Assembly (NCBI RefSeq): GCF_017302985.1
Contig: NZ_JAFIMU010000007.1
Coordinates: forward strand, 2,867,001 to 2,931,000
Length of the DNA: 64,000 bases
Reading direction: 5' to 3'
From: Corallococcus macrosporus
GTDB taxonomy: Bacteria > Myxococcota > Myxococcia > Myxococcales > Myxococcaceae
Part shown: piece after piece, positions 1 through 64,000 of the stretch
How positions within the stretch are numbered: the first letter of the stretch is position 1
Layout of the letters: each line of letters opens with the position of its first letter
Position numbers and translations under genes: made by a program
Notes under the pieces: model-generated
Told to the model about the DNA's origin: nothing
What the model saw: the letters and a program-made list of their open reading frames with translations, nothing else
The model's database searches: none

Positions 1-179
1 TCCTCGGGGAAGCGGAAGAGGGTCCCGTCGCTGCCCTCCCGGATGCTGTGCGAGAGCACGTCCAGGAAGCCCAGCTCCGCCACCGCGCGCAGCTCCACGC
101 GCGGCTCCTCCGCGCGAGCCGGGCCCGCCATCCCGAGCAGCCCCGCCACCACGCCAGCCGTCATCTGGAACCGGTTCAT
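1..179 (-). CDS. Secreted protein of unknown function, N-terminal part only
   Basis: Only the first 59 residues or so are inside the window; the gene runs off the left edge. It starts at an ATG with the upstream purine-rich stretch GGAGAGGGAC. Residues 1-23 form a typical signal peptide (basic start, hydrophobic Val/Ala/Gly/Leu core, cleavage after a PARA motif). The mature start is rich in charged residues and reads EEPRVELRAVAELGFLDVLS. I do not recognise the family. A periplasmic or outer-membrane location is inferred from the signal peptide alone. Confidence 0.7.
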   Translation of the reverse strand, partial: MNRFQMTAGVVAGLLGMAGPARAEEPRVELRAVAELGFLDVLSHSIREGSDGTLFRFPE

Positions 180-284
180 CGTCCCTCTCCGGAAAGTGCG
201 TCCTTGAGGCCGGGAGAAGACACGAGCCGGGAGCACGGAGGGAGTCCGCGCGAGGGAACTGTTCAATCCCTGCTCACGCGTCTG

Positions 285-2963
285 TCATGCGCCCGTCAGG
301 GGCACGGGCGGCGCCACGGGCGGCTCCAGCGGGAGGAAGAGCCGGAAGATGGTGCCCTTGCCCGTCTCCGGCGTGTCCAGCGACACCTGGCCCAGGTGCG
401 AATCCATGATGCGCTTCACCAGCGCGAGCCCCAGCCCGGTGCCCTGCGCCTTGGTGGTGAAGAAGGGCTCGAAGACGCGCGCGCGCAGCTCCGCGGGGAT
501 GCCCGGTCCCGTGTCGCAGATCTCCACCTGGACGCCGGCCCGGTCCATCCACGCCTTGCGCGCCACCACGCGCAGCGTGCCGCCCTGGGGCATGGCCTGC
601 ACGGCGTTGAGCGCGATGTTGAGGAAGCACTGGCGGATGAGCCGCTCGTCCACCGTCACCGGCGGCACGTCCTCCTCCATCATCCACTCCACCCGCACCG
701 GGTGCGGCAGGGTGGCGCCCACGTCGGAGAGCGCGCTGCCCACCGCCTCCTCCAGGAGCTGCGACACGGACACCGGATACGGGTGCGGCGACGGAGGCCG
801 CGCGAAGGTGAGCAGGTCCGCGACCATGCGGTCCAGCCGGTCCGCCTCCTCGCCCACGATGTCCAGCAGCGCCGTCGCCGCGCTCTCCGGACCGACGATG
901 CGGCGGATGGTGGCCACGGAGTTGAAGATGGCGCCCAGGGGGTTTCGCACCTCGTGGGCCACCACCGCGGACAGCTCGCCCAGCGCGGCCAGCCGCTCGC
1001 GGTTCACCAGTTGCTCCTGCGTGCGCGCCAGCTTCGCGTAGCTCTGCTTCAGGTCCTCCACCAGCCGCGCGCCCTCCAGCGCCAGCGACAACTGGTTGGC
1101 GATGGCGTCCGCGCGCTCCAGTTCCGCGGGCGTGAAGCGGCGCTGCCGGCGCGTCTCCACCATCACCGCCACGCCCACCATCTGGTCGTGCACGGCGAGC
1201 GGCAGCACCATGTACGACATGCCCTCCGCGGCCTGGCGCAGCTCGTCGTTGAGCCGCACCTCCGTGCTCGCGTCCTCCACCCGCAGCGGCTGGCGCGAGC
1301 GGAACACCTGGCCCGCCAGCGAGCTCGACGACAGGTCCAGCGGCACCTCGCGCCCCAGCAGCTCCGGGTGGCTGCCCGTCGCGGCGCGGATGGCCAGACG
1401 CTGGCCTTCCGCGTCCGGCAGCAGCACGTACGCGTCCGGCACGTCCACGATGCGCGCCAGGCTGGTGACGCCCGTGGCCAAGAGCCGGTCCAGCTCCAGC
1501 GTGGCGGCCAGCGCCTTGCCCACCTCGTGCATCAGCGCCAGGTCCTCCGCGCGGCCGCGCACCTCGTCCAGCAGCCGGTGGGACTCGATGGCCGCCGCGA
1601 AGTGCGTGCCCATGGCCTGGAGCGTCTCCACCTCCAGCGCGGTGAGCCGCCGGCGCGCGTGGAACAGCACGCTCAACGTGCCCACGCCCCGCGAGCGCAC
1701 CCGCAGCGGCACCGACACCAGCGTCTGGAACGCCAGGGCCCGGAGCGCGTCGCGCGTGGGCGCGGGACACGCCTCCGCGTCCAGCACCTGCACCGCGTCC
1801 GGCATCCCGCCCGGACGGGGCAGCGAGCCCAGCCGCGCGCGGCGCACGCGCGCCACCGCGTCCTCGGACAGGCCTCGCGAGTAGACCAATTCCAGCGGCT
1901 CGCCCGGCTCGTGCCGCGTGTCCGCGGGCAGCAGCAGGCACACCGCGTCGCAGCCCAGCAGGCCGGAGATCTCCTCCGTGCCGGAGCCGAAGAAGGCGCG
2001 CGGGTGTGGCGCCGCCGCGGCCTGCGCCGCCAGCCGTCCCAGCGCGGTGAGCGCGGTGGCGCGCACGCTCAGCCGCTGGATGGTGCGCGCCGCGTCCAGC
2101 GCGGAGGACACCTGCTGTCCGAACAGCCGCACCGCGGCCACGTCCTCCTCGCTCAGCCACTCCGAGGCCAGCACCAGCATGGCCATGGGCGCGTTCTCCA
2201 CGTCGATGCGCACGCCCACCGCCCGGTGCGTCTCCGCGCGGCGGAACACCGCCAGCACCGCGTCCATGCGCGCCTCGGACACGAAGCGGGACGCCTCCAC
2301 GCCCAGGTCCTCCACCCACGCGTCGCCGTCGCGCCAGGTGCGCACCAGCGCGGGCGCCCAGCCGCCGGGGGCCTCCGCGCGCACGCGGCCTCCCAGCGCC
2401 GGCGCGTGCGGCACCAGCCGGGGGGACAGCCCCGCCACGGACAGCTCCACGCCCACGCCCCGGGGCGTCAGCCACGCGAAGCCCAGCTCCAGCGCCTCCA
2501 GCCCGCGGAACACCTCCTCGCGCACCGCGTCCTCGGAGTGCAGCGCGCGCACCGCGCTGCCCAGCTCCGCCAGCCGCCGCAGCACCATGCGGCGCCGCAC
2601 GCGCGAGGTCACGTCGCGCACCTGCACCACCCAATCCCGGGCGTGCGGATGCACCGTCAGCTCCACGCGCACCCCGCTGCCCGCGACGTGCAGCCATGCC
2701 TCGTAGGTGCCCGCCACCGGAGACGTGCCCAGCCGCCGCGCCAGCCGGTCCGCCGGGTCCTCCAGGGGGCCCGGCTCCCACAGCAGCGACGTCACCGGCT
2801 GGCCCACCAGCAGCTCGCGCGCGACGCCCGTCAGGCGCGACATCGCGGCGTTGGCGTGCACGAGCAGACCGTCCCGAAGCACGAACACGCCCAGGGGCAT
2901 GTCGTCGAAGAGGCGGTACACCGCCCCCGGCTCCTCGGAAACCGTCCCCACCCGACGGTTCAT
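285..2963 (-). CDS. PAS/GAF sensor histidine kinase
   Basis: An 892-residue histidine kinase without membrane segments. In order: an N-terminal PAS domain (about residues 15-130, starting near YRLFDDMPLGVFVLRDG), a weaker GAF-like stretch, a GAF-type domain at about 310-460, a second GAF at about 475-640, then the HisKA helix with the phospho-acceptor His in VVAHEVRNPLGAIF (about residue 665), and a HATPase_c domain with N box (NIALNAVQAM), G1 (DTGPGIP), F (FEPFFTTK) and G2 (GTGLGLALV). The chosen ATG has GAGGAG about 10 bases upstream. The frame stays open farther upstream, but that stretch has no kinase character. It is transcribed away from the PqqD-like gene, and no partner regulator is adjacent. 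It probably senses a cytoplasmic small molecule; the ligand is unknown. Confidence 0.88.
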   Translation of the reverse strand: MNRRVGTVSEEPGAVYRLFDDMPLGVFVLRDGLLVHANAAMSRLTGVARELLVGQPVTSLLWEPGPLEDPADRLARRLGTSPVAGTYEAWLHVAGSGVRVELTVHPHARDWVVQVRDVTSRVRRRMVLRRLAELGSAVRALHSEDAVREEVFRGLEALELGFAWLTPRGVGVELSVAGLSPRLVPHAPALGGRVRAEAPGGWAPALVRTWRDGDAWVEDLGVEASRFVSEARMDAVLAVFRRAETHRAVGVRIDVENAPMAMLVLASEWLSEEDVAAVRLFGQQVSSALDAARTIQRLSVRATALTALGRLAAQAAAAPHPRAFFGSGTEEISGLLGCDAVCLLLPADTRHEPGEPLELVYSRGLSEDAVARVRRARLGSLPRPGGMPDAVQVLDAEACPAPTRDALRALAFQTLVSVPLRVRSRGVGTLSVLFHARRRLTALEVETLQAMGTHFAAAIESHRLLDEVRGRAEDLALMHEVGKALAATLELDRLLATGVTSLARIVDVPDAYVLLPDAEGQRLAIRAATGSHPELLGREVPLDLSSSSLAGQVFRSRQPLRVEDASTEVRLNDELRQAAEGMSYMVLPLAVHDQMVGVAVMVETRRQRRFTPAELERADAIANQLSLALEGARLVEDLKQSYAKLARTQEQLVNRERLAALGELSAVVAHEVRNPLGAIFNSVATIRRIVGPESAATALLDIVGEEADRLDRMVADLLTFARPPSPHPYPVSVSQLLEEAVGSALSDVGATLPHPVRVEWMMEEDVPPVTVDERLIRQCFLNIALNAVQAMPQGGTLRVVARKAWMDRAGVQVEICDTGPGIPAELRARVFEPFFTTKAQGTGLGLALVKRIMDSHLGQVSLDTPETGKGTIFRLFLPLEPPVAPPVPLTGA

Positions 2964-3143
2964 GCGCTCTGTGCTCCTCACCGCTCCACCTTCGCACCCC
3001 TCGCGCCCGCGGTGAAGCCACCCCCGCCGGTCAATCGCCCACCAGCGCACAACACTGGCCCCCCTCTGGCCCGGCGCGTCGTCGCGAGACCCGGCACGTC
3101 CGCAAACCCTCTCATGGTCCCCCAACCCAAATCCTTGCATGTG

Positions 3144-3172
3144 TTGACAGTGTTGGTGAGAGCCTTTAGAAA
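3144..3172 (+). promoter_or_regulatory. Sigma-70-like promoter of the PqqD-like gene
   Basis: A perfect TTGACA (3144-3149) is followed after 17 bases by TAGAAA (3167-3172), a four-of-six match to TATAAT. The short region is noticeably richer in A and T than its surroundings. Transcription would start near 3179, giving a leader of about 30 bases with the strong ribosome-binding site AAGGAAAGGGG before the TTG start at 3208. Confidence 0.6.
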
Positions 3173-3207
3173 CATGGAAATGTAACAACGCAAGGAAAGG
3201 GGATGTC

Positions 3208-3486
3208 TTGAACCTGCCCCACGCGACTTCCGGCGTCATCGTCCAGCAGCAGGACGGGGCCTTCTTCCTCCTGGACACCGAAGGGGGAGAGGTCTTCCGG
3301 GTGAACGAGACCGCCGCGCGCATCTTCGAGCTGTGCCAGGGCGGCACGTCCCTGGAGGGGGCGGTGGCGTCACTGGCGCAGCGGCTGAACGCCACGGGTC
3401 AGGAGGAGGCCATCCGCGCGGACGTCCAGCGCACCGTGGCGCAGTTCCAGGAACTGGGGCTGTGCCAGCCCTCGCGTCCCGTCTGA
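3208..3486 (+). CDS. PqqD-like protein, probable RiPP recognition element
   Basis: A 92-residue protein that matches the PqqD fold end to end. A beta hairpin (VIVQQQDGAFFLLDTEGGEV) leads into FRVNETAARIFELCQGGTSL, the hallmark loop and helix of PqqD proteins, followed by two helices and a closing ELGL. PqqD-fold proteins bind leader peptides and deliver them to modifying enzymes (RiPP recognition elements). The start is a TTG with AAGGAAAGGGG six bases upstream; no in-frame ATG fits. It lies 246 bases before two tiny peptide genes on the same strand, suggesting that it binds their leaders. Stand-alone PqqD proteins also occur outside RiPP loci, so the role is inference; the fold call is strong. 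Confidence 0.8.
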   Translation: MNLPHATSGVIVQQQDGAFFLLDTEGGEVFRVNETAARIFELCQGGTSLEGAVASLAQRLNATGQEEAIRADVQRTVAQFQELGLCQPSRPV

Positions 3487-3600
3487 TTTCCGCCGTCCGC
3501 TGAGCTGTCTTTTGCCCCGCGTGAGGGGACTGGCCGGGTCATGTCCTGGTCATTGGGAATCCCGTGTGCCCGGGTCGCCCCGGGTGCGCGTGATGCCAGA

Positions 3601-3619
3601 CGTGAGACGTCTTTTCACG
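3601..3619 (+). promoter_or_regulatory. Short palindrome upstream of the precursor peptides
   Basis: The 246-base gap between the PqqD-like gene and the first peptide gene holds CGTGAGACGTCTTTTCACG. Its core AGACGTCT (3605-3612) is a perfect 8-base palindrome, flanked by CGTGA and TCACG. It could be an operator for the peptide genes. I see no clear -35/-10 pair in this gap. Weak evidence: a palindrome of this length can occur by chance. Confidence 0.25.
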
Positions 3620-3732
3620 GCTGGAACGAAGCACGGTGTGTCGACAGGCAATGTCAGACCCCCTGTCCACACTCCGCCATGTTTCACCGCAGTGGCTGTG
3701 AATGCAGCAATCCATCCCAGGAGAAACACACC

Positions 3733-3834
3733 ATGTACATCCAGTCCGAGATCGTCCGCGTTTCCGCCGCCACCGACAAGTGCACCTGCTCCATGGGCAT
3801 GGGCGTCCTCACGACGACCACGAGCGCCGAGTAG
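3733..3834 (+). CDS. Putative RiPP precursor peptide 1 (33 residues)
   Basis: A 33-residue peptide preceded by CAGGAGAA. Residues 1-16 (MYIQSEIVRVSAATDK) look like a leader. They are followed by a Cys-Thr-Cys pair at 17-19, SMGMG at 20-24, and a Thr-rich tail VLTTTTSAE. The first 24 residues are identical to peptide 2, while the tails differ. Tiny size, duplication, a shared N-terminal block and a variable C-terminus are typical of ribosomal peptide precursors. The neighbours (PqqD-like protein, DUF692 enzyme, methyltransferase, exporter) support this. DUF692 enzymes of the MbnB/TglH class modify cysteines, so Cys17 and/or Cys19 are the likely targets. The Met-Gly-Met-Gly stretch could instead be a cleavage region. 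The final product cannot be predicted. Confidence 0.75.
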   Translation: MYIQSEIVRVSAATDKCTCSMGMGVLTTTTSAE

Positions 3835-3955
3835 TCACGGCCGCCGTTTCCCAGGCCTCAACACCCATCTCAGGAGAACCACCATGTACATCCAGTCCGA
3901 GATCGTCCGCGTTTCCGCCGCCACCGACAAGTGCACCTGCTCCATGGGCATGGGC
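3733..3955 (+). repeat. 72-base exact direct repeat in the twin peptide genes
   Basis: The first 72 bases of the two peptide genes (3733-3804 and 3884-3955) are identical at every position, including third codon positions. The bases after them differ. Such identity implies a recent duplication or ongoing gene conversion. The ribosome-binding sites are also alike (CAGGAGAA in both), but the rest of the 49-base spacer is not repeated. Confidence 0.9.
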
Positions 3956-3979
3956 ACCGTGATCGTCAACGCGGAGTAA
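3884..3979 (+). CDS. Putative RiPP precursor peptide 2 (31 residues)
   Basis: A paralogue of the previous peptide, 49 bases downstream, with its own CAGGAGAA ribosome-binding site. Residues 1-24 are identical to peptide 1, including the Cys-Thr-Cys pair and SMGMG; the tail is TVIVNAE instead of VLTTTTSAE. Only the last seven to nine residues vary, and both tails end in Ala-Glu. That pattern suggests either one modified Cys block with two different tails, or a conserved recognition block with two variable cores. It is followed at once by a strong hairpin, so this pair may be transcribed at a higher level than the enzymes behind it. Confidence 0.75.
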   Translation: MYIQSEIVRVSAATDKCTCSMGMGTVIVNAE

Positions 3980-3990
3980 CGCGTTTCATG

Positions 3991-4022
3991 GCCGGGAGGA
4001 GGGCCTCGGTCCTCCTCCCGGC
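3991..4022 (+). terminator. Strong hairpin after the precursor genes (attenuator or mRNA stabiliser)
   Basis: A perfect 12-base-pair stem, GCCGGGAGGAGG / CCTCCTCCCGGC, encloses the 8-base loop GCCTCGGT and is followed by TGTGTCTTTCCT rather than a clean T run. It begins 11 bases after the stop of peptide 2 and ends 36 bases before the Lon-like gene. Partial termination or protection of the upstream mRNA from 3' decay would make more precursor than enzyme, as is common in RiPP operons. Confidence 0.65.
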
Positions 4023-4058
4023 TGTGTCTTTCCTCGAGCGCGCCGACACGCCCCGCCC

Positions 4059-4679
4059 ATGCTGCCCGCATCCACGCAGTTGCTGCTCTTCACCCAGGCG
4101 GACGTCGGCGGACACGCGCTCTTTCGCGTCGTGCCCGTGGAGGTGTCCGTGCGCCCCGGCCAGGGACGGCTGTGGACGGACGTGTCACGGGGCAATGCCT
4201 TCACCCCCGCGTGGCAGGACCATGCGCGCCACCTGGCGGCGGTGGGCCGCGAGCGCTACGCGCTGCCGTGGGATGAGACGGACCTGCACGTCTCTCCGCG
4301 CGGCCGCAACGTGACGCTGGATGGCCGGAGCGCGTCGCTGCCGCTGTTCGTCGCGTGGGTGGCGCTGCTCTCGGGCGTGCCGCTGCCGTCGCCCTTCCTG
4401 GGCACGGGCGTGGCGCTGGAGGCGCATGGGGAAAAGCTCGCGCCCGCGCCGCGCGAGTTCCTCCAGGGAAAGCTGGGCGTGGCGCAGGCCTATGTGACGC
4501 AGGTGTTTCCGCGAGCGGGGCGGGTGGCGGTGTTCGTGCCGGAGGGCAGCGGGTTCGACCCGGCGCCCCTGACGGCGCTGGACGTGCGGCCGGTGCCCAC
4601 GCTCACGCGGGCGGTGGACGCGGTGCTGGGGCTGAAGCGTCACGCGGATGAGGCCGGCGCCGGAGGGGTGGGGGGATGA
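4059..4679 (+). CDS. Stand-alone Lon-type (S16 fold) protease-like protein
   Basis: 206 residues. The C-terminal two thirds follow the Lon proteolytic domain. DLHVSPRGRNVTLDGRSAS (76-92 region) parallels the Lon stretch ending in DGPSAG, placing the catalytic-Ser equivalent at Ser91. Then come a helix (LFVAWVALLSGVPLP), GTGVAL, a Lys at 138 (LQGKLGVAQA) near the Lon Lys position, VAVFVPEGS, and LDVRPVPTLTRAVDAVLG like the Lon end. There is no AAA+ ATPase or Lon N domain. The Ser-Lys spacing (47) is close to that of Lon (about 43), so it may be active; the usual Gly after Ser-Ala is Ser here. Its position right after the peptide genes suggests a leader peptidase or binding role. It overlaps the MFS gene by 4 nt (ATGA). 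I see no good ribosome-binding site for this ATG. Confidence 0.6.
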   Translation: MLPASTQLLLFTQADVGGHALFRVVPVEVSVRPGQGRLWTDVSRGNAFTPAWQDHARHLAAVGRERYALPWDETDLHVSPRGRNVTLDGRSASLPLFVAWVALLSGVPLPSPFLGTGVALEAHGEKLAPAPREFLQGKLGVAQAYVTQVFPRAGRVAVFVPEGSGFDPAPLTALDVRPVPTLTRAVDAVLGLKRHADEAGAGGVGG

Positions 4680-5992
4680 TCCGCCAGGGCGCCGGTGCCA
4701 TCCGGGAGATGTACGGGCTGACGCGGGGGCTGGGAAATCTCAGGGTGATGCTGGGCTCGGGGCTCCTGGGCATGGCGGCCTCCGGCCTGCTCAACCCGGT
4801 GATGCCGCTGTACCTGCGCTCGCGCGGGCTGGGCTTCCAGGAGATTGGCGCGCTCTACACGGTGGGGGCGCTGCTGCCCATCTTCGTGCAGCCGGTGCTG
4901 GGGGCGCTGTCGGACCGCCATGGGCGCAAGCCCTTCGTGGTGGGGCTGTCGCTCGTCACGTCGCTGATGGTGCCGGCGGTGGCGCTGGTGGATGACCCGC
5001 AGCCGCTCGCCGCCGTGATGATCCTGAAGATGCTGCTGTCGCGCAGCGCGGCGCCGGTGTCCAACGCGATGGTGGCGGACTTCGCGCCCGCGAAGCAGCG
5101 CGCCACCCTCTTCGCGCTGCTGGACGCGACGTCGAACCTGGTGTTCGTCGCGGCGCTGTTCGCGTCCTCCGCCGTCATCCGCGCGCTGTCGGTGGCGGGC
5201 ACCTTCTTCCTGGCGGGCGGCCTGTTCCTCGCGGGCAGTCTGCTCCTCCTGGGGCTGGATGAACCGGCGCGGCCGCCGCGCGCGGAAGCGGGACGGGCGA
5301 GCGCGGGCGCGGGGTGGGGGCTGGCGTTCCGGGGGCTGCTGTCGCCGTTCACCTACGTGAAGGACCGGCCAGGCGCGGCGGCGCTGTTCCTCTGGCAGTT
5401 CTTCTTCACCTTCGCGCTGGCGCTGTTCCCCACGTACCTGCCGCTGTACGCGGTGGAGCTGGGCGCGCCCCGCGAAGCGGTGGGCCCGCTGGTGGCGGCG
5501 TCGTGGCTCACGTACGCGTTCGCGCAGCCCTTCGGTGGGCGGCTGTCGGACCGGATGTCCCGGCGCGTGGGGCTGATCGCGCCGGGCCTGGCGGGCATGG
5601 CGGTGATGGCCGCGGTGCTGGGGGCCTGCGGGTGGCTGCCGGACGGCGCCGCGCTGCTGACGCTGGTGGCGGCCTGGGTGCTGCTGGCGGTGCCGGATGG
5701 CCTGCACCGCTCCTCCGCGTCCGCGCTGGTGGTGGAGCAGTCCCCCGGCCCTTCCGAGCGCGGCCGGTTCATGGGCGCGCTGGGCTCCTGTTCCGCGGTG
5801 GCGTCCGTGCTCGCGCCCGTCACGTATGGCTTCGTCGCGCAGGCCGCCGGCATCGGCTGCGCGTTCCTTCTTTCGTCGGTGTCCCTCGTGCTGGCGCTCG
5901 GCTGTGTGTCGCGCGTGCGCGAGGCGTCCGCCCACGCCCCGTCTGAACCGGCCCCCGTGGCCGCCCTCACCCCCACCTCGGAGCCCGGATGA
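4676..5992 (+). CDS. Major facilitator superfamily transporter
   Basis: A 438-residue inner-membrane protein with about twelve hydrophobic helices in two halves. The MFS loop-2 signature is present as GALSDRHGRKPFVVG in the first half and repeated as GGRLSDRMSRRVG in the second. A loose Ala/Arg-rich loop (about 200-225) separates the halves. It starts inside the stop of the Lon-like gene (ATGA) and its own stop overlaps the next start the same way, so it is translationally coupled at both ends. In this setting it most likely exports the modified peptide or fragments of it. Its MFS subfamily cannot be told by eye. Confidence 0.85.
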   Translation: MIRQGAGAIREMYGLTRGLGNLRVMLGSGLLGMAASGLLNPVMPLYLRSRGLGFQEIGALYTVGALLPIFVQPVLGALSDRHGRKPFVVGLSLVTSLMVPAVALVDDPQPLAAVMILKMLLSRSAAPVSNAMVADFAPAKQRATLFALLDATSNLVFVAALFASSAVIRALSVAGTFFLAGGLFLAGSLLLLGLDEPARPPRAEAGRASAGAGWGLAFRGLLSPFTYVKDRPGAAALFLWQFFFTFALALFPTYLPLYAVELGAPREAVGPLVAASWLTYAFAQPFGGRLSDRMSRRVGLIAPGLAGMAVMAAVLGACGWLPDGAALLTLVAAWVLLAVPDGLHRSSASALVVEQSPGPSERGRFMGALGSCSAVASVLAPVTYGFVAQAAGIGCAFLLSSVSLVLALGCVSRVREASAHAPSEPAPVAALTPTSEPG

Positions 5993-8118
5993 GCCCCCTT
6001 CGCCACGTCTGTCGCTGGGGCACCGCGCTGTTGGCCGCGCTGGTGCCCACGCTGGGACACGCTGATTCAACGTACAAGGTCACCGCGACGCGCACGCAGG
6101 AAACCATCACCATCGACGGCAAGGGGGATGAGCCCGCGTGGCAGGCGGCCCCGGAGATCTCCGGCTGGTACCTCACGCGCGTCAACTACGGCAAGCCCGC
6201 GCCGGACGACACGAAGGTCCGCATCCTCTACGACGAGGACAACCTCTACTTCCTCTTCCACTGCCTGGACACGAAGCCGGAGCGCATCACCGGCTACACG
6301 GTGCAGAACGAGGGGTTCCTCCACCAGGAGGACAACATCACCATCATCCTGGACACGTTCCTGGACCACCGGAACGCGTACTACTTCTGGACCAACCCGC
6401 TGGGCGTGCGCACCGACGGGCGCATCGTGGATGACGGCGAGGCGTTCTCCACCAACTGGCGCGGTGAGTGGGAGACGAAGTCCACCATTGTGAAGGACGG
6501 ATGGATTTCGGAGGTGCGCATCCCCTTCGCCAACTTCCAGTTCGAGACGAAGGACGACATCTCCTTCGGCATGCTCCTGGACCGCGAGCAGTCCCGCAAC
6601 CAGGAGTGGAGCAACTGGACGCCCGACGGCGTCAACAGCGCGAAGGTGAGCCGCTACCCGCACCTGGAGGGGTTGAAGGGCATCAAGCCGCGCTCCATCT
6701 TCAGCATCACCCCGTACGTGGCCACCACGGTGGCGCTGAAGACGACGGACGACCGGGGCACCTTCCGTCCCAACGTGGGCGCGGACGCGCGCATCGACCC
6801 GACGCCCTGGCTGTCGGTGAAGCTCACCGCCAACCCGGACTTCAGCGACGCGGAAGCGGACCAGAGCTTCCTCCTGCTGGACACGGATCAGCCGCTGCTG
6901 CCGGAGCGCCGCTCGTTCTTCACGGAGAGCGAGCACCTCTTCATCGCGCCCATCAGCATCTTCAGCTCCCGCCGCATCGCGCTGCGGCCGCATGACCGGG
7001 TGTGGGGCGGCCTGCAGCTCACCGGCAAGGTGAGCGGCCTCAGCTTCTCCATGCTGGACGTGCAGCACCGCGACCTCTCCGGCCGCGACGCGCAGGGGCG
7101 CGAGGCCTTCGAGAACGTCAACTCCGGCGTGCTGCGGTTGCAGCAGGACATCGGCAAGCGGTCGATGATTGCCCTGGTGGCCATCAACCGCAGCGGGCGG
7201 GGCGGGCTGTACGGGGACTCGGACTTCCAGACGGTGGGCGTGGACGGCAACTTCCACCTCTTCGAGGAGTTCTTCATCCAGGCGCAGGCGCTGAAGAGCT
7301 GGAGCCCGCTGGGCAACGAGGACTCGGACGCGTACCACGTGGGCCTGCACCGCTTCGACACGCTGTCGGAGGTCTGGCTGCAGTTCGAGGACATCGGGAA
7401 GAACTACGCGAACCCGTTGGGCTGGACGCCGGTGGTGGACAAGCAGGGCTACAACTCGCGCGTGTTCCTCAACCCGTTCCCCAAGTGGCGCTTCCTGCCG
7501 CGGCTGGACGTGACGTGGGACTCGCTGTGGCGCCGCAACCACGAGCACGAGCGCACGCGCTGGCGCAACCGCCTCAACGTGCAGCCCTACCTGCACCACG
7601 ACTTCGCGCTCTACCTGGAGGGCATCTACGACGACAACCTGGGCTTCCGCGACCGGCTGGGCACGTTCGGCTTCACCCTGTTCCCGCACGACTGGCAGAG
7701 CTACACGCTGACCGCCGTCGCCGGCCGCTTCCTGGGCGGGGAGATCCGCGGCTTCAACGGCTCGGCGAACATCAAGATTGGCCCGCACATCGTCGCGCGC
7801 TTGAGCGGCTTCTACACGCGCAACTTCAACGTGCCCACGAACAGCGACCTCTACGGCACGTCCGGAGACGGCTACAGCTTCTCCGGCTACGCGCAGCTTC
7901 GCTACCACTTCAGCCCGGACCTCTACGCGCGCGTGACGCTGCAGAAGGGCGGCGTGTACGAGCTGGCGGACTACAACGCCGTGAAGGGCACGTTCCTGGA
8001 CGCGATGGTGGGGTGGCACTACCGCCAGTGGAGCGACATCTTCCTCGTCTACACGGATCAGCCCTTCGGCGGCTCCCAGGAGCGGCGGATCCTCTCGAAA
8101 ATCTCCTTCAACTACTGA
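5989..8118 (+). CDS. Outer-membrane DUF5916-type protein with CBM9-like N-domain
   Basis: 709 residues. A signal peptide (cut after GHA, about residue 26) is followed by a CBM9-like beta-sandwich at about 35-225: TITIDGKGDEPAWQAAPEI at its start, then VRILYDEDNLYFLFHC, and ILDTFLDHRNAYYFWTNPLG. The remaining 480 residues alternate polar and aromatic residues in the manner of an outer-membrane beta barrel and end in KISFNY, with a terminal aromatic typical of barrels. This layout is that of DUF5916 proteins, whose function is unknown; a role in surface binding or passage of a ligand is plausible. It sits inside the peptide cluster with 4-nt coupling to the MFS gene, so it may carry the product across, or recognise it at, the outer membrane. 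Confidence 0.8.
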   Translation: MSPLRHVCRWGTALLAALVPTLGHADSTYKVTATRTQETITIDGKGDEPAWQAAPEISGWYLTRVNYGKPAPDDTKVRILYDEDNLYFLFHCLDTKPERITGYTVQNEGFLHQEDNITIILDTFLDHRNAYYFWTNPLGVRTDGRIVDDGEAFSTNWRGEWETKSTIVKDGWISEVRIPFANFQFETKDDISFGMLLDREQSRNQEWSNWTPDGVNSAKVSRYPHLEGLKGIKPRSIFSITPYVATTVALKTTDDRGTFRPNVGADARIDPTPWLSVKLTANPDFSDAEADQSFLLLDTDQPLLPERRSFFTESEHLFIAPISIFSSRRIALRPHDRVWGGLQLTGKVSGLSFSMLDVQHRDLSGRDAQGREAFENVNSGVLRLQQDIGKRSMIALVAINRSGRGGLYGDSDFQTVGVDGNFHLFEEFFIQAQALKSWSPLGNEDSDAYHVGLHRFDTLSEVWLQFEDIGKNYANPLGWTPVVDKQGYNSRVFLNPFPKWRFLPRLDVTWDSLWRRNHEHERTRWRNRLNVQPYLHHDFALYLEGIYDDNLGFRDRLGTFGFTLFPHDWQSYTLTAVAGRFLGGEIRGFNGSANIKIGPHIVARLSGFYTRNFNVPTNSDLYGTSGDGYSFSGYAQLRYHFSPDLYARVTLQKGGVYELADYNAVKGTFLDAMVGWHYRQWSDIFLVYTDQPFGGSQERRILSKISFNY

Positions 8119-8138
8119 CCTGCCCGAGGGCTTCTCGC

Positions 8139-8981
8139 ATGACCGCCGCCGATCCGCAGAGCCTCAAGCGCCGCTACGACGAGGTGTCCCCGAAGTACGA
8201 CCAGGGCGCGCCCAACGCCATGGCCATCAAGCTGTTCTGGCTGACCTACGAGCACCTCACCTGGAAGCCCGTGGAGGCGCTGCTGCCGGAGGACGGCACG
8301 GCCTGGCGCGTGCTGGACGCGGGCGGCGGCGGCGGCAAGTTCGGCACGCGCTTCGCGGAGAGAGGGCACCACGTCACCGTGCTGGACATCTCTCCGGGCA
8401 TGCTGGACGGCGCGAAGGCGCAGTTCGCCGCGAAGGGGCTCCTGGACCGCGCGGCCTTCGTGGAGGGGAACGTCGCGGCGCTGGAGCTGCCGGACGCGGC
8501 CTTCGACCTGGTCTTCTGTGAAGGCGACCCGGTGTCGTACTGCCTGGACGCGTACCCGCGCGCGGTGAAGGAGCTGGTGCGCGTGGCGAAGCCGGGCGCG
8601 CCGGTGGTGCTGGGCGTGGACAACCGCTACGAGGCGTTCTCCGGCTACCTGAAGCAGGGCAAGCCGCAGGAGGCCTTCCGCACGCTCCACGACGGCCGCA
8701 CGACGTGCCCCTACGGCCTGCCGGTGCACGCCTTCACCGTGCGCGAGCTGGAGCGCGCGGTGGCGGACGCGGGCGCGGAGTTGATCGAGATTTTCGGCAA
8801 GCCGGTGATGTTCTTCGACATGCTCCACGCGATGACGGCCGCGCACGGCGGCACCGCGGAGAAGCCGTGGGACGCGTGGTCCGCGCGCGAGGAGATACTG
8901 GCGCTGCAGGAGAAGCTGGCGCACGAGGGCTTCGCCGTCCTGGGGCAGCACCTCCAGGTGATGGCGCGGCGGAAGGCCTGA
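8139..8981 (+). CDS. Class I SAM-dependent methyltransferase
   Basis: 280 residues with a Rossmann methyltransferase fold. Motif I is VLDAGGGGGKFGTRFAERG, followed by the acidic end of strand 2 (VTVLDISPGML) and the motif IV region FDLVFCEGDPVSYC. It resembles small-molecule Methyltransf_11 and Methyltransf_25 enzymes. It lies 20 bases after the outer-membrane gene and 4 bases before the DUF692 gene. In DUF692 loci such as the methanobactin and chryseobasin types, methyltransferases occur as tailoring enzymes. A methylated peptide, for example on a thiol or terminus, is the inferred product; the substrate is not shown by sequence. Confidence 0.82.
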   Translation: MTAADPQSLKRRYDEVSPKYDQGAPNAMAIKLFWLTYEHLTWKPVEALLPEDGTAWRVLDAGGGGGKFGTRFAERGHHVTVLDISPGMLDGAKAQFAAKGLLDRAAFVEGNVAALELPDAAFDLVFCEGDPVSYCLDAYPRAVKELVRVAKPGAPVVLGVDNRYEAFSGYLKQGKPQEAFRTLHDGRTTCPYGLPVHAFTVRELERAVADAGAELIEIFGKPVMFFDMLHAMTAAHGGTAEKPWDAWSAREEILALQEKLAHEGFAVLGQHLQVMARRKA

Positions 8982-8985
8982 CGCC

Positions 8986-9816
8986 ATGGGCCTTCCCTTC
9001 CTGGGCGTGGGGCTCAGCTACCGCTGGGACCTCAATCCGCACCTGGCGCGAGGCAACCCCGGCGTGGACTGGCTGGAGGTGACGCCCGAGCACTTCCTGC
9101 CGCTCACGCCGGACTCGGAGCGGCGGCTGGAGCTGCTCGCGAAGCGCTATCCGCTGGTGGGCCACAGCCTGGAGCTGTCGGTGGGCTCGGACGGCGTGGA
9201 CGCGCCCGGCTACCGCGAGGGCCTGAAGCGCATCCGCCACGTCACGAAGAGCGTCTGGCACGGGGACCACCTGTGCTTCACGCGCGTGGGGAACGTGCCC
9301 CTGCGCGCGCTGACGCCGGTGCCGCTGACGGAGGAGGCGGTGGCCACGTGCGTGCGCAACCTGAAGGCGGCGCGGGCGGACCTGGACGTGCCCTTCGTGG
9401 TGGAGAACATCGCGTATCTCTTCCACACGCCGCTCAACACGCTGGACGAAGCGCAGTTCCTGCGCCGCGTGGTGGAGGGCGCGGACTGCGGCCTGCTGCT
9501 GGACCTGCACAACCTGTATTGCAACGCGGTCAACCACGGGTTCGACCCGTATGCCTTCCTGGACCGTCTGCCTTTGGAGCGCGTGGTGCAGGTGCACCTG
9601 GCGGGCGGTGTCACGATGGAGGGATTGAGATTGGACAGCCACTCCGCGCCGTCGCCGGAGGAGGTGTGGCGCCTGCTGGAATACGTGGCGCCACGCAGCC
9701 CGGTGCGCGGGGTGAACTTCGAGATGGACAGCGGCTTTCCTCCCTTCGCGCGGCTGGTGGAGGAGCTGGCCCGTGCGCGCGCCATCCTCCAGCGCTGCGG
9801 TGCGAGCGCGGCATGA
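8986..9816 (+). CDS. DUF692 family multinuclear non-haem iron enzyme (MbnB/TglH-type)
   Basis: 276 residues, the usual DUF692 length, with the TIM-barrel motifs in order: GVGLSYR (7-13), VDWLEVTPEHF (27-37), GHSLELSVGS (59-68), HGDHLCFTRVG (92-102), PFVVEN (136-141), GLLLDLHNLYCNAVNHGFDP (169-188), VQVHLAGG (201-208), LDSHS (216-220) and FEMDS (245-249). Candidate iron ligands are His60, His95, Glu140, Asp173, His184, His204, Asp217, His219 and Glu246; one Asn usual in the family (DVNN) is His here. Known members (MbnB, TglH, ChrH) oxidise Cys residues of precursor peptides, using a partner protein. The Cys-Thr-Cys peptides upstream are obvious candidate substrates. Its stop overlaps the next start by 4 nt. 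Confidence 0.92.
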   Translation: MGLPFLGVGLSYRWDLNPHLARGNPGVDWLEVTPEHFLPLTPDSERRLELLAKRYPLVGHSLELSVGSDGVDAPGYREGLKRIRHVTKSVWHGDHLCFTRVGNVPLRALTPVPLTEEAVATCVRNLKAARADLDVPFVVENIAYLFHTPLNTLDEAQFLRRVVEGADCGLLLDLHNLYCNAVNHGFDPYAFLDRLPLERVVQVHLAGGVTMEGLRLDSHSAPSPEEVWRLLEYVAPRSPVRGVNFEMDSGFPPFARLVEELARARAILQRCGASAA

Positions 9817-10409
9817 GCTACCCACGAACGTTGGAGGTCCTGGCGCGGCTGCACGTGGATCCGCGCTTTCGTGAAGCGTGGCGCCACGATGCCCGCGCGG
9901 CCCTGGCCCCGCTGGACCTGACGCCGTTGGAAGCGCAGGCCCTTCAACGGGTGGAGCCCGTGGTGGTGGAGCGCGCCGGCCGGATGATGGACTTCCACCG
10001 CACCGAGCGCGTGCGCGAACAGCTCCCCTGGGTGGACGAAGCGAAGCGGCCGGAGCTGGCCCCGCTGCGAGCGCGCTTCCTCCAGGACGTGCCGCCGGAG
10101 GTGCTCAACCGCGAGGAGGCCATCGCGTACTGCCACTTCCTGGAGGCAGGGGAGCACGCGCAGCGGCTGCCCGCGTACGTGCCGCAGTTGGCGCGGTGTG
10201 AACGGCTGCGCCTGTCGCTGGCGTGGGGCCTGGTCCCCCTGCCGGCGTCAGGCCCGCGCGTGGAGTCCTTCGATTATCCGGTGCTCACGCTGCTCGCCGC
10301 GCTGGACGCGCCGGGCTGGCCCCCGGTGGCGCCGAAGCCCACGCGCGTGGAGTACCTCAAGGTGCCGAACCTGCCCGCCGTGATGCTGCGCGAGCTGCCG
10401 TCACCTTGA
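9813..10409 (+). CDS. Probable DUF692 partner protein (MbnC/DUF2063-like)
   Basis: 198 residues, beginning in the stop of the DUF692 gene (ATGA). The N-terminal part (RLHVDPRFREAWRHDARAAL, then LDLTPLEAQALQRVE) is an all-helical block like those in LigA-like and NHLP-leader domains. The middle stretch AIAYCHFLEAGEHAQRLPAY with VPQLARCERLRLSL resembles the DUF2063 family, whose members pair with DUF692 proteins. The C-terminus is predicted beta-rich. DUF692 enzymes generally need such a small partner to bind the leader peptide. The partnership rests on position and coupling; the family match is loose. This is the last gene of the cluster; the next gene is on the other strand. Confidence 0.65.
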   Translation: MSYPRTLEVLARLHVDPRFREAWRHDARAALAPLDLTPLEAQALQRVEPVVVERAGRMMDFHRTERVREQLPWVDEAKRPELAPLRARFLQDVPPEVLNREEAIAYCHFLEAGEHAQRLPAYVPQLARCERLRLSLAWGLVPLPASGPRVESFDYPVLTLLAALDAPGWPPVAPKPTRVEYLKVPNLPAVMLRELPSP

Positions 10410-10427
10410 GGGCTCCAGGACGCCTGT

Positions 10428-10934
10428 TCAGTGGGGGTGCTCCGCCCGCCGGTGGTGCGTCTTCTCATAGGTGCCCATGAGCTGCGTCTCCCCGACGATG
10501 TGGCCCTCCATCGCCTGGAGCAGCTGCGTGCGGGTGGGCTGCTTCAGGTCCGGCAGCACCGTGTCCAGGGCGTACAGCTTGAAGAAGTACCGGTGGTTGC
10601 CGATGGGGGGCATGGGACCGCCGTAGTCCTGCCGGCCGAAGTCGTTGCGCCCCAGCTTCACCCCCTCCGGCAGCACGTCCAGGGTGGCCCCGTCCGGCAG
10701 GCTCTGGGCGTTCACGGGGAGGTTGTAGAGGACCCAGTGGCAGAAGGTGCGCTGGGGGTTCGCCGGGTCCGGCGCGTCCGGGTCCTCCACGATGAGGGCC
10801 AGGCTCTTGGCCCCGGCGGGCAGGTTCTCCCAGTGCAGGGGCGGCGCCCGGTCTTCCCCCTCGCCGGTGTAGGCGATGGGGATGGGCGTTCCGTCCTTGA
10901 ACTTCGGCGAGGTGAGTTCGAGCGGCTTCGGCAT
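10428..10934 (-). CDS. PEBP family protein (YbhB/YbcL type)
   Basis: 168 residues, the standard size of bacterial phosphatidylethanolamine-binding-like proteins. Typical motifs are present: ELTSPKFKDGTPIP at the start, GEDRAPPLHWENLPAGAKSL, the ligand-pocket stretch VEDPDAPDP, HWVLYNLP, and GNHRYFFKLYALD. There is no signal peptide, so it is cytosolic. The molecular role of this family in bacteria is poorly defined. It converges on the peptide cluster with 18 bases between stops and is not part of it. Confidence 0.92.
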   Translation of the reverse strand: MPKPLELTSPKFKDGTPIPIAYTGEGEDRAPPLHWENLPAGAKSLALIVEDPDAPDPANPQRTFCHWVLYNLPVNAQSLPDGATLDVLPEGVKLGRNDFGRQDYGGPMPPIGNHRYFFKLYALDTVLPDLKQPTRTQLLQAMEGHIVGETQLMGTYEKTHHRRAEHPH

Positions 10935-11320
10935 GCGTGGACTCCTTGGGCATGAGTGGCCAACGTGCCCCCTGCCAAGCTGGCGATGCCGTCCGCCCGG
11001 TGCTGAGAGGCAGCGGGCGCGACGCCCGGCCGCCCGTCACCCCCGTTCGTGCCTCCCCCGTCGCTGATCCACCGGGCGCCCCCCGGGCCGCCTGCTACAG
11101 GACCCCATCCCTTAGAGGAGAAACACCCCCCATGGACCCCTCGAGGTGGTAGCTGCGCTTGCGGGTGCCGCAACCGCTGCTGGCACCCTGGAGCCCCGCG
11201 TCCCCGTACCGGTTGCACGCGCCGCGCATTCGGTGCTAAGCGGCGCCCGCGCGTGTATGGGCGGGGTCGGGGTTGGTGAAGGAAACCCAAGACTTTCCCG
11301 GGGTTTGGTGAGGCGTCCGC
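10935..11320 (+). promoter_or_regulatory. Control region upstream of the F0 operon, with a mini reading frame and a hairpin
   Basis: A 386-base gap between the divergent PEBP gene and atpZ. It contains a ribosome-binding site (AGAGGAG) followed by a six-codon frame, MDPSRW, at 11132-11152. Just behind that is a hairpin, GGGTGCC (11163-11169) / GGCACCC (11182-11188). This could be a leader peptide with an attenuator or simply chance. No clear -35/-10 pair was seen. The rest of the gap shows nothing recognisable. Confidence 0.3.
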
Positions 11321-11587
11321 ATGGCAGACCAGGAGCCTCGCAAGCAGGAGGACGCGCCGGGCAGTGAGCTGGGCGAGACGGCCCGGCAGATGCGGGCGGC
11401 GGAGCCGTACATCTCCGCGGTCTGGAAGCTGGTGGGCGGGGCGGTGGTGGGGGTCCTGGGAGGGTACTTCCTGGACAAGTGGCTGGGGACTGCGCCCTGG
11501 CTGCTCCTGGGGCTGAGCCTGGTGGGGATTGGCGTGGGGTTCTACGGCTTCCTCCACGCGATGAGCCAGCTGGGGAAGCGCAAGTGA
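11321..11587 (+). CDS. atpZ: AtpZ/AtpI-like F0F1 ATP synthase assembly protein
   Basis: 88 residues with a charged N-terminus and two membrane helices: KLVGGAVVGVLGGYFLDKWL, then a second beginning LLLGLSLVGIGVGF. The GGYFLDKWLGTAPW stretch is the signature of AtpZ/AtpI small proteins that assist assembly of the c ring or Mg2+ handling. It is the first gene of the F0 set, and its stop overlaps the next start (GTGA). The start ATG follows a GTGAGG sequence. Confidence 0.8.
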   Translation: MADQEPRKQEDAPGSELGETARQMRAAEPYISAVWKLVGGAVVGVLGGYFLDKWLGTAPWLLLGLSLVGIGVGFYGFLHAMSQLGKRK

Positions 11588-11997
11588 CGGGGAAGGGTGG
11601 GCAGCCGAAGCGGGATGCGTTCTGGACGCACGCGGGGCTGGCGGCGGCGGTGATGGGCGTGGGGGCGGTGGTGGCGGCGGCGCTGCCCAAGGAGACGGAC
11701 GACCGGGTCTCAGCGCTGCTCGGAGTGGGGATCGCGGCGGTGACGGGCGTGCTGGCGCTGGTGCTGAAGCGGCGCGCGGCGATGCAGGCGGATTTGAAGG
11801 CGGCGTTGAAGGTGGTCGGTGTGGTCTTCGCCCTCAGGGGCGTGGGCGTCGGGCTGGGGTTGGCGTGGGTGGTGTCCCGGGGTTTGAGCGCGATCGCGTT
11901 CGTGGGCGGCTTCTTCGGCGTCTACTTCGCGCTGCAGTGGATTGAAGTCAGCTACGTGATGGCCACGTCGAAAGACGCGGCGGGCGGAGACGAGTGA
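11584..11997 (+). CDS. atpI: ATP synthase subunit I-like membrane protein
   Basis: 137 residues, starting with GTG inside the stop of atpZ. Four hydrophobic segments are visible (near residues 15-32, 42-60, 75-98 and 102-120). The ATP synthase I family has this size and topology and lies before atpB in many genomes. Sequence motifs are weak, so the name rests on topology and position. Its stop shares one base with the atpB start (TGATG), indicating translational coupling. Confidence 0.7.
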
Positions 11998-13049
11998 TGC
12001 GCAAGGCAATGGTGCTGTTCGCCTGTCTGTTCGCGGGCACCGTGTGGGCCTCCAGTCAGGCCGGCGAGCACGGCGTGGCGAACGAGGACAAGGACGCCGA
12101 GGGCGAGGACGTCGCCGGCTACATCCTCCATCACGTGTCCGACTCGAACGAGTACGAGTTCGAGGTCCCCCTCAGCCACAACCACATCCCCATCCACCTG
12201 CCGCAGATCCTCATCCCGTTCCACGAGGGTGCCTGCACGCCGGTGGCGGATCCGCACGGCGGCCACGGTGAGGTGTACCCGGGCCTGGGCCAGGGCTGCC
12301 TGGACCTCTCCATCACCAAGCACACGGTGATGATGTGGCTGGCGGCGCTGCTGCTCATCGGCGCGCTCATGATCTGGAGCAACCGCGACAAGACGAAGCT
12401 CGTGCCGCGCGGCGCCGGTGCGAACCTCTTCGAGATGCTGGTCCTCTTCGTTCGCGACGAGCTGGCCATCAAGAACATCGGCAAGGAGGAGGGTCCCCGC
12501 TACGTGCCCTACCTGCTGACCGCGTTCTTCTTCATCCTCTTCATGAACCTGCTGGGCCTGTTCCCCTGGATGGCGACCGCCACGGGCAACATCGCCATCA
12601 CGTGCGGCCTGGCGCTGTGCACCTTCTTCGTCACGCAGGCGGCGGGCATCCGCGCGGCGGGCATCGGTGGCTACCTCAAGCACCTGACGGGCGGCGTGGC
12701 CCCCTGGCTGTGGCCCATCATGATTCCGGTGGAGTTCCTGGGCCTGTTCACCAAGCCCTTCGCGCTCACCATCCGCCTCTTCGCCAACATGCTGGCGGGC
12801 CACATCGTCATCTTCTTCCTGCTGGGCCTCATCTTCATGCTCCGCAACCCCGCGGTGGCCCTGGTGAGCGTGCCGTTCGCCTTCGGCATCTACCTGCTGG
12901 AGCTGTTCGTGGCCTTCGTGCAGGCGTACGTGTTCACCATGCTGTCGGCGCTGTTCATCGGGATGAGCGTGGCCATGGGCCACCACCACGATGACCACCA
13001 CGAGGGTGGCGCCAGCCACGACCACGGCAAGGCCCACCACCTGGGCTGA
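11997..13049 (+). CDS. atpB: F0F1 ATP synthase subunit a
   Basis: 350 residues with an N-terminal signal-like hydrophobic stretch ([18 protein letters not shown]) and a long periplasmic segment before the first core helix. That extension is longer than in E. coli and typical of delta-proteobacteria. The five-helix core has the invariant proton-channel Arg in [11 protein letters not shown] (Arg260), followed by LAGH. The C-terminus is His/Asp-rich ([11 protein letters not shown]), which is unusual and might bind metal. Subunit a forms the half-channels that pass protons to the c ring. Confidence 0.96.
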
Positions 13050-13060
13050 GACAAGTTGAC

Positions 13061-13124
13061 GGGGCGCCCGCCGGAAACGACGGCGCGCCCCGGTTGAAGA
13101 CCCGGCGGTTCGAAAGGCCGCCGG
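13061..13124 (+). other. Two hairpins between atpB and atpE
   Basis: The 145-base gap holds two stable inverted repeats: GGGGCGC (13061-13067) with GCGCCCC (13085-13091), and CCGGCGG (13102-13108) with CCGCCGG (13118-13124) around TTCGAAAGG. Neither has a T run. RNA elements that protect or isolate the atpE message fit the need for many more c subunits than a subunits per enzyme. Confidence 0.5.
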
Positions 13125-13194
13125 AGGTTGTCCAAAAGGGCCCCCACGACCCCCCCACAAGCGGGTCCCGCCTCACGAAAGAAGACGTGCTCCC

Positions 13195-13425
13195 ATGACC
13201 AACCTCGCTCTTGCCTTCCTCGCCGCCGGTATCGGCGCTGGCCTCTCCATCATCGGCGCCGCCCTCGGCATCGGTAAGCTGGCCGCCGCCGCCATGGACG
13301 CCACGGGCCGTCAGCCGGCCGCTGGTGGCGACATCCGCACCACGATGATCATCGCCGCGGCCCTCATCGAAGGCGCCACGCTGTTCGCGCTGGTCGTCTG
13401 CATCCTGCTCGCCATCAAGGCTTAA
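13195..13425 (+). CDS. atpE: F0F1 ATP synthase subunit c
   Basis: 76 residues forming two membrane helices around a polar loop with the conserved TGRQP. The ion-binding carboxylate is Glu59 in AALIEGATLFALV. The residue after the Glu is Gly, not the Ser/Thr of Na+-binding rings, and the helix-2 Tyr of Na+ types is absent, so a proton ring is inferred. Hairpins on both sides of the gene set it apart from its neighbours at the RNA level. Confidence 0.97.
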   Translation: MTNLALAFLAAGIGAGLSIIGAALGIGKLAAAAMDATGRQPAAGGDIRTTMIIAAALIEGATLFALVVCILLAIKA

Positions 13426-13446
13426 GGCCGGCAGGTCGCAACGGGA

Positions 13447-13480
13447 GCCGGCGTCCTCTTCGGGAAGAAGGGGCGCCGGC
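13447..13480 (+). other. Hairpin between atpE and atpF
   Basis: An inverted repeat GCCGGCG (13447-13453) / CGCCGGC (13474-13480), with partly paired inner bases (CCTCTTC against GAAGAAGG), lies 21 bases after the atpE stop. No T run follows. It probably protects the 3' end of the c-subunit message or lowers read-through into atpF. Confidence 0.45.
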
Positions 13481-13568
13481 GTTCCGGCTTCACCGCCTCA
13501 CGCTGTCCCTGTCTCACCTGAAGTCTCCCGCATCCTCCCTCTGTCTTTCCGTTTCACCGGGACCCGCC

Positions 13569-14117
13569 ATGTTCCTGCCCTCTGTCCTCGCCGCCAGCAG
13601 CTTCGTGGAGGTCCGTCCGGGCCTCATCTTCTGGACCATCGTCACCTTCGTCATCGTCCTGCTGGTGCTGCGGGCGAAGGCCTGGGGGCCCATCCTGTCG
13701 CTCGTGGAAGAGCGCGAGAAGCAGATCTCCAACGCCATCGAGAGCGCCAAGCGTGAGCGCGCCGAGGCGGAGAAGCTGCTGGCCGACCAGAAGACGGCCA
13801 TCGCCGAGGCCCGCCGCGAGGCCGCGGAGACCACCCGCCGCGTGCAGGCGGACATGGAGAAGTTCCGCGACGAGCTGATGGCCAAGAGCCGCAAGGAGGC
13901 GGAGGAGCTGAAGCTGTCCGCCCGCCGCGAGATCGAAGACCAGAAGGCCAAGGCCATCGCGGAGGTCCGCTCCATGGCCGTGGACCTGGCCATGGAAGTG
14001 GCCGGCAAGCTCATCAACGAGCGCATGGACGACACGAAGCACCGCGCCCTCGCCGAGCAGTTCGTGCAGGGCCTGCCCGGCGCCACGAGCGCCTCGGCGA
14101 CCCGCCGCTCGGCCTAA
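13569..14117 (+). CDS. atpF: F0F1 ATP synthase subunit b
   Basis: 182 residues. One N-terminal membrane helix (PGLIFWTIVTFVIVLLVL) is followed by a long charged coiled coil rich in Glu, Lys, Arg and Ala (about 45-160), the stator stalk. The end carries SMAVDLAMEVAGKLINERMD, typical of subunit b. The residues after about 165 are Ser/Ala-rich and poorly conserved. The F1 genes (atpH, atpA, atpG, atpD, atpC) do not follow; ychF does. Confidence 0.95.
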   Translation: MFLPSVLAASSFVEVRPGLIFWTIVTFVIVLLVLRAKAWGPILSLVEEREKQISNAIESAKRERAEAEKLLADQKTAIAEARREAAETTRRVQADMEKFRDELMAKSRKEAEELKLSARREIEDQKAKAIAEVRSMAVDLAMEVAGKLINERMDDTKHRALAEQFVQGLPGATSASATRRSA

Positions 14118-14162
14118 CGGCCGGGAGTCTTCCGCCGCGCCCGCCTGTTCCAGGAATCCATC

Positions 14163-15272
14163 ATGGCTCTCTCCATCGGCATCGTCGGTCTGCCCAACGT
14201 GGGCAAGTCCACCCTGTTCAACGCCCTGTCCGCCGCGGGCGCGCAGGCCGCGAACTATCCGTTCTGCACCATCGAGCCGAACGTGGGCGTGGTGCCGGTG
14301 CCGGACGACCGCCTGGACCAGCTGTCGGCGCTCGTCAAGCCGCTGAAGAAGATCCCCACGTCGCTGGAGTTCGTGGACATCGCCGGCCTGGTGCGCGGCG
14401 CGTCCAAGGGCGAGGGCCTGGGCAACCAGTTCCTGGGGAACATCCGGCAGGTGAACGCGGTGCTCCACGTGCTGCGCTGCTTCGAGGACGACAACGTCAC
14501 CCACGTCGAGGGAGGCGTGAATCCGGTGCGGGACCGGGACGTGGTCGACACGGAGCTGTGCCTCAAGGACCTGGAGACCGTGGAGAAGCGCCGCGAGCGC
14601 TCGCTGAAGAACACCAAGGTGGGCGGCAAGGCGGGCGAAGAGGCCAAGGCCGAGGTCGCGCTCCTGGAGCGCATCAAGGCCAGGCTGGATGAAGGCATCA
14701 CGGTGCGCGCGCAGAAGCTCACCGACGAAGAGAAGGCGGCCATCCAGGACCTCTTCCTGCTGACGGACAAGCCCGTGCTGTACGTGGCGAACATCAGCGA
14801 GAAGCAGATTGGCAAGGAGGACGCCGACCCGCGCGTGCAGCAGGTGCGCGAGATGGCCGCCAAGGAGGGCGCGGGCGTGGTGGTGCTGGCGGCGGCGCTG
14901 GAGTCTGAAATCCAGCAGCTCCCCGAGTCCGACCGTCCGGGCTTCCTGGCGGACTCCGGCCTGACGGAGCCGGGCCTGCACAAGGTGGTTCGCGAGGGCT
15001 ACAAGCTGCTGGGCCTGTGGACGTACTTCACGGTGGGCGAGCAGGAGTGCCGCGCGTGGACCATCCACAAGGGCTTCAAGGCGCCGCAGGCGGCGGGCGT
15101 CATCCACTCCGACTTCGAGCGCGGCTTCATCAAGGCGGAAGTCTTCTCGTGGACGGACCTGGTGAAGCTGGGCAGCGAGTCCGCGGTGAAGGAGAAGGGC
15201 CTGCTGCGCGTGGAAGGCAAGGAGTACGTCGTGCAGGACGGTGACTGCATGCACTTCCGCTTCAACGTCTGA
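14163..15272 (+). CDS. ychF: Universally conserved ATPase/GTPase YchF
   Basis: 369 residues, the normal size. The P loop is GLPNVGKST (9-17), followed by the YchF hallmark NYPFCTIEPNVGVVPVPD. G3 is DIAGLVRGASKGEGLGNQFL. The usual NKxD motif is replaced by NISE, the change that gives this family preference for ATP. A TGS domain lies at the C-terminus (TVGEQECRAWTIHKGFKAPQ, HSDFERGFI). YchF (OLA1) links to ribosomes and stress responses. It follows atpF by 45 bases and may be co-transcribed. Confidence 0.97.
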   Translation: MALSIGIVGLPNVGKSTLFNALSAAGAQAANYPFCTIEPNVGVVPVPDDRLDQLSALVKPLKKIPTSLEFVDIAGLVRGASKGEGLGNQFLGNIRQVNAVLHVLRCFEDDNVTHVEGGVNPVRDRDVVDTELCLKDLETVEKRRERSLKNTKVGGKAGEEAKAEVALLERIKARLDEGITVRAQKLTDEEKAAIQDLFLLTDKPVLYVANISEKQIGKEDADPRVQQVREMAAKEGAGVVVLAAALESEIQQLPESDRPGFLADSGLTEPGLHKVVREGYKLLGLWTYFTVGEQECRAWTIHKGFKAPQAAGVIHSDFERGFIKAEVFSWTDLVKLGSESAVKEKGLLRVEGKEYVVQDGDCMHFRFNV

Positions 15273-15279
15273 CCCGCTT

Positions 15280-15567
15280 CTAGCTGGGGCCGCTCATCCA
15301 CGTGTAGCCCCAGAGGCCCACGGCGAGCACGGCCACCACGGTGGAGAGGATGGCATGGCGCTTCGTGCTGCCCGCCGGGTCCGGGTGGCTCAGGGCGTAC
15401 TTCCACGTGCCGCCCACGCGCAGGGCCAGGAAGAGGGCCAGGAGCACGGGGCCCACGACCTGCCAGCCTTCCGGGCGCTTGAGGATGACGATCCACGAGG
15501 CGACGAAGGCCACGTTGCCGAGCAACATCAGGGCGGGGTAGGGCAGGGCCGGGCGCGGGGTGTTCAC
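15280..15567 (-). CDS. Small membrane protein of unknown function
   Basis: About 95 residues from a GTG start. Three hydrophobic segments are visible: LMLLGNVAFVASWIVIL, VVGPVLLALFLALRVGG and ILSTVVAVLAVGLWGYTW. An ATG 60 bases farther upstream (15627) would add a Cys/His/Trp-containing stretch that does not look like a signal, so the shorter form is preferred. It converges on ychF with 7 bases between the stops. I recognise no family. Confidence 0.6.
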   Translation of the reverse strand: MNTPRPALPYPALMLLGNVAFVASWIVILKRPEGWQVVGPVLLALFLALRVGGTWKYALSHPDPAGSTKRHAILSTVVAVLAVGLWGYTWMSGPS

Positions 15568-15645
15568 GGGCCGCCAGTGTGTGCACGGGGCGCCAGGGTG
15601 CCAAACGGAAACCCTCACGGCGTGCACGGCATGTAACAGCCGGTG

Positions 15646-16947
15646 TTATCGGGGCGGAGGCTCCACGTAGCGGGCGCGCGGACGGAGCAGGTGGCCCTGC
15701 TCGCGCTGCTCCAAGACGTGGGCCACCCAGCCCGCGGTGCGGCCCAGGCTGAACAGCACGATGGCGGCGCCGGAGGGCAGGCCCAGCGCGTCCGCGAGCA
15801 TCACCAGGCCCCAGTCCAGCGACGGGGGCGGATGGCCGGCGTCGCGCATGGTGTCCATGACGGCGCGGGCCACGCGGACCTTCGGGGACTCGGGCTTCAC
15901 GCTCAAGGCTGCGTCGATGAGCGGCGGCACGCGCGGGTCGCCCTTGGCGTAGAGGCGGTGGCCGAAGCCCGTCACGGCCTCGCCCCGGCGCAGGCGGCCG
16001 TGGATGACCTGCGCGGCGCGCTCGGGCCGGCCGACCTCCGCGATGAGGGCCTCCACGCGGTCGCAGGCGCCGCCGTGGCGGTGGCCGGAGATGGCCGCGA
16101 GCGCGGCGCTCATGCACGCGTACAGGTCCGCGCCGGAGGAGGCCGTCACGCGGGCCGCGAAGGTGGAGGTGTTCAGTTCGTGGTCCGCGCAGAGCACGAG
16201 CGCCAGGTTGATCAGCGACTCCGTCCGCTTCGGCTTCGCGTCCCAGGCCGTGGCGAGCGAAGCGGCCATCGTGGGTTCCTTCAGCGCCCGTGACACGCGG
16301 CCGGGCGCCTGGGCCACGCAGACCCACGCGCCCAGGTAACGGATGAGCCTGCGCGCGCGGGCCATGTCCTGCTCCGGAGGCGCGGAGAAGCGGCCCGCGT
16401 CGCCCGCAGCGAGCAGGGGCACCAGCGCCGCGAGCGCGGACAGGGGCGGGGTGTCTCGCGGCAGCATGGCGGCCAGCGAAGCGGGGGAGAGTGGCGCGCC
16501 CTTGAGGGGTGTTTCCGACGCGGGCCAGGGCGTGGGCTCCAGCGGCAGTTTGCCGGTCCACAGCAGCTCCGCCACGTCCTCGAAGCGGTGGCCTCGCGTG
16601 GCCAGCTCCACCGCGTCGCGGCCCCGGTATTCGAGTCCAGCTTCGCTGATGCGAGACACCGACGAGTCGATGACGGGCTCACCCCAGCGCAGCGCTCCGG
16701 ACGCCACCGCCGCGTGGCCCGCGCGGGCGTCGTGGCGCGTCTTCAACCGCTCCACGTCCGAGCGCAGGTAGCGGTTCTCCTTCGTGCCCTTCTCCGGCAC
16801 GCACCGCACGAGCCCCCGGCTCACGTACGTGTACAGCGTCGACCGCTTCACGCCCAGGAGGGTGGCTGCCTCATCCGCGCGCAGCAGCTCCTCCTCAACT
16901 GGATGGTCGAATCGAGATTGAGAACGACCCCCTGCACGACGCACCAT
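15646..16947 (-). CDS. Citrate synthase-family protein with N-terminal MerR-type helix-turn-helix
   Basis: 433 residues. Residues about 18-70 form a MerR/excisionase-like winged helix (RADEAATLLGVKRSTLYTYV, then ENRYLRSDVERLK). From about 95 on it follows citrate synthase: ISEAGLEYRGRDAVEL, ADHELNTSTF (catalytic His of the first motif), SGHRHGGACDRVEAL, FGHRLYAKGDPRV (second His) and SLDWGLVMLADALGLP (catalytic Asp). All three catalytic positions appear kept, so the enzyme may be active. The DNA-binding fusion suggests either a metabolite-sensing regulator or a citrate/methylcitrate synthase that controls its own promoter. A near-perfect inverted repeat lies just upstream. Confidence 0.85.
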   Translation of the reverse strand: MVRRAGGRSQSRFDHPVEEELLRADEAATLLGVKRSTLYTYVSRGLVRCVPEKGTKENRYLRSDVERLKTRHDARAGHAAVASGALRWGEPVIDSSVSRISEAGLEYRGRDAVELATRGHRFEDVAELLWTGKLPLEPTPWPASETPLKGAPLSPASLAAMLPRDTPPLSALAALVPLLAAGDAGRFSAPPEQDMARARRLIRYLGAWVCVAQAPGRVSRALKEPTMAASLATAWDAKPKRTESLINLALVLCADHELNTSTFAARVTASSGADLYACMSAALAAISGHRHGGACDRVEALIAEVGRPERAAQVIHGRLRRGEAVTGFGHRLYAKGDPRVPPLIDAALSVKPESPKVRVARAVMDTMRDAGHPPPSLDWGLVMLADALGLPSGAAIVLFSLGRTAGWVAHVLEQREQGHLLRPRARYVEPPPR

Positions 16948-16975
16948 GTTTCACGTGCCTCCCTGGAGCGGAGTC

Positions 16976-17006
16976 TCGACTCGACTGGACCTTCCTGTCG
17001 AGTTGA
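16976..17006. promoter_or_regulatory. Inverted repeat between the MerR-citrate synthase gene and the divergent methyltransferase
   Basis: TCGACTCGAC (16976-16985) and GTCGAGTTGA (16997-17006) form a dyad with 9 of 10 matching pairs around an 11-base spacer; the inner seven pairs are perfect. It is centred in the 101-base gap between the two divergent starts. MerR-type proteins bind dyads of about this size, so autoregulation by the adjacent fusion protein is a reasonable inference. Confidence 0.45.
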
Positions 17007-17048
17007 ACCACCCATGGGCGAGGTCACATCCCGCGAAGGAGAGCGACC

Positions 17049-17828
17049 ATGAACGTGGACTTCGGACGGACGTCGTCGGACTACGCGAAGCACCGGGCTG
17101 GCTTCCCGGACGCCTTCTACACACGGCTGGAACAGGACGGCGTGCTCACGCCCGGCCTGCGCATTCTCGACCTGGGCACCGGCACGGGCACCGTCGCGCG
17201 CAGCCTGGCCCGGCGCGGCGGCCACGTCACCGCCCTGGACGTGTCCGCGCCGCAGCTGGAGGCCGCCGCGCGGCTCGCTCGCGACGAGGGCCTTGGCATC
17301 GACTTCCGCGAGGCGCCCGCGGAGAACACCGGCCTGCCGTCCGGGTCCTTCGACCGCGTGTTCGCGGGCCAGTGCTGGCACTGGTTCGACCGCGCCGCCG
17401 CCGCGCGCGAGGTCTTCCGCCTGCTCAAGCCCGGCGGGAAGCTGATCCTCTGCCACTTCGACTGGACGGCCCTGCCCGGCAACCTGCTGGAGGCCACCGA
17501 GGCGCTGGTGGAGGAGTTCAGCCCCCGCGTCAAACTGGACGTGGAGCGCTTCAGCCAGGGCCTGGGCATCTACCCGCAGTGGTTCCGCGACGTGGGCGTG
17601 GCCGGCTTCCAGCACCTGACGTCCTTCACCTTCGACACGCTCACGCCCTACACCCACGAGGCGTGGCGCGGACGGATGCGCGCGAATGCCCGCGTCGGCG
17701 CCATGCTCCCGCCCGACGAGGTCGCCCGCTTCGACGCCGCGCTGGGCGCGATCCTCGCCGCGCGCTTCCCCCAGGAGCCGATGGCCGTTCCCCACCGCGT
17801 GTTCGCGCTCGTCGCGGAGCGCCCGTGA
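17049..17828 (+). CDS. Class I SAM-dependent methyltransferase
   Basis: 259 residues. Motif I is ILDLGTGTGTVARSLARRGG, followed by VTALDVSAPQLEAA and, at motif IV, FDRVFAGQCWHWFDRAAAA. The QCWHWFD stretch is typical of the Methyltransf_11 group that includes TrmR/UbiE-like proteins. An AAGGAGAG ribosome-binding site precedes the ATG. It is divergent from the MerR-citrate synthase gene and may share its operator. The substrate is unknown. Confidence 0.88.
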   Translation: MNVDFGRTSSDYAKHRAGFPDAFYTRLEQDGVLTPGLRILDLGTGTGTVARSLARRGGHVTALDVSAPQLEAAARLARDEGLGIDFREAPAENTGLPSGSFDRVFAGQCWHWFDRAAAAREVFRLLKPGGKLILCHFDWTALPGNLLEATEALVEEFSPRVKLDVERFSQGLGIYPQWFRDVGVAGFQHLTSFTFDTLTPYTHEAWRGRMRANARVGAMLPPDEVARFDAALGAILAARFPQEPMAVPHRVFALVAERP

Positions 17829-17861
17829 AGTTGCCGGGAGGCCTGATAGGGTGCGCGGCCC

Positions 17862-18362
17862 ATGGTCTCCCTGCTGGATGCGCTCGACCGCGAGCGGCTG
17901 CTCAAGGACTCCGCCGCCGCTTCCGGTCTGCTGCCGAAGGGTGAGCCTCCCTACGTGTCACTGCTGCGGCTGTGCGAGGCGGGCCTGCTCGTGGGCGGGC
18001 TCACCGTGGGGTACGGCGTCCGGCCGGATGAGCTGGTGGGGCCGCTCACCGCGGCCATGGGCGGCGCGGCCCGGCGGCTCAAGGTCGTGGACGTGCGCGA
18101 GCGTCCCGCGCTGGAGCTGCACGTCGCGGCGGGCGACGTCACGGAGCGCTGGGAGGTGGAGGACGTGCCCGCGCTCGTGCACAACCTCAACGACCTGTAC
18201 CGCGACGCGGCCGACGTGCGCGCGGTGGCGGTGCTGGGTGAATGGGAAGACTCGCTCCAGCTCTTGTGCGTCGAGCGCCGCGCATTGGGCCGGCTCCTGC
18301 GGCAGCCCTTCTTCGCGCCCGTCAACGCGCGGGGGCTCCAGGACCTGGTCGCGTCGCGCTGA
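17862..18362 (+). CDS. Conserved-looking protein of unknown function
   Basis: 166 residues without signal peptide or membrane segments. It begins with SLLDALDRERLLKDSAAASG, continues with an alpha/beta pattern (LLRLCEAGLLVGGLTVGYGV, KVVDVRERPALELHVAAG) and ends in LLRQPFFAPVNARGLQDL. Codon usage is typical of the genome, which supports a real gene. I do not recognise the family. It follows the methyltransferase by 33 bases and may be transcribed with it. Confidence 0.65.
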   Translation: MVSLLDALDRERLLKDSAAASGLLPKGEPPYVSLLRLCEAGLLVGGLTVGYGVRPDELVGPLTAAMGGAARRLKVVDVRERPALELHVAAGDVTERWEVEDVPALVHNLNDLYRDAADVRAVAVLGEWEDSLQLLCVERRALGRLLRQPFFAPVNARGLQDLVASR

Positions 18363-18414
18363 AGCGGCCTTTGCCTCCCTCGACCCCGGACGCCCGGTGG
18401 GGCACCATGGGGGC

Positions 18415-20826
18415 ATGCGCATCACGCTGGCCCTCATCGTTGGATTGCTCCTGGCGCAGGTCGCTCGCGCGGAGCCGGATTCGTTTGGCCTGGGCACCGG
18501 CCGTGACGGCACGCTGACCGTCGTCCCGGGGAATCCGCTCCCCCTGTCCGTGGCGTCCCCGCTGGGGAAGAACGCCGTGGCGGGGGACCAGGAGCTGGTG
18601 GTGTCCAGCGCCATCGTCTCCTCGGGCGACCTGGTGATGATCCACGAGAGCAGCGGCCTGTCGCCCGCGCCCGACGTGGGCAATTCGAAGGGCGTGTCGC
18701 TGACGGGGTCCATCGCGCTGGGGCGCTGGGAGCTGGCGCGGGTGGAGGCGGTGACGACCAGCGCGCCCCCCACGCTCGTGCTGACCGCGCCGCTGCGGTA
18801 CGCCTACACCGCGAGCCGGGCGCAGGTGGTGCGCGTGGCCGAGTACGCCGACCTCATCGTCCAGCCGGGCGCGCGGCTCACCGCGTCGCCGTGGACCGGC
18901 AAGGCGGGCGGCATCCTCGCGATGCTGGTGACGGGCAAGGTGATCAACGAAGGCCGCATCGACGCGGACGGCATGGGCGCCCAGGGCGGCTCCTTCCAGG
19001 TGGGCGCCGACCTGATGGGCTGCACCGGACTGGAGCTGGAGCGTGCGAAGGGCGGGTCCTCGCGCGGCGAGGGCGTGGCGGGAGTTTCCTCGAGGACGGG
19101 CATCTCCAGCGGGCGCGGCAACCTGGCCAACGGTGGCGGCGGTGGCAACTGCTCCGCTTCGGGCGGTGGCGGTGGCGGTCACGGCGGCGTCGGAGGCCAG
19201 GGCGGGCGCACGGCGACGGCGGATGGGCAGCGCGACGAGGGAGGCCTGGGCGGCGCGGCGCTGAACTACTCCGTGTTCGAGCGCTTCGCGTTCGGCGGTG
19301 GCGGCGGCGCGGGCCATGGCTACGACACGTCCGGCTCCGGCGGCGCGGCGGGGGGGGGCGTGGTGTTCATCCGCGCCTCCGCGTTCGACGGCAAGGGCGT
19401 CTACAGCGCCTCCGGCGCGGCGGCGGTGGCCTCTTCGGGCAATGACGGCGCGGGCGGCGGTGGCGCGGGCGGCGCGGTGATGCTGCGCGCGGCGGACATC
19501 CTGAACTGCGGTGCGGTCGAGGCACGGGGTGGCGCGGGCGGCGACGTGAGGATGGACAAGGAGCCCCTCGGGCCGGGCGGGGGCGGTGCTGGCGGCCGGG
19601 TGTTGCTCCAGGCCAGGGGCGTCTCGTGCCTCGCCAACGTGAGCGCGGGCAGCGCGGGCGTGTCCGCCTATCCGGGCGCGGGTTCCTACGGCGCGACGCC
19701 GGTCTCCACCGCGTCGGACGCGGGCACTCCGGACGGCGGCCCGTTGCCTGACGGAGGCACGTCCTCGGGCGGCACGTCCGCCGGGACGGTGCAGCAGGTG
19801 GATGGGGCGTTCCAGGTCCCGGTCACGCCGGTCATCACGGCGCCCGCGTCGGGTGAGACGTCCACCAGCACGCGCCCGCGCTTCGAGGGCACCGCGGGCA
19901 CGAACGGTCCCATCGTCCACATCGTCGTGGACGGGCGGGAGATTGGCGCGGTGGTGCCGGGGTCGGACGGCCGCTTCACCTACGACCCCACCACGCCGCT
20001 GGCCGCGGGGGCGCACCAGGTCGTCGCCTGGGCGGAGTCGCTGGGCGTGGCGAGCAGCGCGTCCACGCCGGTGCGCTTCACCACGCCCGCGGTGGTGCTC
20101 GCGGACGGCGGTGTCGTGCAGATGGCGGTGCTGGTGGTGCCGGGCAACGGGGACACGGTGGGGCCCACGCCGCTGTTCGCCGGCACCGCGCCCAATGGCG
20201 TGAACGTGGGCGTGGTCATCGACGACGGGCCGGACATCATCGTGCCGTTGGACCTGCTGGGGCGCTTCCGCTACCAGGTGCCGGAGTCGGATCCGCTGAG
20301 CGTGGGCCCGCACAAGGTGACGGTGCACTCGCACAACGAGGCGGGGGATGACGGGCCGTACTCCGACGTCGTGGGCTTCGAGGTGGCGGTGCCCGGAGCG
20401 GACGGCGGAACGAATGGCGACGCGGGCACGGTGGATCCGGCGGTGCCCATGGTGCTGGTGCCCGAGCAGGGCGCGACCGTGGATCCGACGTTCATGTTCG
20501 TGGGCGTGGCGCTGCCGGGCACGACCGTGCGGCTGGAGGTGGACGGCACGGCGCTCGCGCTCGCCACGGCGGATGACGAAGGCGTCTTCCGCCACGTGCT
20601 GACGGCGGACACGGCGCTCGAGATGGGCGCGCACAAGGTCGTCGCGCAGGTGGTGACGGAGGAAGGCGAGGCGGGGCCGATGTCTCCGGAGGTGGGCTTC
20701 CAGGTGCGAGGCCCCACCGACCTGGACGTGGGCTGCGGCTGTGGCACGGCGCCCGCGGGGATGATCAGCCTCTGGGCGCTGGTGGGCCTGGGCGCCCTGG
20801 CGCGCCGCCGCCGCGCGCGGAGCTGA
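18415..20826 (+). CDS. Gly-rich secreted surface protein with Ig-like repeats and MYXO-CTERM tail
   Basis: 803 residues. A signal peptide (MRITLALIVGLLLAQVARA) is followed by a beta-rich region, then an extremely Gly-rich stretch at about 225-410 with runs of Gly. A linker rich in Asp, Gly and Ser leads to three Ig-like repeats of about 95 residues, each with a PVITAPASGE-like start and a core like GAHQVVAWAESLGVASS. The end is the MYXO-CTERM form: a Cys pair (CGCGTAP), a hydrophobic helix (ISLWALVGLGALA) and an Arg cluster, a sorting signal removed on export to the surface. The layout resembles the AgmC-like proteins annotated in myxobacteria. A structural or adhesive role is likely. Confidence 0.8.
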   Translation: MRITLALIVGLLLAQVARAEPDSFGLGTGRDGTLTVVPGNPLPLSVASPLGKNAVAGDQELVVSSAIVSSGDLVMIHESSGLSPAPDVGNSKGVSLTGSIALGRWELARVEAVTTSAPPTLVLTAPLRYAYTASRAQVVRVAEYADLIVQPGARLTASPWTGKAGGILAMLVTGKVINEGRIDADGMGAQGGSFQVGADLMGCTGLELERAKGGSSRGEGVAGVSSRTGISSGRGNLANGGGGGNCSASGGGGGGHGGVGGQGGRTATADGQRDEGGLGGAALNYSVFERFAFGGGGGAGHGYDTSGSGGAAGGGVVFIRASAFDGKGVYSASGAAAVASSGNDGAGGGGAGGAVMLRAADILNCGAVEARGGAGGDVRMDKEPLGPGGGGAGGRVLLQARGVSCLANVSAGSAGVSAYPGAGSYGATPVSTASDAGTPDGGPLPDGGTSSGGTSAGTVQQVDGAFQVPVTPVITAPASGETSTSTRPRFEGTAGTNGPIVHIVVDGREIGAVVPGSDGRFTYDPTTPLAAGAHQVVAWAESLGVASSASTPVRFTTPAVVLADGGVVQMAVLVVPGNGDTVGPTPLFAGTAPNGVNVGVVIDDGPDIIVPLDLLGRFRYQVPESDPLSVGPHKVTVHSHNEAGDDGPYSDVVGFEVAVPGADGGTNGDAGTVDPAVPMVLVPEQGATVDPTFMFVGVALPGTTVRLEVDGTALALATADDEGVFRHVLTADTALEMGAHKVVAQVVTEEGEAGPMSPEVGFQVRGPTDLDVGCGCGTAPAGMISLWALVGLGALARRRRARS

Positions 20827-20831
20827 AGCAC

Positions 20832-21209
20832 TTAGGCTTCGTCCAGGGCTTCCAGTTGGATTTGAGCGATGTCGCGGTAGAGCGGCACCACTTCGTCCTC
20901 CACGATGTCGCGGAGGACCTGCCGCGCGCCGTCCATGTCGCCCGCCTCCTGGCGCTTCGTCACTTCGCTGAGTGCGCGTGACAAGCGGTTGGACCCGTCA
21001 CGAATACGCCGTGCGATCTCGGTGAGCAGCGTCGCGGCGCCAGCCTCGCTTTGGATCGCCTGCTGGACATCCGCGACTGGAATGCCGACCTGGGGCCCCG
21101 TGCGCTGGAGGATGGCGCGCGACTCGGCCGTGAGCGTGAAGGGCTCACCGGCCGAGACCCGGCGTGAAAGGTCCCGAACGTCGTCCCAGTTCAAATCCTG
21201 TCCGGTCAT
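20832..21209 (-). CDS. DUSAM domain protein
   Basis: 125 residues, all helical, without signal peptide. It matches the DUSAM domain found in many copies in Myxococcus and Stigmatella genomes: WDDVRDLSRRVSAGEPFTLT, RAILQRTGPQVGIPVADVQQ, TLLTEIARRIRDGSNRL and MDGARQVLRDIVEDEVVPLY. Function is unknown. It converges on the MYXO-CTERM gene with 5 bases between the stops. It lies 7 bases after the Cys-rich lipoprotein gene on the same strand, so the two are probably one operon. Confidence 0.8.
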   Translation of the reverse strand: MTGQDLNWDDVRDLSRRVSAGEPFTLTAESRAILQRTGPQVGIPVADVQQAIQSEAGAATLLTEIARRIRDGSNRLSRALSEVTKRQEAGDMDGARQVLRDIVEDEVVPLYRDIAQIQLEALDEA

Positions 21210-21216
21210 GAGGTTC

Positions 21217-21597
21217 CTAGTTGCGGCGAGGACGGCAGAGGTCGAACGGCCACTGCTTCTGGCCCTCGCAGTTTCGCAGGCAGGCGTAGCAGTCGCCCAC
21301 CCAGCGTGGCTTCTTCGAGTCCCTGCACTGCACGTAGCGGTCAATGCAGTGCTGTCGCCATCCCTCGTCAGGATCATCCACGTCCTTGAGCGTGGCGCCG
21401 ACCGCTGCTGCTCCGATGGCCGCGGTCCCCGCGAGGGCAGCGGCTTCGGCATCCGTGAGCCCACACGCGGCGGGATTGCCCGGGTGGGCTTCCACACAAC
21501 ATGTCTCACTGTCGATGCACGTCGCGGTCGCACAGCCCAGGGACCCTCCCGTCCACAGCAACCACGCGAGCCAAAGAGCTTTGGAGGGGATTTCCAT
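21217..21597 (-). CDS. Small Cys-rich lipoprotein
   Basis: 126 residues with a lipoprotein signal (WLAWLLWTGGSLGCATAT, lipobox LGC). A short hydrophobic Ala/Gly helix (AEAAALAGTAAIGAAAVGAT) is followed by a Cys-rich end: C-x5-C, then GDCYACLRNCEG and LCRPRRN. About twelve Cys residues suggest a disulfide-stabilised envelope protein. Myxobacteria carry large families of short lipoproteins with variable ends, some acting as transferred toxins (Sit/TraA-dependent systems). The Cys-rich end could belong to one of these, but I cannot place it. It shares its strand and probably its transcript with the DUSAM gene. Confidence 0.7.
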   Translation of the reverse strand: MEIPSKALWLAWLLWTGGSLGCATATCIDSETCCVEAHPGNPAACGLTDAEAAALAGTAAIGAAAVGATLKDVDDPDEGWRQHCIDRYVQCRDSKKPRWVGDCYACLRNCEGQKQWPFDLCRPRRN

Positions 21598-21718
21598 GGG
21601 TGTCGTGGAATCCTAATCCAGAGGGCCCGGCAGGCGTCCCACGGGGTCGGCGGGCGCGGCGGGGGAGGGGCCGTTATCTTCCCGCGCTCGAAGGCGTCCC
21701 GGCTCCCGGGACGACAGG

Positions 21719-22966
21719 GTGGCGCGCGTGACGACGGACGTGTCCTCGGAAGAAGCTCCCTCGCGGCGGTCCCGGCGCTCGGCCCGGGCTCCGGGGTGGC
21801 GGTGGGTGCTGTCGCTGCTCCTGGGGCTGGGCCTGCCCACCCTGCTGCACGTCTACATCGGCCTTCGCCTCTTCACCGCGCCCGGCTGGCCTGCTCCCTG
21901 GGCCGCCCTGGGCTGGGGCCTGCTGGGCCTCTGCTACCTCGTCCTGCTGGCGGGCTTTCGCGCCGCGCGCCGTGAGGCCGCCGGCTTCTCCCGCGTCATC
22001 CAGTGGGGCGCTTACGTCTGGCTGGGCGCCTTCGGCGTGTTCCTCACCGCCGTGCTCGCCTCCGACGTCGTCGGCGCCGCGCTGTCGCTCTCCGGCACCG
22101 TCACCGACATGCACGCGCTCGCCCGGGGCCGCGCGGCCGTCGTGCTGGGCACCGTCGTGCCCGCCGTGGCCTTCGCCTTCGTCACCGCGCGCGGCAGGGC
22201 CCGCGTGGAGCGCACCACCGTGGCCCTGAAGGACCTGGGCCCGGGCCTGGACGGCCTGCGCGTCGTGCAACTGTCCGACGTCCACGTGGGCCCCACCCTG
22301 GACGGCGTGTGGCTCCAGCGCGTGGTGGATCAGGTCAACGCCCTGAAGCCGGACATCGTCGCCATCACCGGCGACCTGGTGGACGGCTCCGTGGACCAGC
22401 TGCGCGACCAGATGACCCCGCTCGCGTCCCTCCAGGCCCCGCTCGGCGTCTACTACGTCACCGGAAACCACGAGTTCTACCATGGCGCCCGCGCCTGGAT
22501 GGCCGAGGTGGCCCGGCTGGGCATCACCGTCCTCACCAACGAGCACCGCGTCGTGGAGCGCGGCGGCGCCCGGCTCGTCGTCGCCGGCGTCACCGACCAC
22601 GACGCGGGCCACATCGATCCGCCGCTCAAGAGCCGCCCCGACCTGGCGCTCGCCGGCGCCCCGCCGGACGTGCCCCGCCTGCTGCTGGCCCACCAGCCCC
22701 GCACCGCCCTGTCCCTGGAGGGCCTGCGCGTGGACCTCCAGCTCTCCGGCCACACCCACGGCGGGCAGATCTTCCCCTTCATGTTCTTCGTGAAGCTCCA
22801 GCAGCCCGTCGTGCAGGGCCTGGCCACCGTCGCCGGCACCCGCGTCTACACCCACCGCGGCACCGGCTACTGGGGCCCCCCCTTGCGCCTGGGCCCCGCC
22901 CCGGAGATCGCGGCCCTCACCCTGGTAGGAGCTCCCCGTTCTGACGGTGATTCAAGCCAAGCTTGA
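21719..22966 (+). CDS. Membrane-anchored metallophosphoesterase (YkuE-like)
   Basis: 415 residues. Four hydrophobic helices occupy about 25-155, followed by a calcineurin-like phosphoesterase domain with its five motifs: LSDVHVG, GDLVDG, GNHEFYHG, LLLAHQP and SGHTHGGQIFP. All metal-binding positions are present. YkuE-type enzymes hydrolyse lipid-linked phosphoesters; the substrate here is unknown. The start is one of two in-frame GTG codons (21719 or 21728). Its stop overlaps a TTG codon of the next open frame. Confidence 0.9.
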   Translation: MARVTTDVSSEEAPSRRSRRSARAPGWRWVLSLLLGLGLPTLLHVYIGLRLFTAPGWPAPWAALGWGLLGLCYLVLLAGFRAARREAAGFSRVIQWGAYVWLGAFGVFLTAVLASDVVGAALSLSGTVTDMHALARGRAAVVLGTVVPAVAFAFVTARGRARVERTTVALKDLGPGLDGLRVVQLSDVHVGPTLDGVWLQRVVDQVNALKPDIVAITGDLVDGSVDQLRDQMTPLASLQAPLGVYYVTGNHEFYHGARAWMAEVARLGITVLTNEHRVVERGGARLVVAGVTDHDAGHIDPPLKSRPDLALAGAPPDVPRLLLAHQPRTALSLEGLRVDLQLSGHTHGGQIFPFMFFVKLQQPVVQGLATVAGTRVYTHRGTGYWGPPLRLGPAPEIAALTLVGAPRSDGDSSQA

Positions 22967-22998
22967 TATTTCCGTTCTTGCTGCTTATTGTTCGGGAC

Positions 22999-23517
22999 GT
23001 GGCTACCGCACCGTCTTCCCTCCTTGTCCCGGAATTCGCCTTCAGCCGTCCCACGGCCCCCGCGGTCCCGGGTGCGCGTCGCGGGGCGGTGGTCCCGATC
23101 GCGGCGCCCCGGACGGGGCGGGCGGCGCCGGTGCTGCTGGTGGTCTCCGAGTCCCCCGAGGTCCGGCTGGCGGTGGCGCGGGAGGTGGGGCTGGGGTGCC
23201 GGATGGTGACGGCGCTGGGCGCGACGTCGGCGGACCGGCGGCTGGACCTGGGCGTGGCGGTGGACGGGCTGGTGCTGGACCTGGACGCGGATCGCCGCGT
23301 CGTGAGCGACTTCCTCTGCCGGCTGGTGGACCGGGGCTTCCATGGCCCGCGCATCCTCCTGTCCTCCGGTTTCCGTCCCGACGCGAGCGCCACCGTCCCG
23401 ACAGGCTGCCACACCCACTTCGCACTCGGCCGGCCCTGGCGCTCCGGTGAGTTGCGTTCGCTCCTGGAGAGGGTCCTTGGGGTCTCCCACCTCGCTCAAT
23501 CCGCAAGCCGTCCGTGA
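22999..23517 (+). CDS. Degenerate receiver-like protein
   Basis: About 172 residues from a GTG; an alternative TTG at 22963 overlaps the preceding stop and would add 12 hydrophobic residues. After a low-complexity start, residues about 45-165 follow a response-regulator receiver: PVLLVVSESPEVRLAVARE, VDGLVLDLDADRR (phospho-acceptor-like Asp), PRILLSS and GRPWRSGELRSLLERVLG. The acidic pair at the first strand is replaced and the conserved Lys is Arg, so phosphorylation is doubtful. No output domain. Its role is unknown. Confidence 0.5.
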   Translation: MATAPSSLLVPEFAFSRPTAPAVPGARRGAVVPIAAPRTGRAAPVLLVVSESPEVRLAVAREVGLGCRMVTALGATSADRRLDLGVAVDGLVLDLDADRRVVSDFLCRLVDRGFHGPRILLSSGFRPDASATVPTGCHTHFALGRPWRSGELRSLLERVLGVSHLAQSASRP

Positions 23518-23548
23518 CTCCCGCCGTGACGCTCCCCGCCTCGCTCCG

Positions 23549-24301
23549 TTGACGGCGCGGGTGGCGGACGCGGGCCACGGGCTGTTCACCGGCATCGCCG
23601 GGGCGTCCGCGGGCGCCGCGCGCAGCGCGTACCTGGCGCTGGCGCTCTTCGCCAGCGGGATGGCCCGCTGCGCGACGGGGCGCTCGCGCGACGGGCTGCC
23701 CCAGCTCAAGCGCTGCCTGTTCCGCGTGGCGCAGGTGCCGGTGGACCTGGTGCTGATGCTGGGCGGGCGCGTGCTGTCCGCCGTGCAGGTGGTGACGGGC
23801 CTGGAGCCCGTGGGCCGCCGGCTGACGGACGCGGAGGTGGAGCGGCTGCGCCCCATCTTCGGCGACAGCCTGGACTACGGCTGCGTGCGCGTGAAGGAAG
23901 GCGCCCTGGGCCTTTTGGGCCTGCCGGGCCGCGCGTTCGCGCATGGCGACGTCCTCTTCATCCCCCCCGGCTACGGCGCGGTGGGCTTCCGGCTGCTGGT
24001 GCACGAGCTCACGCACGTGTGGCAGCACCAGCACGGCGGCACGGGCTACCTGAGCGGCGCGCTGGCGGCGCAGTACCTGGGGGACGGCTACGACTGGCGC
24101 AAGGCCGTGGGCCACCGGCGCTGGGCGGAGCTCAACGCGGAGCAGCAGGCGCAGTTCATCGAGGACGCCGCCGACGCGCAGCTCATCCCCCACGTGGGCC
24201 GCCCCACGCCCCAGCAGCGGCTGCGCGGCTGGAGCGACGCCGCCCTGTGCCTGCTGGACGAGGCCCTGGACTGCCTCTACGCCGGACGGGGCGCCCCGTG
24301 A
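23549..24301 (+). CDS. Zincin-like protein with HExxH motif
   Basis: About 250 residues from a TTG (a GTG at 23561 is equally possible). Membrane-like helices occupy the first 100 residues. The second half has LRPIFGDSLDYGCVRVKEG, then FAHGDVLFIPPGYG and the zinc-binding stretch LLVHELTHVWQHQHGG. An acidic helix follows (AEQQAQFIEDAADAQL) that could give the third ligand. This pattern is known from DUF4157-like and vgr-related proteins. Those domains occur in secreted effectors and in stand-alone proteins, so either is possible. No signal peptide is evident. Confidence 0.65.
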   Translation: MTARVADAGHGLFTGIAGASAGAARSAYLALALFASGMARCATGRSRDGLPQLKRCLFRVAQVPVDLVLMLGGRVLSAVQVVTGLEPVGRRLTDAEVERLRPIFGDSLDYGCVRVKEGALGLLGLPGRAFAHGDVLFIPPGYGAVGFRLLVHELTHVWQHQHGGTGYLSGALAAQYLGDGYDWRKAVGHRRWAELNAEQQAQFIEDAADAQLIPHVGRPTPQQRLRGWSDAALCLLDEALDCLYAGRGAP

Positions 24302-24320
24302 GGCCGTCCGTCCCCGTTCC

Positions 24321-24929
24321 ATGACGGCGCGCACCGCCCGGCCCGGCGGGACGCCCGAGGGCCGCTGCCTCCAGGCCCTCACCTGGCGGCGCCTGGAGTC
24401 CCCCGGCACGGAGCACTTCGAGCTGTGGGAGTCCGCGCAAGGGCCCCTCTTCACCGGCACCGTGGTGCTGGTGGCCGAGGGGCTGCCGCTGCTCGTGCGC
24501 TACACCGTGGCGTGCGACCCGGACTGGCACACGCGCGAGGCGCGGCTGGCGCTGCACCAGGGCGGCACGCGCCGCACGCTGGTGCTCCAGGTGGACGACC
24601 ACCAGCGCTGGTGGCGCGACGGGCGCGAGCTGCCGGAGCTGCGCGGGTGCGTGGACGTGGACCTGAGCGTCACCCCCTCCACCAACACCCTGCCCATCCG
24701 CCGGCTGGCGCTGGAGATGGGCCAGGCCCGCGACGTGACGGCCGCGTGGGTGCGGCTGCCGGACCTGTCCCTGGAGCGGCTGGAGCAGCGCTACACCCGG
24801 CTGTCCTCCACCCGCTACCGCTACGAGAGCGCGGGCGGCGCCTTCGTGGCCGAGGTGGACACCGACGCACTGGGGCTCGTCACGCACTACCCGGACGGCT
24901 GGGAACGCGTGGCCACGTCCGACGGTTGA
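24321..24929 (+). CDS. Putative glycolipid-binding family protein
   Basis: 202 residues. The sequence fits the Glycolipid_bind (DUF1089) family: TWRRLESPGTEHFELWES, VRYTVACDPDWHTREARL, DDHQRWWRDGRELPELRGCV, VDLSVTPSTNTLPIRRL and the C-terminal RYRYES and TDALGLVTHYPDGW. The family forms a lipocalin-like beta structure of uncertain ligand. It lies 19 bases after the zincin-like gene, suggesting co-transcription. Confidence 0.82.
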   Translation: MTARTARPGGTPEGRCLQALTWRRLESPGTEHFELWESAQGPLFTGTVVLVAEGLPLLVRYTVACDPDWHTREARLALHQGGTRRTLVLQVDDHQRWWRDGRELPELRGCVDVDLSVTPSTNTLPIRRLALEMGQARDVTAAWVRLPDLSLERLEQRYTRLSSTRYRYESAGGAFVAEVDTDALGLVTHYPDGWERVATSDG

Positions 24930-25177
24930 GCCCGGGCGCAACCCTCGCGCCCCAACCCGGACAATCCTTCACGCCTCCCGGGATTGCGTGTCGTTTCATG
25001 TGGGCTTATGGAGCCGTGAACGACGCCCTTCCCGTGGACGGGGGAATGCAGGACTACCTGTCATATAGGGATGGGCCCGGGTGACGTGGCGGGTTATAAC
25101 GACCTCTGAACCGTTCCGGCGGTGGAGGGGCCGCGAACCCTACGTCCACCCCACCGGACGTCACGTGCAAGGTTGAT

Positions 25178-25651
25178 GTGGTGAAAACCCACCCCCGAGG
25201 TCCTCTCGCTTCCGGCCGCGTCCGGAAGAAGCCCCGTGTGGCGCCCGCGTCGGCGGCGGCGCTGTCGCGGCGGCAGTTGGAGCGCAAGCTGGCGGTCAGC
25301 GTGGGGGCGGCGGCCCGGGCCGCGCGGCTGCGGGCTGGCCTCACGCAGGCGGACGTGGCGGACCGCGTCGGCATCGCGTCGGAGGTCTACGGCCGGCTGG
25401 AGCGCGGCAAGATGATGCCCAGCGTGCCCACGCTGTTCCGCCTGTGCCTGGCGCTGCAGCTGTCCGCGGACGCGTCGCTGGGGCTGGCGGTGGCGGCGGC
25501 GGCGGGCGCGGGGCTGTGGGAGGAGGACTCCACGGACAAGGACGACCTGCCGGAGATGCGCCGCCTGCTGCGCGCCGTGCGCCGGCTGCCGCGCCCCCAG
25601 CTCAAGCTGATGAGCCTGGTGGCCAGCGCCATCCTGCCCACGCGCCGCTAG
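25178..25651 (+). CDS. XRE-family helix-turn-helix regulator
   Basis: 157 residues starting at one of two consecutive GTG codons. A basic N-terminus is followed by an HTH_3 domain at about 42-95: AARAARLRAGLTQADVADRV, GIASEVYGRLERGKMMPSVP and TLFRLCLALQLSADASLG. The C-terminal 50 residues are Ala-rich then basic, with no known sensor domain. Its last codons overlap the end of the converging downstream gene by 4 nt. Targets are unknown. Confidence 0.85.
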   Translation: MVKTHPRGPLASGRVRKKPRVAPASAAALSRRQLERKLAVSVGAAARAARLRAGLTQADVADRVGIASEVYGRLERGKMMPSVPTLFRLCLALQLSADASLGLAVAAAAGAGLWEEDSTDKDDLPEMRRLLRAVRRLPRPQLKLMSLVASAILPTRR

Positions 25652-26061
25652 CGCGCGGACGCGGGAGGCCGGGCCGTGGCCGCGCCGGGTTCCGTCACCC
25701 GCCACACCCAGCCGGACGGGGTGGGGTCGCGGTGCGCGGTGTTCACGTCCACCGCGTACACGTCCACGGTGTGCTCGCCCACGGGCAGGTCCTTCAGGCG
25801 CCACGGGGACTCGCAGGGGATGTAGAGGCTGCCGTCCAGCGAGCACCAGAACACGGGCTTCAGCGTGGTGGCGGTGAAGACGAAGGTGGCCTCCCGGGAG
25901 GGCGTGGCCCCCGGAGGCCCCTCGTCGATGAAGGTGTCCGGCCCGTCGTTGCCCGCGCGCGCCAGCGACGGCGGGAACAGGAGCGGCATCAACATCAGGC
26001 CCAGCAGCAGTGACGCGAGCAGTCCGTGGGGAAGGTAGCGCAGGGACGGCGGGGGAATCAT
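25648..26061 (-). CDS. Secreted protein with one Ig-like domain
   Basis: 137 residues. The signal peptide has a long Leu-rich core (LASLLLGLMLMPLLFP, cleavage near LARA). The mature part reads DTFIDEGPPGATPSREATFV, then FWCSLDGSLYIPCESPWRLK and LPVGEHTVDVYAVD: an Ig-like fold with one Cys pair, of the kind repeated in large myxobacterial surface proteins. This copy has only one domain. It converges on the XRE gene, overlapping by 4 nt. Confidence 0.7.
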   Translation of the reverse strand: MIPPPSLRYLPHGLLASLLLGLMLMPLLFPPSLARAGNDGPDTFIDEGPPGATPSREATFVFTATTLKPVFWCSLDGSLYIPCESPWRLKDLPVGEHTVDVYAVDVNTAHRDPTPSGWVWRVTEPGAATARPPASAR

Positions 26062-26413
26062 AAGCAGGCTCGCGGGACTCCGGATGCCGCGCGAACCCTG
26101 TCTCGGAGCAGGTCGAAGGAGCGCAATCTGGCAGGGCTGGGGCGTTCCATGGCGTCCGGGAAATGGGAAAGGGCGACTTCCTGGAAGGTGGGGATGGATC
26201 CGAAATGGGGCGCCCCGTCCCCAGGACGGTGCAGGGCATCCACGGCGCGACGTGACGCGCGGAGCCAATGTCCTCCAGCGGAAAGGGCGCCCCCCCGGCA
26301 CGGCCCGCGCCGGGCGGTGATGGCACGCGTCACGGGGCAGCGCTTGTCAGGGCGGACATCCCCTGGCCTCATGGGTCCTGGCCGGGACCCGCCTTGCACG
26401 AACGCCATCGCCC
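26062..26413. other. Intergenic region between divergent genes, no gene seen
   Basis: These 352 bases separate the small Ig-like protein (minus) from the TonB-dependent receptor (plus). Several open frames cross the region, but none has a plausible start, family resemblance or regular codon usage. It must hold the divergent promoters; I could not identify -35/-10 or sigma-54 elements with confidence. Confidence 0.5.
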
Positions 26414-29400
26414 ATGACCTTCGCGAAGAGGAGCACGCCCTGGCACACCGCCGCGCTGGCGCTCGCCCTGTGCCTGCTGTGGCCGCTGCTCCCCGCCCGC
26501 GCCCAGGCGCCTTCTCCCGCCCCTGAAGACGACCCCGGCAGCGTCCGCCTGGGCGACACGCTGGACGCGGGCCTGCCCGTCACGGAGGAGAACCTCACCA
26601 CCGGCTCCGCCCCCCGGGGCATGGACGCGCCGTGGACGGAAAGCCTGGACGGCCAGGACGGCGGCACCGGCACGGTCGCGAAGGAGGCGGACCTCCAGCG
26701 CACGGACGCGGGCTGGGCGGTGGAGTCCGGCGCGCCGGCCGCGGACGGCGGGCCCGCGCTGGCCGCCTTCGTTCCGCCCGCGCTGGTGCAGGACTCGCCC
26801 GCGCCGTACCCGCCCCTGCTGGTGGGCGAGGGCGTGACGGGCACGGTGAAGTTGGAGCTGCTGGTGGACGAGGCGGGCGAGGTGGACACCGCCACGCTGG
26901 TGGAGGGCGTGCACCCGCTGCTCAACGAGGCCGCGCTGCACGCGGCGCCGTCCCTGCGCTTCTCTCCCGCGATGATGGAGGGCCAGCCCGTCGCGGTGCG
27001 CCTGTTCTTCGAGTACCGCTTCGAGGCGCCCGTCCCCGTGGCCTCCGGCGCGGACGGCGGCACCCTGGCGCCTCAAGGGCCCATCACCCTCAAGGGGCTG
27101 GTGCGGCAGAAGGGCAACCGCCGGCCGCTCATCGGCGCGACGCTGGTGTCGGACGCGGCGCCGGACTCGCCGGTGCAGACGGACGAGAACGGCCGCTTCG
27201 AGGCGAGATTCCCCACGGGTGGCCAGGCGGTGCGCGTGTTCGCCCCGGGCCACAAGCCGGGCCTGTTCCGCGAGGCGCTGAAGGCCACCGAGTCGCTGGA
27301 GGTCGTCTACGGCCTGGAGCCGCTCGTGGTGAACCCCTACGAGACGGTGGTGAGAGGCGACCGCGAGCGCACGGAGGTCAGCCGCGTCACGCTGCACGAC
27401 GCGGAGCTGCGCGAGGTGCCCGGCACCATGGGCGACCCGTTCCGCGTGGTGATGCTGCTGCCGGGCGTGGGCAGCATGCTGTCCGGCGTGGCGTACCCGG
27501 TGGTGCGCGGCAGCCAGCCCGCGTCCACCGGCTACTTCCTGGACGGCATCCGCATCCCCATCCTCTTCCACCTGTTCCTGGGGCCCGCGGTCATCCACCC
27601 GGACTTCCTGGACGCCATCGACTTCTATCCGGGCTCGCCGCCGCCGCAGTACGGCCGGCTGATGGGCGGCGCCATCGACGGGCGCCTCACCCGGCCTCGC
27701 GACGACCGCGTGCACGGCAGCGCCTACGCGGACTTCATCAACGCGGGCTTCTTCCTGGAGACGCCCTTCAAGTCCACCGGCACCAACGTCAGCCTCGCGG
27801 GCCGCTATTCCTATACGCCGTGGATCATCGCGCTGGCCGCCAATCAGTTGCAGGATCCGCCGCCGCCCGGCCGCACCAACCCGAAGGTGGTGCTGGACTT
27901 CTGGGATTATCAGGCGCGCGTGGAGCAGGACGTGGGGCAGGGCAAGCTGCGGCTGTTTGCCTTTGGCTCGTCGGACACCTTCGGCTCGCAGGCTCAGGAC
28001 GACCAGGGTGACACCGCGCTCCAGTCCATCGCGTTCCACCGCGTGGACCTGCGCGGCCGCCATCCGCTGGGCAAGGGCGAGCTCGAGGTGGGCGGCACCT
28101 GGGGCACGGATGATTTCGCCGTCGTGTCGCGCGGGCCGGACAACGGGAACGAAATCAACATCGACCAGAGCACCTTCTCCGGGCGCGTGGGCTACAGCGT
28201 GCCATTGGACGAGCGGCTGCTGTTGCGCGCGGGCGCGGACGTGGACCACAAGCGCGCCATCGTGGACGTGCTCACCATCGAGAACGGCCAGGAGGTGGAG
28301 GAGGACACGGTGCGCGTGCCCGTGGCGCTGGCCACCTTCACCGGCGCGTACGCGGAAGGGGTGTGGACGCCCAATGACAGATGGACGGTGGTGCCCGGCC
28401 TGCGCCTGGACAGCTACCACCTGTCCGGCGGGTTCGACCACAAGGTCATCGAGCCGCGCCTCACCGTGCGCCACAAGCTCACCGACACCGTGACGCTCAA
28501 GGGCGGCGCGGGCATCTTCCACCAGCCGCCCACCACCCTCATCAGCCTGCCCGTGGTGGACGTGGGCAGTCTGTTGTTGGGGCTCCAGGAGGGCGTGCAG
28601 CTCTCCACCGGCGTGGAGTGGAAGGCCTTCGACAAGTGGGAGGTGGGGCTGGACGTCTACGTGAACCCCATGCTGCGCACCATCGAGCTCACGCCCTTCT
28701 CCGACGAGGGCCTGACGGATGACCTGGACGGCGGCGGCGACCCGGACGAGCCGCCGCCACCGCCTGGCGGGGACGTGGGCCCCAACGGCTTCCGCCGCGT
28801 GCGCGCGCGGCAGGTGGACATCGATGAACCGCCCGTCAGCCGGGACGACTGGGACCTGCCGGACTTCAGCAGCCATGGCCTGGCGTATGGGCTGGAGCTG
28901 CTCATCCGCTACCCGCTGGGCAACAACTGGTTCGGCTGGCTTTCGTACAGCCTCCAGCGCAGCACGCGGCGCACCACGTTCTATCGATATGACTCGTCAG
29001 GTCAGGCCATCTCCGAGGACTCCGCGGACCTGCCCTTCGCGTTCGACCAGACACACATCCTGAACCTGGTGGTCAGCCACAAGTTCTCCAACAACATCAC
29101 CCTGGGGGGCGTGCTCCACTTCAACACCGGACGTCCGGAGTACGGCACCCTGGGAAGCCAGACGCACCGCGAGGGCACCGACAGCGACGGCCGCCCCACG
29201 TGGGTGCAGGTCGACAGGGACGCGGTGGACCGGCTGCCGCCCTTCTTCCGCTTCGACCTGCGCGTCTCCAAGGCCTGGGCCTACGACACCTTCAGCCTGG
29301 AGGCCTACCTGGACATGCTCAACGTCACCCTCAACACGGAGACGCTGGGCTTTGACTACCTGGGCGGCGGCTACAGCCGGCAGCCCCTGACCAAGAGCGC

Positions 29401-29452
29401 GGTGGGACTGCCCATCGCCCTGCCGATCATCGGCGTCAAGGGCAGGTACTGA
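26414..29452 (+). CDS. TonB-dependent outer-membrane receptor with its own TonB C-terminal domain
   Basis: 1012 residues. A signal peptide ends near RAQA (about 33). A Pro/Asp/Gly-rich stretch leads to a TonB C-terminal domain at about 120-215 (PYPPLLVGEGVTGTVKLELL, then LNEAALHAAPSLRFSPAMME). Next is a carboxypeptidase-like regulatory beta domain at about 215-300 (LKGLVRQKGNRRPLIGATL), a plug (about 310-440; RVVMLLPGVGSMLSGVAYPV and YFLDGIRIPILFHL), and a 22-strand-type barrel to the end. A polar Pro-rich loop sits near 770 (PDEPPPPPGG). TonB domains normally belong to a separate inner-membrane protein; here one is fused to the receptor. The substrate is unknown. Confidence 0.88.
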   Translation: MTFAKRSTPWHTAALALALCLLWPLLPARAQAPSPAPEDDPGSVRLGDTLDAGLPVTEENLTTGSAPRGMDAPWTESLDGQDGGTGTVAKEADLQRTDAGWAVESGAPAADGGPALAAFVPPALVQDSPAPYPPLLVGEGVTGTVKLELLVDEAGEVDTATLVEGVHPLLNEAALHAAPSLRFSPAMMEGQPVAVRLFFEYRFEAPVPVASGADGGTLAPQGPITLKGLVRQKGNRRPLIGATLVSDAAPDSPVQTDENGRFEARFPTGGQAVRVFAPGHKPGLFREALKATESLEVVYGLEPLVVNPYETVVRGDRERTEVSRVTLHDAELREVPGTMGDPFRVVMLLPGVGSMLSGVAYPVVRGSQPASTGYFLDGIRIPILFHLFLGPAVIHPDFLDAIDFYPGSPPPQYGRLMGGAIDGRLTRPRDDRVHGSAYADFINAGFFLETPFKSTGTNVSLAGRYSYTPWIIALAANQLQDPPPPGRTNPKVVLDFWDYQARVEQDVGQGKLRLFAFGSSDTFGSQAQDDQGDTALQSIAFHRVDLRGRHPLGKGELEVGGTWGTDDFAVVSRGPDNGNEINIDQSTFSGRVGYSVPLDERLLLRAGADVDHKRAIVDVLTIENGQEVEEDTVRVPVALATFTGAYAEGVWTPNDRWTVVPGLRLDSYHLSGGFDHKVIEPRLTVRHKLTDTVTLKGGAGIFHQPPTTLISLPVVDVGSLLLGLQEGVQLSTGVEWKAFDKWEVGLDVYVNPMLRTIELTPFSDEGLTDDLDGGGDPDEPPPPPGGDVGPNGFRRVRARQVDIDEPPVSRDDWDLPDFSSHGLAYGLELLIRYPLGNNWFGWLSYSLQRSTRRTTFYRYDSSGQAISEDSADLPFAFDQTHILNLVVSHKFSNNITLGGVLHFNTGRPEYGTLGSQTHREGTDSDGRPTWVQVDRDAVDRLPPFFRFDLRVSKAWAYDTFSLEAYLDMLNVTLNTETLGFDYLGGGYSRQPLTKSAVGLPIALPIIGVKGRY

Positions 29453-29631
29453 CCTGTCCCACAGGGTAGGGCGAGTGCTCGGGGGTGAGCACTTTTCCGC
29501 GCCTTCTGCCCTGCGGGGCTGCTCCACCCGTGGGCAGATGTGTCAGTATTCCATGAGACGCGGGTTTTTCCAGCCTGCCCGACACCGACGTGGCGGGTGG
29601 GGGACAGACCCGGAGCGTCGGGGGGAGCACG

Positions 29632-31224
29632 ATGATGGGTTTGTCCTGGGGGCCGGGCATGGCTCCGGCATGGGAACTGCCCGCGGATAGCGAGACACCC
29701 TGCGTCCTCCTCGAGCCGCTGCACGGGGAGACAGGGGAGGCGCTCGACTTCCGGTGGACGTCCATGAACGTCCCCGCGGAGGGCTGGGTGCGCTCGCTGG
29801 AGCTGGGCCGGCACGTGTCCCTGTGGACGCGGGAGGGCGTCGCGCTGTTCGACGTGGCGGCGTTCGTGCGCGTGCTGATGCGGGGTGTGCCGCACGTGGG
29901 GCTGGTGCCGGGGGACCCGGCGGGGCGGCGGTATGTCGTCGTGCGCCATGGAGAGGGCCTGGCGCTGTGGCTGTTGCCGCGCGACGAGGGGCAGGCGGCG
30001 GACGCGCACCAGGCGGAGCGGGAGCGGGCGGCGCGGCAGGAGGTGGAGGCGGCGCTGGCGAGGGCGGAGCAGACGGTGAGCGCGCTGCGCGAGGCGGAGG
30101 AGCGCTACCGGCTGGCGACGCGCGCCACGCATGACGTGCTGTGGGACTGGCACTTCGCCACGGACCGCGTGCGCTGGGACCCGGGCACGGGGGACGCGTT
30201 CGGCCACGCCACGGCGGTGCTGGAGCACAAGCTGGGCTGGTGGGGCGAGCGCGTGCACGACGAGGACCGCGAGCGCGTGGTGGACCGGCTGGTGGAGTTC
30301 GTCGCGTCCACGGGCGACGTGTGGAGCGAGGAGTACCGCTTCCAGCGCGCGGACGGCAGCTGGGCGCACGTGCTGGACCGCGGCGTGCTGGCGCGCGACG
30401 ACGAGGGGCGCCCGGTGCGGATGATCGGCTCCATGATGGACGTCACCGAGCGCACCCGTCAGCTGGAGACGATGGTGGAGGAGGCGCGCTTCCGCGAGCG
30501 CTTCATCGGCATCCTGGGACACGACCTGCGCAACCCCCTCAACGCCATCGTGCTGTCCGCGCGGGCGCAGAAGCGCCGGGGGCCGCTGGAGTGCACGCCC
30601 GAGCAGCACCGGCAGCACGCGCAACGGATTGAAGCCTCCGCGACGCGCATGGGGAACATGATCGCGGACCTGCTGGACTTGACGCGCGCCCGGCTGGCCG
30701 GCGGCATCCCGCTGCGCAAGGGCCCCACGGACCTGGGGGCGGTGTGCCAGCAGGTGGTGGACGAACTGTCGGCGGCGTACCCGGACCGCGCGGTGGCGGT
30801 GGACGTGGACGGCAAGGCGGAAGGGGAGTGGGACGCGGAGCGGCTGGCGCAGGTGCTCTCCAACCTGGTGGGCAACGCGCTGGAGCACGGCAGCCCGGAC
30901 GCGCCGGTGTTCCTGCGCTGCTGGGCCAAGGGCGAGCACCAGGTGCTGGAGGTGCAGAACCCCGGCGCGCCCATCCCGGAGGACCTGCGCGAGCGGCTGT
31001 TCGATCCGTTCCGCCAGGGCGAGGGCGAGCGCGTCCAGGGCCGGCGCAACGGCGGGCTGGGGCTGGGGCTGTTCATCGTGAAGGAGATCGTCCAGGCGCA
31101 CGGAGGAACGGTGGAGGTGACGTCTTCGGAGAAGGAGGGCACGACGTTCACGGTGCGGCTGCCCCGGCCTCCGCGCCCGAAGGCCAAGGCGCGGGCAGGC
31201 AAGGGCCGCACTCGGACGGCCTGA
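29632..31224 (+). CDS. PAS-domain sensor histidine kinase
   Basis: 530 residues, no membrane helices. A short N-terminal domain of unknown type (about 1-120) and a coiled coil (about 120-150) precede a PAS domain with PAC tail (RLATRATHDVLWDWHFATDR to RMIGSMMDVTERTRQLE). HisKA follows, with FIGILGHDLRNPLNAIV, then HATPase_c (SNLVGNALEHGSPDAP, FDPFRQGE, GLGLGLFIVKEI) and FTVRLP. The basic C-terminus (KAKARAGKGRTRTA) is a tail. The ATG follows GGGGGGAGCACG; an upstream extension has no domain character. It resembles the kinases at 50423-57650. No regulator is next to it. Confidence 0.9.
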   Translation: MMGLSWGPGMAPAWELPADSETPCVLLEPLHGETGEALDFRWTSMNVPAEGWVRSLELGRHVSLWTREGVALFDVAAFVRVLMRGVPHVGLVPGDPAGRRYVVVRHGEGLALWLLPRDEGQAADAHQAERERAARQEVEAALARAEQTVSALREAEERYRLATRATHDVLWDWHFATDRVRWDPGTGDAFGHATAVLEHKLGWWGERVHDEDRERVVDRLVEFVASTGDVWSEEYRFQRADGSWAHVLDRGVLARDDEGRPVRMIGSMMDVTERTRQLETMVEEARFRERFIGILGHDLRNPLNAIVLSARAQKRRGPLECTPEQHRQHAQRIEASATRMGNMIADLLDLTRARLAGGIPLRKGPTDLGAVCQQVVDELSAAYPDRAVAVDVDGKAEGEWDAERLAQVLSNLVGNALEHGSPDAPVFLRCWAKGEHQVLEVQNPGAPIPEDLRERLFDPFRQGEGERVQGRRNGGLGLGLFIVKEIVQAHGGTVEVTSSEKEGTTFTVRLPRPPRPKAKARAGKGRTRTA

Positions 31225-31418
31225 TCTTTTGGAAGGGGTGAGCGTTCGCCGCCATGCGGTGAATGGAAGAGCGTCCGCCGCCGCACGCCGCGCGTGTTGT
31301 GCGAAGGACCGAAGGGGATGGGCCGGGAGGGCAGGGGCGCTGCTCGCTTCGTTGGAGTGCGTTTACCGGTTGATCAGGCCGTGCGGCTCGCGCGGTCACC
31401 CACGCGGAGGCAGTCCCC

Positions 31419-32366
31419 ATGCACCTCAATCCCCCTCGCAATGTTTCATTCCGTTCCTCCCCCTGGACGGCGCTCTGGCTGGCCGCGGCGCTCGTGGGCT
31501 GCGGCACTCCACCGGTGGACGAAGCCCCGGAGGTGACGGCCCAATCCTCGGAGGCGCTCGTCTCCGCCAACGGCCTGTCGACCAATGGCTTGTCGACGAA
31601 CGGCCTGTCGACCAACGGGTTGTCGACCAACGGCCTGTCGACCAATGGCTTGTCGACGAACGGGCTGTCCACGAACGGGTTCAAGACCTGGTTCCACCAG
31701 GATCCCGAGTCGGCGGACATGGTGATGCGCTATGTGGTGCAGTGCTCGCTGGCGGCGGGGATGACGCTGGCGTACCAGTCCCCCACCACCGGGAAGAGCT
31801 ACACGTGGAAGGGGAGTCTGGGATTGGCACCGGGGTGGGCGGGGGGCCAGCCGGCGACGGTGGCGGAGCAGCAGGTGGTGAGCGCGTGTCTGGCGGCGCA
31901 CGCGAACAAGTACGGCGTGCACGTGAACATCTCCGTGCTGGGGCGCGACGCGCTGGGCGGCGCGATGCCGTATTCGACGGACGAGCTGAACACCTACAAC
32001 GAGAAGGAGGCCTGCTTCTTCGGCAACCTCTTCACGGGCGAGGGCACGTTCGCGGCGAACGACGGCGCGTACCTGGACTACGACGAGAGCACGGTGCGCA
32101 CCTGTGGCCTGTCGTCCTGGAGTGAGACGACGGCGTGCACGCCGATGAAGCACGTGGGCGCGTGCCGGTATTACTGCACGCTGGACGCCACGCGGACGTA
32201 CTACACGCGCTGCACGTACAACGGCGTGAACTACCGGCCCATCACCACGCGCATGCTGCCCCAGGACATCTACCGCTGCGGCGACGGCGTGTGTCAGCTG
32301 ACGGAGAAGTGCGGCGGCAGCAACACGCCCGACAGCTGCGCGGCGGACTGCGGCGCCTGCCCGTAG
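31419..32366 (+). CDS. Lipoprotein with LSTNG repeats and Cys-rich end
   Basis: 315 residues. The lipobox is LVGC (signal about 15-27). Residues 51-88 are about seven copies of LSTNG followed by a divergent copy. The next 150 residues are an unfamiliar domain (MRYVVQCSLAAGMTLAYQSP, then LGLAPGWAGGQP and AEQQVVSACLAAHANKYGVH). The last 90 residues contain twelve Cys and end in YRCGDGVCQLTEKCG and CAADCGACP, a Cys-rich motif seen in other myxobacterial surface proteins. An outer-membrane or surface location is inferred. Confidence 0.78.
   Translation: MHLNPPRNVSFRSSPWTALWLAAALVGCGTPPVDEAPEVTAQSSEALVSANGLSTNGLSTNGLSTNGLSTNGLSTNGLSTNGLSTNGFKTWFHQDPESADMVMRYVVQCSLAAGMTLAYQSPTTGKSYTWKGSLGLAPGWAGGQPATVAEQQVVSACLAAHANKYGVHVNISVLGRDALGGAMPYSTDELNTYNEKEACFFGNLFTGEGTFAANDGAYLDYDESTVRTCGLSSWSETTACTPMKHVGACRYYCTLDATRTYYTRCTYNGVNYRPITTRMLPQDIYRCGDGVCQLTEKCGGSNTPDSCAADCGACP
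31569..31682 (+). repeat. 15-base tandem repeat coding for LSTNG
   Basis: Seven to eight units of CTGTCGACCAACGGC and variants run in frame inside the lipoprotein gene. Units differ by synonymous changes (ACC/ACG, AAC/AAT, CTG/TTG, TCG/TCC). The unit is a multiple of three, so gain or loss of units changes length without breaking the frame. Confidence 0.95.
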
Positions 32367-32383
32367 TCAGCGGGAGGGATGTC

Positions 32384-32869
32384 TCACGTGGGGCGGGGCC
32401 GCGCGGCGTGGAGCCGGAAGCGCGTGACGAGGTCCCCCCACCAGCGCCCGATGGTCGCGACGGTGCCCGGGCCATCCAGGCCGTGGCGCACGGGGTGGTC
32501 CATGCGGATGGCGTCCCAGCCCCGGTGCTCGAGCACGACGCGGGTGCCGCCGAAGGTGGGCTCGAAGCGGACGTCGACCTCGGTGATTTCTCCGGGGGCG
32601 AAGTTGCTGGCGCGCCATTGGAAGACGAGCCGCGCGCCGGGCTCCCAGACGAGCACGCGGCCAATCTCGAAGACGTGGTCCTCGAAGGACTCCAGCAGGC
32701 GGCCGCCGGGGCCGAGCGGGTCGAAGCGCAGGACGCCGCTGGGGTGCTGGAGGCCGCGGTAGCGCGGGCTCTTGCCCCACCAGAGGTCGGTTTCCTCGGT
32801 GAAGACCTCGAAGGCGTCCAGCGGGGACACGGCGACGAAGGTGGTGACGCGGGCGCGGTCGGCCGTCAT
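32384..32869 (-). CDS. SRPBCC (AHSA1-type) domain protein
   Basis: 161 residues. The SRPBCC fold is shown by AVSPLDAFEVFTEETDLWWG, a central LLESFEDHVFEIGRVLVWEP, VFQWRASNFAPGEITEVDVR and the C-terminal IRMDHPVRHGLDG, TIGRWWGDLVTRFRLH. AHSA1-type domains with an ArsR regulator next to them are a common pair. The start overlaps the ArsR stop by 4 nt (ATGA). It probably binds a small hydrophobic ligand; ligand and purpose are unknown. Confidence 0.9.
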   Translation of the reverse strand: MTADRARVTTFVAVSPLDAFEVFTEETDLWWGKSPRYRGLQHPSGVLRFDPLGPGGRLLESFEDHVFEIGRVLVWEPGARLVFQWRASNFAPGEITEVDVRFEPTFGGTRVVLEHRGWDAIRMDHPVRHGLDGPGTVATIGRWWGDLVTRFRLHAARPRPT

Positions 32870-33228
32870 GACTTGCGGCCTCCGGAGGGCTTCGTGCCGC
32901 GCGTGCGTTCCGCGTGGGCCTTGAAGGCGCCCAGTTGATCCGCCCAGAAGGACTCCACCTCGTCCAGCCAGCCGCGCAGGGCGGCGAAGGGCTCCGGGCG
33001 CAGGGAGTAGACGCGCACGCGGGCGTCGTCCGCGTCGATGCGCTCCTCCACGAGCCCCGTCTGGCGCAGCACGCGCAGGTGGCGGGACATGGCGGGAGGG
33101 CTCATGTCGAACGCGGCGGCCAGCTCTCCGGCGGGGTGGGGCCGCTGGCGCAGCCGGTCCACGACGCCCCGGCGCGTGGGGTCGGCGAGTGCGGCCAGGG
33201 TGCGGTCGAGCGCGGACGGGGTGGCCAT
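32866..33228 (-). CDS. ArsR-family repressor
   Basis: 120 residues with a winged helix: LDRTLAALADPTRRGVVDRL, HPAGELAAAFDMSPPAMSRH and LRVLRQTGLVEERIDADDAR. No Cys metal site is present, so it belongs to the non-metal ArsR group found with SRPBCC genes. The ATG at 33228 is preferred over an upstream ATG because the extra 15 residues lie before the conserved start. It is the second gene of the VOC-ArsR-SRPBCC operon and probably binds the operator at 33698-33736. Confidence 0.9.
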   Translation of the reverse strand: MATPSALDRTLAALADPTRRGVVDRLRQRPHPAGELAAAFDMSPPAMSRHLRVLRQTGLVEERIDADDARVRVYSLRPEPFAALRGWLDEVESFWADQLGAFKAHAERTRGTKPSGGRKS

Positions 33229-33239
33229 GGCGGGCGACT

Positions 33240-33671
33240 CTACGCCGGGGTGAAGACGCGCTGGGTGAACCACCAGCGGTGGCCTTCGGGGTCCATGGCG
33301 CCATAGGTGCGGTTGGTGCCCCAGTCGTCGCCGTAGTTCTTCGTCTCCGGCTCCATGATGATGACGGCGCCGGCCGCGCGCGCCTGGGCGCAGTGGGCGT
33401 CCACGTCGTCCACGTAGACCGTGAGCGTCTGCGTATTGGCGCCCCCGTGCAGCCGGGGGCTGCGGTGGTGGTCATGGCGTCCGGAGGAGTTCACCATGAT
33501 GACGCCGTCGCCGTAGGCCAGCTCCGAGTGCACGATGGTGTTGTCCGCGCCCTCCACCTTGAGGCGCGTCTGGAAGCCGAAGGCGCGCTCCAGCCAGTCG
33601 ATGGCGGCGGGGGCGTCCTCGTAGAAGAGGCTGGAGGAGATGCGCGGCCAGTCCGAGGGAATGGGCTTCAT
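33240..33671 (-). CDS. VOC (glyoxalase/dioxygenase fold) protein
   Basis: 143 residues, one VOC domain: PRISSSLFYEDAPAAIDWLE, RAFGFQTRLKVEG, LTVYVDDVDAHCAQARAAGA and TYGAMDPEGHRWWFTQRV. The pattern matches the PhnB-like/EhpR group that often occurs with ArsR and SRPBCC genes. It is the first gene of its operon, 11 bases ahead of the ArsR gene, and lies just behind the palindromic operator. Catalytic activity is uncertain. Confidence 0.88.
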   Translation of the reverse strand: MKPIPSDWPRISSSLFYEDAPAAIDWLERAFGFQTRLKVEGADNTIVHSELAYGDGVIMVNSSGRHDHHRSPRLHGGANTQTLTVYVDDVDAHCAQARAAGAVIIMEPETKNYGDDWGTNRTYGAMDPEGHRWWFTQRVFTPA

Positions 33672-33697
33672 GGCGGTGGCTCCGGGGAAGGAAGACT

Positions 33698-33736
33698 CGT
33701 TAACGTCAGGGTGAATGATTAACCCCGGCGTTAACG
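33698..33736 (-). promoter_or_regulatory. Paired CGTTAACG palindromes, probable ArsR operator
   Basis: Two perfect 8-base palindromes CGTTAACG (33698-33705 and 33729-33736) are centred 31 bases apart, about three helical turns. A related GATTAACC lies between them. They end 27 bases before the VOC start. In a region otherwise very GC-rich, repeated TTAAC motifs stand out. The ArsR protein of the operon is the natural ligand. Confidence 0.55.
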
Positions 33737-33761
33737 GTCGTCAATCCTCTGGATCCGCCCG

Positions 33762-35258
33762 CTAGAACACGCCGGGGACGGGCACGTCGCGGCCGGGAGT
33801 CCTGGGGGCCTGGCGGGGGTCGGTGGGCGGTGCCTCCACGGGGCCGAGGAGGGCGGGCATGGAGGGCGTGAGCTGGCCCACGTACAGGAGGCCCTGGAGG
33901 CCGTCCGTGGCTGAGGCGTCCCGCAGCTGGATGTACGGGCTCAAGCCGGCGCGGGCCGCCACGTTGGGTGCGGGCGTCGCTCCCACGAGGCCGCAGACCA
34001 GCTTGCTCTCCCGGTTCAGGTCGCAGCCCCAGCGGATGCCCTGCGCGTAGCTCATCTCCAGCACGACGAGGGAGCGGTCGTCCTTCATCAGGTGCGCCAT
34101 GGGCGTGAAGGACGGGTCCCACTGCGTGCCCTTCCGCAGCTGCGTATGCGTGTTGCCCGCGAGCACCACCTGGACCTCGTCCGGCTTCGCGGCGCGGCGC
34201 TTCGTCCAGACCCGGGCCTGGACGGCGTCGCGCTCGCTGCCGCTGAGCACGTCCGTGTCGTAGGCCACCACCGTCACGCGAAGACCCGCGGCGCGCAGGG
34301 CGCGGGCGCGGTCGATGAGGTCCAGCACCGCGCGGCTGCTGCGGCCGTCCTGGTACGTGCGATTCCAGAAGCGGCCCTCCAGCAACGCGTCCTGATCCGC
34401 CGGGGCGCCAGGGCTGGCCAGGTACCTGTCCACGCGAGCCTGCTCCGTCTCCGGAAGCGACAGACCCAGCACCACCGCGAGCCCCGTCTGGGCCGCCTGA
34501 CACACGATGTGGCCCACGACCTTCGGCACTTCGTTGGTGCCCAGTTGCTCGCCGATGAGGAGCGTGAGGCCCGGGTGCAGGAGCTCCGGCAGGCCGCGCA
34601 CGGACGTGGTGCAGGGGCCTTCCGCGGGGAGCTCATCCTTCCAGCGCTCCAGGTAGAACTCCGGCGCGCGCACGGCGGTGGGGCGCTTCTCTTCGGCCAC
34701 GTTGCCGGCGAGGACTTCCACGGAGGGGGCGGACTCCAGCCGCAGCGTGAGTGCCTGCTCCAGGTCCAGGTCGCGGGTGCCGTGCTGGGCACCGCGGAGC
34801 ATGGACAGACGCTTGGTCTGTGCGTCGTCCTGGTCGAAGTCCACCTCCTTCACGAAGGGATTGGACACCTGCTCGTAGCGCTCCAGGTAGACCTTCCACC
34901 ACAGCTTCTTCCACTCGGCGTCATTGCCGGTGGTCTGCTGGGTCATCCGGAAGATGCGCACGACGGACTGGCGCGGGGCTACCTGGATGCCCGTCACCAG
35001 GTAGCGCGTATAGGTGGTGTTGCGAGTGCCGGCCCGGTCAGGCTCGGACCAGGTGGTGACGAGCTGGTTCGGATCCTCTGTCTCCTCGAACGTGTGGCCG
35101 CGCTCTTCCAGCAGTTGCCGCGTGGCCGTGAGTGCTTCCGTCAGGGGCTTCTGGAAGACATGCTCGTATTTGGGTAGTTCCGCTTCCGGTCCTCGCTTCG
35201 AGTGAGCGCAGCCAACAGCCATCACGGTCAACGCGACGACGAGCCAACGACAATGCAT
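33762..35258 (-). CDS. Large lipoprotein with EreA/ChaN-like C-terminal half
   Basis: 498 residues with a lipobox (MAVGC, residue 17). The first 190 residues form a domain of unknown type (YEHVFQKPLTEALTATRQLL, EDPNQLVTTWSEPDRAG). The second half contains LTLLIGEQLGTNEVPKVVGH, GLSLPETEQARVDRYL, VTVVAYDTDVLSG and VVLAGNTHTQLRKGTQWDPS. The Gly-Glu...His pattern resembles the EreA/ChaN/TraB hydrolase-like fold, though the key His of GExHG is Leu here. The C-terminus is Pro-rich. Enzyme activity is doubtful; envelope location is likely. Confidence 0.65.
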   Translation of the reverse strand: MHCRWLVVALTVMAVGCAHSKRGPEAELPKYEHVFQKPLTEALTATRQLLEERGHTFEETEDPNQLVTTWSEPDRAGTRNTTYTRYLVTGIQVAPRQSVVRIFRMTQQTTGNDAEWKKLWWKVYLERYEQVSNPFVKEVDFDQDDAQTKRLSMLRGAQHGTRDLDLEQALTLRLESAPSVEVLAGNVAEEKRPTAVRAPEFYLERWKDELPAEGPCTTSVRGLPELLHPGLTLLIGEQLGTNEVPKVVGHIVCQAAQTGLAVVLGLSLPETEQARVDRYLASPGAPADQDALLEGRFWNRTYQDGRSSRAVLDLIDRARALRAAGLRVTVVAYDTDVLSGSERDAVQARVWTKRRAAKPDEVQVVLAGNTHTQLRKGTQWDPSFTPMAHLMKDDRSLVVLEMSYAQGIRWGCDLNRESKLVCGLVGATPAPNVAARAGLSPYIQLRDASATDGLQGLLYVGQLTPSMPALLGPVEAPPTDPRQAPRTPGRDVPVPGVF

Positions 35259-35354
35259 TTCAGCCCCCTGAGAGAAATGCGAAGCGCCTCACATGAGAGC
35301 CCATCCAGGGCCGGGTTCAATACCCCCGGGCCCTGTTCGACGCCAGCAGCTGGC

Positions 35355-37025
35355 TCACAGGCCCGTGGGGTAGATGACGACGCGGTCCGTGCCGCTCGTC
35401 GCGAAGAGCAGCCTGCCGTCGCGGGAGGTGCGCATCCGGCCGTTTCCGAAGGCGCCGTTTCCGGTCCAGTCGAAGAGCCCCGTGGCCAGCTCGATGTCGC
35501 GCAGCTTCGTCAGCGTCGTGGCGCTGTACACATCGATAGACGGCGCCCGGCGGTTGAACGAGTACCACGCCAGATAGAGCTCATCCGCGATGGGGCTGTA
35601 GACGGCGCCAATGGGCAACGTATCGGCGTACTTGCCCAGTGTGGTGTGCGGCTTGAGGGCACCGTCGTAGATGAAGAGTCCTCCGTAGGTCGGGACCGCG
35701 TACTGGGACGCCTGCCGGCTGACGGCGATCTCATAGACGAACCAGCCCGTACCCGAGCCAGCGAACGTCTGCGCATCCACGTTGAAGCGTCCCCAGGATC
35801 CGCTGGAGATATTCGACTCCGCATAGGCAACCGTGGAGCCGTCGGCGGACGCGGTCAGCATGGTGCTCTGACGCACGCTCTTGATGGATTTGGCGGTGCC
35901 GTCCGTCAGGTTGACCTTGCGCAAGGGGACCCAGCCGGAGCCCTTGAACGTGGACGAGACGAGTGCCTCGGTGTCGGACGTGTAGACCGCCGTGAACGTC
36001 CCCCCTTCGTAGAAGTCCAGGCTGAATTCGATCTTCTTCGACTCGCCGGTCGTGAGGTCGATCTGATGAATCCAGTTCTTGGTTTCGTTGGAGTCCACAT
36101 CCGCGACGAGGAGCCCATTTCCGTCGGGGGACAGGTCGATGCCGAAGAAGGAGCCACCCGTGAGCAGCGGCGACTCGAATTGCCGCGTCACCAGGTTGTA
36201 CACGCGCACCTGACCACTGCCATTGGCCCCGCTGGTGGTGATGTACAGGAGATTGCGCCGGGCATCGTGGACCATGTCCTTGCGTCCGGCCACCTGGAGG
36301 GAAAGGGACGCGGGAGCGTCACAGCCATCGTAGTCGCCCCACTGGCCCGTCTTGCACTCGCGGGACTGCCTGCCGAGAACACCGCAATGACGGGTCTCCA
36401 CCGCCTCATCGGTGCAGACGTCCGCATCCATGCACGCCGACGAGGTCCATGCGCCGGAGTCGCAGGTGCGAATCTGGGTGCCGCGGCCATTCAGCCCGCA
36501 CACGAGCGAGTCCGAGGCTCCGTCCACGCAGACATCCGGGTCCGTGCAGGGACCGGGCGCGCTCCACTTGCCCGCCTCACAGCTCCGGCTCTGGGTGCCG
36601 CGGCCATTCAGCCCGCAGGTGAGTGCCTCGGTGGCGCTGTCCACGCAGACATCCGGGTCCTCACAGGTCGTGGGCGTGCTCCACTTGCCCGCCTCGCAGA
36701 TCCGGCTCTGGGTGCCGCGACCGTTCAGCCCGCAGGTGAGTGCTTCGGTGGCGCTGTCCACGCAGACATCCGGGTCCGCGCAGGCACCGGGCGCGCTCCA
36801 CTTGCCCGCCTCGCAGGTCCGGCTCTGGGTTCCGCGACCGTTCAGCCCACAGGAGAGCGATTCCGACGCGCCATCCTTGCATTCGCCAGTGGGGTCCGAG
36901 CCGCAGGCTGCGAGCTGAACGCCGAGCAGGACGAGAAAGGCAATGTTTGCCCAACCCGAGAGGCGTCCCTTCGCGCGGACAGCAACAGGATATGAGAAAG
37001 GCTGGGTAAAGTGATTGAAAGCCAT
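35355..37025 (-). CDS. Lipoprotein with Cys repeats and a beta-propeller-like domain
   Basis: 556 residues. The lipobox is LAAC (about residue 41), after a long basic start. Residues about 48-245 hold five repeats of about 39 residues of the form ALTCGLNGRGTQSRTCEAGK, W, DPDVC, with six Cys per unit pattern like thrombospondin-type modules. The later part (about 250-556) alternates short beta strands with DG and SPDG turns (GIDLSPDGNGLLVADVDS, ASADGSTVAYAES), consistent with a WD40/YVTN-like propeller. The first four repeats are nearly identical. A surface adhesin or binding protein is likely. Confidence 0.8.
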   Translation of the reverse strand: MAFNHFTQPFSYPVAVRAKGRLSGWANIAFLVLLGVQLAACGSDPTGECKDGASESLSCGLNGRGTQSRTCEAGKWSAPGACADPDVCVDSATEALTCGLNGRGTQSRICEAGKWSTPTTCEDPDVCVDSATEALTCGLNGRGTQSRSCEAGKWSAPGPCTDPDVCVDGASDSLVCGLNGRGTQIRTCDSGAWTSSACMDADVCTDEAVETRHCGVLGRQSRECKTGQWGDYDGCDAPASLSLQVAGRKDMVHDARRNLLYITTSGANGSGQVRVYNLVTRQFESPLLTGGSFFGIDLSPDGNGLLVADVDSNETKNWIHQIDLTTGESKKIEFSLDFYEGGTFTAVYTSDTEALVSSTFKGSGWVPLRKVNLTDGTAKSIKSVRQSTMLTASADGSTVAYAESNISSGSWGRFNVDAQTFAGSGTGWFVYEIAVSRQASQYAVPTYGGLFIYDGALKPHTTLGKYADTLPIGAVYSPIADELYLAWYSFNRRAPSIDVYSATTLTKLRDIELATGLFDWTGNGAFGNGRMRTSRDGRLLFATSGTDRVVIYPTGL

Positions 37026-37315
37026 TGGCTGTTTCCCCCTCTAGACACTGCGTCCGGGTTCCGATTGAACTCCGCGAGCCTGACCTCGGGCGCAGTGCAC
37101 AGCCATCTAGAACCCCGAGGAGGGTCATCGCAAGAGTAATGGATACTCCGGACGATGATTGGAGGGCAGTCTGACAATCACCATCCTCCTCCGCATGTGC
37201 CGGTTGTACCGAAGATCAATTGAGGGCGGACTCATATGCTGTGCACCTGCGGTGTCCGTGACACCCCAGGCCACCGCCAGCATTTCGAAAGCCCCCGACC
37301 CTGCGCCTCCGGTAA
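37026..37315. other. Intergenic region, nothing recognised
   Basis: These 290 bases precede the divergent lipoprotein and the decayed toxin gene. No open frame has plausible codon usage. Sequence composition begins to fall in GC here relative to the genes on the left. A promoter for the minus-strand lipoprotein is expected but not visible. Confidence 0.4.
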
Positions 37316-37997
37316 TCCCTCGCGTCCGTCCTGGCAGTCCTGCTCCTCGCCGTCCTGAGCGACAACCGGGTCGATGCGGAAGACATGGATGCGTCCATGT
37401 TCGCAGCGGCTGCCTACGCGGGCGGGCCTTCCTGGGACGCATCGTCCGCCCCTGCACGTCGGCTTCAGTTCTGGGAGTGGTGGCTATCGGATTCTGTACC
37501 CCATGCATATTGTTCCGTGGCGAGCTGACTGGCTAAGGCCACTACTTCCAGGAACTTGATGCTGGGATGACCGCCGAGTGGGTCTTGTCTGGGGCGGGTA
37601 CGGGGAGCCCCGACATGGTTGGCAAGCCGGTGTCTCCGATGGAGCGGACGCTTGACCATGCCCTTGATTCTAATTCTTTCATTGCGGATGTCGGTGAAAA
37701 GTACCGGATCAATCTCAGAGGATCCGGGCAGAAAATCGAGGTTGTTTTTGGCTCTGCGCTTCCTCGAGAAAGTTGGGAACTACCCGCGCCAATGGGGGGA
37801 GGGTTATCCGCGTTGGCCCCGGCGCGCTTGCCGACGAGGCCACTATTGTAAATGCTATCGCGCATGAATTAAGTCATGGGCGCGACTGTCTGCGTGGCGG
37901 TATTCATAAGCCTCATGGGAATATGTCGTCTGTTGGTGATGGAGCCGCCTATGGAGCCGGGAATACCCTTGAGGCATTCATTCGAGGTGAAAGATGA
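37316..37997 (+). pseudogene. Decayed polymorphic toxin with zincin-like end
   Basis: Three reading frames carry consecutive coding-like pieces. Frame 1 (37316-37528) reads VLAVLLLAVLSDNRVDAEDM, AAAYAGGPSWD and FWEWWLSDSVPHAYC, then stops; its start is missing behind a TAA. Frame 2 (about 37534-37800) carries AEWVLSGAGTG and EKYRINLRGSGQKIEVVFGS. Frame 3 (about 37790-37997) carries GRVIRVGPGALADEATIVNA followed by the zinc motif AHELSHGRD and ends at the start of the next gene (ATGA). Two frameshifts and lower GC than the neighbourhood suggest an inactive gene from a toxin/immunity exchange. The HExxH end is the likely toxin domain. Sequencing errors are the alternative. Confidence 0.6.
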
Positions 37998-38344
37998 GCA
38001 CCGGTCATGGTCAGGCTTGGCGGGGTGTGCCGGAAGAGTGCCTGCGGGAGTGGTATGCTGTCTTCGCAGACTCAAGAGAGGGCTTGAACTTGTCCTCACC
38101 ATGCCCGGTCTGTGGAGCACGAACACTTCATCGGTATTATCAGCATGGAACGAAGGTTGAGGTCGTGGCTGATGGAGAGTTGTACGTGTCGCGCGGATCG
38201 AGTTGGGAGTGGTGCAGTGCCTGCCGTTCCTACGAACATGCAACAGCACTTGTTCCGGCGTGGTGGTCAGGTGAGCTGGGTGTAGATCTGTCAAAGCTCA
38301 CGGCTGAGCCCGAAGCGTTGGAGGCAGCGCTTCGTCAGGCGTGA
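37994..38344 (+). CDS. Possible immunity protein with zinc-ribbon motif
   Basis: 116 residues, starting in the stop of the decayed toxin (ATGA). It contains SSPCPVCGARTLHRYYQHGT and WEWCSACRSYEHATALVPAW, two CxxC pairs that would bind one zinc. Codon usage is much less GC-biased than in flanking genes. Small genes overlapping a toxin end are usually immunity genes, which is the basis for the call; I do not recognise the family. Confidence 0.55.
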   Translation: MSTGHGQAWRGVPEECLREWYAVFADSREGLNLSSPCPVCGARTLHRYYQHGTKVEVVADGELYVSRGSSWEWCSACRSYEHATALVPAWWSGELGVDLSKLTAEPEALEAALRQA

Positions 38345-38410
38345 GGCTGTGTTTGCTGGGAATTGTGAGGCTGCGATAGCGATTGCGTGGGCTGGTGGTA
38401 GGGGGTGGTG

Positions 38411-38905
38411 ATGGGGAGTTCGTTGGCTGTTCGTGTGAGTGGAAAGGTGGGTCTTGGGGATGTTATTGCTGGTGCATCGAGAGCTATTGCCGAATTGATT
38501 GATGCGCCACCTCCGGAGGTGGTGGTGCTCGATGGCTTCGGAAATCAAGACGAGTACGCAAGCTTGCGCGAGCTTGGTTGCGGTATGGCTGTCTGGCGGT
38601 TTGCCACGATTGCTCCGCAAGGCTTGGTGTTTTGTACGGTGGTCGAAGAGCCTGATGGAGAGCTAGAAGCGATGCTCGAAGTGGGCGGCGAGCTTGAGCC
38701 GATGGGGTACGTCTTGGCCGCGGCGTTAGCGATTTCGCTGGCGAGAGTTTCTGGGGCTGGAATTGTTGATGAGACCAAAGCTTGGTCTGGTGTTTATGAG
38801 AACACCGTTCAAGGGTTTTTACATCAGGTCGGGATGCGAGGAGATGGGTGGGGGTGCCAAGAAGCAGCCGGTCGATTCGTGGAGCGTCTTCGCCATCTTC
38901 CCTGA
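38411..38905 (+). CDS. Unknown small protein, possibly immunity-like
   Basis: 164 residues from an ATG behind two GTG codons. No signal peptide. It contains SSLAVRVSGKVGLGDVIAGA, RAIAELIDAPPPEVVVLDGF, CTVVEEPDGELEAMLEVGGE and a Leu/Ala-rich helix (YVLAAALAISLARVSGAG). Codon usage is atypical for the genome, with many A/T third positions. The last 60 bases overlap another frame with clear coding character (next entry), so this gene may be frameshifted near 38845. Confidence 0.5.
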   Translation: MGSSLAVRVSGKVGLGDVIAGASRAIAELIDAPPPEVVVLDGFGNQDEYASLRELGCGMAVWRFATIAPQGLVFCTVVEEPDGELEAMLEVGGELEPMGYVLAAALAISLARVSGAGIVDETKAWSGVYENTVQGFLHQVGMRGDGWGCQEAAGRFVERLRHLP

Positions 38906-39017
38906 GCCCATTTCAGAGATCGAGAAGGCTTTGAAGCCCGAGGTCGTCCAGGCGCTGCGAGAGACCGGCTTTCCCAACGTGGATGGGTGGATTTCGGAAC
39001 TCCAGCAACGGAAGTGA
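38844..39017 (+). CDS. Short frame overlapping the previous gene; fragment or frameshifted continuation
   Basis: 57 residues: MGGGAKKQPVDSW, FAIFPEPISEIEKALKPEVV and TGFPNVDGWISELQQRK. Codon bias in this frame (G/C at third positions) is better than in the overlapping frame beyond 38850. Either it is a separate gene overlapping by 62 bases, or a one-base shift has split one longer protein of about 215 residues. The AGGAG directly adjoining the ATG leaves no room for normal initiation, which favours the frameshift reading. Confidence 0.4.
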   Translation: MGGGAKKQPVDSWSVFAIFPEPISEIEKALKPEVVQALRETGFPNVDGWISELQQRK

Positions 39018-39027
39018 CGGCTTCGCG

Positions 39028-39585
39028 TCAGCGGGACGGCGGGTACTTCTGGAGCTTCCGCTGGAGCGACCTTCGGTGGATGCCCAGCTTGCGCGCGGCT
39101 TCGGAGATGTTTCCGGCGCTGTCCGCGAGCACGCGGTGGATGTGTTCCCACTCCGCTCTCGCGAGTGACGGTGCCTGGAGCGTTTCTGGCGCCGCTACGT
39201 TGGGTGCCTCTTCCGCCCTGGCGAATGCCGCCAGGATGTCATCCGCGTCTGCTGGCTTCGGCAGGTAGTTCACTGCTCCCAGCCGGATCGCATCCACCGT
39301 CGTGCTGATGCTTCCGTAGCCCGTCAGCACGATGACCCGTGTGGAGGCGTCCACCGCCACCAGGTCGCGCACCAGTTCCAGGCCGCTCTGCCCCGGCATT
39401 CGCAGGTCCACCACCGCGTACTCCGGTGATTCGCGCCTTGCCGCTGCCATGGCTTCGTCGTGGTTGCCGGCTGTCGTGACGTCCCAGCCTCGCTCACGGA
39501 AGGCTCGGGCCAGTCGCTCTCTCAGCGTGGTGTCGTCGTCCACCAGCAGCAGGCTGGGGCGGTGATCCACTGGCGCCGTGCTCAT
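39028..39585 (-). CDS. regA: RegA/PrrA-type response regulator
   Basis: 185 residues. Receiver (about 10-125): LLLVDDDTTLRERLARAF, YAVVDLRMPGQSGLELV with the phospho-acceptor Asp, VIVLTGYGSISTTVDAI and NYLPKPAD. The C-terminus is a Fis-type helix-turn-helix, GNISEAARKLGIHRRSLQRK followed by LQKYPP, the near-invariant DNA-binding end of RegA/PrrA/ActR. Its ATG overlaps the kinase stop by 4 nt. RegA proteins activate respiration and redox genes when phosphorylated by RegB. Confidence 0.9.
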   Translation of the reverse strand: MSTAPVDHRPSLLLVDDDTTLRERLARAFRERGWDVTTAGNHDEAMAAARRESPEYAVVDLRMPGQSGLELVRDLVAVDASTRVIVLTGYGSISTTVDAIRLGAVNYLPKPADADDILAAFARAEEAPNVAAPETLQAPSLARAEWEHIHRVLADSAGNISEAARKLGIHRRSLQRKLQKYPPSR

Positions 39586-40892
39586 GCCGCTGCCTCCCTT
39601 GCGTCCGTGCCCGGCAGGCTCAGCCTTGCCGTCGTGCCTTCTCCTGCCTTTGAACGCAGCTCCAGCGACCCGCCCAATTGCTCCGCCAGCGAACGCGCCA
39701 GGAACAACCCCAGGCCCATGCCCTCTCCCGGTGCCTTCGTGGTGAAGAATGGCTCTCCTGCTCGGGCCAGCACCGCGTCTGGCATGCCCTGGCCTTCGTC
39801 GCGGACCTCCAGCCTGGCTCCCGTGCCTTCGGACACCACTCTCAGCTCCACACTTCGGCCTACTGGCGTGGCTTGAAGCGCGTTCTTCACCAGGCCTCGC
39901 AGCACCCTGGCCAAGGCTCTTGGTGGACCGTGGACTTCTTGCTGCTTCAGCGCTTCTGGCACCTCCACCCGTACGCGCTCACGGCCGGACAGCTCCGACA
40001 GCGTCTCCTCCACCAGCCTCTCCAGGGGGATGGGCTGGAAGGGTTCTCCCGTCGTCTGGCCCGCGTCCGCGGACATCTGCACCAGCACGTCCCTGCAGCG
40101 GTCCACCTGCTGGCGGATCAGCCTCAAGTCCTCTCTCGCGGAGTCGGAGGTCTGGGAGGCCGCCAGGGCTCGCTCCAGCTCCTTCGCCACCACCGCGATG
40201 GTGGACAGCGGCGTGGACAGTTCGTGCGCCGCTCCCGCCGCCAGCGTCGCCAGTGAGGCCACCTTCTCCTGCCTCGCGTGCCTTGCCCTGGCCTGCTCCA
40301 ATTCCTGCTCACGCCTTGCCAGCGCCCTTGTCACTCGCTGGATGAAATACACGATGAAGCCCGCCGCCACCGCGAATGCCACCCACATGCCGCTCAGGTG
40401 CAGCCGCATCAGCTCCGCGTGGTCTGGCCTTTCCAGGCCCGGCAGCGTCACGTCCTGCAACAGGAACAGCGAACCGAACGCCACCAGCGTGAAGCCCAAC
40501 ATCGCCCACGTGCGGCGCGGCGGCAGCAGCACCGTGCCCAGCGCCACGTTCACCAGGTACAGCGTCGTGAAGGGATTGTGCGTCCCTCCACTCAACGCCA
40601 GCAGCCCCGTCAGCACCAGCGTGTCCCAGAGCATCAGCCCGAAGATGGCTGCCTCCGCCACCGGCCTTGCCCTCGCGAGCCCTGCTCGCACCGCCGCGTT
40701 CGTCACCGCCTCCACGCCCAGTAGCGCCACCAGCGCGGGCACCGGCAACGCCAGCTTGAGGCCCCACGCGGCCACCGCCACCAGCACCGCCTGACCCACC
40801 AGCACGCCCCAGCGCAGCCTCAGCAGCCACACCAGGTTGATGCGGGCCCGGAGCGACGGTTCGGACGGGGGCGGCGGCGGCGAAGGCGTCAT
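39582..40892 (-). CDS. regB: RegB/PrrB-type redox sensor kinase
   Basis: 436 residues with six membrane helices in the first 190 residues. The loop LSGGTHNPFTTLYLVNVALG carries the GGxxNPF quinone-site motif of RegB. The H box is AAGAAHELSTPLSTIAVV, the RegB form. RQQVDRCRDVLVQMS includes the conserved redox-box Cys that forms an intermolecular disulfide in Rhodobacter RegB. HATPase_c follows (KNALQATPVGRS, FFTTKAPGEGMGLGLFLARS). Start ATG overlaps the upstream lipoprotein stop (ATGA). It senses quinone and thiol state and phosphorylates RegA. Confidence 0.9.
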   Translation of the reverse strand: MTPSPPPPPSEPSLRARINLVWLLRLRWGVLVGQAVLVAVAAWGLKLALPVPALVALLGVEAVTNAAVRAGLARARPVAEAAIFGLMLWDTLVLTGLLALSGGTHNPFTTLYLVNVALGTVLLPPRRTWAMLGFTLVAFGSLFLLQDVTLPGLERPDHAELMRLHLSGMWVAFAVAAGFIVYFIQRVTRALARREQELEQARARHARQEKVASLATLAAGAAHELSTPLSTIAVVAKELERALAASQTSDSAREDLRLIRQQVDRCRDVLVQMSADAGQTTGEPFQPIPLERLVEETLSELSGRERVRVEVPEALKQQEVHGPPRALARVLRGLVKNALQATPVGRSVELRVVSEGTGARLEVRDEGQGMPDAVLARAGEPFFTTKAPGEGMGLGLFLARSLAEQLGGSLELRSKAGEGTTARLSLPGTDAREAAA

Positions 40893-41614
40893 GGCGTGGC
40901 GGAGGACATCGCCACGGAGCGGGCCACCGTGTCCAGCGCGGACGCCGCCGCGTCCCTGGACTCCAGGTCCACCGTCGCCAGCCACGCGTCCCAGGCGAGC
41001 GCGAAGGTGCGCTCGGCTGTCGGCTCGTCCTCGGACAGCGTCAGCCCGTCCAGCACCACGTCCACCGTGGCGATGTTGGAGGACACCAGCTTGAACGGTT
41101 GCGGCTCACCGCCTCCGGCCGGCACCCGCGTGCCCTCCAGCCACAGCGTGCGCTCCAGCATGTCCACGTCCCCGCCCGGCAGTCCTTCCGCGTCCGCGTC
41201 CGCGGGCTCGAAGGTGAGCCTCGCCCGGCAGTAGCGCCCCGGCGGCGGACGCAGCGTTCCCAGCGGCAGCACGTTCCCGTCCGGCCGCTCCAGTCCGCTC
41301 ACGTGCGGCGTGCCCAGCTTCAACGGCGACCCCACCGAGTGCGCGTGCGCCGTGCCAATGGGCGACAGCGCCTTGAGCAGCCGCCACCCCAGGGCCTCCT
41401 CGCACGGCTTCAACTCCACGCTGCCCAGCGCCACGTAGCCGCGCGTCAGCGTGAGTGTCTGTCCATCCGCTCGCGTGAAGGAGCGCTCGCCGCCCGCCGC
41501 CTGCACTCCGTGCGCGGCCCGGTGCTCCAGGCCCAGCGTCACGCGCATGCCGTCCACGCGCTCGCCGCACGCGCTCAGCATGCACAGCAATCCCAGACTT
41601 GAGGCGCGGATCAT
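40889..41614 (-). CDS. Lipoprotein of the RegBA operon, unknown function
   Basis: 241 residues, lipobox LSAC (residues 13-16). The mature part starts ERVDGMRVTLGLEHRAAHGV and contains TLTLTRGYVALGSVELKPCE, a His-bearing stretch (PIGTAHAHSVGSPLKLG), PPPGRYCRARLTFEPADADA and TLWLEGTRVPAGG. The beta-rich pattern and the His/Cys residues would suit a periplasmic metal-binding protein, for example of the MbnP-like kind, but the match is not firm. It sits between the outer-membrane protein and RegB with 1-nt and 4-nt overlaps. Confidence 0.65.
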   Translation of the reverse strand: MIRASSLGLLCMLSACGERVDGMRVTLGLEHRAAHGVQAAGGERSFTRADGQTLTLTRGYVALGSVELKPCEEALGWRLLKALSPIGTAHAHSVGSPLKLGTPHVSGLERPDGNVLPLGTLRPPPGRYCRARLTFEPADADAEGLPGGDVDMLERTLWLEGTRVPAGGGEPQPFKLVSSNIATVDVVLDGLTLSEDEPTAERTFALAWDAWLATVDLESRDAAASALDTVARSVAMSSATP

Positions 41615-42504
41615 CACAGGTCGTACGCCAGCGAGAGCACCGCGATGGGCGTGGACGACACCCGGCGCAGCTGGTTGACGAACGGGATGCGCACCCCGGC
41701 CTGCACCACCACGTCCATGCCCGGGCTGAAGAGGACGTCCGGTGACGCGTACGCGATGAAGCCTCCTCCGGATTCCTCCGGCGCGCCGTTCGTGTCCGGC
41801 GCCCGCTCCGCACGGCTGTCCACGCCCAGGCGCACCGCCCACGTGGGCGATGGCTGGTATTGCGCCGCCACCTGCGTGCGCAGCGACGCTCCCAGCCGGT
41901 AGTCGTCGCGGCCTCGCGAGGGCAGGAAGCCCAGGGCGCTCGCGAGGAACGACCACTTGCCCCGGAAGCCCTGCCACGCCAGCCCCGCCATCGGATCCAC
42001 GGAGCCGCTGCCCGGCTGCGCGTCGATGCCCAGCGTCGTGCCGTCCCTCGCGTGCAGCCGGGGGCCGGTGGGCAGCTTCACCCCGCCCACCACGCTCACC
42101 AGGTGGTCCGGCGAGAACTCCTTGTCCTTCCACACGAACGCCTTCGCGCTCACGTCGACGTCGCCCAGCCCCCAGCCGCGCTCCATCCCCAGGCTCACGT
42201 CCCGGACCTCGCGGGCCTGCAGCGGCAGGTTCACCGCCAGCACCAGCCATGGCCGGGGCGCGTACGCCACCGCCACGTCCATGCGCAGCTCTCGCAGCCG
42301 CTGCGCGTCCACCCCCGTCAGCCCCTCCGTGTGGCCCCACGCGCGCAGCATCGTGGACAGCCGCAGGCGCCCTTCGAAGGGCTGCTCGCCGCCCATGGAC
42401 GTGAGGGTGGGGTCCCCGCACGCGCAGCTCGCGCACGCCCACGCGGTGGACGCGGGCAGCAGGAGGAGCGCGGCGCTCAGGAGGGCCAGGGTGGGGGTTC
42501 TCAA
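41614..42504 (-). CDS. Outer-membrane beta-barrel protein with N-terminal Cys motif
   Basis: 296 residues. A signal peptide ends at STAWA, and the mature protein starts with CASCACGDPTLTSMGGEQPF, three Cys in six residues, which may bind metal or be lipidated. The rest is a transporter-type barrel of amphipathic strands (LRLSTMLRAWGHTEGL, VGGVKLPTGPRLHARDG, ASALGFLPSRGRDDYRLGAS), ending SLAYDL. It is the first gene of a four-gene operon ending in RegA. A link to copper or respiratory metal handling is inferred from the motif and the RegBA neighbours. Confidence 0.7.
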   Translation of the reverse strand: MRTPTLALLSAALLLLPASTAWACASCACGDPTLTSMGGEQPFEGRLRLSTMLRAWGHTEGLTGVDAQRLRELRMDVAVAYAPRPWLVLAVNLPLQAREVRDVSLGMERGWGLGDVDVSAKAFVWKDKEFSPDHLVSVVGGVKLPTGPRLHARDGTTLGIDAQPGSGSVDPMAGLAWQGFRGKWSFLASALGFLPSRGRDDYRLGASLRTQVAAQYQPSPTWAVRLGVDSRAERAPDTNGAPEESGGGFIAYASPDVLFSPGMDVVVQAGVRIPFVNQLRRVSSTPIAVLSLAYDL

Positions 42505-42722
42505 GGCGTGCGCACCCTAGCGTCCCCCCATCCCGGCACCCTGTGGCGAGTTGTCGCAGGCCGCCGGTGCGTCACCCCGGGAACGGTCCGACTGTCGGAC
42601 AGGTTGGGGAGCAGGCGGGGGAACGGGGGCCGGCTGTCCGCCCGCCCTTCCGTGCCTATCTGGAGAATGACAGCGACCCGTCCGCGTTGAGGGGGGACAC
42701 GCCGGAGGCATGGAGGTCATTC

Positions 42723-43160
42723 ATGGGGCTGCTCGCACCGCTGGGACGGCTGTTGTTCTCGGTCATCTTCATCACCAGCGGGCTCAATCACTTCATCCAG
42801 CTCCAGGCCCTCACGGCCTACGCCCAGGCGTCGGGTGTGCCCGACCCGCGGACGGCGGTGCTGGTGTCCGGCGGGGTGCTGGTGGTGGGCGGCCTGTGCG
42901 TCCTCTTGGGCGCCTTCGCCCGGCTGGGCGCGGCCATGCTCGCGGTGTTCCTGGTGGCGTCCGCCTTCATGGTCCACCACTTCTGGAAGATGGATGACCC
43001 GGTGCAGGCGCAGAACAACCTCATCCACTTCATGAAGAACCTCTCCATGGCGGGGGGCGCGCTGCTCATCGTCTACTTCGGGCCCGGCCCCTTCAGCCTG
43101 TCGCGCAAGAAGCGCGAGGCAGGCCTGGGCGGCATGAAGCTGGGCGCGCCCCTGCGCTGA
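42723..43160 (+). CDS. DoxX-family membrane protein
   Basis: 145 residues with four membrane helices. GRLLFSVIFITSGLNHFIQL at the start, GVLVVGGLCVLLGAFARLGA in the middle and FMVHHFWKMDDPVQAQNNLI towards the end match the DoxX/YphA group. These proteins accompany redox and detoxification systems; a specific role cannot be given. The ATG is chosen because helix 1 begins right behind it. It is divergent from the RegBA operon. Confidence 0.88.
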   Translation: MGLLAPLGRLLFSVIFITSGLNHFIQLQALTAYAQASGVPDPRTAVLVSGGVLVVGGLCVLLGAFARLGAAMLAVFLVASAFMVHHFWKMDDPVQAQNNLIHFMKNLSMAGGALLIVYFGPGPFSLSRKKREAGLGGMKLGAPLR

Positions 43161-43190
43161 AGGCGGGCGCGCCGTCCTGCTTTCCGCGGA

Positions 43191-44096
43191 TCAGGTCGCC
43201 CCGACGTGGGCGGCCTGGGCGGTGCGCAGCGTGAAGAAGGCGACCTCCGGCGTGCTGCCCCGGCGCAGGTACGGCCCGCCGAAGCCGAAGCCCAGCCCCT
43301 GGTTCACGTACAGGTGGTTGCCGTTCACGCGGTAGTGGCCGCGGATGTACGGCTGGCCCGCGCGGCGGAAGAGGGCCTCCGTGAGGCCCCGGACGATGAA
43401 CTGCCCGCCGTGCGTGTGCCCGGAGAACTGCACCAGCCCCGCGTGCGCGGGCAGCTGCTCCGCGGTGGGCGGCGTGTGGGCCAGCACCAGCCGCGTGCCG
43501 GACGTGGGCGCGCCCCGGAAGGTGGCCTCCACGTCCGCCATGCCGGTGAGCCCGTCGTCGATGCCCAGCACCGTCACCGGCGCGCCCTTCACGTGCACCA
43601 CGCGGTGCTCGTTCTGGAGCACCGTGTAGCCCAGGTCCTCGAAGCCCGCGCGCAGGTAGGGCGCGTCCACCCAGTGGTCGTGGTTGCCCAGCACCACGAA
43701 GACGGGACCGTTGAGCCCCTGGAGCAGCTGGCGCACGCGCGGCAGCGGCTTGGGGCTGTGCGTGACGTAGTCGCCCGTGAGGAACACCAGGTCCGGCGCC
43801 GCCTCGTTCACCGCGGCCACCGCGCGGCGGATGCGCACGTCGCTGGTGGCCTGGCCCACGTGCACGTCCGACAGCTGCGCGATGCGCAGGCCGTCATGCT
43901 CCGGGTGGATGCCGTCCAACTGGAGCAGGTGCTCGGTGAGCACGAAGTGGTCCCGCCAACGCAGGCGCCGGTCCGGCCGGAAGGGGTCGGGGCCTCGCGC
44001 CTGGAGCTCGTTGCGGCCGTGCGGCTCCACCGGTTCCGCTTCGGCGAGGGAGGAGGCGGCACCAGCGGCGTGACGGCGGGCGAGTCTCAGGCGCAT
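43191..44096 (-). CDS. Calcineurin-like metallophosphoesterase
   Basis: 301 residues. The five motifs are present: IAQLSDVHVGQATS, LVFLTGDYVTHSP, VVLGNHDHWVDAP, LVLAHTPPTAEQ and FSGHTHGGQFIVRG. It is soluble, with a basic Ala-rich start and no membrane helices, in contrast to the membrane-anchored homologue at 21719-22966. The Shine-Dalgarno GGAGGA precedes the ATG by about 10 bases. Lipid phosphoester hydrolysis is the likely activity of this YkuE-like group. It converges on DoxX. Confidence 0.92.
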   Translation of the reverse strand: MRLRLARRHAAGAASSLAEAEPVEPHGRNELQARGPDPFRPDRRLRWRDHFVLTEHLLQLDGIHPEHDGLRIAQLSDVHVGQATSDVRIRRAVAAVNEAAPDLVFLTGDYVTHSPKPLPRVRQLLQGLNGPVFVVLGNHDHWVDAPYLRAGFEDLGYTVLQNEHRVVHVKGAPVTVLGIDDGLTGMADVEATFRGAPTSGTRLVLAHTPPTAEQLPAHAGLVQFSGHTHGGQFIVRGLTEALFRRAGQPYIRGHYRVNGNHLYVNQGLGFGFGGPYLRRGSTPEVAFFTLRTAQAAHVGAT

Positions 44097-44317
44097 GCGT
44101 TCGGATTCCTCCGGCGGGGCAGGGGCGATTGTAGAGAACGGTCCGGAGGGCCGTGAAGCCCGGGGGCCCGGCCCGCCTGCCCCCTTGCACGAAGGCAAGA
44201 GGGCGGAAGCAGAACCGGGCCTCGTTCCAGAACATTTCCGCGCCCTTCCAGGGCCCCTCGACCCCCCGGAACGCCGGGTGCGACATGCGCACCGCCCCGG
44301 CGTCAGGGTGGGACTTC

Positions 44318-45925
44318 TCAGTAGCCGCGCAGGACGGTCAGGCCCTCGGAGGTGAGGACCAGCAGCATGCCGGACGATACGGAGCCGTCGTACACGAGCT
44401 GGAGGACCTTGTTGCCGCGCACGTTCGCCACCTTCTCCAGCGTCTTGGCGGGCGTCATCCGGTAGAGGCCGCCCGCGTTGGTGCCGATGAAGAGCGAGCC
44501 GTCATTCGTGGAGGCCAGGGCGTTGATGTCGTTGAGCGCCGGCACGTCCGCGCCCACGCGGGTGCCCTTCTGGAACGGGTTGCCGGAGGAGAGGATGGTC
44601 ATCTCCCACAGGCCCAGGGACTTGCTGCCCAGGTAGTACCTGCCGTCCGTCGTCTGCTGGAAGCCTCGCCACTCGTCGAAGGCCTCCTGCGAGTTGACCT
44701 CCGGGAGGTAGGAGGACTTCACCTTCTGCTGGTTGATGGTGGGCGTGGTGGTGTCGTCCCAGTTCTCCATCTTCGTGTCGGGCGTGACGGTGCCGAAGTT
44801 CCAGTCGTTGGCCATGAGCACGTCACCGTCCGGCGCGATGCCCAGGCCGTAGGTGTAGCCGGCCTGCTGCGAGCCCTGCGAGTTGGGCTTGTTCGGATCC
44901 TTCTTGAACCAGACCGGGTGCCGGTGGGCGTTGAAGGTCAGGCCCCGGAGGCGCACGACGCCGTGGTTGGTGCCGAAGAAGACGTCGCCCTTGTTCGGGC
45001 CGCGCAGCACGGACGTGCAGCTGAGCATGGCGCGGTCTTCGTCGAAGTGGTGGTCGTTGCTGTTGCGGATGCCCAGGCTGACGCCGTCCACCACGGTCGG
45101 GCCCGTCTGGATGAAGGGCTTGCCGTTGTCGTCGATGTTGGCGCGGCGGGACTGGTTGATGTGGCCTTCGAAGAGGACCTGGCCGCTCGGGTCCAGCTTC
45201 ACCGCGTCCACGTCACCCTGCTTGTAGAGCTGGAGCCGGCGCGGGCTGAAGGGGAAGCAGGTCGTCTCGTTCACCGGGACCTCGCACGGCTTCGCGGTGA
45301 CGATGAAGTTCGGGTGGATGTCCGACCACTCCGGATCCTCACCCAGGCCCGGCGCGTTGTAGCCCACGTAGGCGCGGCCCGCTTCGCCGCCGCAGATGAC
45401 GGTGGAGGATTGTCCCTCGGCGGCCTGGCCCACCGGGCCCGGCACCCAGACCAGCTTCTTCGTGCTCGCGTTCACCACGCCGATGCGATCGCCGTCCAGC
45501 ACCCAGATGTTCTTGCCCAGGTCGATGCCCACCGACTGCACCCGGCCGATGCCGTAGCGGTCCGAGTAGTTCGTCAGCGGATCCGCCGGCCAGGGGTCCA
45601 CCACGCCCGCGTCGGTGCCGCCGCCCGTGCCTGCATCCGTGCCGGTGCCGGCATCCGTGCCGCCGCCCGTGCCCGCATCGGTGCCGCCACCGGTGCCCGC
45701 ATCCGTGCCCGTGCCGGCGTCCGTGCCGCCGCCCGTGCCGGCATCCGTGCCGCCACCCGTCCCGGCATCGGTGTTACCACCCGTGCCCGCATCCACCCCT
45801 GGCCTCGGGTCGAGGGTGCTCGGGTCATCCACGGGAGGGGGGGGACCGTCCTCCCCACCGCATCCCCACGCCGACAGCACCATCGCCCCAACACACACGC
45901 CCAGCCCCAGCAGTCGTCGATTCAC
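44318..45925 (-). CDS. Lipoprotein with GTDAG repeats and a propeller-like domain
   Basis: 535 residues. The lipobox is SAWGC (residue 22). Residues 44-108 are a Gly/Thr/Asp/Ala linker (DAGTGGGTDAGTGTDAG and repeats). The remaining 420 residues have regular short beta units with turns such as IDLGKNIWVLDGDRIGVV, YTYGLGIAPDGDVLMANDW and LASTNDGSLFIGTNAGGLYR, the look of a two-component-regulator-type or YVTN-type propeller. An exposed binding protein is likely. The repeat DNA lies at about 45600-45793. Confidence 0.78.
   Translation of the reverse strand: MNRRLLGLGVCVGAMVLSAWGCGGEDGPPPPVDDPSTLDPRPGVDAGTGGNTDAGTGGGTDAGTGGGTDAGTGTDAGTGGGTDAGTGGGTDAGTGTDAGTGGGTDAGVVDPWPADPLTNYSDRYGIGRVQSVGIDLGKNIWVLDGDRIGVVNASTKKLVWVPGPVGQAAEGQSSTVICGGEAGRAYVGYNAPGLGEDPEWSDIHPNFIVTAKPCEVPVNETTCFPFSPRRLQLYKQGDVDAVKLDPSGQVLFEGHINQSRRANIDDNGKPFIQTGPTVVDGVSLGIRNSNDHHFDEDRAMLSCTSVLRGPNKGDVFFGTNHGVVRLRGLTFNAHRHPVWFKKDPNKPNSQGSQQAGYTYGLGIAPDGDVLMANDWNFGTVTPDTKMENWDDTTTPTINQQKVKSSYLPEVNSQEAFDEWRGFQQTTDGRYYLGSKSLGLWEMTILSSGNPFQKGTRVGADVPALNDINALASTNDGSLFIGTNAGGLYRMTPAKTLEKVANVRGNKVLQLVYDGSVSSGMLLVLTSEGLTVLRGY
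45600..45793 (-). repeat. GC-rich tandem repeat coding for the GTDAG linker
   Basis: Units of 15 to 18 bases related to GGCGGCACGGATGCCGGCAC (minus-strand sense) repeat about ten times with in-frame length changes. They encode the flexible linker of the adjoining lipoprotein. No direct-repeat/spacer regularity of a CRISPR array is present. Confidence 0.85.
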
Positions 45926-46060
45926 GTGTTCTCCCTACGCGTACGCGCCACCTAAGCAAGCCGCGTACCCGCCCTGCGGAGCAGGCTTTCCGTGCAGCGC
46001 CGCCTGGGAGTGGGCAATCCCTTTCACATCCAGGGCAGCAGCCGACCCTGAAGGGGCAGT

Positions 46061-46102
46061 AAAAAAACCGGGCCCGCCTCCCTGGTGGGAAGCGGGCCCG
46101 GT
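46061..46102 (-). terminator. Intrinsic terminator of the 46129-46617 gene
   Basis: On the minus strand, an 11-base-pair perfect stem (ACCGGGCCCGC at 46067-46077 with GCGGGCCCGGT at 46092-46102) is followed by seven T residues (46067-46061). It begins 26 bases after the stop of the small secreted protein. This is the clearest Rho-independent terminator in the window. Confidence 0.9.
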
Positions 46103-46128
46103 GAAGGACCGCGCGGATCCGCGGGTGA

Positions 46129-46617
46129 CTACTTCTTGGGCGAGGTGGCCTTCAGCTCCAGCGCGATGGAGTCATCCCCCTCCAGTTGGAACTTCGCGCG
46201 CACGCTGGCGCCCTCCGGCAGCTCGCTGGCCTTCACGGTCTTGCCGTCCAGGGTCACCTTCGTCTGCTCACGCACGTCCAGCTTCACCTCCGGCAGCGTG
46301 CCGGTGCGCGCGAGCGTGATGTCGTCGTCGTCCTTGGCCTTCACGGTGCCGTTGAGGCTGAAGGCGTCCTTGTCCTTCCAGACGCCGGTCTTGTTCGCGG
46401 CCTCCGCCTTGTCCTTGGACGTGTCCTTGCCCACGACCTTCTTGGCGGCGTCACCGATGGCGGGGCCCACCTCCTGGGCCTCCACGCCCGTGGACGGGCC
46501 GTTCATCTGCCGGCTGCTGGGCGCGCTCGGCGCCGGGTTCTGCGGCGTGCCGGTGGTGTCCTGCGCGAAGGCAGCCGTTCCCAGGCACATCACTGCCGCG
46601 ACGATGATCTTCTTCAT
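46129..46617 (-). CDS. Small secreted protein of unknown function
   Basis: 162 residues. A signal peptide (MKKIIVAAVMCLGTAAFAQD) precedes a Pro/Ser/Asn-rich part and a Lys/Asp/Glu-rich second half (KVVGKDTSKDKAEAANK, AKDDDDITLARTGTLPEVKL, QTKVTLDGKTVKASELPEGA). The latter has the alternating pattern of a small beta barrel, like DUF5666-type or OB-like domains: KLDVREQTKVTLDG and ASVRAKFQLEG. A gene with its own strong terminator and a periplasmic product suggests high expression. Confidence 0.75.
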   Translation of the reverse strand: MKKIIVAAVMCLGTAAFAQDTTGTPQNPAPSAPSSRQMNGPSTGVEAQEVGPAIGDAAKKVVGKDTSKDKAEAANKTGVWKDKDAFSLNGTVKAKDDDDITLARTGTLPEVKLDVREQTKVTLDGKTVKASELPEGASVRAKFQLEGDDSIALELKATSPKK

Positions 46618-46747
46618 GGTCCCGCTCCCTTTCGTGTGGGTGTGTCGTGTCTGCTCTCAAGGGTGGGGCGGCCGTGTTCCGCCGCCAACCGGCCCATCGA
46701 GTCCATGGCCTGCACGCCGCCCCTCCGCAGGAGGAGCAGGCAGGCGT

Positions 46748-47125
46748 TCACACGGGCAGGCAGAGCTGCTTCACGGTGGACAGCAGCGCGGACAGGTCCA
46801 GCGGCTTGCGCAGGTAGGCGGCCACGCCCATCCCGTCCACCGTCTCACGCACGTCCAGGTCCGCGCTGGCCACCACCACCGGGATGTCCGAGCACGCGCG
46901 CTCGTGGCGCAGCGCCTCCCTGAACGCGACGCCGTCCATGCGCGGCATCATCAGGTCCAGGAGGATGAGCTGCGGCCGGGGCTCCGAGGAGCGCAGCCGC
47001 TCCAGTGCCTCCAGCCCGTCCGCCGCCAACTGCACGGCGTAGCCCTCCAGCTCCAGCGCGTCCTGGAGCGCATCCCGGATGTCCATGTCGTCGTCGACGA
47101 CCAGCAACGTGTGATGGGCTTCCAT
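46748..47125 (-). CDS. Single-domain response regulator
   Basis: 125 residues, receiver only. LLVVDDDMDIRDALQDAL gives the acidic pair, LILLDLMMPRMDGVAFREAL the phospho-acceptor Asp57, VVVASAD the Thr/Ser position (Ser replaces Thr) and YLRKPLDL the conserved Lys. No output domain, so it must act through a partner, such as one of the kinases nearby. The ATG reads MEAHHTLL with GGGGGAATGG upstream. Confidence 0.88.
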   Translation of the reverse strand: MEAHHTLLVVDDDMDIRDALQDALELEGYAVQLAADGLEALERLRSSEPRPQLILLDLMMPRMDGVAFREALRHERACSDIPVVVASADLDVRETVDGMGVAAYLRKPLDLSALLSTVKQLCLPV

Positions 47126-47309
47126 CCCATTCCCCCTGCGAACCCTTGGAGGCCCCCGAACCGCTCCCCGAGCCGGAGCGGCGGGGCTTCCGCCTTCGCA
47201 CGGAACCAATCTGTACCTGGGGACAGGAGAGCGGAAGCTCCAATGTAGGCGCATGCCTACCAGTGAGCACATCCACGGCAGGCGCCCGGCTGGCGGGCCG
47301 GTGGGGGGG

Positions 47310-47762
47310 TTACTCGCAGCGGTCGCAGAGGCCGCGCAGCTGCACCTCGACGGCGCGCTGGGACACGGCGCGGGGGACGCCCCGGGCGGTGGTGAGGCGC
47401 ACGGACTCCTCGGGCAGGCAGGCCACGGAGCCGCAGTCGGTGCAGGTGAAGTGGGGGTGGTTGTTGGCGTGCTCGGTGGCGCCGGCGCGCTTGAGCTCGA
47501 AGCGCCAGACGTGGTCACCCAGGTCGGCGCGCACGACGAGGCCCGCTTCGGTGAGGTCGGTGAGGTTGCGGTAGATGGTGACGCGGTCGTAGCCCTCGCC
47601 GCCCAGCTCCTCCACCAGGTCCGCGTGGCTCATGGGCGCGGTGGCGGTCTCCAGCTTGCGCAGCACGGCCACGCGGGGGGCGGTGCTGCGCAGCCCCGCG
47701 GCGCGAATCCGGTCCTGGAACCCGGTCAGCTTCTCCTGCGCCGTGACTTTCTTGGCACCCAT
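47310..47762 (-). CDS. Fur-family transcriptional repressor
   Basis: 150 residues. The winged helix is RIRAAGLRSTAPRVAVLRKL, MSHADLVEELG and GYDRVTIYRNLTDLTEAGLV, and the dimer part has HANNHPHFTCTDCGSVACLP with CxxC, plus a second CxxC at the end (LCDRCE), a structural zinc site. Sensory-site residues (HVWRFEL, then the His in NNHPHF) are typical of Fur, Zur and PerR. Which metal it senses cannot be decided by eye. Confidence 0.9.
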   Translation of the reverse strand: MGAKKVTAQEKLTGFQDRIRAAGLRSTAPRVAVLRKLETATAPMSHADLVEELGGEGYDRVTIYRNLTDLTEAGLVVRADLGDHVWRFELKRAGATEHANNHPHFTCTDCGSVACLPEESVRLTTARGVPRAVSQRAVEVQLRGLCDRCE

Positions 47763-47997
47763 GCGCGGTCGAATAACACACCGCCGCGCTTGCGTCCCCC
47801 ACGCACGTGCAACCGGAGTGCACCTGGAGCTGGCTGGACGCCTTCCAACTTCCAACACTTCCGCACGGTTGCCTTGACTCAGCAGGCCCCGTCACCAGAC
47901 TGCGCCCTTTGCACACCCTGGGGTGGGCCGTTGGGGTCCCGCCGTCCAGAACGACCCGTCGGCCCGCGCCCGCTTTCCGCTGCTCCCCGCCCCCTTG

Positions 47998-49971
47998 ATG
48001 AAGCCCACCCTGCTGCTCGTCGAAGCCCCGGGTCCGCGCCGGGAGCTCCTGGCCCTCGCCTTCCAGGGCCAGGGTTGGCGGGTGCTGCTGGCGGCGGGGG
48101 TGGAGCCGCTGGTGCGGGCCCTGCGCGAGTCCCCGCCGGTGCACCTGGTGCTGGCGTCCGCGGGGCTGATGAGCTCGGCGGCGGGGCTGCTGGACGTGCT
48201 GCGCCAGGCGCTGAAGGCGGCGGAGGCCGCCCTGTGGGTGGAGGCGCCGCCGGCCGAGCAGGAGGGCCTGCGGCGGCTGGGCGTGCCGGTGACGGGCTTC
48301 CTCGCGCCGTCCCTGTCGCTGGGCGCGCGGGTGGAGGCGGTGCGGCAGGCCCTGCCGCCCCAGGCGCGGGAGGCGGACGACGGCCGCACCCTGCTGCGGG
48401 TGCTGGTGGCGGAGGACGACCCCGTCTACCGCAAGCTGCTGCGGCTGGCGCTGGCCCCCTTCCGCTTCGAGTTGATGGAGGCGGAGGACGGCATGGCCGC
48501 GCTGGAGCTGGCGCGGCGGCGGCCGCCGGACGTGGTGGTGGCGGACGTGCTGATGCCCCGGCTGGACGGCTTCCGGCTGTGCCTGGCGCTGCGCCAGGAC
48601 CCGAAGCTCGCGCGCGTGCCGGTCATCCTCACGCACGCCACCGCGCCGGACGAGCTGGACCTGCGCATGGCGGCCAACGTGGGGGCCAACGGCTTCGTGC
48701 GGCGCGCGCAGGGCGACGACGAGCTGGTGGCCATGCTGCTGCGCGAGTCGCGCGAGCAGGGGCCGCTGCCCGCGCCCGTGCCCGGCGAGCTGTCCACGGA
48801 GACGCACCTGTACGCGATGGTGCGGCAGCTGGAGCGGCGGGTGGGGCTGCTGGAGCAGGCCGAGCGCACCGCGCGCGAGAGCGAGGAGCGCTACCGGCTG
48901 GTGGTGTCCGGCTCCTACGACGGCGTGTGGGACTGGGACGTGCGCAACCAGCGCATGTACTGGAGCCCGCGCCTCCTGGAGATGCTGGGGATGAAGCCGG
49001 AGGACTTCCCCGGCACCCCGGAGGCGTTCCTCGCGCGGGTGCACCCGGAGGACCGGGACGAGGTGGCGTCCGCGCTGGCGCGGCACCTGGAGCAGGGCAC
49101 GCCCTACGACGTGTCCTTCCGGCTGCGGCACGAGGCCGGGGGCTACCGCTCGTGCGTGAGCCGGGGCCGGGCCATCCGCGACGCGCAGGGCAGGCCCGTG
49201 CGCATGGCGGGCATCATCGGCGACGTGACGGAGCAGCTGCGGCTGTACCGCGAGGCGCGCGAGGCGGTGCGCGTGCGGGACGAGTTCCTGGCGGTGGCCG
49301 CGCACGAATTGCGCACGCCCCTGGCCGCGCTGCGGCTGCGCGTGCAGGGCACGGCGGCGGCGCTCAAGCACGAGCGCCAGGTGGAGCCGGAGCGGCTGGA
49401 GCGCGCGCTGGTGGCGGCGGACCGGCAGGTGCAGCGGCTGGCGGACCTGGTGGAGGGGCTGCTGGACGTGTCGCAGATGCAGGGCCACGCGCCCCGGCTG
49501 AACCTGGAGGACGTGGACCTGGGGCAGGTGGTGCGGGACGTGGTGGTGCGCTCGGAGGAGATGGCGGCGCGCGCCGGGTGCCTGCTGGTGGTGCGCGACG
49601 TCGCGTCCGTGGTGGGCCACTGGGACGCGCTCCGGCTGGGGCAGGTGGTGACGCACCTGCTGGCGAACGCGGTGAAGTTCGGCCCGGGCAAGCCGGTGGA
49701 GCTGGAGGTCCAGGCGGACGGGGACTCGGTTTCGCTGGTGGTGCGCGACCACGGCATCGGCATCGCGCCGGACCGGGTGGACGGCCTCTTCCGCCGCTTC
49801 GAGCGCGCCGTGCCCGCGCGCAACTACGGCGGCCTGGGGCTGGGGCTCTACCGCCTGCACCGCATCGTGGAGGCCCACGGCGGCGAGGTCGCGGTCACGA
49901 GCAGCCCGGGCCAGGGCGCCACCTTCCGCGTGCGGCTGCCCCGCTCCGGGCCTCCGGCCAGCCCCGCCTGA
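47998..49971 (+). CDS. Hybrid sensor kinase: degenerate receiver, receiver, PAS, histidine kinase
   Basis: 657 residues, cytosolic. Residues about 1-120 form a degenerate receiver-like fold (LLLVEAPGPRRELLALAFQG) without phospho-acceptor. A true receiver at about 138-255 has VAEDDPVYRKLLRLAL and VVVADVLMPRLDGFRLCLAL, though its Lys is Arg (GFVRRAQ). A PAS/PAC unit follows (RLVVSGSYDGVWDWDVRN to GIIGDVTEQLRL), then HisKA (VAAHELRTPLAALRLRVQ) and HATPase_c (LLANAVKFGPGKPVEL, VRDHGIGIAPDRVDG, GGLGLGLYRLHRIV). The upstream extension of this frame is not coding-like. No DNA-binding output. Confidence 0.9.
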   Translation: MKPTLLLVEAPGPRRELLALAFQGQGWRVLLAAGVEPLVRALRESPPVHLVLASAGLMSSAAGLLDVLRQALKAAEAALWVEAPPAEQEGLRRLGVPVTGFLAPSLSLGARVEAVRQALPPQAREADDGRTLLRVLVAEDDPVYRKLLRLALAPFRFELMEAEDGMAALELARRRPPDVVVADVLMPRLDGFRLCLALRQDPKLARVPVILTHATAPDELDLRMAANVGANGFVRRAQGDDELVAMLLRESREQGPLPAPVPGELSTETHLYAMVRQLERRVGLLEQAERTARESEERYRLVVSGSYDGVWDWDVRNQRMYWSPRLLEMLGMKPEDFPGTPEAFLARVHPEDRDEVASALARHLEQGTPYDVSFRLRHEAGGYRSCVSRGRAIRDAQGRPVRMAGIIGDVTEQLRLYREAREAVRVRDEFLAVAAHELRTPLAALRLRVQGTAAALKHERQVEPERLERALVAADRQVQRLADLVEGLLDVSQMQGHAPRLNLEDVDLGQVVRDVVVRSEEMAARAGCLLVVRDVASVVGHWDALRLGQVVTHLLANAVKFGPGKPVELEVQADGDSVSLVVRDHGIGIAPDRVDGLFRRFERAVPARNYGGLGLGLYRLHRIVEAHGGEVAVTSSPGQGATFRVRLPRSGPPASPA

Positions 49972-50070
49972 GGGGCGGACATCCGGACGTCCGCCCCCTC
50001 TGTCGGCAGGGCCACACATGGCGGAGGGATGCTGCTGCTCCCACGGACGGGAGGACGCAACTTCCCTCGC

Positions 50071-50481
50071 ATGGGAAAACGACCCACCGTGTTGGTGCTC
50101 AACGGGAGCGAGGACCTCATCGAGGCGCTGGAAGAGGTGCTGGACGGCGCCGGCTTCCAGACCCGGGGCGTGCGCGTGCAGGACGTGATGCGCGGGCCCC
50201 TGGACTTCGCCACGCTGGTGCGTGAGACGGCGCCGGCGGTCATCGTCTACGACATCAGCGTGCCGTTCGACCTGAGCTGGCACGCGTTCCAGAAGCTGGC
50301 CGCGAACCCGGCGGCCTCCGGCATCCCCTTCGTCCTCACCACCACCAACCGGGAGGGCGCGGAGGAGTACACGGGGCCGGATGTCATCGAGTTGCTGTTG
50401 AAACCCTATGACATCGACCAGTTCACCCAGGCCGTGTCGCAGGCGGCGCAGCGGGGGGCTGTCGCGGCAGACGCACGGTGA
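50071..50481 (+). CDS. Receiver-like single-domain protein, acidic pocket altered
   Basis: 136 residues. The receiver fold is recognisable (VLVLNGSEDLIEALEEVLDG, PAVIVYDISVPFDLSWHAFQ with Asp61, PFVLTTTNREG, ELLLKPYDIDQFTQAV). The first-strand acidic pair is Asn-Gly, so Mg2+ binding and phosphorylation are uncertain. The start is the ATG at 50071; an upstream ATG at 50029 is possible. Its 3' end overlaps the converging kinase gene by 59 bases. Confidence 0.75.
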   Translation: MGKRPTVLVLNGSEDLIEALEEVLDGAGFQTRGVRVQDVMRGPLDFATLVRETAPAVIVYDISVPFDLSWHAFQKLAANPAASGIPFVLTTTNREGAEEYTGPDVIELLLKPYDIDQFTQAVSQAAQRGAVAADAR

Positions 50482-52051
50482 AGGTGGTCCCGGCTTCCGC
50501 GGTGCTCGTGACGCCCACGTGGCCGCCGTGGGCCCGCACCACCTGCCGGACGATGAAGAGGCCCAGGCCGATGCTGCGGTCCGTGCGCTCCGCGCGGTGG
50601 GCGTCGCCGCGCTCCAGGGGCTCGAAGAGGCGCGGCAGCAGGTCCGGGGGGATGGGGGCGCCGGTGTTGTGCACCCGCAGCACCACGCTGTCGCCGTCAT
50701 CCCGGGTGTCCACGTGGATGGGGGCGGCCTTGTCGCCGTAGGCCAGCGCGTTGCCCAGCAGGTTGCCCACCACCTGGGCCAGGCGGTCCACGTCCCATGT
50801 CCCCGAGCCGTCTCCGGCCTGGGTGTGGACGATGGCGCGGCCGGGGGCCTGGGTCTGGGCCTCCTCGATGGAGGTCTCCACCAGGGCGTGGAGGTCCGCG
50901 TCCCGGGGATGCAGCACGAGGCCGCCGTGGCGCACCTGGGTGAAGTCCAGCAGGTCGCGGATCATCCGCACGGCCCGCTCGGTGGACGCACGGATGCGGT
51001 TGACGCGCTTGCGCTGGGACTCCTCCAGGTTTTCGCGCTCCAGCAGCAGCGACGCGGACAGCAGCACGGAGGACAGCGGGGTGCGCAGGTCGTGGCTCAC
51101 GATGCCGATGAGCTGCCGCTCGAAGTCCCCGCGCTGGCGGGTCTCCGCCTCCAGCCGCTTGCGCGCGGTCACGTCCCGCAGGGCGCCCACCACCTGGAGG
51201 ACCTCGCCCCTGGTGTCGCGGACGATGAAGGCGTGCTCCTCCACGTCCCGCCAGGCGCCCCGCGCGTCGTGGAAGCGGTAGCCGCACCGCCACAGGTCGC
51301 CCCTGCCCGCGAGTGCGTCCACGAAGCCCTGCCGGACGGACGCCAGGTCGTCCGGGTGGACGCGCTCGCGCCACCAGTCCTTGCGCGCCACCCGCGGGGC
51401 ATCCAGCGCGCCCAGCAGCTCGGAGTCCCCGCTGCTCCACTCCAGGGTGTCCGTCTGGGGGTCCCACTCCCAGATGGCGTCCTGGGTGGCGCGCGCGGCC
51501 AGCCGGAAGCGCTGGTCGCTGCGCGACGCGCGCAGCTCCGCGGCGCGGACCTCCGCGAGCATGCGCTCCGCCAGGGCGCGCCGGGCCTGTTCGTCGGACA
51601 GCGTCTGCCGGGTCGTGTCGAGCGCGGCCGTCGTCTGGCGCTGCCGCCAGCCCCACTGGGCCAGCCCCAGCACGCGGGCCTCCAGCTCCGAAGGCCGGAA
51701 CGGCTTGAACACGTAGTCGTTGGCGCCCGCGCTCAGGCCCTCGATGACGTCCTCGGGGCGCTGGTGGGAGGTGAGCAGCAGCACGGGGAGCAGCGCCGTG
51801 GCGGCGTTGCTCCGCACGAAGACGCACACCTCCAGGCCGGTGAGGCCCGGGGTCTCCCGGTCCAGCACCAGCACGTCCGGGGTCTTCTCGAAGCCCAGGG
51901 CCTCCACCAGCACGGCCCCGTCGGAGAACAGGGTGACCTGGCACGTCGCGCTGAGCGCGGCATGCGCGGCCCGGGCCTCCGTCGGAGAGTCTTCCAGCAG
52001 CCACACCACGGGGGCACGGGTGGAGGGCATCGTGGGGAGGCCAGGTGGCAT
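50423..52051 (-). CDS. Receiver-PAS-histidine kinase
   Basis: 542 residues. Receiver at about 12-130 (VVWLLEDSPTEARAAHAAL, DVLVLDRETPGLTGLEVC, LLTSHQRPEDV, YVFKPFRPSELEAR), a linking coiled coil, PAS/PAC (RLAARATQDAIWEWDPQTD to VVGALRDVTARKRLEAE), HisKA (LIGIVSHDLRTPLSSVLLSA) and HATPase_c (GNLLGNALAYGDKAAP, LFEPLERG, SIGLGLFIVRQVVRAHGGHV), ending in a Pro/Ala tail. Kinases of this arrangement are typical of myxobacteria and pass phosphoryl groups to stand-alone receivers. The start may instead be the ATG at 52030. Confidence 0.9.
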   Translation of the reverse strand: MPPGLPTMPSTRAPVVWLLEDSPTEARAAHAALSATCQVTLFSDGAVLVEALGFEKTPDVLVLDRETPGLTGLEVCVFVRSNAATALLPVLLLTSHQRPEDVIEGLSAGANDYVFKPFRPSELEARVLGLAQWGWRQRQTTAALDTTRQTLSDEQARRALAERMLAEVRAAELRASRSDQRFRLAARATQDAIWEWDPQTDTLEWSSGDSELLGALDAPRVARKDWWRERVHPDDLASVRQGFVDALAGRGDLWRCGYRFHDARGAWRDVEEHAFIVRDTRGEVLQVVGALRDVTARKRLEAETRQRGDFERQLIGIVSHDLRTPLSSVLLSASLLLERENLEESQRKRVNRIRASTERAVRMIRDLLDFTQVRHGGLVLHPRDADLHALVETSIEEAQTQAPGRAIVHTQAGDGSGTWDVDRLAQVVGNLLGNALAYGDKAAPIHVDTRDDGDSVVLRVHNTGAPIPPDLLPRLFEPLERGDAHRAERTDRSIGLGLFIVRQVVRAHGGHVGVTSTAEAGTTFTVRLPRQPPAAPPATRPG

Positions 52052-52181
52052 CAAGGGGATGGGCGGTTTCCTAACCGGGCGGTCCTCCTCCCGTCCAGCC
52101 ACGGGGGTCACTTTCCATGCCCCGGCAGGTGGCCAGGCATGCAAACGGGGTCCTCCCGGCGAATGACAGTCAGGCGGGTGT

Positions 52182-55055
52182 TCAGTTCCGTGCGAGCCGC
52201 ACCGTGAACGTCGTGCCCGCCTCCGGCGTGGACGTCACGTCGATGGTGCCGCCGTGCGCCTGCACGATGGTCCGCACGATGTAGAGCCCCAGCCCCACGC
52301 TGCGCGTCGCGGGGTCCATGCCCGGCTCGCCGCGCTGCATCGGCTGGAAGATGCGGGGCAGCAGGTCCGGCGCGATGGGCGCTCCCGCGTTGTGCACCTC
52401 CAGCAGGACGCCGCCGGGCTCCTCCCGCAGGCGCACCGAGACAGGCGTGTCCTCCGGTGAGTACTTCAGCGCGTTGCCCAGCAGGTTCGTGAGCACCTGC
52501 GTGACGCGGTCCGGATCCCAGCAGCCGCGGATGGCCGTCGCGGGCAGGGACGTCTGGAGGACGCGCTCGGGGACGGTGATCTGCACCTCCTCCACGCCCT
52601 GCCGCACCAGCGCGTTCAGCTCCAGGTCCTGGCAGTGCACGGGCAGGCCGCCGCCCAGGCGCGCCTGGGTGAAGTCCAAGAGGTCGCGGATCATCCGCAC
52701 CGCGCGCTCCGCGGCGGCCTGGATGCGCAGCACGGCCTTCATCGCGCGCTCGTTGAGGTCGTCGCGCCGCAAGAGCGACGTCGTGCCCAGGAGGATGGCG
52801 CTCAGCGGGTTGCGCAGGTCGTGGGACACGATGCCCACCAGGTACTGCTCGAACTCCGCGCGCTGGCGCGCGGCCTCCTCCGCCAGCTTGCGCTCCGTCA
52901 CGTCCAGCCCCGTGCCCACGAAGCGCACGGGACGGCCGTCCGGCCCGAAGTGGAAGTGGCCCCGGCCGGAAATCCACCGCACGGGCTGGCCACCCTGGGG
53001 CGGCCGCACGCGGAACTCGCTCGCGTACTCGCCGGAGCCTCCCGGCCGGGAGGCCTCCGCCATCGCCTGCTCCACCTGGTGCCGGTCCTCCTCGTGGACG
53101 AACCGCATGGCCTCCTCGAGCGTCAGCTCGCCCTCGGCGGGCAGGCCCAGCATGGCGCGGAAGCGCGCGTCCCAGGTGGCGCGGCCCGTGGCCGGTTCGA
53201 TGTCCCAGCTGCCCATGTCCACCGCGTCCAGGGCCAGCCGCAAGCGCTCCTCGCTGACCTGGAGCGTGGCGGCCAGTCCCTCCGCGCGCTGGCGGGCCCG
53301 CACGACCTCCGTGACCTCGCTGGCGACGGCGAGGATGCCCTCCATGCCGACCTCGGCCGTGCTCAGCGGCTGGTAGATGAGATTGAAGTACGCGTCCTCC
53401 ATCACGCCGCCCGGGGCCCGGGCCAGCCGCACGTGCAGCTCGTAACCCACGTAGGGCCTGCCGGTGGCGCGCACGCCGTCCAGCAGCTCCCGGATGCCCT
53501 GGCCCTCCACCTCCGGCAGCGCTTCCAGCACGGGGCGGCCCAGGACCTGCTCGGCGGGGCGGCCCCAGAGCTGGCAGATGCGGTCGTTGGCCAGCGCCAC
53601 GACGTGCGCGGGGCCGCGGAGGATGGCGAGCGCGACGGGCGCCTGGCGCAGGAGCGCGTGCAGCTGGCTCAGCTTCGTGTCCGCCTGGAGGCGCGCCAGC
53701 TGGGCCTCGTGAAGCAGCTGCTCGTGGCCGTTCTCCGCCTGCCACCGGGAGGTGATGTCCTGCATGGCGCCCACCATGCGCACGCCCCGCCCTTGCGCGT
53801 CGCGCAGGATGACGCCCGAGTCGAGCACCCGCACCACGTCACCCTGGCGGTCGAAGAACCGGTACTCGTCCTGCCAGCGCGCCTGCGTGCCCCCGATGGC
53901 CGCGTGGATGCCGCGCTCCACCCGCTCCCGGTCCTCCGGGTGGATGCGGGACACCCACCAGTCCGCGGTGGTGCCCGTCTCCTCCGGCGCGAAGCCGAGC
54001 ATCCGGCGCGTCTCCCCGCTCCAGGCCACCTCCCCGGTGAGCAGGTTCCAATCCCAGACGGTGTCCGCGGCGGCCTGGCTGGCCAGCCGGTAGCGCGTCT
54101 CCGACGCCTCCAGCCGCGCGTTGGCTTCGCGCAGCTGGCCCATGAGCAGGGCGCGGTCGAGGATGCCGGAGAGGTACTCCACCAGCGTCTCCAGGAAGCG
54201 CTTGGTCTGCGGCGGCACCGGCCGGGCCTCCGCGAACCCCACGCACAGCACGCCCATCAGCTCGCCGTGGGGCCACAGCCGCAGGCCCAGCAGCGTGCTC
54301 CACCCGGGGGCGTGCAGCCCCTCGCGCAGGCTGTCCTCCAGGCCCCGCGCCTGCGCGAGCACCAGCGGCTCCTCCGAGCGGGCCACCCGGCCCAGGAAGG
54401 ACGGCCCCTGCGAGTCCACCGACCGTCCGGCGGGCGGCTCCAGGGGCCCGGTGTGCGCGACGGGCGTCATCCTCCGGCCGTCCGCGTCCACGAGGAACAG
54501 CTCCGCGCCGGTGGCCTCCAGCGCCCGGACCACCCGCTCCACCAGCGGCTTGAGCGGGCCCTGCGGATCCGCGCGCGGCTCCAGCCACCGGGGCGCCAGC
54601 GCGTCCATCTGGCGCAGGAAGCGCTTCTCCCGCTGGCGGTCCTCGAAGGAGTAGCCGGAGAAGAGGACCACCACGTGGTCCATGGCCTCCTCCAGTTGCT
54701 GGAAGAGGCACTGGAGCCCGGCGGCGCCGGGCCTGCGCTCCGGCTGCACGTCCTGCCACAGCTGGGGGATGAGCCGTCCCAGCAGCGTGTACTCGTCCGT
54801 CGCGTCCTCCTGCGTGGCGCCCACGCGCAGGCGCAGGTTGATGTGCGCCTCCTCCAGCCGCGCTCGCGTCTCCAGCCGCTCCGGCGTGGCGCCATGCCGG
54901 CAGATGCCCGCCACCGCGTGGAGGTACTCCGGCAGCGTGGAGATGACCTCCGACGCCTTCAGGCCCTGCGTGCTCTCCAGCCTGCGCGCGGCTTCCGCGA
55001 AGCGCCGCACCAGGACGTCCAGGTTCGCTTCGATGAAGTCCGCGACGAGTTTCAT
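52182..55055 (-). CDS. Multi-PAS sensor histidine kinase
   Basis: 957 residues without membrane helices. The N-terminal 150 residues (MKLVADFIEANLDVLVRRFA, EEAHINLRLRVGATQEDATD) are helical, like RsbR-type sensor domains. A GAF-like domain lies at about 180-320. Three PAS units follow: YRLASQAAADTVWDWNLLTG, LRQAPVALAILRGPAHVVAL and LALDAVDMGSWDIEPATGRA, each with a PAC end. HisKA (YLVGIVSHDLRNPLSAILLG) and HATPase_c (TNLLGNALKYSPEDTPVSVR, SVGLGLYIVRTIVQAHGG) close the protein. The ATG is chosen by the domain start. Several signals can be integrated. Confidence 0.92.
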   Translation of the reverse strand: MKLVADFIEANLDVLVRRFAEAARRLESTQGLKASEVISTLPEYLHAVAGICRHGATPERLETRARLEEAHINLRLRVGATQEDATDEYTLLGRLIPQLWQDVQPERRPGAAGLQCLFQQLEEAMDHVVVLFSGYSFEDRQREKRFLRQMDALAPRWLEPRADPQGPLKPLVERVVRALEATGAELFLVDADGRRMTPVAHTGPLEPPAGRSVDSQGPSFLGRVARSEEPLVLAQARGLEDSLREGLHAPGWSTLLGLRLWPHGELMGVLCVGFAEARPVPPQTKRFLETLVEYLSGILDRALLMGQLREANARLEASETRYRLASQAAADTVWDWNLLTGEVAWSGETRRMLGFAPEETGTTADWWVSRIHPEDRERVERGIHAAIGGTQARWQDEYRFFDRQGDVVRVLDSGVILRDAQGRGVRMVGAMQDITSRWQAENGHEQLLHEAQLARLQADTKLSQLHALLRQAPVALAILRGPAHVVALANDRICQLWGRPAEQVLGRPVLEALPEVEGQGIRELLDGVRATGRPYVGYELHVRLARAPGGVMEDAYFNLIYQPLSTAEVGMEGILAVASEVTEVVRARQRAEGLAATLQVSEERLRLALDAVDMGSWDIEPATGRATWDARFRAMLGLPAEGELTLEEAMRFVHEEDRHQVEQAMAEASRPGGSGEYASEFRVRPPQGGQPVRWISGRGHFHFGPDGRPVRFVGTGLDVTERKLAEEAARQRAEFEQYLVGIVSHDLRNPLSAILLGTTSLLRRDDLNERAMKAVLRIQAAAERAVRMIRDLLDFTQARLGGGLPVHCQDLELNALVRQGVEEVQITVPERVLQTSLPATAIRGCWDPDRVTQVLTNLLGNALKYSPEDTPVSVRLREEPGGVLLEVHNAGAPIAPDLLPRIFQPMQRGEPGMDPATRSVGLGLYIVRTIVQAHGGTIDVTSTPEAGTTFTVRLARN

Positions 55056-55241
55056 GGGCCCCGTAGGAAAGGGGGTAGGGGCTCGGGCCCCCAGGTGCAA
55101 TGGCACCCCCTTGTTTCTTCCGGCATTCCCGACAAGCGGCCTGACGGAGGCACGCCCTGCGTGAAATCACCCGCGCGCGATGAAGAGCAGGGGAGCACGT
55201 CATTCTTGGCGCTCGCGGCGCGACCTGCGTAGGCTGGCCTC

Positions 55242-55616
55242 GTGCGCAGCGAGCCTTCGCGTTCCATCATCCTCATCGTCGATGACGAACCGGACTTGCG
55301 CGAGGTCGTGGCGGAGCTGCTGGAGATGGAGGACTACACGGTGCTCCAGGCCGCCAACGGTCAGGCCGCGCTGGAGGTCCTGGCCTCCCAGCCCCAGCCC
55401 TGCCTGGTGCTGCTGGACCTGATGATGCCGGTGATGGACGGCCACGAGTTCCTGCACCGGCTGCGGCAGGACGAGCGCCACCGCGAGCTGCCGGTGCTGA
55501 TGCTCACCGCCCACTTCTCCGCGAAGGCCCCGCCGGGCACGGTGGGCCTGTTGCGCAAGCCCGTGGACATCGCGGAGCTGCTGACCATGGTGGCCCGGCA
55601 CTGCCGCGCCGCCTGA
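55242..55616 (+). CDS. Single-domain response regulator
   Basis: 124 residues from a GTG. ILIVDDEPDLREVVAELLEM provides the acidic pair, LVLLDLMMPVMDGHEFLHRL the Asp59 acceptor, VLMLTAHFS the Thr and LLRKPVDIAELLTMV the Lys. No output domain. It is divergent from the multi-PAS kinase, 186 bases from its start, and converges on another single-domain regulator. A shared phosphorelay with the kinases around it is likely. Confidence 0.9.
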   Translation: MRSEPSRSIILIVDDEPDLREVVAELLEMEDYTVLQAANGQAALEVLASQPQPCLVLLDLMMPVMDGHEFLHRLRQDERHRELPVLMLTAHFSAKAPPGTVGLLRKPVDIAELLTMVARHCRAA

Positions 55617-55629
55617 CGGGCGCGGCGCC

Positions 55630-56007
55630 CTACGCCCGCACGGAGTGCACGGCGATGGCGTCCAGCAGCGCCTCCAGCTTCACCGGCTTGCCCAGCCGTC
55701 CGGCCACGCCCTGCGGCAGGGGCAGCGTGGGGTGCGCCGTCAGCACCAGCACCCGCGTCAGCGCGAGCGCGCCCGTGCTGCGCAGGTGCTCGATGAACGC
55801 GTGGCCGTCCATCACCGGCATCACCAGGTCCAGCAGGATGAGGCCCGGCATCCGCTCCTGGTTCGCCAGCACGTTCAGCGCGTCCTGGCCGTTCACCGCG
55901 GTGAGGGCGCGGTAGCCCTCCGACTCCAGAATCTCTCGCAGCGCCTCGCGGACGTCTTCGTTGTTCTCGACAAGGAGCAGCGTGGGGCGGTGTTGCGCAG
56001 TGGACAC
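55630..56007 (-). CDS. Single-domain response regulator, altered acidic pair
   Basis: 125 residues from a GTG (55.6-56.0 kb). TLLLVENNEDVREALREILE replaces the usual Asp pair with Glu-Asn; LILLDLVMPVMDGHAFIEHL keeps the Asp60 acceptor, and VLVLTAHPT and RLGKPVKLEALLDAI the Thr and Lys. It lies 98 bases behind the next kinase gene on the same strand and may be its target. Confidence 0.85.
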   Translation of the reverse strand: MSTAQHRPTLLLVENNEDVREALREILESEGYRALTAVNGQDALNVLANQERMPGLILLDLVMPVMDGHAFIEHLRSTGALALTRVLVLTAHPTLPLPQGVAGRLGKPVKLEALLDAIAVHSVRA

Positions 56008-56105
56008 ATGCGCACCGTAGGGCACGCGCCCCGGCGATTCCAGGGCCCCAGGGCCATTCGATGGCCGGCCAGCACGCGAGGGGGCAGGCGGACGTCCGTT
56101 ACGAC

Positions 56106-57650
56106 TCATGTGACGTCGCGCGGCAGCGTCAGGGTGAAGACCGTCTCCTTGGTGTCCGACGTCACGCTCAGCGAGCCGCGGTGCCCGCGGGCGATCTGGT
56201 CGGAGATGAAGAGGCCCAGTCCCAGGCCGGACGGCACGTGGGCGCCCGTGCGCGCGCGCTGGAAGGGATGGAAGAGCTGCTCCAGCTCCTCCGGGGCGAT
56301 GGGCTCTCCGGGGTTGCTCACCCGAACGACGGCCTGATCCGCCTCGCCCGCGAGCACCAGCTCCACCGTGGACTCCGCGGGGCTGTACTGGAGGGCGTTG
56401 CCCACCAGGTTGCTCAGCACCTGCGCCAGGCGGTCCGCGTCCCAGTGGCCCGTGAGGGGCCCGGTGGACGTCACCTTCACGGTGCGGTTCGGGTGCGCCA
56501 GCTCCAGCTCCTCCACCACCTGGCGCGCCACCAGGCCCAGGTCCGTGGCGCCCGGCGTCAGCGGGATGCCGCTGCCCAGCCGGCTGCGGGTGAAGTCCAG
56601 CAGCTCGGTGATCATCCGCGTCATCCGGTCCGTGCTGTTGATGATGCGGCTGGCGGTGCGCTCCAGCGGCGGGGGCAGCTGCTCGCTGGCGACGAGGAAG
56701 CTGGCGCCCATGCGGATGGAGTTGAGCGGGTTGCGCAGGTCGTGGCCCACGATGCCCAGGAAGCGCTCGCGGAACTCCGCGGACGCGCGCAGCTCGGCTT
56801 CCGCCTGCTTGTGCCGGGTGACGTCCACCAGCACGCTGCCCACGCCCACCACCTCACCCCGGGCGGTGCGCACCGGGTGGTAGCTGGCCATCACGTACAC
56901 CGCGCCGCCGGGCGTGTCCGGGTGCTCCAGCGTGAAGCCCAGCTCCTCGGCGGCCTCCCCCGTCTCCATGACGCGGCGGAGCAGGGGCTCCAGCTGCGCG
57001 GCGTACCGGGGCAGCACCTGCGCCAGCGTCCTGCCTGGATAGGCGTCCACGCTCAGCCCGTCCAGCGTCGCCATGCGCTGGTTGGCGCGCACGAAGCGCA
57101 GGTCCCGGTCCAGCAGCGACAGCCCCACGGGCGACGAGGTGAGCAGCGCGTCCAGCTGCGCGAACACCTCCGCCTTCTCCTGGCTCGTGCGCCGCGCGTC
57201 GTCCACCAGCCGCTTGGTGCGTGCGAGCGCGTCCACGCGCGCGCGCACCTCCTCCGTGCGGAAGGGCTTGGCCACGTAGTCGTTGGCGCCCGCGCGCAGC
57301 CCCTGCACCAGGTCCTCCGGCCGGCCGTGCGCGGTGAGCATCAGCACCGGCAGCGCCTGCGTCTCGCGCTGGGCGCGCAGGAACTGGCAGACCTCCGGAC
57401 CGGACATCCCGGGCATCTCCCAGTCCAGCACCACCACGTCCGGCGCACGCCCGGAGTGCAGCCACTCGAGCATCGCGGCGCCGTCCGGGAAGGTCTCCAC
57501 CTGGAAGCCCGTTCCCAGCGCCGTCTTGATGAGGCGTGCCTCGCTGGCGCTGTCGTCCACCACCCAGACACAAGGTACGGGCTCCGGAGCGGACTGCGCG
57601 GGCCCGGGAGGGCGGGGGAAGGAGGCGTCAGGGGGAGGGGGCGGGTGCAT
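56106..57650 (-). CDS. Receiver-PAS-histidine kinase
   Basis: 514 residues. Receiver (WVVDDSASEARLIKTALGTG, DVVVLDWEMPGMSGPEVCQF, LMLTAHGRPEDLVQGLRAGA, YVAKPFRTEEVRAR), PAS (LLTSSPVGLSLLDRDLRFVR to VGSVLVDVTRHKQAEAE), HisKA (FLGIVGHDLRNPLNSIRMGA) and HATPase_c (NLVGNALQYSPAESTVELVL, FHPFQRARTGAH, SGLGLGLFISDQI). The start (MHPPPPPDAS) is the ATG nearest to the receiver; a Pro-rich stretch precedes the domain. The downstream receiver gene probably shares its transcript. Confidence 0.9.
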   Translation of the reverse strand: MHPPPPPDASFPRPPGPAQSAPEPVPCVWVVDDSASEARLIKTALGTGFQVETFPDGAAMLEWLHSGRAPDVVVLDWEMPGMSGPEVCQFLRAQRETQALPVLMLTAHGRPEDLVQGLRAGANDYVAKPFRTEEVRARVDALARTKRLVDDARRTSQEKAEVFAQLDALLTSSPVGLSLLDRDLRFVRANQRMATLDGLSVDAYPGRTLAQVLPRYAAQLEPLLRRVMETGEAAEELGFTLEHPDTPGGAVYVMASYHPVRTARGEVVGVGSVLVDVTRHKQAEAELRASAEFRERFLGIVGHDLRNPLNSIRMGASFLVASEQLPPPLERTASRIINSTDRMTRMITELLDFTRSRLGSGIPLTPGATDLGLVARQVVEELELAHPNRTVKVTSTGPLTGHWDADRLAQVLSNLVGNALQYSPAESTVELVLAGEADQAVVRVSNPGEPIAPEELEQLFHPFQRARTGAHVPSGLGLGLFISDQIARGHRGSLSVTSDTKETVFTLTLPRDVT

Positions 57651-57850
57651 GGATGGAATTCGGTTCCCGGAGTAGAAATGCAGGAGCGCAGGGTGCCGGA
57701 TGTGAAGGCGCTCGTGGCGGTCCTCCAGCGTCCATGGCAGATCGTCCAAGGCCGGCGTGGACAAGCCAACGTTCACCGCGCGCCGGGTGACTCATTTCTT
57801 TCAGCGGGTCGGAATCGATCTAGCTTGGCCGGTCGTTTCCAGAGGACGCC

Positions 57851-58243
57851 ATGCCCGAGGTACTCGTCGTCGATGACAGCAAGGTGATGCGCGACATGGT
57901 GGTCGCCTGCCTGCGGCCCTATCCGGACAGCCGCTTCACGCAGGCCTCCAGCGGCCTGGAGGCCATCGAGCAGCTGTCGCTCAAGCCGTATGACCTGCTC
58001 GTGCTGGACCTGAACATGCCGGACATCGGAGGCATCGAGGTGGTGGAGTTCGTGCGCGGCCAGGACCACCTGCGCGAGCTGCCCATCATCATCGTCACCA
58101 CCCGGGGCGACGAGGCCTCGCGCGAGCGCGCCCTCCAGGCCGGCGCCAACCGCTTCATGACCAAGCCCTTCACGCCGGACTCCATCCAGGGGGCCGCGCG
58201 GGCGCTCCTGGAGAAGACGCCAGCCGAGGCGTCGCGCGGGTGA
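57851..58243 (+). CDS. CheY-like response regulator of the chemosensory operon
   Basis: 130 residues. LVVDDSKVMRDMVVACLRPY has the acidic pair, LLVLDLNMPDIGGIEVVEFV the Asp53 acceptor, IIIVTTRGDE the Thr and RFMTKPFTPDSIQGAARALL the Lys. It is the first gene of a CheY-CheA-CheW-MCP-HEAT operon, and its stop overlaps the CheA GTG start (GTGA). It should be phosphorylated by that CheA. Confidence 0.93.
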   Translation: MPEVLVVDDSKVMRDMVVACLRPYPDSRFTQASSGLEAIEQLSLKPYDLLVLDLNMPDIGGIEVVEFVRGQDHLRELPIIIVTTRGDEASRERALQAGANRFMTKPFTPDSIQGAARALLEKTPAEASRG

Positions 58244-60348
58244 GTGGATCCGGGGAGTTCGCGGAGTTCCTCCCCGCATACCTGGCGGAGGTCGATGAGC
58301 TGCTCGCCTCCGCGCAGAAGGACCTGCTCGCGGTGGAGGAGGCCGTCCGCAAGGGGCTGGCCCAGCCCCGCGCCGTGCGGGAGCTGTTCCGGGCACTGCA
58401 CACGCTCAAGGGCCTGTCCGCCATGGTGGACGTGGAGCCCGTCGTCTCCCTGGCGCACTGGATGGAGGCGTCGCTGCGGCTGGCGGATCAGGCGGGCGGC
58501 CGGCTGCCCGAGTCCAGCGTGGAGCCGATGGTGGAGGGCTTGCGCGCCATCGAGCTGCGCGTGCGGCAGCTGAGCGCGGGCAAGACCGCGTCCCCCGCGC
58601 CCGCGAACCTGCTGGAGCGGCTGGAGGCGCTGGGGCCCCAGGTGCTGGACGCGGCCCCCAAGCGGGCCCGGCCCGTGAAGCTGGACGCGGAGGCCGCGTT
58701 CGCCTCGCGGCTGGCCCCGTCCGAGCGCGAGCAACTGGAGGGCGGCCTCGCGGGCGGTCAGCGCGCGCTGCGGCTGGACTTCGTGCCGTCGTCGGAGCGC
58801 GCCGCGAAGGGCCTCAACATCAACACCGTGCGCGAGCGCGTGGCGAAGCTCGCGGACATCGTGAAGGTGCTGCCCCTGTCCGGCGCCGCCGCCGGGGGCG
58901 CGTCGCTCGCGTTCGCGCTGCTGCTGCTGACGCGCGCGGAGGACGCCGTGCTGCTGGACGCCGTGGGCGGCCCGCCCGCCACGGTGCGCTCGCTGGAGGC
59001 GGCCGTGCCCGCCGGTGCCACCGGAGTTCCTGGCGAAGTTCCGGGCGAGGCTCCGGGCGCGGTCGTGGGCGGTGTCCTGCCTCCGGGCGCGGGCCTGCCG
59101 GGCGCCGCGGTGCTCGAGGAGGAGCTGGACGAGCCCGAGGTGCGCCGGGGCGGGGGCCTGTTGCGCGTGGAGGTGTCGCGGCTGGACGAGGCCATGGAGT
59201 GGCTGGCCGCGTTGGTGGTCAACCGCTCGCGGCTGACGCGCGCGGTGGCGGCGCTCACCCAGGCCGGGGCGCCCACGCGCGAGCTCAACGCCATCCTCCA
59301 GGAGAACGGCCGGCAGCTGCGCGACCTGCGCTCGGCCATCCTGCGGCTGCGCATGGTGCGGGTGGGCGACGTGCTGGAGCGGCTGCCCCTGCTGGTGCGT
59401 GGGCTGCGCCGCGCCACGGGCAAGGCGGTGCGGCTGGAGCTGGACGTGGGCGACGCGGAGCTGGACAAGGCCGTGGCGGACCGGCTCTTGCCCGCGCTGG
59501 TGCACCTGGTGCGCAACGCCGTGGACCACGCGCTGGAGCTGCCCGAGGAGCGCCAGGCCGCGGGCAAGCCCCCGGAGGGGCTGGTGCGCCTGTCCTGCCA
59601 CGCGCGCGCCAGCGGCCAGCTGGAGCTCACGCTGCGCGACGATGGAAAGGGCGTGGACGCGAAGGCGGTGGCGAAGGCGGCCAACGCCCCCGTGCCGGAC
59701 TCCGCGGACGCGCTGCTGGACCTGCTGTGCCGGCCCGGCCTGTCCACGCGCCAGGAGGCCACGCGCACCAGCGGCCGCGGCATGGGCATGGACATCGTGC
59801 GGCGCATCGTCGTGGAGCAGTTGGGCGGCGAGCTGGGCATGGAGACGCGCAAGGGCGTGGGCACCACGTTCACGCTGAGCGTCCCGCTCACCGTGACGCT
59901 GATGGACGCCATCGTCTTCGAGTGCTCGGGCCGCCGGTACGCCGTGGCGGTGGGCACCGTGGAGGAGCTCATCGACGTGGTGGGCGTGGTGCGCCCCGCG
60001 GGCGCGGAAGGCGTGGGGCTGGTGGAGCGCCGGGGCACGGCGGTGCCGCTGGTGTCGCTGGCGCGGTTGCTGGACACCGCTGCTTCCGGGGACGCGGGCG
60101 CGGGCACCAAGGCGCTCGTCGTGCGGCAGCGCGGGGAGCCCGTGGCCTTCGCCGTGGACCGGCTGCTGGGGCAGCAGGAGATTGTCTTGCGGCCGCTGGA
60201 GGATCCGCTGGTGCGCGTGCCGGGCGTGGCGGGCGCCACGGACCTGGGTGACGGACAGCCCACGCTGGTGCTGGACCTGGGCGCGCTGGGCGCGGCCCGT
60301 GCGCTGCGCCGCAAGCGCGCGGCGCGGGCCGGGGAGTGGGTGTCATGA
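58240..60348 (+). CDS. cheA: CheA-type chemosensory histidine kinase
   Basis: 702 residues from a GTG. HPt domain with the phospho-acceptor His54 in FRALHTLKGLSAMV; no CheY-binding P2 domain is evident. A long Ala/Gly/Pro/Val linker (about 250-300) leads to dimerisation helices (about 310-390), the HATPase_c kinase core (LVHLVRNAVDHALELPEERQ, DDGKGVDAKAVA, GRGMGMDIVRRIVVEQLGGE) and a C-terminal CheW-like domain (MDAIVFECSGRRYAVAVGTV). It phosphorylates the linked CheY in response to the soluble receptor. Stop overlaps the CheW start by 4 nt. Confidence 0.95.
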   Translation: MSGSGEFAEFLPAYLAEVDELLASAQKDLLAVEEAVRKGLAQPRAVRELFRALHTLKGLSAMVDVEPVVSLAHWMEASLRLADQAGGRLPESSVEPMVEGLRAIELRVRQLSAGKTASPAPANLLERLEALGPQVLDAAPKRARPVKLDAEAAFASRLAPSEREQLEGGLAGGQRALRLDFVPSSERAAKGLNINTVRERVAKLADIVKVLPLSGAAAGGASLAFALLLLTRAEDAVLLDAVGGPPATVRSLEAAVPAGATGVPGEVPGEAPGAVVGGVLPPGAGLPGAAVLEEELDEPEVRRGGGLLRVEVSRLDEAMEWLAALVVNRSRLTRAVAALTQAGAPTRELNAILQENGRQLRDLRSAILRLRMVRVGDVLERLPLLVRGLRRATGKAVRLELDVGDAELDKAVADRLLPALVHLVRNAVDHALELPEERQAAGKPPEGLVRLSCHARASGQLELTLRDDGKGVDAKAVAKAANAPVPDSADALLDLLCRPGLSTRQEATRTSGRGMGMDIVRRIVVEQLGGELGMETRKGVGTTFTLSVPLTVTLMDAIVFECSGRRYAVAVGTVEELIDVVGVVRPAGAEGVGLVERRGTAVPLVSLARLLDTAASGDAGAGTKALVVRQRGEPVAFAVDRLLGQQEIVLRPLEDPLVRVPGVAGATDLGDGQPTLVLDLGALGAARALRRKRAARAGEWVS

Positions 60349-60791
60349 ACGTGCTGCACGTGCTGTTCAAGGTGGACGGGACGGAATACGCGATGCCCGC
60401 GGCGGACGTGGTGCAGATGGAGTCCTTCACCGGCGCGACGCCGGTGCCGGGGGCGCCCGCGCACGTCGCGGGGCTGGTGCAGGTGCGCGGCCGGGTCATC
60501 CCGGTGGTGGACGCGCGAGTGCGCTTCGGGCTGCCGGCGGGGACGCCGTCGCTGGATTCGCGCGTGGTGGTGGGGCAGCTGGGCGAGCGCACCGTGGGGC
60601 TGCTCGTGGACAGCGCCCGCGAGGTGTTGAAGCTGGACCCGCGCACCATCCAGCCGCCCCCGCCCATGGTGGTGGAGGGCGCGAAGGGATTCGTGAAGGC
60701 CGTGGCGCAGGTGGGCCCGCGGCTGGTGATGCTCATCGATTTCCCCCGCGTGGTGGGGGAGGAGACGGCGGATGTCGACGGACAACGGTAA
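60345..60791 (+). CDS. cheW: CheW coupling protein
   Basis: 148 residues, one CheW domain: [47 protein letters not shown] and [20 protein letters not shown]. It connects the receptor to CheA. The gene overlaps CheA by 4 nt and the receptor gene by 20 nt, an unusually deep overlap that implies tight co-translation. Confidence 0.95.
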
Positions 60792-63312
60792 CAGCGTGCG
60801 GCTGGCGGATGCGCGCGCGCTGGCGGAGCGCACCACGCTCCAGGTGGAGGAGGGCGCGGGCCTGGTGAAGTCCACCGAGCAGCTCGCGTCGAGGCTGGCC
60901 TCCGCGGGCAACGAGCAGGCCGCGGCGGGCGAGCAGGTGCGCATCGCCATCGAGTCCGTGGCCGCCCAGGTGGAGGAGACGAGCGCCGCGGTGCAGTCGC
61001 TGGTGCGCAACCAGGGCGCGGTGAGCGCCTCCGCGCGCAACGTGCAGCAGGAGGTGGAGGCCACCGCGGGCACCATGCAGGAGATCACCGCGTCCGTGGC
61101 CGGCGTGCGCAAGGACGCGGGCACGCTCGCCACCAGCGCGGACGTGACGGCCACCACGCTGGAGGAGGTGGCGCGCTCGGTGAAGGGCGTGAGCGCCAAC
61201 GCGGAGGACCTGGCCGCCTCCAGCGAGGAGCTGCTGGCGAGCATGCAGGAGATGACCGCCACGGTGGAGGACCTGGTGTCGCGCAACCAGACGAGCGCCG
61301 CCACCACGGAGGAGGTCGCCGCCACCATCGAGGAGATGTCCAAGGGCATCACCCGGCTGGCCGCCGACGCGCAGGGCGTGGGCGAGCGCATGGGCCAGGT
61401 GTCCGGCGCCGTCGTGTCCCTGGGCAAGACGCTCCAGGACGTGGCGCGCGACGCGCACACCATGTCCTCCAGCGTGGAGGAGACGGCCGCCGCCACCGAG
61501 CAGGTGGCGCGCAGCACGCGCGGCGTGGCGGACCACGCGCGCGCCCTGGAGGCCAGCGCCCTCACCACCGCGTCCACCGTGCAGGAGGTGGCCGCCAGCG
61601 TGGAGGAGGTGGCCGCCACCTCGGAGAAGAACGCCGCCGTGGTGGACGCCAACGCGGCCACCATTGAGCAGCTGTCGCGCTCCGCGCAGGCGGTGGCCCG
61701 CGCGGCGGAGAGCATCAACACCCTGGCGTCCACCAGCGCCACGTCGTCCGCGCAGCTGGAGTCGTCCACCCGGCGCGCGGCGCAGCTGACGGAGGAGGCG
61801 CGGCTGGCCGCGGAGCGCGTGGGCACCAGCGCGCGCGAGGGCGGCGCCACCGTGGCGCGCTCCATCGCGGGCTTTGGCCGCATCCGCCAGTCCATCGTGG
61901 AGTCGTCCGGGGTGATGAAGGAGATGGGCCGGCGCGCCGAGGAGATTGGCGACATCGTGCAGACCATCAACCTCATCGCGGACCGCACCAACCTCCTGTC
62001 GCTCAACGCGAGCATCGAGGCGGCGCGCGCGGGCGAGCACGGCCGCGGCTTCGCGGTGGTGGCGGAGGAGATCCGCGCGCTGGCGGACCGCGCGGCGGCG
62101 GCCAGCAGCGACGTGGCCAAGATCGTCCGGGGCCTCCAGACGACGGCGCGCGAGGCGGCCGTGGCCAACGGCGAGGGCGTGCGCGCGGCGGACGAGGGCG
62201 CGGCGCTGGCGGGCGACGCGGAGCGCGCGCTGGGCACCATCCTCAAGGGCGTGGACGAGCTGGGCCAGAACGTGCGCGAGGCGTCGCGCGCGTCGGCGGA
62301 GCAGGTGCAGGCGGTGCAGGCGCTGGTGCAGGCCACCGCGAAGGTGAGCGAGCAGGGCCGGCTCATCGCCGCGTCCTCCGTGGAGCAGGCGCAGGCCGCG
62401 CAGGCCCTCTCCCAGGGCGGCACGGAGATGCGGCGCATGGCGCGCCAGACGACCCAGGCCACGCAGGACCAGGCCAAGGCGCTGCGCGACGCGGTGCGCT
62501 CCAACACCCAGCTGACGGAGGTGGCGGAGAAGGTGTCGCGCGCGATGCAGGAGCAGGCGCAGGCCGCCACGGACCTGGCCCGCAGCACGACGCAGATGCG
62601 CCAGTTGGTGCAGGGCGTGAGCAACGCCGTGACGGCGCAGGGCCAGCAGGTGGGAGTGCTGGGCGCGACGGCGCAGGAGGTGGCGACCTCCACGCAGCGC
62701 ACGCTCACCGGCGTCGCGGAGCAGGCCAAGGCCGCGCAGGAGGTGACGCGCGCCATGGAGGCCACCCGCAAGGAGGTGGCCCAGTCCACGCGCGCCATGG
62801 CGGAGCAGGCGCGCGCCCTCAAGCAGGGCGAGCTGGCCAGCCGCCAGGTGGCGAACCTGGCCAAGGAGGTGACGCGCGCCACGGAGGAGCAGGCCCAGGC
62901 GCTCACGTCGCTGGTGCGCGGCGCGGAGGAGGTGCGCCGCGTGGCGAAGTCCACCGCGCGCGCGCTGGATGAGCAGTCGGAGGCGCTGGGCATGCTCACC
63001 GCGTCCACCGCGAAGCAGGCCTCGGGCGCGGCGGTGGTGGCCAAGGCAGTGCAGGAGCAGGCCACCGTCACCGAACAGCTGGGGCGCTCCGTGGAGGAGA
63101 TGCGCATGCGGGCGAGGGAGATCGCCGTCACCACCGCCGAGCAGGCGCGCTCCACGGCCGTCACCGCGACCGAGGTGCGGGAGGTGGCGGGCCGGCTGGG
63201 GCAGCTGTCGCGCCTGCACGGAGAGCAGGTGGAGGGGCTGGCCCACCTGAGCGGGCTGCTGGGTTCCCAGGAGCCAGGGACGCCCCGCAACCCCAGGGAG
63301 CAGGCCACGTGA
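60772..63312 (+). CDS. Soluble methyl-accepting chemotaxis-type receptor
   Basis: 846 residues, with no membrane helix or signal peptide. It is almost entirely coiled coil, rich in Ala, Glu, Gln and Thr. The receptor hairpin tip lies in the middle (about 390-440): [40 protein letters not shown]. About 390 residues of helix precede it and 400 follow, with repeats such as [10 protein letters not shown] defined ligand-binding domain is absent. A cytosolic receptor of the FrzCD kind is the nearest known type. It starts 20 bases before the CheW stop; CheR and CheB are not in the window. Confidence 0.93.
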
Positions 63313-64000
63313 CCGGTTCGACCGTGAGACACCACCCGCTGTCGCTCTCCGCGGACGACCGCGCCCGGGTGGAAGAGGTGGAGCAGCTGTCGCGCCGCGG
63401 CCCGGAGAGCCTGCCGGTGCTGGTGGACGGGCTGGACGCGCCGTCGTGGGCGGTGCGCCGCGCGGTGGTGTCCGCGCTGGCGCGCCTGGGCACCCCCGCG
63501 GTGCAGCCCCTGTGCGACCTCTTGCGCCACCGCCGGGACAACGAGGCGCGCATCGCCGCGGCGGTGGACGCGCTGGTGGCCGCCACCGGTGACGTGGAGG
63601 GCCCGGTGGAGTCGCTGGGCGAGGACCCCAACCCGGCCATCGTCTGTGACGCCGCCCAGGTGCTGGGCCGGCGGCGCAGCCGGCGGTCCGTGCCGCTGCT
63701 ATCGCGGCTCATCGTCCACCCGGACGACAACGTGGCGGTGGCCGCCATCGAGGCGCTGGGCCGCGTGGGCGGCGGCGCGGCGGTGGACGCGCTCCTGTCC
63801 TCGCTGGGCAGCGGGAACTTCTTCCGCATCTTCCCCGCCATCGACGTGCTGGGCCGCTCGGGCGACCCCACCGTCGTGCCGGCGCTGATGGCGCTCTTGT
63901 CGGACCCCTTCTACGTCCTGGAGGCCGCGCGCGCGCTGGGCCGCACCGGCCAGGAGGCCGCGGTGCCCGCGCTGGTGGGGCTGCTCCAGCGCGGCAACGA
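63309..64000 (+). CDS. HEAT-repeat protein, start only
   Basis: The gene starts with GTG inside the receptor stop (GTGA) and runs off the right edge; 230 residues are visible. Repeated helical pairs are clear: [76 protein letters not shown] and [20 protein letters not shown], the pattern of HEAT/PBS-lyase repeats. Such proteins serve as scaffolds. In a chemosensory operon it could organise the receptor array or be a target of it. Confidence 0.88.

What the first reader, a model, noticed from the sequence alone, without database searches (positions are those of the whole stretch)
3144..10409. Candidate new RiPP gene cluster built around a DUF692 enzyme and twin Cys peptides
Seen: a PqqD-like protein, two 31-33-residue peptides with Cys-Thr-Cys, a Lon-fold protein, an MFS exporter, an outer-membrane DUF5916-like protein, a methyltransferase, a DUF692 protein and a small partner, all on one strand, with most junctions of 4-nt overlap or under 25 nt. 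Known: DUF692 enzymes MbnB, TglH and ChrH oxidise Cys in ribosomal peptides with a partner protein. Inferred: these genes make and export a modified Cys peptide of a kind not described with this gene set (S16 protein plus outer-membrane protein plus PqqD).
Basis: partly seen in the sequence, partly recalled or inferred. Interest (0 to 1): 0.93.

Follow-up and report, generated by a model that had tools for sequence, protein, structure and literature searches.

The report
Multi-copy Cys-x-Cys peptide cassette of myxobacteria
A gene cassette, kept in the same gene order in the myxobacterial genomes examined that carry it, encodes two to nine tiny cysteine peptides with near-constant heads and variable tails (seven fused into one chain in one genome), and it likely makes chemically modified, exported peptides that a stand-alone Lon-type protease is predicted to cut.

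Summary
Window 3144-10409 carries PqqD, two Cys-x-Cys peptides, a Lon-fold protein, MFS, a CBM9/DUF5916 (outer-membrane-type) protein, methyltransferase, MNIO (DUF692) and partner. Among 195 phylum genomes, precursor profile and this MNIO clade coincide in 22; the Lon-fold protein (145 order genomes searched) is in the same 22. A 23rd has only the MFS-to-partner half, on a short contig. All eight gene types lie in one order on one contig in 19 of the 23. The cassette occupies at least two genomic sites; a same-genus genome keeps relics only.

New findings: 2-9 precursors per locus, with a conserved head (IVRVSAxSDKC[TS]C...M) and a variable tail of 7-13 residues ending in Glu/Gln. One MAG fuses seven units into one ORF, 5 of 6 junctions reading E|I. 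The 206-aa protein has a Lon proteolytic fold without ATPase; its Ser-Lys pair is kept in 46 of 46 homologues. The partner's best fold match is TglI.

Best reading: an MNIO RiPP, oxidised at Cys and cut at [EQ]|I by the Lon-like protease. Chemistry, cleavage and purpose are untested. New variant of a known kind.

The parts
3144..3172 (+). promoter-like element, TTGACA (3144-3149) - 17 bases - TAGAAA (3167-3172)
   Evidence: alignment of 21 loci upstream of PqqD (L051 left out): TTGA is in all 21 rows and TTGAC in 20; role inferred
3208..3486 (+). PqqD-like protein (92 aa), predicted RiPP recognition element
   Evidence: PF05402 56.4 bits over cut-off 23.4; matched in 20 of 20 relative loci (frame broken in L051) and in L090
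3733..3834 (+). precursor pepA MYIQSEIVRVSAATDKCTCSMGMGVLTTTTSAE
   Evidence: profile hit E 9.3e-18 in own genome (the profile includes this peptide); family of 84 main-locus copies
3884..3979 (+). precursor pepB MYIQSEIVRVSAATDKCTCSMGMGTVIVNAE
   Evidence: profile hit E 6.7e-17 (the profile includes this peptide)
4059..4679 (+). stand-alone Lon proteolytic-domain protein (206 aa), predicted Ser91/Lys138 protease
4676..5992 (+). MFS transporter, predicted inner-membrane exporter
   Evidence: PF07690 152.7 bits
5989..8118 (+). CBM9 + DUF5916 protein, predicted signal peptide and outer-membrane barrel
   Evidence: PF06452 and PF19313 over cut-off; the only DUF5916 hit in the own genome; signal-like N-terminus and C-terminal SFNY read from sequence, no topology program run
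8139..8981 (+). class I SAM-dependent methyltransferase
   Evidence: PF13649 70.1 bits
8986..9816 (+). MNIO (DUF692) enzyme
   Evidence: PF05114 255.1 bits; nearest solved chains 3bww, TglH, MbnB; own clade of 43 proteins at 58-96% identity
9813..10409 (+). MNIO partner protein, TglI-like fold

Best explanation
This is a gene cassette of eight gene types, in the same order in Corallococcus, Citreicoccus and Myxococcus/Pyxidicoccus-type genomes, that likely builds and exports a family of ribosomal peptides modified at a Cys-x-Cys motif. Shown by sequence or structure prediction: the gene set, its co-occurrence, the multi-copy precursors with constant heads and variable tails, the Lon fold with an invariant Ser-Lys pair, and the TglI-like partner fold. 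Inferred steps, in order: PqqD and the partner bind the conserved head IVRVSAxSDK; the MNIO with its partner oxidises one or both Cys of KC[TS]C, most likely to a 5-thiooxazole at the Lys-Cys site, as the characterised enzymes of its nearest model families (HvfB/BufB type) do; the methyltransferase caps the product; the stand-alone Lon-domain protease, working without an ATPase, cuts between [EQ] and Ile, removing MYxx[AS][EQ] and, in the fused form, separating the units; the MFS protein and the CBM9/DUF5916 barrel carry the product across the two membranes. The fast-changing tails suggest that one modified head is displayed with many tails, so that the set works like a natural combinatorial library whose tails meet different outside targets, more likely in competition or recognition than in plain metal storage.
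For: Co-occurrence: precursor profile strong in 22 of 195 phylum genomes, plus one weak hit at E 0.006; Lon-fold protein strong in the same 22 of 145 order genomes, plus 8 weak hits (29-36% identity, inside frames of 563-929 aa); MNIO clade in those 22 plus G060 of 195, G060 having only MFS-to-partner on a 6.2-kb contig. Order: own window, 17 of 20 relative loci and L090 have all eight gene types on one contig; the other 3 loci end inside MFS, and their remaining genes lie on other contigs; no change of order was seen. Site: PEBP and/or atpB follow the partner in the Corallococcus and Citreicoccus loci that reach that far, but not within about 3 kb in L049-L053 or L066/L090. Precursors: 84 main-locus copies at 21 loci; CxCxxxM kept in 82; last residue E 63, Q 19, A 2; residue 6 Q 46, E 37, R 1; residue 7 I 81; Lys-Cys in 81. 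Fusion: G081 has one 181-aa ORF of seven units, 5 of 6 internal junctions E|I. Protease; Ser-Lys spacing 45-48 in 46 of 46 and the pair in 22 of 22 genome loci; a weak profile alignment sets S91 on Lon's Ser (E 0.5). Partner. MNIO: alignment keeps the His/Asp/Glu/Asn blocks of TglH and MbnB (that these are iron ligands is recalled); BufB 188.9 and HvfB 183.2 bits outrank ApyH 127.5, ChrH 65.3, MbnB 17.6. Tail variation: tail pN 0.241, pS 0.038 against head 0.044, 0.069 in six pepA-type copies from six genomes; within-locus equal-length tails 0.242/0.191 against heads 0.025/0.143, 43 pairs.
Against: No product, mass shift or cleavage has been seen. The MNIO is under NCBIfam's cut-offs for all five maturase models that it matched, so its reaction may be new. 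Precursors lack the EGKCG repeat of thiooxazole peptides (0 of 90), and the six orphan copies, if they are substrates, have Ser-Cys or Thr-Cys instead of Lys-Cys. The Lon-fold protein has no Pfam or NCBIfam hit for Lon, its sequence match to Lon is not significant, and RadA and ComM Lon domains rank level with Lon itself; that these two are not proteases is recalled. [EQ] at both ends could serve recognition, not cleavage; one fused junction reads A|I. The pN/pS figures rest on about 10 codons, pairs that share ancestry and ungapped tails that may be shifted, so they are not a formal test of selection. No immunity gene was recognised. Chondromyces apiculatus has a 63% MNIO but no Lon-fold relative was found there, so the two may not always travel together.
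Confidence: 0.55

Rival explanations
1. It is a copper-handling peptide system like bufferins/captophorins: the MNIO turns Lys-Cys into 5-thiooxazole and the exported or retained peptides bind copper; the tails are unimportant filler.
For: Nearest MNIO models are BufB and HvfB, nearest solved chain 3bww; Lys-Cys is in 81 of 84 main-locus copies, and a Lys-Cys motif marks one captophorin precursor group (PMC13097082, passages). The orphan arrays L155/L156 carry two extra Cys per copy, and the gene upstream in L155 is a ZIP metal transporter (PF02535, 98.5 bits, cut-off 35.1).
Against: No EGKCG repeat, no DUF2282, DUF2063 or DoxX hit among the nine proteins, and no Sec-signal-like stretch in the peptides by reading; tails vary with pN above pS, which a plain buffer would not need; a Lon-like protein and an outer-membrane protein are not in the described bufferin core (PMC12452194, section 12 part 1).
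Confidence: 0.25
2. The MNIO makes a Cys-Cys macrocycle or other ChrH-type rearrangement at CTCSxGMG, and the methyltransferase S-methylates it.
For: The motif C-x-C-x-x-G-M of many copies resembles CPACGMG of the ChrH/DybH group (PMC12636315, passages), and a methyltransferase gene is present.
Against: ChrH model scores only 65.3 bits (cut-off 600) against 188.9 for BufB; CPxCGxG is in 0 of 90 copies; ChrH-type enzymes carry an extra C-terminal helical bundle for which this protein, filled to residue 268 of 276 by PF05114, has no room.
Confidence: 0.12
3. The Lon-fold protein is not a protease but a binding scaffold (like RadA or ComM Lon domains), and host proteases trim the peptides.
Against: The Ser in GxSAS and the Lys in QGK are kept in 46 of 46 homologues with 45-48 spacing, as an active dyad would need; no other protease was recognised in the cassette.
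Confidence: 0.25
4. Unrelated neighbouring genes and non-coding repeats misread as peptides.
For: The head is repeated DNA, and six peptides in L048 are identical at 128-base spacing.
Against: Same order in two genomic settings, one fused in-frame version, Shine-Dalgarno-like leaders before the copies, and pN/pS of 0.15 in heads within loci.
Confidence: 0.02

Closest known systems
3-thiaglutamate (pearlin) TglHI system
   Same: MNIO plus partner; our partner's best fold match is the 268/269-residue chain A of 8hci/8hi7, taken as TglI because TglH is the 304-residue chain; Cys is the likely target
   Different: TglA carries a C-terminal Cys added from cysteinyl-tRNA (PMC9016710, abstract start in listing); here Cys-x-Cys is internal and encoded, in many copies, with a Lon-like protein, PqqD, MFS and OMP
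Bufferins and captophorins (BufBC, HvfBC, FonBC)
   Same: closest MNIO models and solved chain; Lys-Cys sites
   Different: those precursors have Sec signals, DUF2282 or EGKCG repeats and DUF2063 partners (PMC12452194, abstract and sections; PMC13097082, passages); here no DUF2282, DUF2063 or EGKCG was found
Chryseobasin-type ChrH/DybH peptides
   Same: two close Cys followed by Gly-Met; some myxobacterial members (PMC12636315, passages)
   Different: another MNIO subfamily with a helical C-terminal bundle, in the dyb type without an obvious partner; motif CPxCGxG
Biphenomycin-like pbs cluster
   Same: several precursor genes, MNIO plus RRE partner, MFS and a protease of its own (PMC12257519, passages)
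   Different: Phe motif, B12 radical SAM, TldD-type metalloprotease instead of a Lon-type serine protease
Lon (S16) proteolytic domain
   Same: fold, GxSAx block and downstream Lys
   Different: 206 aa, no AAA+ domain, G[RA]SAS in place of GPSAG, not recognised by Pfam

Membership tests
MNIO-modified RiPP cluster | PF05114 enzyme | tested here: met
   255.1 bits, cut-off 25
MNIO-modified RiPP cluster | small precursor genes with conserved Cys near the enzyme | tested here: met
   84 main-locus copies, CxC in all 84 by the search pattern, CxCxxxM in 82
MNIO-modified RiPP cluster | MNIO partner protein (PME) next to the enzyme | tested here: met
MNIO-modified RiPP cluster | oxidised residue in the mature peptide | not testable with these tools
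   needs mass spectrometry
Bufferin | MNIO over the BufB cut-off | tested here: not met
   188.9 bits, cut-off 310
Bufferin | precursor with DUF2282 and Sec signal peptide | tested here: not met
   no Pfam family for either peptide at E up to 1; 31-33 aa without a hydrophobic stretch by reading; no signal-peptide program was run
Captophorin / HvfB type | MNIO over the HvfB cut-off and EGKCG repeats | tested here: not met
   183.2 bits, cut-off 360; EGKCG in 0 of 90 copies
Methanobactin | MbnB over cut-off | tested here: not met
   17.6 bits, cut-off 325
Chryseobasin (ChrH) | ChrH over cut-off and CPxCGxG motif | tested here: not met
   65.3 bits, cut-off 600; motif in 0 of 90 copies
Lon / S16 protease domain | Lon proteolytic fold | tested here: met
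Lon / S16 protease domain | Ser-Lys catalytic pair | tested here: met
   conserved in 46 of 46 and 22 of 22 loci; identity with Lon's pair rests on position and a sub-significant profile alignment
Lon / S16 protease domain | proteolytic activity | not testable with these tools
   needs assay
ATP-dependent Lon protease | AAA+ ATPase domain in the same chain | tested here: not met
   206 residues, of which 4-198 are covered by the proteolytic fold
PqqD / RRE | PF05402 match | tested here: met
   56.4 bits, cut-off 23.4

The most novel reading that the evidence does not exclude
A new RiPP class in which an ATP-independent, stand-alone Lon-type Ser-Lys protease is the dedicated maturation protease, cutting at [EQ]|Ile to release a natural combinatorial library: one MNIO-oxidised Cys-x-Cys head joined to many diversifying tails, encoded as separate genes, as a fused polyprotein, or as distant orphan arrays served in trans.
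Probability: 0.35. Interest if true: 0.86.

Novelty: new variant of a known kind. Interest (0 to 1): 0.74.

Why it matters
If true, it adds a new protease type to RiPP maturation, and it offers a cassette in which one modified head is naturally varied through dozens of tails (63 distinct tails among 82 on-pattern main-locus copies). That is a ready comparison set for what the tails do. It also gives a clean test of MNIO chemistry on a C[TS]C motif, and, because the carriers belong to a predatory group of soil bacteria, a lead on peptides used between cells. The fused seven-unit version predicts the processing site from sequence alone, which is easy to test.

Tried and rejected
Chance neighbours: rejected by co-occurrence and two genomic settings. 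Filing as bufferin, captophorin, methanobactin or chryseobasin: cut-offs and motifs not met. A genome-wide repeat explaining the conserved AATGTCAGACCCCCTGT before pepA: rejected, it occurs once in the own genome; its role is unknown. A solved sequence relative of the outer-membrane protein: none up to E 1. Literature for DUF5916 with outer membrane and for Corallococcus with DUF692: no paper; for Lon with leader peptidase or leader peptide and RiPP: one paper each, the first on the SecYEG translocon by its listing, the second on BREX-like genes near lanthipeptides by its passages. Absence of Lon-fold relatives outside Myxococcaceae is not shown: the database and genome scans reach only fairly close relatives, and the Chondromyces contig could not be fetched.
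Full report
What is there. Nine + strand frames of eight gene types fill 3208-10409, preceded by a promoter-like TTGACA-17-TAGAAA at 3144-3172; TTGA is in all 21 aligned loci and TTGAC in 20 (L051 was left out). Pfam names PqqD, MFS, CBM9 + DUF5916, methyltransferase and MNIO; it does not name the peptides, the 206-aa protein or the partner above cut-off. The last gene is followed by a PEBP gene on the other strand and further on by an atpB gene, which are not part of the cassette.

Co-occurrence. The Lon-fold protein was sought in 145 genomes of the order: 22 strong hits (61-100% identity) and 8 weak ones (29-36%) inside frames of 563-929 aa. The MNIO at E <= 1e-80 was sought in 195 genomes of the phylum: 23 hits, the same 22 plus G060. 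A profile of 20 precursors (A2) in the same 195 genomes: the same 22, plus one weak hit (G151, E 0.006). By contrast any MNIO is present in 126 of the 195, so it is this MNIO clade that goes with the precursors, not MNIOs in general. Neighbourhoods: 20 relative loci were examined; 17 show all eight gene types in the same order and 3 are cut by contig ends inside MFS (L010, L045, L046). The other genes of those three genomes lie on other contigs (L092, L093, L094). L090 (G081) has all eight types, with the precursors fused; G060 (L091) has only the MFS-to-partner half. So, window included, 19 of 23 genomes have the full set on one contig. One locus (L051) has a frame break in PqqD. In the large protein search, several Lon-fold and MNIO hits share the same longest-contig length (for example 10593, 7344 and 15856 bases), suggesting that the link persists at 50-64% identity; this was not checked on the DNA.

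Names. Database homologues of the Lon-fold protein that bear an organism name are Myxococcaceae. The MNIO clade (43 proteins at 58-96% identity, the next hits at 50% or less; 120 of 1536 hits were listed) also holds one from Chondromyces apiculatus (63%), where no Lon-fold relative turned up.

Movement and loss. PEBP and/or atpB follow the partner in Corallococcus and Citreicoccus loci that reach that far, but not, within the roughly 3 kb or more held, in the five Myxococcus/Pyxidicoccus-type loci L049-L053 or in L066/L090. The cassette is thus kept together at two or more sites. G069, a one-contig genome of the same genus, gave no precursor, Lon-fold or MNIO hit at the thresholds. At the same site it aligns, of window 1-14000, only to 311-3241 (two pieces), 8828-9145 and 10161-12118, the last ending with the locus. 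Window 3242-8827 and 9146-10160 have no match there: relics of a lost cassette.

Precursors. One search lists 90 copies: 84 at 21 main loci (2 to 9 per locus) and 6 in two orphan arrays. At main loci 82 of 84 keep CxCxxxM; the two exceptions are divergent third peptides in L043 and L044. The head (residues 1-23) is on average 94% identical between copies of one locus (191 pairs). The 63 distinct tails of 7-13 residues end in E or Q; over all 84 the last residue is E 63, Q 19, A 2 (the two divergent peptides), and residue 6, before Ile7, is Q 46, E 37, R 1. In G081 the same unit is repeated seven times in one 181-residue frame; five of six internal junctions read E|I and one A|I. The simplest reading is that [EQ]|I is a processing site and that the single peptides begin and end at the same site. 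Orphan arrays (L155, L156) hold three precursors each, with two extra Cys per copy and Ser or Thr in place of Lys before the first Cys; no other cassette gene was found on those 8.8-8.9-kb contigs, and a ZIP metal-transporter gene lies upstream in L155.

Rates. Nei-Gojobori proportions: heads within loci pN 0.037, pS 0.241 (191 pairs); equal-length tails within loci 0.242, 0.191 (43 pairs) against heads of the same pairs 0.025, 0.143; equal-length tails between loci 0.492, 0.377 (570 pairs) against heads 0.150, 0.230; heads over all 3828 pairs 0.161, 0.278; six pepA-type copies from six genomes, tail 0.241, 0.038 and head 0.044, 0.069 (heads there at 0.64, so not strongly constrained by this measure). 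For this 88 of 90 copies were used; the two off-pattern peptides were dropped, and the orphan arrays were included. Pairs share ancestry and tails are aligned without gaps, so this shows hypervariability, not proven positive selection.

Mechanism and limits. The committed model is given in Best explanation. My separate estimates: RiPP cassette 0.92; MNIO acts on the Cys-x-Cys 0.8; 5-thiooxazole in particular 0.35; Lon-like protein cuts [EQ]|I 0.5; export by MFS and OMP 0.75; tails serve competition or recognition 0.4. Nothing here measures a product.

Literature. I saw of PMC12452194 the abstract, section 12 part 1 of 4, sections 17 and 18, and a word search; passages only of PMC12257519, PMC12636315, PMC13097082, PMC13174530, PMC12715929 and PMC13097080. 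PMC9016710 was seen only as an abstract start in a listing. Ten searches of the open-licence library listed no title or abstract start describing this gene set; their longer hit lists were capped, and subscription papers and supplements were not searched.

Noticed in passing
L155 1754-2182 and L156 1730-2159 (reverse-complement coordinates): Two genomes carry a second array of three precursors with two extra Cys per copy, without the other cassette genes on the contig; in L155 a ZIP metal transporter gene (PF02535) lies upstream.
   Followed up: partly
L158 (G069), against window 3242-8827 and 9146-10160: A same-genus genome keeps only relics of the cassette at the same site.
   Followed up: yes
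L048, reverse-complement 2834-3575: Six peptides identical in sequence at 128-base spacing, probably a recent tandem expansion.
   Followed up: no
L043 3185 and L044 3915 (reverse-complement coordinates): A third, divergent peptide with Cys-Met-Cys-Cys and an Ala end follows the normal copies.
   Followed up: no
window 3487-3732: The 246-base gap before pepA holds AATGTCAGACCCCCTGT, single in the own genome; its core ATGTCAGACCCCCTG is in all 14 Corallococcus-type rows. Rows of other genera show a hairpin-like stretch such as TGTGTGTTTC...GAAACACACA there.
   Followed up: partly
partner N-terminus, window 9813-9999: The MNIO partner's N-terminal helices resemble the Os1348/NHLP fold and, more weakly, borosin precursor domains, hinting at a shared origin of partner and leader domains.
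   Followed up: partly
own genome G000 C4:335072, C13:19262, C10:114791: Three further MNIO genes lie elsewhere in the same genome; the precursor profile matched only the two window copies in this genome.
   Followed up: no
L051 10931-11190: PqqD frame is broken in one genome that otherwise has the full cassette.
   Followed up: no
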